From Nocardioidaceae bacterium (GTDB lineage: Bacteria; Actinomycetota; Actinomycetes; Propionibacteriales; Nocardioidaceae): DNA of 19,109 nucleotides. The stretch lies in assembly GCA_020438665.1 (NCBI GenBank), contig JAGQUE010000098.1, forward strand, positions 1 to 19,109, written 5' to 3'. The notes under the pieces are model-generated. The model was not told the DNA's origin and made no database searches. It saw only the letters and a list, made by a program, of their open reading frames with translations. Of this stretch, positions 1-19,109 are shown one piece after another. Every line of letters starts with the position of its first letter. Positions within the stretch are counted from its first letter, which is position 1. Both the position numbers and the translations under genes were made by a program.

Positions 1-2094
1 CCTGTTGAACGGTCCGATCGCATGGCCGTAGCCGACACCGCGGGCGGGCAGGACCACGCCGCGGCCCGACGCCGTCTGGGTGGCCACCAGGTCCGGGCGC
101 CCGTCATGGTCGACGTCGCCGAAGCCGGAGATCCGCGCATACGCCGTGTAGTCGCCGGCGAGCGCGACGGCGTCGCCGAAGCGACCGTCACCGGTGCCGG
201 GGAAGAGCAGCAGCCTGCCCGCCGAGGTGAGGGCCACGATGTCGGCCTTGCCGTCGGAGTCCAGGTCGCCGGCGCCGGTGATGCTCCGGTAGCCACCCCA
301 GGTCGCCGCGAGCGCCGTGCGGGTGAAGCCACCCTTGCCGTTGCCGAGGAAGACCTCGAGCCGGCCGGTGGCAGGGTTGCGGGCGGTGAGGTCGTTGCGC
401 CCGTCGCCGTCCAGGTCGCCGACGGCGGCGAGCTGGTCGCGTCCGGCGAAGCGCTGGGTGGGCTTGATGCCGGCGCCGAACCCGCCGTGGCCGTCCCCGG
501 GTCGCACGGTGAGCTCGCCATCGGCCGTTCGCACCGCGAGGTCGCCGAGCCCGTCGCCGGTCAGGTCCGGGGTCGCGACGACCGTGTCGTCGGCGGTCCA
601 CCCGGCCGAGCCACGCTTGAGCCCGAAGTGGAGCAGGCCGCCCGTCGGCACGACCAGGATCCGGTCGTCCGATGCGCGCCGCACGATCAGGTCGGGCTGT
701 GGCGTCGAGGCGACGTCGGTCTGACGCTGGCGCCCGGACCAGTCCAGCTGGTCGGCGGCCGCCATCCGTCGGATCTCGGGGAGCTTGGCATAGAGGTACT
801 TGCCCGGACAGGCGGTCGCGGCCGCGTCCCGGTGGCCGTTGATCGCCTGGAACACGGTCGGCCCGACCTGCTGACGCGTGGACGCGGCGTCGACGCCGTG
901 CAACGACAGCTTCCAGGCATAGAGCCGGCCGTACGCCGCCAGCAGCTTCTTGCTCGGCTGGACCAGCTCATAGTTGCCGATCGCGGATGCCGCGAACGCG
1001 TAGTCGTTGTAGTTGAGGGTGTGGGCCCCGACGACGGGACGGTCGACACCGCCGTAGCGGCCCTCCCAGATCCGGCCGAACCGGTCGATCAGGAAGTTGT
1101 AGCCGATGTCGCTCCAGCCCCGGGTCCGCACGTGGTAGGCATAGATGCCCCGCAGCAGGGCGGGCACCTCGGCCCGGGTGTAGTCGTTGGCGTTGACCGT
1201 GTGGTGGACGAAGCCTGCGTGCACCTCGTAGTAGTGCAGCGAGGGAGCGTCGCGCATGGACTCGTCGGCGCCCCACTGTGCCCGTGAGAAGATCTGCGGC
1301 TTGGGGGTGAAGGTGGTCGCCTGCAGGGCGAGCCCGTCGCTGGACTGCTTGACGCTGTCGTCGGCTGGGGTCCCCGAGGTGTCGCCGGCGGTGCCGAGCG
1401 CGGGGGCGTCCAGGGTGGTGGTGTCGATCGCCGCCCGTTGCAGGGTGGTGGGCCCCTCAGCGCCGGGGTCGATGACGGCCAGGCGCATGTCGGCCGGGAG
1501 CGGGTGGGAGGTCTGCTCGCGGACCTGGACCTCGTCGACGTCGCCGACCAGCATCGGCTCCGTGCCCGGTCGCGCGTGCCGGCCCTCCCGGCTGTCGGGG
1601 TCGGGGGCGTGGTCGGGCTCGTAGGGCAGGGTGGTCCACTCCGACCAGGTGTCACCGGTGCGGGTGCGGATCTCGAAACGGGCGGCGAGCTCGGGGATCT
1701 CGGGGCCGCGGGCCCAGTTGACGCCGACGGTGCCGAAGCCGGTCACGGGCACGGGCTCGGTCAACAGCCGGGTCTCGCCGTCGGCGGTCCGACCCACGGA
1801 CTGGGTCTTGCCCCGGCCGGTCGCGAGCCGCTGCCCCGCGGGCGGCGTGAGCGGATATTCCGTCACGATCGGGTCGATGACGTGGTCGGGGACCTCGGCC
1901 ACGGTGGTCCCGGCGTCGGCGTTACGGGCCGCCGGTCCCCCGCTGGCGGTCGGGTTGGACGTGGCTGCCGCCGGGGGCGTCCCGACGATGTCCAGGCTGA
2001 TCACGTTGGCCGCCGGGGTCAGCACGGCGAGCACGGCCGCCAGCACCAACAGCTGCTGGCAGGCGGTGACGAAGCGCGACTGGCCCGGACGCAT
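1..2094 (-). CDS. Secreted N-acetylmuramoyl-L-alanine amidase (PGRP/Amidase_2) with FG-GAP repeats, partial at left edge
   Basis: Predicted exported peptidoglycan amidase that would cut the bond between MurNAc and L-Ala of the stem peptide. The visible part is 698 codons and has no stop before the window edge. Residues 1-45 form a signal peptide (hydrophobic run about 13-28, then Ala-rich). A threonine/proline-rich linker region precedes the catalytic domain at about 265-440. This has the zinc-amidase pattern VHHTV (296-300), a YNF tyrosine, and GHRDAAATACPG with His421 and Cys429. FG-GAP/VCBS repeats follow near 508, 559, 611 and 660, each with a DxDxDGxxD-like calcium loop and about 51 residues apart; they probably form a beta-propeller blade set. 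The ATG at 2094 was chosen because GGAG lies 8 bases upstream and the signal peptide follows at once. The gene is monocistronic relative to the upstream ABC operon and has candidate MtrA boxes in its leader. The fold is confident; the exact substrate bond is family knowledge. Confidence 0.9.
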   Translation of the reverse strand, partial: MRPGQSRFVTACQQLLVLAAVLAVLTPAANVISLDIVGTPPAAATSNPTASGGPAARNADAGTTVAEVPDHVIDPIVTEYPLTPPAGQRLATGRGKTQSVGRTADGETRLLTEPVPVTGFGTVGVNWARGPEIPELAARFEIRTRTGDTWSEWTTLPYEPDHAPDPDSREGRHARPGTEPMLVGDVDEVQVREQTSHPLPADMRLAVIDPGAEGPTTLQRAAIDTTTLDAPALGTAGDTSGTPADDSVKQSSDGLALQATTFTPKPQIFSRAQWGADESMRDAPSLHYYEVHAGFVHHTVNANDYTRAEVPALLRGIYAYHVRTRGWSDIGYNFLIDRFGRIWEGRYGGVDRPVVGAHTLNYNDYAFAASAIGNYELVQPSKKLLAAYGRLYAWKLSLHGVDAASTRQQVGPTVFQAINGHRDAAATACPGKYLYAKLPEIRRMAAADQLDWSGRQRQTDVASTPQPDLIVRRASDDRILVVPTGGLLHFGLKRGSAGWTADDTVVATPDLTGDGLGDLAVRTADGELTVRPGDGHGGFGAGIKPTQRFAGRDQLAAVGDLDGDGRNDLTARNPATGRLEVFLGNGKGGFTRTALAATWGGYRSITGAGDLDSDGKADIVALTSAGRLLLFPGTGDGRFGDAVALAGDYTAYARISGFGDVDHDGRPDLVATQTASGRGVVLPARGVGYGHAIGPFNR

Positions 2095-2123
2095 GCACTA
2101 CTCCAACCGTGTGAGGGGAAGGA

Positions 2124-2156
2124 TTCACACGAGTAGCAAGTTTCACACCAGTCACA
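2124..2156. promoter_or_regulatory. Candidate MtrA box array (9-bp phased direct repeats)
   Basis: The hexamers TTCACA (2124-2129), TTCACA (2142-2147) and GTCACA (2151-2156) on the plus strand are spaced by 18 and 9 bases. The intermediate slot 2133-2138 reads GTAGCA, a degenerate copy. Direct repeats of GTCACA-like hexamers with a 9-bp period are the described binding pattern of the actinobacterial response regulator MtrA, which controls cell-wall hydrolase genes. The array lies in the amidase leader, downstream of the proposed start of transcription, a position that would suit repression. The repeats are seen directly; assignment to MtrA is inference. Confidence 0.5.
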
Positions 2157-2179
2157 GGGGAACCGAAAGGGAATCTGAG

Positions 2180-2207
2180 TAACTACAACGCTGTAATTTC
2201 CAGTCAA
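2180..2207 (-). promoter_or_regulatory. Candidate promoter of the amidase gene
   Basis: Read on the minus strand, TTGACT (2207-2202) is followed after 16 bases by TAGTTA (2185-2180), giving a -35/-10 pair. Transcription would start near 2173 with a leader of about 79 nt. The local DNA is much more AT-rich than the surrounding coding sequence, which supports a promoter. Confidence 0.4.
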
Positions 2208-2213
2208 CACGCC

Positions 2214-2240
2214 GACCGGACATCAACTTTCTGTCCGGTC
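2214..2240. terminator. Perfect 9-bp inverted repeat after the ABC operon, probable hairpin terminator
   Basis: GACCGGACA (2214-2222) and TGTCCGGTC (2232-2240) are exact reverse complements around a 9-base loop. The hairpin starts about 33 bases past the ATPase stop codon and just before the amidase promoter, where a terminator is expected. There is no U-tract after the stem, so it is a GC-rich actinobacterial-type hairpin or possibly an operator. Confidence 0.5.
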
Positions 2241-2272
2241 TGGACCGCTGCGTCCACCGCCGTGGCGGCGCC

Positions 2273-3070
2273 TCAGATGTCGTCGCCGGTGTCCTCGTCG
2301 AAGTCCTCTTCGAGCTCGTCGCCCTCACCATCGGTGTCGACGTCGTCGGACTCGTAGTGCAGATAGCGGATGCCGGCATCGACGTCGCCGTCGAAGCCGA
2401 GCCGACCGTTCTCGAGCACCAGCACGCGGTCACACATCTTCTTGACCGAGCCGGCGGCGTGGCTGACATAGAACAGCGTCCGGCCGCTCTGGCGCACCTC
2501 CTCCATGCGCGTGAGGCACTTGCGCTTGAAGGGCTTGTCACCGACCGCCAGCGCCTCGTCGACCAGGAAGATGTCAGAGTCGACGTGGATGGCGATGGCG
2601 AACCCCAGCCGGGCGGTCTGTCCTGAGGAGTAGTGGCCGACCTGGGTGTCGAGCCGGTTGCCGAGCTCTGCGAACTCCACGATGTCGTCGAACTTGCGCC
2701 GGGTCTCGGCCTCGGTCATGCCGAGGATCGCTGCGTTGAGGTAGAGGTTCTCCCGACCGGTGAGGGTCGGGTGGAACCCGGCTCCCGTGGCGATCAGCCC
2801 GGCGATCCTGCCGCGGGTCAGCACACTGCCACCCTCGGGGCGCATCACCCCGCTGATCAGCTTGAGCAGCGTGCTCTTGCCGGAGCCGTTGAGCCCCATC
2901 AGGCCGATGGACTCACCCTGCTCGACGGTGAACGACACGTCGTTGACGGCGGTCAGCACCCGGCTGGTCGCCTCGCCCTTGAGCTTGGCGGCGGAGATCT
3001 GCTTGATGGTCCGGTGGAACCGGAGCGTGAACGTCTTGGTGACGTTCTCACACACGATGGAGGTGGTCAC
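2273..3070 (-). CDS. wzt: Polysaccharide ABC exporter, ATP-binding protein (Wzt/RfbE/TagH type)
   Basis: ATPase subunit (265 aa) that would power export of a lipid-linked surface glycan across the membrane together with the permease encoded just upstream. Walker A is GLNGSGKST (59-67). The Q-loop region has the polysaccharide-exporter sequence GAGFHPTLTGREN. The signature is YSSGQ (147-151) in place of LSGGQ, Walker B is FLVDEALAVGD (168-178) and the H-loop is SH at 203-204; this set marks the Wzt/TagH/RfbE family. The protein ends soon after the nucleotide-binding domain with a strongly acidic tail, so it lacks the C-terminal carbohydrate-binding domain of long Wzt proteins and resembles the short mycobacterial galactan-export ATPase (Rv3781). 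The GTG start at 3070 overlaps the permease stop by four bases (GTGA). Last gene of the operon. Confidence 0.9.
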   Translation of the reverse strand: MTTSIVCENVTKTFTLRFHRTIKQISAAKLKGEATSRVLTAVNDVSFTVEQGESIGLMGLNGSGKSTLLKLISGVMRPEGGSVLTRGRIAGLIATGAGFHPTLTGRENLYLNAAILGMTEAETRRKFDDIVEFAELGNRLDTQVGHYSSGQTARLGFAIAIHVDSDIFLVDEALAVGDKPFKRKCLTRMEEVRQSGRTLFYVSHAAGSVKKMCDRVLVLENGRLGFDGDVDAGIRYLHYESDDVDTDGEGDELEEDFDEDTGDDI

Positions 3071-3963
3071 AGGCGCTCCGGGATGCGGTTCTCGAGGCGG
3101 CTGAAGATGAGCTGGGAGATGCCGAGCAGCACCAGCGACGCGAGCAGCGTGGCGACCCCGACCAGCAGGATGTTGGCCGGCATGTCGGTGCGCATCGTCT
3201 CCGCCGGGTGGCTGGTGGTCCCGACCCAGAACGCGCGCTGCATGAGCAGGACGGCGTCGGCGAGTGGGTTGAAGAGGTAGAAGGGCGCCGCCGGTCCGAA
3301 CCGCTCCTGCACGATGCTGTAGGGATAGATCATCGGGACGCCGAACCGGACCAGGTGGTTCATCACGGTGACGACGTTGCCGAAGTCGCGGAAGAACACG
3401 TTGGCGGCACTGAACATCAACGCCGAGGCCGTTCCGAGGATCGCGATGATGAGGACGGCGAGGAGGAACGCGACCACTCCCCCGAAGTCCGGCATCCACC
3501 CATAGAACAACGAGGCGATCGTCAGGATCGCCACCTGCGGGCCGACGTGATAGAGCGAGGTCACCATCGTGGCGACCGGGAACATCTCGCGCGGCATCGC
3601 CATCTTCTTCACGATCGTCCGGTAGCGCACGATCGAGCGGGTGCCGGCCGAGAACGTCTCGACGAAGAAGTGGACGACGACCATGCCGGCGAAGATGTGG
3701 ATGCCGAAGTTCTCCAGGTCCTGGTGGAGCTGGAGCAGCCCGCTCATCAGGCCCCAATAGATGAGGAACTGGACCAGCGGGTTGACATAGGACCACAGCA
3801 GCCCCAGGAACGAGCCTTGGTAGCGCGCCGAGATCTCGCGCTGGACCAGCAGCTTGAGCAGGTAGCGCCGCTGGACGACACCGATCAGCCCGTTGCCGGC
3901 GGTCGGTGGCGTCAGCGGGAGCTGGCTCAGGTCGCGCTCCGGCGGGATCGCCGCTGCGGTCAT
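3067..3963 (-). CDS. wzm: Polysaccharide ABC exporter, permease (Wzm/RfbD, ABC-2 type)
   Basis: Integral membrane subunit (298 aa) of the surface-glycan exporter, partner of the ATPase downstream. After a cytoplasmic N-terminus with an amphipathic stretch ending in REISARYQGSFLGLLWSYVN, a hallmark of ABC-2 polysaccharide permeases, about six hydrophobic segments are visible. They begin near the FLIYWGL, FAGMVVVHFF, VAILTIASLFYG, FLLAVLIIAILG, FGVPMIYPYSIV and ILLVGVATLLASLVLLG runs. Family length is typical. The ATG at 3963 overlaps the upstream glycosyltransferase stop (ATGA), so translation is probably coupled; the open frame upstream of this ATG is only shadow of the glycosyltransferase. 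In Mycobacterium tuberculosis the RfbD/RfbE pair is tied to arabinogalactan galactan, and the neighbour here is GlfT2-like, which supports the same job. Confidence 0.9.
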   Translation of the reverse strand: MTAAAIPPERDLSQLPLTPPTAGNGLIGVVQRRYLLKLLVQREISARYQGSFLGLLWSYVNPLVQFLIYWGLMSGLLQLHQDLENFGIHIFAGMVVVHFFVETFSAGTRSIVRYRTIVKKMAMPREMFPVATMVTSLYHVGPQVAILTIASLFYGWMPDFGGVVAFLLAVLIIAILGTASALMFSAANVFFRDFGNVVTVMNHLVRFGVPMIYPYSIVQERFGPAAPFYLFNPLADAVLLMQRAFWVGTTSHPAETMRTDMPANILLVGVATLLASLVLLGISQLIFSRLENRIPERL

Positions 3964-5990
3964 GCGTCGTCCGAGCCCTCGAAGGTCGGCTTCCACGCCT
4001 CCGGCGACGCCAGCTCGGCGAGTGCGTCGCGGTAGCGCTGGGCCAGCTCGGGCCACTCGGTGTAGAGGCGGGCGTGGAGCTTGGTCGACCGGGAGAGCTG
4101 GTCGGCGAACCGCGACCGGTCACGGCGGTACCAGGAGGCGTTGAGCCCGTCGGCCGACGAGACGATCGCCGAGTCGAAGTGGGCCAGCCGGAACCAGCGC
4201 TGGTCGGCGTGGGGAACGACTCCCTCGGGCGCGACCTCGGCCAGCTCGCGGACCGGCAGCACCTGACGCACGAGACCCGTCGCCGCCATCATCACCTTGC
4301 CGGGCATGCTCGACGGCACGGGGATGCCCTTGCCGCGACGCGGCGGCTTCTTGGTGCGCGGCTTGGGGTAGCGGTCGAGCGAGGCCTCGGTGCGGCCGTC
4401 GTCGTAGTCGCCCCGCAGCGCCCGCACCTCGCCGAGACGCTTGACGATGTCGCGGTGCATGCGGTCGGGCCCGTCGAGCACGTCCTGGAGCGCCATCATG
4501 ATGATCTCGCCCGTGGAGTACTGCATCGACATCAGTCGCTTCACGTGGTTCTCGAGGCTTTCGCGCACGAGCTTGCCGCCGCGCTCATAGGGCGAGTGGA
4601 GGAGGCCGGAGACCAGCCGGTTGCGCTCGTGGAAATAGGCCTGCCAGTCGAGGGTGTCGTCCTTCTCGGTCCACGGCACGTGCCAGACGGCGACGCCCGG
4701 CATGGTGACGGTGGGATAGCCGGCCTCGCCCGCGCGCAAGCCGTATTCGGCGTCGTCCCACTTGATGAACATGGGCAGGGAGAGGCCGATGTCGTTGACG
4801 ACCTGGGTCGGGATGAGGCACATCCACCAGCCGTTGTAGTCGACGTCGATACGGCGGTGCAGCCACGGGGTGGAGCGGAGCGGCTTACGACCCCAGTCGT
4901 GACCGTGGACGGTGGCCGGGGCGGGTCCCCAGAACCAGCGGTACTTCTGGATGGCCTCGCCGTAGGCGTGCATGACGGTGCGGTCATAGAGGCTGAGCAT
5001 CTGGCCACCGACCAGCACCACCTGCTTGGCCAGGTCGGCCATCGCGACGGCCCGGTGGATGCCCTCGAGCTCGCTCACCACGTCGTCGTCGAGGAGCAGG
5101 ACATAGTCGGAGTCGCCCTTCTGGGCCGTCTCCATCATGGCGCGCGAGAAGCCGCCCGACCCGCCCAGGTTGCGCTGCTCGATGATGCGCAGCTTGTCGC
5201 CCAGCGAGGCGGAGACCGCGGCGAACCGGGCCTCGTCGGAGACCTTCTGGTTGCCCTGGTCGACGACGATGATCTCGTCGATGATCTCCAGCACGTCGGG
5301 GGCCTCGGACAAGCGGACCAGCTGGTCGACGCAGAAGTCGGGGCGGTTGAACGTCGTGATGCCGATGCTGACCGTGCCGGAGCGGGTCCGGTCGGTCTCG
5401 AAGCCCCAGGTGGCCTCTTCGAGGACGAAGCCCTCGTGCGACGCCTCGACGTCGAACCAGTACCAGCCGCCGTCGATGAACGGCTTGAGCGTCAGGTCGA
5501 GGGTGTAGGTCTGCGACTCCGTGCTGTTGACCGTGATGACCTCGGCACGCAGGGAGTGGCCCTTGGAGGTGGAGCGATAGACGATCAGGTTGCCGTGACC
5601 ACGCATCCGGGCGGTCAGGCGCACCGAGTCGAAGGTGGTCCAGCGCCGCCAATAGCTGGCCGGGAAGGCGTTGAAGTAGGTCGCGAAGCTGACCCGACGC
5701 TCCGGTTCGACCTCGATCTCGCCGTTCTCGGTGACCCGGCCATAGCCGCTGAGGCCGCCGAGGGTGTCGGTGGGCGAGAGCTGCTGCTGCTTGCTCTCCT
5801 TCTTGGAGTCGCCGTCGTATTCGGCGCCGGAGCGCCCGGTGGACGCGTCACCGCCGGTGAACGCCGAGATGCCGCCGAGGTAGAGCGAACGAACGTCGAG
5901 CTCCTCGTCCGGGCGGATCAGCGTGCGCTGCACGACTCGGAAACCCGCCCCCTCCACGCTCGCCGGAACTGCGTCTGTGGCCTGGGTCAC
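3960..5990 (-). CDS. glfT2: GlfT2-type galactofuranosyltransferase
   Basis: Processive GT2-family enzyme (676 aa) that in mycobacteria adds alternating beta-1,5/1,6 galactofuranose residues from UDP-Galf to a lipid-linked acceptor. The architecture follows GlfT2: N-terminal beta domain containing SFATYFNAFPASYWRRWTT (101-119), GT-A domain opening with ITTFNRPD (ends near 218), LGGSGGFSR, the metal-binding DDD at 301-303, WDDAEYGLRAGEAGYPTVT with Asp412/413 as expected catalytic residues, VWH with His437, then WQAYFHERNRLV and a helical C-terminal domain. The spacing from the second Asp to His (24 residues) equals that in the M. tuberculosis enzyme as I recall it. The N-terminus is about 50 residues longer, with a polar Gly/Ser/Lys/Gln-rich segment near 45-90. 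The GTG at 5990 was chosen for its AAGGA site 6-7 bases upstream; the long frame beyond it is antisense shadow. First gene of the export operon. Confidence 0.93.
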   Translation of the reverse strand: MTQATDAVPASVEGAGFRVVQRTLIRPDEELDVRSLYLGGISAFTGGDASTGRSGAEYDGDSKKESKQQQLSPTDTLGGLSGYGRVTENGEIEVEPERRVSFATYFNAFPASYWRRWTTFDSVRLTARMRGHGNLIVYRSTSKGHSLRAEVITVNSTESQTYTLDLTLKPFIDGGWYWFDVEASHEGFVLEEATWGFETDRTRSGTVSIGITTFNRPDFCVDQLVRLSEAPDVLEIIDEIIVVDQGNQKVSDEARFAAVSASLGDKLRIIEQRNLGGSGGFSRAMMETAQKGDSDYVLLLDDDVVSELEGIHRAVAMADLAKQVVLVGGQMLSLYDRTVMHAYGEAIQKYRWFWGPAPATVHGHDWGRKPLRSTPWLHRRIDVDYNGWWMCLIPTQVVNDIGLSLPMFIKWDDAEYGLRAGEAGYPTVTMPGVAVWHVPWTEKDDTLDWQAYFHERNRLVSGLLHSPYERGGKLVRESLENHVKRLMSMQYSTGEIIMMALQDVLDGPDRMHRDIVKRLGEVRALRGDYDDGRTEASLDRYPKPRTKKPPRRGKGIPVPSSMPGKVMMAATGLVRQVLPVRELAEVAPEGVVPHADQRWFRLAHFDSAIVSSADGLNASWYRRDRSRFADQLSRSTKLHARLYTEWPELAQRYRDALAELASPEAWKPTFEGSDDA

Positions 5991-6024
5991 GCGACTTCCT
6001 TCTGCTCGGGTCTCAAACGACACG

Positions 6025-6030
6025 AGGGTA
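6025..6030 (-). promoter_or_regulatory. Candidate -10 box of the glfT2-wzm-wzt operon
   Basis: On the minus strand this reads TACCCT (TANNNT), 34 bases before the GTG start, giving a leader of about 28 nt that contains the AAGGA ribosome site. No clear -35 is seen. A short motif, so chance occurrence is possible. Confidence 0.35.
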
Positions 6031-6065
6031 CCAGCGCGGGGGCCTGCCACCGCTTTCCCGCCTGC

Positions 6066-6071
6066 TAGCGT
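6066..6071 (+). promoter_or_regulatory. Candidate -10 box giving a leaderless transcript
   Basis: TAGCGT (TANNNT) ends 6 bases before the ATG at 6078, so RNA would begin at or next to the start codon. No Shine-Dalgarno sequence precedes this ATG. The arrangement matches leaderless actinobacterial genes. Confidence 0.45.
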
Positions 6072-6077
6072 TCCGGC

Positions 6078-7328
6078 ATGCCTCGCCCCTGGTTGGACCG
6101 GATCACGGGTCGCCCCAAGGCTCCTCGGATCTATCTCCACATCGGCGCCATGAAGACGGGGACGACGTTCCTTCAGGGCCTGATGAGCGCCAACCAGGAA
6201 GCCCTGGGTCGCGCCGGCTATCTGTTCCCGGGCGAGAAGTGGGCCGAGCAGAGCCTCGCGGTGCGCGATGTCATGTTCGACTCCGAGGACCCGCGCCTGC
6301 GCGCGCTCGTCGACGGCCAGTGGGACAAGATGCTCGACGCGATCCGGCACCACGACGGACCGGCGTCGATCCTGTCGATGGAGTTCCTGAGCTATGCCGA
6401 CGAGGACCAGGCCCGCCGCGTCGTGGAGTCCCTCGAGGGCCTCGACGTCCACATCGTCCTCACGGTGCGCGACGCCAAGTCCGCGATCCCGGCCCAGTGG
6501 CAGACCGGCTGCCGCAACGGCCGCCAGATCACCTATCAGCGGCTGGTGCGCAGCGTCCGGGCCCTGCTCGACGGCCAGGAGCCGGAGTGGGGCGCGGCCA
6601 AGTTCTTCCTCCGCACCCAAGGCATCGCCCGGATGCTCGACGTGTGGACCCCCCTCGTCGAGCCCAAGCACGTCCACGTGATCACGGTGCCACCCAAGGG
6701 CTCCGACCCCATGCTGCTGTGGCGACGGTTCGCCCAGGTGGTGGGCGTCGACCCGGCGGTGGCGACCAAGCCCCCGCCCGAGAGCAACCCCTCGCTCGGT
6801 CACGCCAGCAGCGAGCTGTTGCGGCGGGTCAACATCGAGCTCGGCGAGGTCCACCGCATCGACTACAACCGGGTGGTCAAGGCCGTCCTCGCCCGGCGCA
6901 TCCTGGCCGAGCGGGCCTCGCTCGAGCAGCCGGTGCGGCTCAACCGGCGTGGCCTCAACCTGGGCGCTCGCTGGAACCAACAGGTCCGCGACGCCATCAA
7001 GGGACACGGCGTCAAGCTCGTCGGCTCACTCGACGAGCTGCCCGTGGACCCGCCCGGCGACGACGTGCCTGTCGAGCTGCCCCGACCCACCGACGAGGAG
7101 ATCGTCGAGGCCGCGACGACGGCGCGCGACGGTCTGCTACGGCTGTGGGGGATCCTCTGCCGGGAGGCCGAGCTGCCGCCGCCGCCCCCGGCGGACGGCG
7201 TCCCCACGACCGCGGCGCGGTGGGCCGACGCCGAGGCCCCGGTCGCGGCCGCCGTCAGCGAGGTGACCGCCCTCGCCAGGACCTGCATCGAGATCCAGCG
7301 GGAGCACGGCTTCGACGTGCTCTGGTGA
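6078..7328 (+). CDS. Sulfotransferase-like protein 1 (PAPS-type fold)
   Basis: Member of a four-copy family in this window (416 aa). Near the N-terminus, YLHIGAMKTGTTFLQ (19-33) matches the 5'-phosphosulfate-binding P-loop of PAPS sulfotransferases (PKxGTT). The strand ending HIVLTVRD (125-132) followed by AIPAQWQ corresponds to the 3'-phosphate-binding segment. The family also shares the blocks HVHVITVPP, LLWRRF and NPSLG. This copy differs most from the others: the shared SHE motif reads SME (100-102), and the usual 3'-phosphate-binding Ser position after RD is Ala. The C-terminus is longer than in the paralogues, with a PPPPP run near 383. Expected role: moving a sulfuryl group to a cytoplasmic sugar intermediate, but the acceptor and even retained activity are unproven. 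Divergent from glfT2 across 87 bases. Confidence 0.75.
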   Translation: MPRPWLDRITGRPKAPRIYLHIGAMKTGTTFLQGLMSANQEALGRAGYLFPGEKWAEQSLAVRDVMFDSEDPRLRALVDGQWDKMLDAIRHHDGPASILSMEFLSYADEDQARRVVESLEGLDVHIVLTVRDAKSAIPAQWQTGCRNGRQITYQRLVRSVRALLDGQEPEWGAAKFFLRTQGIARMLDVWTPLVEPKHVHVITVPPKGSDPMLLWRRFAQVVGVDPAVATKPPPESNPSLGHASSELLRRVNIELGEVHRIDYNRVVKAVLARRILAERASLEQPVRLNRRGLNLGARWNQQVRDAIKGHGVKLVGSLDELPVDPPGDDVPVELPRPTDEEIVEAATTARDGLLRLWGILCREAELPPPPPADGVPTTAARWADAEAPVAAAVSEVTALARTCIEIQREHGFDVLW

Positions 7329-7343
7329 CCCGCGGGGCCGAGG

Positions 7344-8402
7344 TCAGCGGCGCGTGCGGGCGACGAGCTCGGCCACGGCCGCCCGGGCACGGGCCTCGTC
7401 GAGGTCGAGGTGCTCGAGGATGGTGAAGCGGTCGGGGCGCGTGGCCGGCGCGGCCAGCACGGCAGCGGTGAGCTGGTCCTCGGACAGGCCGATGTCGAGG
7501 GGATTGCGACCCAGCTCGTGACGGCCCAGGCAGGCCGCCATCTGGTCGAACGTCGGATCGTCCCCGCGCAGCAGCGTGGCGAGCAGGGCGCCGATGCCGG
7601 CGAGCTCACCATGGTTGGAGGTGCCGGGGAACAGCTGGTCGACCGCGTGGACGACCTCGTGGCAGGCGCCGCTGCACGGCCGCGACGTGCCGGCGACCGA
7701 CATCGCCATGCCCGAGAGCACCAGCGCCTCGGCCAGCGCGATCAGGAAGCTCTCGTCGTCGACGGTCTCCTGCCGGTGGATCACGGCGTCCGCCGCCGTG
7801 CGGGCGAAGGCGACGGCTAGGCCGTCCACGGCCTCGCCGCGCTCCCGGTGAGCCAGCATCCAGTCCTCGATCGCCGACAGGTTGCTGACCACGTCGCCCA
7901 CGCCCGCGGTCACCAGATGCCGCGGCGCCGCGCGGACATAGTCGAGGTCGACCACGACGGCCAGCGGCAGGGCGACGCCATAGGAGCCCTTGCCGTGCGG
8001 GTGCTCGAGGGAGGCGACCGGCGAGCAGATGCCGTCGTGGGCGAGGTTGGTGGCCACCGCGACCATCGGCAGCCCGGCGCGGGTCGCGGCATATTTCGCG
8101 ACGTCGAGGGTCTTGCCGCCGCCGATCGCGACCACGGCGTCATAGCCCCGCTCCCCGAGCGCCTGCTGCAGCTCACCGGCCGACGCGAGGCTGGCGTCCG
8201 GGACGGCGAACACCGAGGCCTCGGGCAGCGAGTCGCGGATGCGCGACCAGATCTCCTCCCCCTGCGACGGGCCGACGGCCACCAGGACGCGTCCGAGGCT
8301 GGAGATGGTGCGTTCGTGCAGCAGCGCCGCAAGGTTGTCCACCGCCCCGGACCGGATGTCGAGGAACAGCGGGCTCGCCAGCATGCGTGCTAGTACAGGC
8401 AT
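7344..8402 (-). CDS. sn-glycerol-1-phosphate dehydrogenase-type (AraM/EgsA-like) oxidoreductase
   Basis: Iron-containing-alcohol-dehydrogenase superfamily protein (352 aa) predicted to reduce dihydroxyacetone phosphate to sn-glycerol 1-phosphate with NAD(P)H. Visible features are the dinucleotide-binding GGGKTLDVAKY, the G1PDH-like segment NLAHDGICSPVASL, and candidate metal ligands in GVGDVVSNLSAIEDW (Asp), CHEVVHAVDQ (His) and SNHGELAG (His). The ATG at 8402 overlaps the cytidylyltransferase stop by 13 bases, implying translational coupling; an in-frame ATG at 8384 is a possible alternative, and neither has a strong ribosome site. Paired with a LicC-like nucleotidyltransferase, the likely purpose is to supply glycerol phosphate for activation as CDP-glycerol. 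Other Fe-ADH substrates, such as phosphonoacetaldehyde, cannot be excluded, though the HDG..SP segment argues for G1PDH. Confidence 0.8.
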   Translation of the reverse strand: MPVLARMLASPLFLDIRSGAVDNLAALLHERTISSLGRVLVAVGPSQGEEIWSRIRDSLPEASVFAVPDASLASAGELQQALGERGYDAVVAIGGGKTLDVAKYAATRAGLPMVAVATNLAHDGICSPVASLEHPHGKGSYGVALPLAVVVDLDYVRAAPRHLVTAGVGDVVSNLSAIEDWMLAHRERGEAVDGLAVAFARTAADAVIHRQETVDDESFLIALAEALVLSGMAMSVAGTSRPCSGACHEVVHAVDQLFPGTSNHGELAGIGALLATLLRGDDPTFDQMAACLGRHELGRNPLDIGLSEDQLTAAVLAAPATRPDRFTILEHLDLDEARARAAVAELVARTRR

Positions 8403-9124
8403 GCGATGTCCCGGGCCTTGGCAAGGTCGACGTGGTCGTCGACCTCGACCCACCGGGTGCCCGACGGGATCGGCGCGATATCGATGCGGCCACCGCGGTC
8501 GACGAGCTCCTGGTAGCCGTCCTCGTAATAGAGGTTGGGGTCGCGCTCGAAGGTCGCCTGGAGCGCGTCGGCCAGGCGCGGGACGACCGAGCCCTCCACC
8601 AAGGTGGCGCCGATGTACTCGCCATAGGCCGTCGCGGGATCCATCAGCTTGGTGATGCGCACCAGCTCGCGATCCGGGCCGACCTGGATCTTCATCTCCT
8701 CGTCGGCGAGCTTCTTCTCGGCGTCGATGGCGAGCAGGATGTCGGGACCGCGGGCCTCGAGCAGGGTCTGCTCGATCGAGACGGGGTGGACGGTGTCGCC
8801 GTTGACCATGAGCACGCCGTCGGTCATGTGTTCGCAGGCGAGCCAGAACGAGTAGGCGTTGTTCCAGATCTCGGCCTTGTCGTTGTGCACGAGCGTGATG
8901 TCGACGCCATAGCGGCGTTCGAACGTCGCGAGGCGGCTCTCGACCGCGTCGGCGGCATAGCCGACGACGATCACGACGTCGCGCAGCTCGACCTCGGCCA
9001 GGTTGCGCAGAGCGATGTCGAGGATGGTGGTGTCCCCGGCCACGGGGACCAGTGCCTTGGGAAGGGTGTCGGTGTAGGGGCGCAGCCGACGCCCGGCTCC
9101 GGCGGCCAGGACCATGCCGATCAT
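8390..9124 (-). CDS. LicC-like sugar/alditol-phosphate nucleotidyltransferase
   Basis: Cytoplasmic NTP-transferase (244 aa) that activates a phosphorylated small molecule as an NDP derivative. The N-terminal signature is MVLAAGAGRRLRPYTDTLPK, followed by ALVPV. The central segment NDKAEIWNNAYSFWLACE resembles the LicC phosphocholine cytidylyltransferase branch more than glucose-1-phosphate thymidylyltransferases. VNGDTV is the catalytic metal-binding strand. The product is probably a CDP compound. The overlapping G1P dehydrogenase downstream suggests sn-glycerol 1-phosphate as substrate, and the divergent LicD-like gene suggests the user of the product; both are inference. The ATG at 9124 begins right before the nucleotide-binding strand; a second ATG at 9115 is possible. 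The upstream GGGAG is about 12 bases away, a weak fit. Confidence 0.82.
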   Translation of the reverse strand: MIGMVLAAGAGRRLRPYTDTLPKALVPVAGDTTILDIALRNLAEVELRDVVIVVGYAADAVESRLATFERRYGVDITLVHNDKAEIWNNAYSFWLACEHMTDGVLMVNGDTVHPVSIEQTLLEARGPDILLAIDAEKKLADEEMKIQVGPDRELVRITKLMDPATAYGEYIGATLVEGSVVPRLADALQATFERDPNLYYEDGYQELVDRGGRIDIAPIPSGTRWVEVDDHVDLAKARDIACLY

Positions 9125-9174
9125 GGTGAGCGGAGGCTCCCTTCCTGATGACTTCCTCGGGGGTGTCGACCCGC

Positions 9175-9180
9175 AGGCTA
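9175..9180 (-). promoter_or_regulatory. Candidate -10 box of the cytidylyltransferase/G1PDH operon
   Basis: Reads TAGCCT on the minus strand, about 50 bases before the ATG at 9124. It shares the 108-base divergent intergenic region with the promoter of the LicD fusion gene. No clear -35 element. Confidence 0.35.
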
Positions 9181-9219
9181 CCCTCGCCGGCGCTGCTCGG
9201 AGGCGACCGGCCCGCGGTA

Positions 9220-9225
9220 TAGGCT
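9220..9225 (+). promoter_or_regulatory. Candidate -10 box giving a leaderless LicD-fusion transcript
   Basis: TAGGCT (within TATAGGCT) ends 7 bases before the ATG at 9233. No Shine-Dalgarno sequence lies in the gap, so a leaderless mRNA is the simplest reading. It also supports this ATG as the true start. Confidence 0.5.
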
Positions 9226-9232
9226 TCGCGCG

Positions 9233-10795
9233 ATGCTCCTCCAGCTCAGCGACAGCGAGATCCTGCTGCCCCTCGACCTCGCCGCGGACCAGACCTATGA
9301 CGTCCTCCTCAACGGGCAGCACGTGTGGTCGCTGCAGCCGTCACGCGACACGGTGCGGTCGCGGGGACACCTCACCGCGCGCTGGCCCAAGAACCTGCGC
9401 CGCTACCTCGTGGGCCGCGCCGAGGTGACCGTGCGTGACCACACCTCCGGCACGGTCGTCGGCACCGTCACCCACGTCTTCGGCGATGCGCCCGACCAGA
9501 TGGTCAGCGTCACCGACAAGGACGGCCACGCGCTGATCCTGGACAAGTACGGCAAGCTGACCCGGCCGCTGTCGGCCGAGGCGGACGACACCCTCCAGCA
9601 GCTGATGGACCACGTCGAGCGCCTGCTCGAGGTGCTGGCCCAGGACTGCGGCGTTCCGGCGTTCCTGGCCTACGGCACGCTGCTGGGGGCCGTGCGCAAC
9701 GGCAAGCTGATCGGGCACGACAACGACGTGGACCTCGGCTATGTCAGCGACTGCGACCACCCGGTCGACGTCATCCGTCAGTCCTTCCGCATCGAGCGGA
9801 CGCTCGCCGCGCAGGGCTGGACCGTGCGCCGCGGCTCGGGGACGCGCCTGAACGTCCGGATCCGCCTGCGCGACGGCACCATGCGCTTCATCGACGTCTT
9901 CACCTCCCACTGGGTCGAAGGCGTCTACTACATGCCGCAGGACACCGGGTTCCGGCTCCCCCGCGAGGCGATCCTGCCGTTGACGACGGTCGAGCTGCTC
10001 GGCCGGGCGCTCCCAGCGCCTGCCGACTATGAGCGTCTGCTCGCCGAGACCTACGGCCCTGGCTGGCGGGTGCCCGACCCGTCGTTTCGCTATGAGACGC
10101 CGCGCTGGCTGTCACGACGCATCGCGGGGTGGTTCGGCGGGCTCCGGGCCGGCCGCAAGCAGTGGGACGTCTTCTATGGTGCCCACCGCGACCTGCCGCG
10201 CCGGGCAACCACGTTCGCCGGCTGGGTGGACCGCAAGTTCCCCGCCGACCACCTGCTGGTCGACCTCGGCTCCGGCAACGCGCGCGATGCCATCTTCTTC
10301 GCCCAGCGTGGCCGGCCGGTGGTCGCCGTGGACTACAGCATGGGCATCGTGACGCGCTCCGCGGCGCGACCTAAGGTCCGGGCGCTGCCGATCACCCTCG
10401 AGTCGGTGAACCTCAACGACACGCGAGAGGTGCTGGCCCTGGGGATGCGGCTCGCCGAGCGCGACGCTCCCGTCGACCTCTATGGCCGCTTCCTCCTCCA
10501 CTCCCTGGAGAGCAAGGGGCGCGACAACGTGATCCGCCTGGCGTCGATGGCCATGCGCAGGGGCGGTCGGCTGCTGCTGGAGTTCCGCACGCTCGAGGAC
10601 GCCGAGCTGCCGCACCACTACCCCCAGAGCCAGCGCCACTTCCTCGATCCCGACGAGGTCGTCGCGGCGATCAAGGCACGGGGAGGCCGGATCCGCCACC
10701 TGTCCGCCGGCAGGGGACTGGCTCCGTTCCGCGACGAGGATCCTCACGTCTGCCGCATCGTCGCGACGTGGACCGGGCGGCGCGGCGCGGCGTAG
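9233..10795 (+). CDS. LicD-family phosphotransferase fused to a SAM-dependent methyltransferase
   Basis: Two-domain protein (520 aa). Residues 1-115 form a beta-rich region of unknown role. Residues about 120-290 are LicD/fukutin-like: AYGTLLGAVRNGKLIGHDND (147 onward), whose DNDVD (163-167) is the metal-binding acidic cluster, and IDVFT (220-224). LicD proteins move phosphocholine, and related fukutin-type enzymes move other phospho-alditols, from CDP donors to glycans. Residues about 330-515 are a class I methyltransferase: motif I LLVDLGSGNARD (341-352) and acidic motif II VAVDYS (364-369). An enzyme that both attaches a phospho-group and methylates, or that methylates the attached group or chain end, is plausible. 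The divergent LicC-like and G1PDH genes offer a donor pathway. Leaderless start; stop at 10793-10795. Confidence 0.82.
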   Translation: MLLQLSDSEILLPLDLAADQTYDVLLNGQHVWSLQPSRDTVRSRGHLTARWPKNLRRYLVGRAEVTVRDHTSGTVVGTVTHVFGDAPDQMVSVTDKDGHALILDKYGKLTRPLSAEADDTLQQLMDHVERLLEVLAQDCGVPAFLAYGTLLGAVRNGKLIGHDNDVDLGYVSDCDHPVDVIRQSFRIERTLAAQGWTVRRGSGTRLNVRIRLRDGTMRFIDVFTSHWVEGVYYMPQDTGFRLPREAILPLTTVELLGRALPAPADYERLLAETYGPGWRVPDPSFRYETPRWLSRRIAGWFGGLRAGRKQWDVFYGAHRDLPRRATTFAGWVDRKFPADHLLVDLGSGNARDAIFFAQRGRPVVAVDYSMGIVTRSAARPKVRALPITLESVNLNDTREVLALGMRLAERDAPVDLYGRFLLHSLESKGRDNVIRLASMAMRRGGRLLLEFRTLEDAELPHHYPQSQRHFLDPDEVVAAIKARGGRIRHLSAGRGLAPFRDEDPHVCRIVATWTGRRGAA

Positions 10796-10801
10796 TAGCC
10801 T
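10796..10801 (+). promoter_or_regulatory. Candidate -10 box before the coiled-coil gene
   Basis: TAGCCT starts directly after the LicD-fusion stop codon, 46 bases before the ATG at 10848. It would allow the coiled-coil and sulfotransferase pair to be transcribed independently of the LicD gene, although readthrough is equally possible. Confidence 0.3.
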
Positions 10802-10847
10802 GGCGCCGACTCAATCGACCGCGAGACGACCTGGGGGTTGTGGCCAG

Positions 10848-11102
10848 ATGAACGACCGGAAGCTGGGCGAGCGCGACCTGTTCCGCCTGGCTCAGAAGGT
10901 CCGCCCCGGCTCGACGCGGGTGCAGGTCGAGGAGCTGCGGCTGCGCATCGCCGAGCTCGAGACCGAGCTCCAGGAGGCCCGCCGTCTCAACGTCCGCGTG
11001 GCCGAGCTGCTCGACATCGTCGAGGAGCTGCTGGTGCCCTTGGCCCAGCGTGACGAGGCGAAGGTCAAGGCCTACCTCGACAGTCACGCGTCGGCCCTGT
11101 GA
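10848..11102 (+). CDS. Small coiled-coil protein (DUF6752-like)
   Basis: An 84-residue acidic soluble protein with no signal peptide. Residues 25-65 show a continuous heptad-like pattern of Leu/Ile/Val with Glu/Arg (VEELRLRIAELETELQEARR, then VAELLDIVEELLVPLA), so a dimeric coiled coil is expected. From memory it resembles the short actinobacterial proteins labelled DUF6752, often near cell-surface glycan genes; a family search would settle this. It ends 31 bases before sulfotransferase 2 and is probably co-transcribed with it. GGGGG about 11 bases upstream is a poor ribosome site. The function is unknown; a scaffold or partner for the glycan enzymes is a guess from position. Confidence 0.75.
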   Translation: MNDRKLGERDLFRLAQKVRPGSTRVQVEELRLRIAELETELQEARRLNVRVAELLDIVEELLVPLAQRDEAKVKAYLDSHASAL

Positions 11103-11133
11103 CCCGGCCGCAGCGTTGAGGAGCTGACCGCGG

Positions 11134-12240
11134 ATGGCACGTCGGGTCTTCCTTCACATCGGCCTCCCGAAGACCGGGACGACGTTCCTCCAGACGACCA
11201 TGTGGGAGAACCGTCCGGGACTGGCGAACCAGGGCTTCCTCTATCCCGGGCGCAACCGGATGGAGCACTACCGCGCGTCCCAGGAGGTCCGCGGCGCATC
11301 CGACAAGGCGATGGGCAAGCACGCCGGCACCTGGGCACGGCTGGTGCGCGACCTGGCCGCCTGGGACGGCAACGGGCTGGTCTCCCACGAGTTCTTCAGC
11401 ATGGCGACGCCGACCCAGGCCCGGGCCGCCGTCGAGGCCCTGGCACCCGCCGAGGTCCAGGTCGTGGTCACCGTCCGCTCCTATGTCCTCCAGTTCCCTG
11501 CCGTGTGGCAGGAAGCGCTCAAGATGAACTCGTCGCTCGGCTTCGACGACTTCATGGAGGAGGCCTTCGCCGGCCGCCTCAAGGGTGCCTGGGGCTGGGC
11601 CAGCCAGGACATCCCGGCCGTCCTCGACCGCTGGTCCGCCGCGGTGCCTCCCGAGCGACTGACCGTGGTGACCGTGCCGCCCCCCGGAGCGCCGCGCGGG
11701 CTGCTCTGGGAGCGGTGGTGCGAGGCCATCGGCATCGACGACCGGGAGTTCGACCTCGACGTCAGCTATGCCAACGAGTCGATCGGAGCCGCCCAGGCGG
11801 CGCTGCTACTGCGAGTCAAGCCGTTGCTGTCGGGCCCGCTCACCTCGGGCAATGTGCGCCACCGCTGGGTGCGTCAATACTTCGGCCACGAGGTGCTGGT
11901 GCCCCAGCGCGGCGACCGGTTCACGCCCCGCCCCGAGCACGCGGCGCGGCTCGCGGAGCGCAGCGCCGACGCGGTGGCGGCCATCCGCGCCGGCGGCTAT
12001 GCCGTTGTCGGTGACCTCGACGATCTGGTGTCGCCGGTCGTGCGCGACGGCGGCGCCTATCCCGACGACGTGACCGACGCAGAGGTGGTCGAGGTCGCCG
12101 CCCGCGCTATCGAGCAGATGATCCGCGACGTCAAGGCGCTCACCGAGGAGCGCGACGCGCTGCTGCGTCAGGCCGAGAACAGGTCGCCGACCGGGCTCGC
12201 CCGGCGCGCGCTGCGCCGGGCTCGTCGCGAGGACGGCTGA
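11134..12240 (+). CDS. Sulfotransferase-like protein 2
   Basis: Second paralogue (368 aa). The P-loop VFLHIGLPKTGTTFLQ is at residues 5-20, and family motifs SHEFFSMAT, VVVTVR, VWQE, LTVVTVPPPG and LLWERW follow. The 3'-phosphate segment reads RSYVLQFPAVW: the usual RD is RS and the canonical Ser is Ala, so nucleotide binding may be altered. GAGGAG ten bases before the ATG at 11134 supports the start. The C-terminal 40 residues are a charged helix ending in a very basic Arg-rich tail, which might touch membrane or acidic polymer. It follows the coiled-coil gene by 31 bases and faces the EEP gene convergently with 21 bases between. The fold is confident from the shared pattern; the acceptor is unknown. 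Confidence 0.78.
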   Translation: MARRVFLHIGLPKTGTTFLQTTMWENRPGLANQGFLYPGRNRMEHYRASQEVRGASDKAMGKHAGTWARLVRDLAAWDGNGLVSHEFFSMATPTQARAAVEALAPAEVQVVVTVRSYVLQFPAVWQEALKMNSSLGFDDFMEEAFAGRLKGAWGWASQDIPAVLDRWSAAVPPERLTVVTVPPPGAPRGLLWERWCEAIGIDDREFDLDVSYANESIGAAQAALLLRVKPLLSGPLTSGNVRHRWVRQYFGHEVLVPQRGDRFTPRPEHAARLAERSADAVAAIRAGGYAVVGDLDDLVSPVVRDGGAYPDDVTDAEVVEVAARAIEQMIRDVKALTEERDALLRQAENRSPTGLARRALRRARREDG

Positions 12241-12261
12241 CCCGGCTGGCCGGACCGCCGA

Positions 12262-13260
12262 TCAGGAGTCGGCCGGCAGGCAGACGTTCACGTGGTGGGA
12301 GAAGCAGGCTCGGTTGGAGAGCGTGTAGTCCATCACCAGCGGCCGGTGGTCGGAGCGGAAGCCCTCGAGGATGTTCTGGGCCGACGGTGTCACCCACCGA
12401 CGTGGCTGGTAGTAGCCATAGTCGATCAGCCGCTTGTCGAAACCGTTGGGCAGCACATGCGTGCCGTGCTCGGGCATCCCGAAGGTCGCATAGGTCGTCG
12501 TCATCCCGACCGCGGTGAGGTTGGCATAGGGGAAGACGTCCGGCGCCAGCACGCTGTCGGTCCGGTAGTTGACGTTGAGATCGCCGACGACATAGATGGC
12601 GCCACCGGTGGTGCTCTGGATCTGGGTGATCAGTGCCTGGAGACCCGCCATGTGCTGGCGATAGAGCTTGACCCGCTTGGGCAGCCGGGTGTTGGGACTG
12701 CCGTCACCGCGCTGCACCGTGGGCACCGCGTGGTTGTTGAGCACATAGACCTGACGGTTGGTGGCGATCGTCTTGAGCCGGACCCAGGTGATCCACTTCG
12801 CACGCAGCGTCGACGGGCCGGCACCGCGCGGTCCGACATAGGTGTCCTTGCTGACCTGGACCATGCCGGAGTCGAGGAGCGTGAACTTGTCGGACCGGTA
12901 GAGGATCGGCTGACCGCCCGGCACCGCCTCCACAGGCATGTAGCCGTCATAGAGGCAGGTCTCGCAGTCGAGGAAGTCGGCCCGCACCGCCGCCCGCTTC
13001 TGGCCGCTCGAGAACTCCTGGAGGGCGATGACGTCGACGCCGTCGTCGATGAGGCCCTGCACGTCACGGACGCTGCCCTTGACCTTGACCATGGAACCGG
13101 CGTTGTAGGAGGCGATCCGGATGGTCTCGGAGGCGGGGTCGGCCTGGCGCGTCGCGGCGTACGACGTCGCGCCGGGGACCAGCCCGGACGCGAGCGCGAG
13201 GGCACCGATGACAGCGGACAGCACGAGCCCCCGAGCTGGGCGACGAGCGGTGGGAGTCAT
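12262..13260 (-). CDS. Secreted endonuclease/exonuclease/phosphatase (EEP) family protein
   Basis: Exported phosphodiesterase-fold protein (332 aa) of the EEP (DNase I/exonuclease III/inositol phosphatase) superfamily. A signal peptide covers about residues 1-40 (hydrophobic run 12-28, probable cleavage after the SYAA region). Catalytic motifs are in order: SYNAG with Asn53, IALQEF with Glu82, NNHAV with His177, GDLNV with Asp227 and Asn229, and SDHRP with Asp304 and His305. Length fits extracellular nuclease-like members. Possible substrates are extracellular nucleic acid, phospholipid or glycerol-phosphate polymer, and the sequence does not decide. The ATG at 13260 has GGAAAGG about 8 bases upstream. 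It has its own promoter and a candidate MtrA box, so it is not simply the tail of the upstream operon. Confidence 0.88.
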   Translation of the reverse strand: MTPTARRPARGLVLSAVIGALALASGLVPGATSYAATRQADPASETIRIASYNAGSMVKVKGSVRDVQGLIDDGVDVIALQEFSSGQKRAAVRADFLDCETCLYDGYMPVEAVPGGQPILYRSDKFTLLDSGMVQVSKDTYVGPRGAGPSTLRAKWITWVRLKTIATNRQVYVLNNHAVPTVQRGDGSPNTRLPKRVKLYRQHMAGLQALITQIQSTTGGAIYVVGDLNVNYRTDSVLAPDVFPYANLTAVGMTTTYATFGMPEHGTHVLPNGFDKRLIDYGYYQPRRWVTPSAQNILEGFRSDHRPLVMDYTLSNRACFSHHVNVCLPADS

Positions 13261-13341
13261 GGGGCCAACCTTTCCGAACCTTGGCGTGTCGGCGCGGCAA
13301 AACGGCAGAACTTGCGCGACAATGCTCGTTTAACGCCCGTG

Positions 13342-13347
13342 ACTCTA
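13342..13347 (-). promoter_or_regulatory. Candidate -10 box of the EEP gene
   Basis: Reads TAGAGT (TANNNT) on the minus strand, about 82 bases before the ATG, giving a leader of about 75 nt. The proposed MtrA repeat lies 19 bases upstream, covering the -35 position. Confidence 0.4.
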
Positions 13348-13366
13348 GCCTCACTGGTGCGCTGCT

Positions 13367-13381
13367 GTCACACGCTTCACA
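13367..13381. promoter_or_regulatory. Candidate MtrA box upstream of the secreted EEP gene
   Basis: GTCACA (13367-13372) and TTCACA (13376-13381) on the plus strand form a direct repeat with a 9-base period, the same arrangement as upstream of the amidase. The site overlaps the -35 position of the proposed promoter, where an activator would bind. Assignment to MtrA rests on the known 9-bp GTCACA-like repeat and is inference. Confidence 0.5.
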
Positions 13382-13412
13382 GAAGAGCCCATTCTGACCA
13401 GCCGTCCCAGGT

Positions 13413-13425
13413 GTCGCGGCGCGAC
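13413..13425. terminator. Short hairpin after the sulfotransferase operon
   Basis: GTCGC and GCGAC pair exactly around a 3-base loop, five bases past the stop of sulfotransferase 3. The stem is only 5 bp with no U-tract, so the terminator call is weak and rests mainly on position. Confidence 0.25.
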
Positions 13426-13429
13426 CGGG

Positions 13430-14602
13430 TCAGCGGCGGGCGCGGAGCCGGCGAAAGAGCCCCAGCAGCCGCTGGAGCAAGGGCCGGCTCCGGGCACTCT
13501 GCACGAGGGCGAACCTGACCGGATGGTCGGTGGCCTGGGCGATGAGGTCCTGGGCCTTGCGACGGTTGTTGATCACGACGAGCAGGTCGGCGATGGCGGC
13601 GACGCTGTGCGGCAGCAGCGCCTCGGCGTCGGGCACGTGATAGCCGGTCGCGGCGAGGCGGCCGTCGGGCGCGGGCGGGGTCAGCTCGGCCAGGTCGCCG
13701 ACGACGTGGATCCCCAGCGCCGCGATCCGGTCGGCCACGGCCTGCGACTGCTCCGCCGCGAAGACGGCGTCGCCGGGGGCCAGCGCGAGGCGAGTGCCGG
13801 GATAGGTCTCGAGGATGCGGTGGGCAAGGACGTTCTTGACCACCAGGGGATAGGGGCCGGGCAGTGGGAGCCGGTCGCCGAGCGTCGCGTTGACCTGGCG
13901 CAGGAGCTCGGCCTGCTCCAGGCCGAGCGAGGTGTTGGAGCGGGGCAGGTCGGTGTCGAAGGCCGCCGGGTCGAGGCCGAGCAGGGTGGCGAACCGCCGC
14001 CAGAGCCCGTCGGGCGGCGTCCCGGCCGGTGGGACCGTGATCACGTGGACCTGCTTCGGTGGCAGGGTGGCGCCCCAGCGCTCGAGCACCCCGGCGAAGT
14101 CCTGTACCTGCCAGAACCAGCTCGTCCGCGCCGCGTCGCCACGCGCGTCGGCGACGAACTGCTCGAGCGTCCTGGTCGAGCGGTGTTTGACGTGCTCCTG
14201 CCACTCGGCGGTCAGCTGTCGCACCAGGTCGCGCGCCGTCAGCACGACGTGAACCTCGGCCCCACCCTGCACGAGATCGGCGATCCCCCGGGCGGCCTGG
14301 TCGGCGGTGGCGGCCGCGAACAGCTCGTGGGAGATGAGGGTGGTGCCACGGTGACCGCTGGCCTCGGCGGCGAGCGTGGCCCACATGCCGACCGCGCGGG
14401 GCGGATGGACCGGCCGCTCGGACAGGCCCCGGAGGTCGAGGGTGGCGAGATAGTGGTCGTCGAAGCGCTCCCCCGGCAGCAGCAGCCCCTGCTCCGACGC
14501 GCGTTCGCGTTGGGACCAGAGCACGTTCTGGAGGAAGGTGGTGCCGGTCTTGGGGCTCCCGACGTGCAGGAACACACGGGACCGACCCGCTCCGTTGCTC
14601 AT
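13430..14602 (-). CDS. Sulfotransferase-like protein 3
   Basis: Third paralogue (390 aa) and last gene of the phospholipase-D/sulfotransferase operon. The P-loop VFLHVGSPKTGTTFLQ lies at residues 10-25. SHELFAAAT, VHVVLTARDLVRQLTAEWQE, QVHVITVPPAGTPP and LLRQVN are shared with the other copies. The RD of the 3'-phosphate segment is present, but the canonical Ser is Ala. The C-terminus is Arg-rich (LLGLFRRLRARR), suggesting an amphipathic, perhaps membrane-touching helix. Start choice: a GTG at 14611 overlaps the upstream stop (GTGA) without a ribosome site, while the ATG at 14602 has AGGGTG about 6-8 bases upstream; the latter was preferred, adding or losing only three residues. Probable donor is PAPS; acceptor unknown. 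Confidence 0.78.
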   Translation of the reverse strand: MSNGAGRSRVFLHVGSPKTGTTFLQNVLWSQRERASEQGLLLPGERFDDHYLATLDLRGLSERPVHPPRAVGMWATLAAEASGHRGTTLISHELFAAATADQAARGIADLVQGGAEVHVVLTARDLVRQLTAEWQEHVKHRSTRTLEQFVADARGDAARTSWFWQVQDFAGVLERWGATLPPKQVHVITVPPAGTPPDGLWRRFATLLGLDPAAFDTDLPRSNTSLGLEQAELLRQVNATLGDRLPLPGPYPLVVKNVLAHRILETYPGTRLALAPGDAVFAAEQSQAVADRIAALGIHVVGDLAELTPPAPDGRLAATGYHVPDAEALLPHSVAAIADLLVVINNRRKAQDLIAQATDHPVRFALVQSARSRPLLQRLLGLFRRLRARR

Positions 14603-14607
14603 GGCCG

Positions 14608-15741
14608 TCACCCTAGTGAACGGCGCAGGCGGCCGAGCACGCGCCTGCTGAGAGGTGCCGCGTCGTCGACGGGGTCGGTCGCGGGCTCCTTGGCACGCCG
14701 TTCGGCCCGGTCGACGAGGAGGTCGGCGATCGCCTGGGCGGCTGCGTCGAGCTCATCGCGCTTGGCCACCCGGTCGGGCGGCACCACCCCGGGCACCCCG
14801 GGCACGGGGATCAGCTCGGCGAGGTCGCCATAGACCTGGTAGCCCCGCTCGACGACGTCCTTGTTGACGGCCTCGGCCACTCCCCTCAGGGCCTCGACGA
14901 GAGCCGCGGGGGTGGCCGGCTTGGGTGCCTGCTGACCGGCGAGCACCTGCTGGGCGAAGTAGGACTTGACCACCCGGCCGTAGCGCGGTTGCCGGATGCG
15001 GTGGTCGAGGGCCTGGTTGACCCGGCGCAACAACGCGACCTGGGCGGGCCCGAGGGTCTGGTTGGTCACGCCCGTCGAGGGGTCGAGCAGGGCCGCGTCG
15101 AAGCCGATCGCCTGACCGAACCGGTGCCACAGCAGGTCGGGAGCGGCTCCGCTCTGCGGTGCCACCACGATGTGGACCCGGTCGCTGGGAAGACCGGCGG
15201 CCCAGCGGTCGGTGATGCCGGTGATGTGCTGGTAGCGCCAGAACAGTGACGTCAGCTCACCACCCTCGATCTGCTTGACGACGCCTCGCTGGAACTTGCG
15301 GAACGAGATGGCCGACCCGTTCTTGACGCGTTCTTGCCACTCGGAGGTGATCTGGCGCGCCAGATCACGCACGGTGAGCACGAGGTGGGTCTCCACCCCC
15401 TCCAACCCGGCATAGGCCCGCGCGATCTGGTCGGGCGTCCCGGCGCTCAGCAGCTCGTGGCTCATCACCGTCACGCCCGGGAAGGCCCGGGCGTCTTGGC
15501 ACAGCCGGTCCCACGTGCCGGCGATGGCCTCCGGGTCATAGCCCCAGCTCGTGGCCGCGTCGCGGATCTCGATGGCGGCCACGAACATGTCCCGTGCGCG
15601 GTCCCCCGGACATCCCACACCGATCGCGCGGAGCTCGTCGCGGTTCTTCCAGAGCGCCCGCTGCAGGAACGTCGTCCCGCTCTTGGGTGCCCCGACGTGG
15701 AGCGCGACGCGGTGCGGAGCCGGGTGCCGCGGGTCGGTCAC
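14608..15741 (-). CDS. Sulfotransferase-like protein 4
   Basis: Fourth paralogue (377 aa) and the one closest to canonical PAPS enzymes. The P-loop VALHVGAPKSGTTFLQ is at 12-27. The 3'-phosphate segment RDLARQITSEWQE keeps both the Arg and the Ser eight residues later, which the other three copies lack. SHELLSAGT, LLWHRF and TLGPAQVALLRRVN are also shared. The GTG start at 15741 overlaps the phospholipase-D stop by four bases (GTGA) and has no Shine-Dalgarno, since the preceding codons encode the proline-rich tail of that protein, so translational coupling is expected. It is the best candidate in the window for an active sulfotransferase. The acceptor is unknown; a precursor of the galactan or a linked glycan is inferred from context. 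Confidence 0.8.
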   Translation of the reverse strand: MTDPRHPAPHRVALHVGAPKSGTTFLQRALWKNRDELRAIGVGCPGDRARDMFVAAIEIRDAATSWGYDPEAIAGTWDRLCQDARAFPGVTVMSHELLSAGTPDQIARAYAGLEGVETHLVLTVRDLARQITSEWQERVKNGSAISFRKFQRGVVKQIEGGELTSLFWRYQHITGITDRWAAGLPSDRVHIVVAPQSGAAPDLLWHRFGQAIGFDAALLDPSTGVTNQTLGPAQVALLRRVNQALDHRIRQPRYGRVVKSYFAQQVLAGQQAPKPATPAALVEALRGVAEAVNKDVVERGYQVYGDLAELIPVPGVPGVVPPDRVAKRDELDAAAQAIADLLVDRAERRAKEPATDPVDDAAPLSRRVLGRLRRSLG

Positions 15742-17144
15742 GGGGTGGTGGGGGGCGGCGGCGGGTAGAGGCTGTAGGGCAGCCGGCGCGAGTGGTTGCG
15801 GATCTTGACCCAGTCGGCGAGGTACTTGTTGTAGGCCGAGCGCAGGTTGATGTTGAGGCTGTTCTCGTCACCCTTGTTCAGCGAGCCGGAGACCCAGTTC
15901 TGGGTCCCGGTCCACACCTGCCACGACGAGCGGTCCTTGCCGACCGTGCCCTTGACCAGGATGAACTTCGCGTGGGTGCGGACGTTGACCTCGCCGTTGT
16001 CGTCGAAGTCCCACCGGCTGTCATAGAGGTTGATCCGATGGTTGCCGGCCGCGGCGCGCAGCCGGGCCGCGATGGCGCGCGACGGCGCCCCGTAGACGAT
16101 GTTGACGCTGCACCCCTGGCCCGCGAGCGCCAGCAGCTTGTCGGCGATGTAGTCCCCGCGGACGCCCTTCCAGTAGAACATCGACACGTTGATCTGGGTG
16201 CGACCGATGGCGCTGGTGCACTTGACCTTGTTGAGGTCCTGCAGCGTCGGGTCGTTCTTCTTCGACGCCTTGCGCATCGGGAACCAGCGGCTGGTGTAGG
16301 GGCCGTCGACGACCTCCACCTTGTTGACGGGCGCCTTGATGTCGTCGGTCATGTCGAGATGGATGGCCTTGTAGGCCTGCACGCTCTTGGGCCGGCTCTT
16401 CATGACGAACAGGTCGTTCCAGCCGAGGAGCGCGCCACCACGGTTGAGGTTCGACGAGCTGACCATGACGACGTTCTTGGCCGTGCCGGTGTGGGAGAAG
16501 ACATAGAACTTGGAGTGCATGTTGCCGCCGGGGCCGCGGCAGCTTCCGTCGCACCGCTTGACGTAGCTGCCGTCCTTGCCCCAGGTGACCTGGCTGCTGT
16601 TGGGACGCAGCACGCTGGCCCGGGCCTGCTTGAAGCTCATGGTCGCCTTCTGGGTGATCACCCGGCCGACCTTGTCGCGCACGATGTTGCCGCTGGCGTC
16701 CTTCTTGGGCAGCGGTCGCCCGCACTTGCCCGTCCGGGGCTTGGTGTCGGGCTTGCCGTCGCCGTTGCGGTCCTTGACGTTGTCGCCGTTGAGCGCCTTG
16801 ACGAGTCGGCGCTCACTGTTGTTGATGATGTCCTCGTCGAGGATCACGCGGACGGAGACGCCGCGCTTGCACGCCCCGATCAGCGCGTCGACCGAGGACC
16901 TCCGGTCGAACAGGTAGGAGGTGACAAGCACGAAGGGCTTGGGATCCTGCTTGGTAGGGCTGACGTGGCGGATCGCCGCCTCGATCGTGCGCACGATCTT
17001 GTAGCGCTCCGCGTCGGTGCCCCACGGACGTGGCGTGTTGAACGTCGCTCCTGCGGGTGGTTCGTACTTCGCGACCGCGGGGGTGGCCCCGGCGACCAGT
17101 GCGAACGACAGGATGAGACCGGTCAGTAGCGTCAGACGGCGCAC
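15738..17144 (-). CDS. Secreted phospholipase D-fold protein with two HKD-type motifs
   Basis: Exported protein (468 aa) of the PLD superfamily, whose members hydrolyse or transfer phosphodiester bonds. The signal peptide spans residues 1-26 (RRLTLLTGLILSFALVAGAT, then PAVA). The first catalytic motif is HSKFYVF (His210, Lys212) with a downstream SSSN Asn (232); the second is HAKFILV (His391, Lys393) with Asn416. Between the N-terminal strands and the first motif lies DRNGDGKPD (125-133), an EF-hand/dockerin-like calcium loop in a Lys-rich insertion. The C-terminus ends in a proline/threonine run. The GTG at 17144 was chosen because the signal peptide follows and GGGGG precedes it by 4-5 bases; the frame upstream has no signal sequence. 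First gene of a three-gene operon with two sulfotransferases. Substrate could be lipid, nucleic acid or a phosphodiester-bearing glycan. Confidence 0.87.
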   Translation of the reverse strand: MRRLTLLTGLILSFALVAGATPAVAKYEPPAGATFNTPRPWGTDAERYKIVRTIEAAIRHVSPTKQDPKPFVLVTSYLFDRRSSVDALIGACKRGVSVRVILDEDIINNSERRLVKALNGDNVKDRNGDGKPDTKPRTGKCGRPLPKKDASGNIVRDKVGRVITQKATMSFKQARASVLRPNSSQVTWGKDGSYVKRCDGSCRGPGGNMHSKFYVFSHTGTAKNVVMVSSSNLNRGGALLGWNDLFVMKSRPKSVQAYKAIHLDMTDDIKAPVNKVEVVDGPYTSRWFPMRKASKKNDPTLQDLNKVKCTSAIGRTQINVSMFYWKGVRGDYIADKLLALAGQGCSVNIVYGAPSRAIAARLRAAAGNHRINLYDSRWDFDDNGEVNVRTHAKFILVKGTVGKDRSSWQVWTGTQNWVSGSLNKGDENSLNINLRSAYNKYLADWVKIRNHSRRLPYSLYPPPPPTTP

Positions 17145-17190
17145 CAAACCCCCGAACCTCGATAGCGGACAACTCCGGATCTGCGGGCTC

Positions 17191-17196
17191 AGGATA
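17191..17196 (-). promoter_or_regulatory. Candidate -10 box of the PLD/sulfotransferase operon
   Basis: Reads TATCCT (TANNNT) on the minus strand, 46 bases upstream of the GTG, giving a leader near 40 nt. A perfect short palindrome sits just upstream, over the -35 zone. Confidence 0.4.
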
Positions 17197-17198
17197 AC

Positions 17199-17211
17199 CA
17201 CAGGACCTGTG
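17199..17211. promoter_or_regulatory. Operator-like palindrome CACAGG-A-CCTGTG
   Basis: A perfect 6-bp inverted repeat around one base, immediately upstream of the -10 box of the PLD operon and between two divergent genes. Position and symmetry suit a dimeric repressor or activator. No regulator can be named. Confidence 0.35.
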
Positions 17212-17247
17212 TTCCCCGAAGACCCCGAAGCCGACACGTGCAACGGG

Positions 17248-17253
17248 TATGCT
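17248..17253 (+). promoter_or_regulatory. Candidate -10 box of the second EEP gene
   Basis: TATGCT (TANNNT) lies 90 bases before the GTG at 17344. Transcription starting near 17260 would give a leader of about 84 nt that contains a stable hairpin. No clear -35 element. Confidence 0.4.
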
Positions 17254-17274
17254 GAGGCGACGTCACGGTCGGAC

Positions 17275-17296
17275 AGCCCGGACACGCCGTCCGGCT
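17275..17296 (+). promoter_or_regulatory. Hairpin in the leader of the second EEP gene
   Basis: CCGGAC (17278-17283) and GTCCGG (17289-17294) pair perfectly around ACGCC, extended by AG/CT beyond one bulged C. The 10-mer CCCGGACACG occurs at 17277-17286 and again at 17298-17307, 21 bases apart, so an alternative pairing downstream (GGAC/GTCC) is possible. It may affect translation or be a protein site. Confidence 0.35.
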
Positions 17297-17343
17297 GCCC
17301 GGACACGTCCTCCAACAACGACTCGGGGAAAGGTGTCGATCGC

Positions 17344-18425
17344 GTGGGCAAGCACACCGGGCGGCGGGTCGACCCCGATGCGCGCCAGGGCAAGCTGCCG
17401 TTCGTCTACGCGCTCTCGCCTCGCCTCCTCGTGGCCGCCGTCACCCTGACCGCCCTGGTCGGGGGTGGGCTCGCGATCACCCAGCACGCGATCGACAACG
17501 CGCGCGCGGTCACCGACCTCTCCGGCGCGGTCGAGCCCGGCTCCGACGACGTCGACCAGACGCAGTGGGAGAACGCCAAGGGCGTGCCCATGGCCGAGGA
17601 GGTCAAGCTCGCCGGTCCTGACAAGGTCAAGCTGCGCCACCGCCCCAAGCCGCTGGACACCCCCGCCCTGCGGGAGCGGGTCGAGACGCTCGGCCAGAAG
17701 CTCGCCAACACCGGCGAGACGGCCGGGCCGACCGAGTTCCGGATCGCCACCCTCAATGTGCTCGGCGCCTCCCACAGCGACGGTGGCAACGCCGCGAAGT
17801 ACGCCAACGGCGCCACCCGCACCCGGGCGGCGGCGGCCAAGATCAAGGCCCTCGGCATCTCGGTCATCGGACTGCAGGAATATGAGCCCGAGAACCACAG
17901 CGCGTTCGTCGGCGCGACCGGCTGGGGCGTGTTCCCGGGCATGACCATGGGCATCAAGGGTGTGCGCAACTCCATCGCCTGGAACCCCTCGGTGTGGCAG
18001 CTCGTCGAGTCCCACACCAGCACCTTCCCCTACTTCCGGGGCCAGCCCGTCCCGCTCCCCTATGTGCTGCTCGAGCACCAGGTCACCGGCCAGCGCATCT
18101 GGGTGATGTCGGTGCACAACCCCGTCAGCAACAAGCAGCGGGGCCAGAACCAGCACTGGCGTGACGTGGCGACGGCCAAGGAAGCCTCCTTGATGCGCAG
18201 CCTGCACGCCCAGACCGGCTATCCGGTCTTCCTCACCGGCGACTTCAACGAGCGCGAGGAGGCGCTCCACGGCGTCACCCGTGGCGGCGGTGTCGTGGCC
18301 GCAGGCGTCAGCGGGATCGACTGGATCTTCGGCACGTCCGACGTGTCCTTCTCCGGCTATGTCCGCGACGACAGCACCCGGGGTCGGATCTCAGACCACC
18401 CGCTGGTCTACGCGACCGCCACGCT

Positions 18426-18432
<7 letters not shown>
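17344..18432 (+). CDS. Membrane-anchored endonuclease/exonuclease/phosphatase family protein
   Basis: Second EEP-fold phosphodiesterase (362 aa), not closely alike to the one at 12262-13260. A positively charged N-terminus precedes one hydrophobic segment (about 28-49), so it is an N-in signal anchor or uncleaved signal, with the catalytic domain outside. A 75-residue linker follows, then the EEP domain from about 131: ATLNVLG with Asn138, IGLQEYE with Glu179, SVHNP with His258, TGDFNERE with Asp300 and Asn302, and SDHPLV with Asp351 and His352. The GTG at 17344 follows GGGGAAAGG by about 10 bases and is favoured because the anchor begins soon after; the open frame extends further upstream but covers the promoter and leader. 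Divergent from the PLD operon and convergent with glf. The substrate is unknown. Confidence 0.86.

Positions 18433-19109
<677 letters not shown>

Follow-up and report, generated by a model that had tools for sequence, protein, structure and literature searches.

A putative soluble CDP-sn-1-glycerol supply pair beside a LicD-methyltransferase fusion in a Nocardioides-type galactofuranan export locus

sn-Glycerol 1-phosphate is regarded as a mark of the archaea, and its use in bacteria is mostly unexplained. The known bacterial consumer is PcrB, the enzyme for heptaprenylglyceryl phosphate in Bacillus. Rodrigues reportedly described in 2017 a glycerol-phosphate cytidylyltransferase activity of Archaeoglobus that prefers sn-glycerol 1-phosphate, its gene not being identified; this would be the same reaction that we propose below for a bacterial protein, but it is archaeal and serves a solute. 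To our knowledge, a soluble route to mirror-image CDP-glycerol is absent from textbooks. Cytosolic CDP-glycerol supplies sn-3 units and the sn-1 units of lipoteichoic acid derive from phosphatidylglycerol, as stated in PMC5974469; this is the premise from which an initial annotation of the DNA studied here had called a soluble sn-1 route unusual. In this article, we analyze a stretch of 19,109 nucleotides from a soil-type bacterium of the Nocardioidaceae (the window) that encodes a glycerol-1-phosphate dehydrogenase (G1PDH), a nucleotidyltransferase (NT) and a LicD-methyltransferase fusion (LicD_MT).

Several described systems resemble parts of this locus. The wall teichoic acid enzymes TagD/TarD, acting with TagF-type proteins, share with NT the proposed product class, CDP-glycerol, the role and, at one related locus, the gene slot. 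However, their fold (HxGH, PF01467) is unrelated to that of NT (NTP_transferase), and they use sn-glycerol 3-phosphate from general metabolism, whereas the dedicated G1PDH found here implies a mirror-image substrate for NT. LicC, the CTP:phosphocholine cytidylyltransferase that works with LicD, has the NT fold and a LicD partner; unlike LicC, NT carries Asn108 in place of an acid near the amine and is coupled to G1PDH. The Caulobacter CTP:phosphoglycerate cytidylyltransferase CpgD is of the COG1213 type like LicC, takes a three-carbon amine-free phosphate and is unrelated to TagD (PMC12275187). Its glycerate contacts are given as Asn90 and Asn110, followed by Gly111 and Asp112 (PMC13228409; PMC12275187 for Asp112), and Asn110-Gly111-Asp112 resembles N108-G109-D110 of NT in a register set by motif rather than computed; CpgD differs in using phosphoglycerate for a sphingolipid, and the accessible parts of these papers mention no G1PDH. 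Bacillus AraM/EgsA, of the same dehydrogenase family as G1PDH, makes sn-glycerol 1-phosphate for heptaprenylglyceryl phosphate, according to PMC5059525. Finally, a Streptomyces synteny block consists of tagGH, araM, a nucleotidyltransferase and a CDP-alcohol phosphotransferase (PMC13118837). It probably holds the same NT-G1PDH pair as our loci L031-L038 (G1PDHs at 50-53% identity), but with CDP-alcohol phosphotransferases instead of LicD, and the accessible part of that report proposes no CDP-glycerol route.

All three genes of the window lie within a Nocardioides-type galactofuranan/ABC-export locus (Table 1). The initial annotation had placed them between positions 7344 and 10795, and these limits are exact: the stop codon of G1PDH ends at 7344 and the LicD gene at 10795. 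Its description of a G1P dehydrogenase-type gene overlapping a LicC-like gene is borne out by profile and PDB matches, and the LicD-like gene is indeed divergent from the pair, but the methyltransferase fused to it had been overlooked. Mechanical open reading frames start too early; the conserved starts of G1PDH and NT are the ATG codons at 8402 and 9124. The Wzm-like permease matches the NCBIfam model galactan_ABC_perm (E 5e-10, under the model cut-off), and the ATPase matches galactan_ABC_ATP (E 6e-42) as well as the teichoic acid exporter model, both under their cut-offs and scored on the longer open reading frame 2273-4123. The flanking protein ST1 itself has no match in a Pfam search; it contains a KTGTT motif that we take to be P-loop-like, and one relative, at locus L001, matches Sulfotransfer_3 below the threshold (E 3e-5). 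The divergent order of NT and LicD is unusual, since coil and ST2 genes stand between the two at L001 and L024-L028, joined at L026-L028 by an ST3-like gene. The coiled protein gene was found by tblastn at 28 of 28 LicD_MT loci read.

Table 1. Features of the window, with strand and the evidence on which each is named
Feature	Position	Strand	Evidence
Wzt/TagH-like ABC exporter ATPase (approximate limits)	2351..3073	-	NCBIfam teichoic acid exporter E 1e-55
Wzm-like ABC exporter permease (uncertain ORF start)	3067..4056	-	PF01061 E 2e-12
GlfT2-type galactofuranosyltransferase	3960..5987	-	Pfam GlfT2_domain3 E 1e-43, Glft2_N E 2e-32
Sulfotransferase-like ST1, flanking NT-G1PDH	6078..7328	+	motif; relative's Sulfotransfer_3 match
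G1PDH (EgsA/AraM type), 352 aa	7344..8402	-	PRK00843 E 5e-73; PDB G1PDHs 4rfl/5fb3
NT end / G1PDH start overlap, 13 nt	8390..8402	-	length kept across adjacent pairs
NT, LicC-fold nucleotidyltransferase, 244 aa, proposed CTP:sn-glycerol-1-phosphate cytidylyltransferase	8390..9124	-	PF00483, Foldseek LicC 1jyk, N108 signature
LicD_MT, LicD-methyltransferase fusion, 520 aa, proposed glycerophosphotransferase	9233..10795	+	PF04991, FKRP 6kaj
LicD catalytic core, ~residues 118-290 (limits by eye)	9584..10102	+	FKRP alignment, model
Class I SAM methyltransferase domain, ~residues 311-515 (limits by eye)	10163..10777	+	Foldseek 4nec
Small coiled protein gene accompanying LicD_MT	10848..11102	+	tblastn counts
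UDP-galactopyranose mutase Glf, truncated by window end	18448..19107	-	TIGR00031 E 3e-51

NT and G1PDH are inherited together. In all 19 adjacent pairs tested the overlap measures 13 nt, and it is therefore not a matter of chance; it suggests translational coupling of the two genes. At thresholds of E 1e-30 for NT and E 1e-10 for G1PDH, both were found in the identical 7 of 118 Nocardioides genomes, the sole additional G1PDH-query match being a weak one in G102 (E 6e-12); these counts are uncorrected for phylogeny, and the LicD_MTs of six of the seven fall in one clade. Among 296 Actinomycetota genomes, the 14 with a G1PDH of at least 50% identity are 14 of the 15 that have NT at E 1e-30, and the fifteenth (G123) has an NT of 33% identity without G1PDH. 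A more distant G1PDH occurs in 19 further Actinomycetota genomes; at each of the 14 loci read there, it is preceded on its own strand by a LicC-like NT (26-34% identity; Pfam check made on six), at a distance of up to 340 nt in 13 of them and of 3.4 kb in one. PcrB exceeds its cut-off in none of 21 NT genomes, with a single sub-threshold match (G226), compared to 5 of 14 control genomes that pass; unlike in the AraM/EgsA-PcrB system, the product of G1PDH appears to go to a nucleotide.

Within Nocardioides, strong TagD matches and the pair do not occur together: a strong match (E<1e-25) is present in 101 of 111 NT-negative genomes versus none of the seven NT-positive ones. At the related locus L044 (genome G026), in the one case found, TagD occupies the slot of NT-G1PDH. 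This protein (best PDB match 1coz, E 4e-34; Pfam CTP_transf_like) is the only TagD match of its genome at E 1e-5, and the LicD_MT beside it is the nearest non-NT relative (51%). Every one of the 111 LicD_MT-positive genomes carries NT or, at E 1e-5, a match of the TagD type. Across the phylum, TagD is scarce and NT genomes show no avoidance of it: 2 of 15 have a match at E 1e-20, versus 15 of 281. A TIGR01518 search placed none of 21 NT genomes over the cut-off, with matches below it in 7 of 21, but this says little because the L044 TagD itself (116 bits) is under the cut-off of 165. In the seventh NT-positive Nocardioides genome (G045), 2.2 kb separate G1PDH and NT, the LicD_MT is only 41-44% identical, and a weak TagD-type gene occurs together with a strong TagF match.

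The pathway read from the genes by the initial annotation, from dihydroxyacetone phosphate through sn-glycerol 1-phosphate and CDP-glycerol to a glycan-linked glycerol phosphate, gains support from these comparisons. We consider it the best supported because of the co-occurrence of NT and G1PDH, the absence of TagD, the TagD in the L044 slot, the lack of PcrB over the cut-off, the overlap, and Asn108 of NT. In this pathway G1PDH would reduce dihydroxyacetone phosphate to sn-glycerol 1-phosphate, NT would combine it with CTP into CDP-sn-1-glycerol, and the LicD domain would place glycerol 1-phosphate on a hydroxyl of a galactofuranan that the GlfT2-type and Glf proteins would produce, followed by Wzm/Wzt export; a possible role of the methyltransferase domain is methylation of the product or of the glycan end. 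The reactions and their stereochemistry, like the acceptor and the methylation, are inferred, with galactan chosen as acceptor because of the neighbouring genes. From sequence comparison, we assign a probability of roughly 0.7 to the reading that NT-G1PDH is a mirror-image CDP-glycerol supply module for LicD_MT transfer to galactofuranan.

The transferase end of this pathway would depend on LicD_MT. Its Pfam match to PF04991 (E 2e-8, 35 bits versus a cut-off of 22.6) spans residues 140-168 only, and its sole PDB match is fukutin-related protein (FKRP, 6kaj, E 9e-5), with residues 135-291 aligned to FKRP 292-447. D163, D165 and D167, which we take to be the LicD-family Asp metal motif, are invariant in 22 of 22 alignment rows, as are D344, G346 and G348 of the methyltransferase domain. 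The latter domain has methyltransferase 4nec as the top Foldseek match of its model (E 2e-11), while its Pfam Methyltransf_25 match (E 0.005) is under the cut-off. NT could instead make CDP-glycerol for another transferase of the cell, given that 104 of the 111 Nocardioides genomes with LicD_MT (out of 118) lack NT, and that the pair at L031-L038, in large genomes, is accompanied by CDP-alcohol phosphotransferases, with no hit for LicD_MT there. We regard this as unlikely: close LicD_MT copies (57-64%) are confined to NT genomes and lie within the same locus, a strong TagF match is absent from six of the seven NT-positive Nocardioides (two of the six have weak partial ones), and a more distant TagD-type gene directly precedes LicD_MT, 23-245 nt upstream on the same strand, in at least 35 genomes. 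These distant TagD-type genes may make another CDP-alcohol.

The best NCBIfam match of G1PDH, to the NAD(P)-dependent glycerol-1-phosphate dehydrogenase model PRK00843, scores 246 bits, below the curated cut-off of 413, and the next dehydrogenase family, glycerol dehydrogenase, reaches only 2e-14. D170, H248 and H264, presumably its Asp, His and His metal ligands, are all present in the window; the two histidines are invariant in 13 of 13 alignment rows and D170 in 12 of 13. The score below the cut-off, the range of phosphates accepted by the NT fold family, and the use of CDP-ribitol by LicD relatives such as FKRP, as given in PMC8587909, leave room for a G1PDH homologue with some other short polyol phosphate as its product, which NT would convert to another CDP-polyol for transfer by the LicD protein. 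This appears rather improbable, as the three top PDB sequence matches (4rfl, 4rgq and 5fb3) are all named G1PDH, the sequence motifs are kept, and the L044 slot holds a TagD, of the glycerol-3-phosphate cytidylyltransferase type, which indicates glycerol. We give little credence to a role of G1PDH in membrane lipids, with sn-1 glycerol lipids formed via PlsY and PlsC and an NT acting on sn-glycerol 3-phosphate or on either enantiomer: a 2026 paper (PMC13400652) reports by its title that both are substrates of PlsY and PlsC, but a lipid role would explain neither the constant overlap nor why no true G1PDH occurs without NT in the Nocardioides sample.

NT belongs to Pfam NTP_transferase (PF00483, E 5e-13), and its AlphaFold2 model (pLDDT 95.7) gives LicC 1jyk as the top Foldseek match (E 5.5e-19), with LicC, IMPCT and PntC leading the list; 1jyk is also its best PDB sequence match. 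NT does not belong to the TagD family (HxGH / ISTT, PF01467), its Pfam families being PF00483/PF12804. The GxGxR...PK signature (G9, G11, R13, P22, K23) is invariant in 22 of 22 rows. CTP enzymes take the top three places among the profile matches, but enzymes for other nucleotides reach similar Z scores. Nor can the substrate be read off the fold by itself, since members of the family act on choline phosphate, aminoethylphosphonate, inositol phosphate and phosphoglycerate. LicC Asp105 and PntC Glu104 are acids near the amine, as described in PMC6697681; NT has Asn108 at this place, aligned with PntC Glu104, and thus lacks this mark of LicC proper. All 24 G1PDH-linked NTs read have Asn here and the one unlinked relative has Asp; this pocket residue distinguishes the G1PDH-linked group from NTs of the amine type. 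The second acid (LicC D192, PntC E196) is kept as Glu201, aligned with PntC E196, in 22 of 22 rows. That NT is a true LicC, supplying the LicD domain with activated phosphocholine or phosphoethanolamine, with G1PDH an unrelated neighbour and a methyltransferase that could build choline, agrees with Glu201, the top Foldseek match, the methyltransferase on the LicD protein and the database names of NT relatives ('phosphocholine cytidylyltransferase family', 'choline kinase'), but is highly improbable in view of the uniform Asn108 and of the constant overlap and co-inheritance with G1PDH.

Returning to the CDP-sn-1-glycerol pathway, the pair adjoins other transferases in related Actinomycetota, namely CDP-alcohol phosphotransferases and one TagF-like protein, and with such varied neighbours NT-G1PDH looks like a general donor module. 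On gene comparison, we lean towards a widespread and unrecognised soluble CDP-sn-1-glycerol route in Actinomycetota, which would replace TagD in some Nocardioides and feed LicD, CDP-alcohol phosphotransferase or TagF-like enzymes, yielding wall polymers whose glycerol phosphate would be the mirror image of that in classical wall teichoic acid. If true, such a cytosolic CDP route would give bacterial sn-glycerol 1-phosphate a function in the wall and break the rule that CDP-glycerol means sn-3 units and phosphatidylglycerol the sn-1 units. It would link an enantiomer-specific cytidylyltransferase to a gene, explain the purpose of bacterial G1PDHs in Actinomycetota, and correct the choline kinase and phosphocholine cytidylyltransferase names now carried across a large family.

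The window DNA is actinobacterial and high-GC, and the three genes that the initial annotation had named there, an sn-glycerol-1-phosphate dehydrogenase-type gene (G1PDH), a LicC-like nucleotidyltransferase gene (NT) and a divergent LicD-like gene, are confirmed at the positions listed in the table. The C-terminal part of the LicD protein is a class I methyltransferase domain, and we refer to the fusion as LicD_MT. The trio is flanked by Wzm- and Wzt-like exporter genes and a gene for a GlfT2-type galactofuranosyltransferase (Pfam E 1e-43), with a UDP-galactopyranose mutase gene at the window edge; from these surrounding genes we infer a galactofuranan-type wall or capsule locus. A promoter and terminator scan of positions 7200-11150 found none. 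All counts rest on homology matches; heuristic gene calls, which missed or merged genes, were not used.

Positions of the features discussed in the text
Feature	Sequence	Positions	Strand	Remark
Large protein	window	1-2094	-	Amidase_2 domain (E 2e-10), FG-GAP repeats (E 6e-20)
ST1, sulfotransferase-like	window	6078-7328
G1PDH-type gene	window	7344-8402	-
NT, LicC-fold nucleotidyltransferase gene	window	8390-9124	-
LicD gene (LicD_MT)	window	9233-10795	+	divergent from NT-G1PDH
ST2, sulfotransferase-like	window	11134-12240
ST3, sulfotransferase-like	window	13430-14611
ST4, sulfotransferase-like	window	14608-15741
Two EEP-fold proteins and one PLD-like protein	window	12262-13260, 15738-17393, 17017-18432
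Polysaccharide pyruvyl transferase (PF04230)	L001	11529-12728		also in loci L024, L025, L044
NT with Asp at 108, CDP-alcohol phosphotransferase, class V aminotransferase	L043 (genome G123)	6311-9100		together

The galactan may be sulfated, given the four paralogous sulfotransferase-like proteins (ST1-ST4) in the locus; none of the four has a Pfam match of its own, and one relative in locus L001 has a sub-threshold match. Relatives of these proteins adjoin LicD_MT in many other Nocardioides loci. The EEP-fold (endonuclease/exonuclease/phosphatase) proteins give weak Pfam scores, one below the cut-off, and together with the PLD-like protein they possibly act in turnover of wall phosphodiesters; such genes recur beside LicD_MT, for example in L053-L059 and L061-L063. 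Relatives of the Amidase_2/FG-GAP protein lie beside the locus in L026-L029.

The NT-G1PDH pair seems constant. The 3' end of NT overlaps the start of G1PDH by exactly 13 nt in 19 of 19 adjacent pairs tested (the window and 18 others). Among 118 Nocardioides genomes, NT was found at E 1e-30 in seven and G1PDH in the identical seven (Fisher 2e-11, kinship ignored), an eighth genome having a weak G1PDH match only (E 6e-12). Fifteen of 296 Actinomycetota genomes contain NT at the same threshold, and G1PDH at 50-74% identity occurs in 14 of these and in no other genome of that sample. The one exception, G123, has an NT of 33% identity whose neighbours suggest a module of the amine- or phosphonate-activating type. 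Nineteen further Actinomycetota genomes have G1PDHs of lower identity (35-45%); a LicC-like NT (26-34% identity, 6 of 14 checked by Pfam) lies upstream on the same strand in all 14 of the loci read, at no more than 340 nt in 13 and at 3.4 kb in one, so that G1PDH is accompanied by a LicC-like NT in each.

The known bacterial consumer of sn-glycerol 1-phosphate (G1P) is PcrB, which exceeds the cut-off in none of the 21 genomes with NT compared to 5 of 14 control genomes, a single sub-threshold match being found in genome G226. G1P may have a role in lipid synthesis, because PlsY/PlsC may accept either enantiomer (PMC13400652).

Concerning the substrate of NT, a profile of 22 NTs has its best PDB matches in PntC, LicC and the inositol-phosphate cytidylyltransferase of Thermotoga, and the best Foldseek matches of the NT model (pLDDT 95.7) are LicC, the Thermotoga enzyme and PntC, with enzymes for other nucleotides scoring close to these CTP enzymes by Z. 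In PntC, Glu104, which is equivalent to LicC Asp105, and Glu196 are positioned to bond the amine of aminoethylphosphonate (PMC6697681). NT Asn108 aligns with PntC Glu104 in the profile alignment. The residue is Asn in all 22 rows of alignment A1 (which includes database rows irrespective of their G1PDH linkage), as it is in each of the 24 G1PDH-linked NTs inspected, 14 of them distant, and it is Asp in the NT of G123, which is not linked to G1PDH. In CpgD, a related enzyme that acts on phosphoglycerate, the position corresponds by motif to an Asn-Gly-Asp run whose Asn bonds glycerate (PMC13228409, PMC12275187). The Asn108 pattern argues against a cationic substrate and suits glycerol phosphate, without proving it; Glu201, the counterpart of PntC Glu196, is retained. 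Phosphocholine was considered as the substrate and rejected as the main reading because of Asn108 and the constant link to G1PDH. Source names among the matches listed (P0001-P0240) include choline kinase, phosphocholine cytidylyltransferase family, sugar phosphate nucleotidyltransferase and glucose-1-phosphate adenylyltransferase; some of these names are likely misleading.

The distribution of TagD, the usual glycerol-3-phosphate cytidylyltransferase, was examined with a query from L044, a locus of genome G026, a strong match being defined as E<1e-25. Strong matches occur in 101 of 111 NT-negative Nocardioides genomes compared to none of the seven NT-positive ones (Fisher 4e-7, kinship ignored), six of which have no match at 1e-5 and the seventh, G045, one of E 4e-19 only. 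Relatives of LicD_MT are present in 111 of the 118 genomes, and none of these lacks both NT and a TagD-type match at 1e-5; in at least 35 genomes LicD_MT is preceded on the same strand, at 23-245 nt, by a TagD-type gene of a more distant kind. Mutual exclusion of TagD and NT was also sought across the phylum, and the Actinomycetota sample shows none. With the TagD model TIGR01518, none of the 21 NT genomes reaches the cut-off and 7 have matches below it, which adds little and makes the model of little use as a test of TagD absence, because the L044 TagD itself scores below the cut-off.

The G026 locus shares the gene order of L001 (Nocardioides silvaticus) and L025: Wzm, GlfT2, two ST1, the slot of the pair, the small coiled protein gene, ST2, LicD_MT, pyruvyl transferase, PLD, EEP1, ST3 and ST4. 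The window differs in that LicD_MT adjoins NT, ahead of the coiled protein gene and ST2; it has a single ST1 and no match to the pyruvyl transferase. L001 has a near-identical gene set to that of the window, and its LicD_MT is 64% identical. In G026 the slot of NT-G1PDH is occupied by one glycosyltransferase family 2 gene and a 137-aa TagD, whose best PDB match is the glycerol-3-phosphate cytidylyltransferase of B. subtilis (1coz, E 4e-34). The G026 LicD_MT groups with the NT-linked LicD_MTs in a clade of 100/100 support, within which the NT-only fork is weakly supported (83/71). Two unrelated putative CDP-glycerol routes in one slot, of which just one has a dedicated G1P maker, are what the hypothesis of a mirror-image donor predicts, as seen in this one case.

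LicD_MT is the candidate user of the donor in Nocardioides, since six of the seven NT genomes have no strong TagF match; the strong match is in G045 only, and in two of the other genomes weak, partial matches pass the Pfam cut-off. In L031-L038, from genomes of 7-10 Mb, the pair occurs with two CDP-alcohol phosphotransferases, one DUF5941-fused, a GT2 and, in each locus, a Wzt match; squalene/phytoene synthase genes lie nearby in L033. A similar block is listed for Streptomyces in a passage of PMC13118837 that gives no pathway. In G226, the neighbour of NT is TagF-like (PF04464, E 2e-5); at a distance of ~15 kb on that contig, G1PDH adjoins a CDP-alcohol phosphotransferase. The distant Actinomycetota loci L076-L089, where a divergent NT occurs together with G1PDH, probably serve a further surface polymer that draws on this donor; in 3 of 3 distant loci scanned for it (L076, L084, L088), the next protein has a type I phosphodiesterase fold. 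A DUF4012 protein is found in L076, L088 and L089, and a sugar transferase in L076, among the distant loci scanned. The donor module seems to be constant and the transferase variable.

Rodrigues reportedly described in 2017 an Archaeoglobus activity with preference for sn-glycerol 1-phosphate. The galactofuranan of a Bifidobacterium is reported to bear sn-glycerol-1-phosphate. A phosphoglycero-beta-galactofuran of B. bifidum is mentioned in a review (PMC12413058). The source of sn-3 units is described as cytosolic CDP-glycerol, and the sn-1 units of lipoteichoic acid are derived from phosphatidylglycerol (PMC5974469); in vitro, both enantiomers are substrates of the Actinobacillus TagD-type enzymes, for which an sn-3 preference is suggested (PMC8262930). 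In the open-licence literature we found no glycerol-1-phosphate cytidylyltransferase or CDP-1-glycerol by name and, in the titles and abstract openings of the papers listed, no description of an NT-G1PDH pathway. NT lies outside the TagD family by its fold and outside LicC proper by lacking the first acid of the amine site. The pathway proposed in the initial annotation, from DHAP via G1P and CDP-glycerol to a glycan-linked glycerol phosphate, is the best explanation, with a probability that we put at roughly two in three. The locus would encode a system for CDP-glycerol supply and for transfer, probably of opposite stereochemistry, built from G1PDH and a LicC-fold enzyme.
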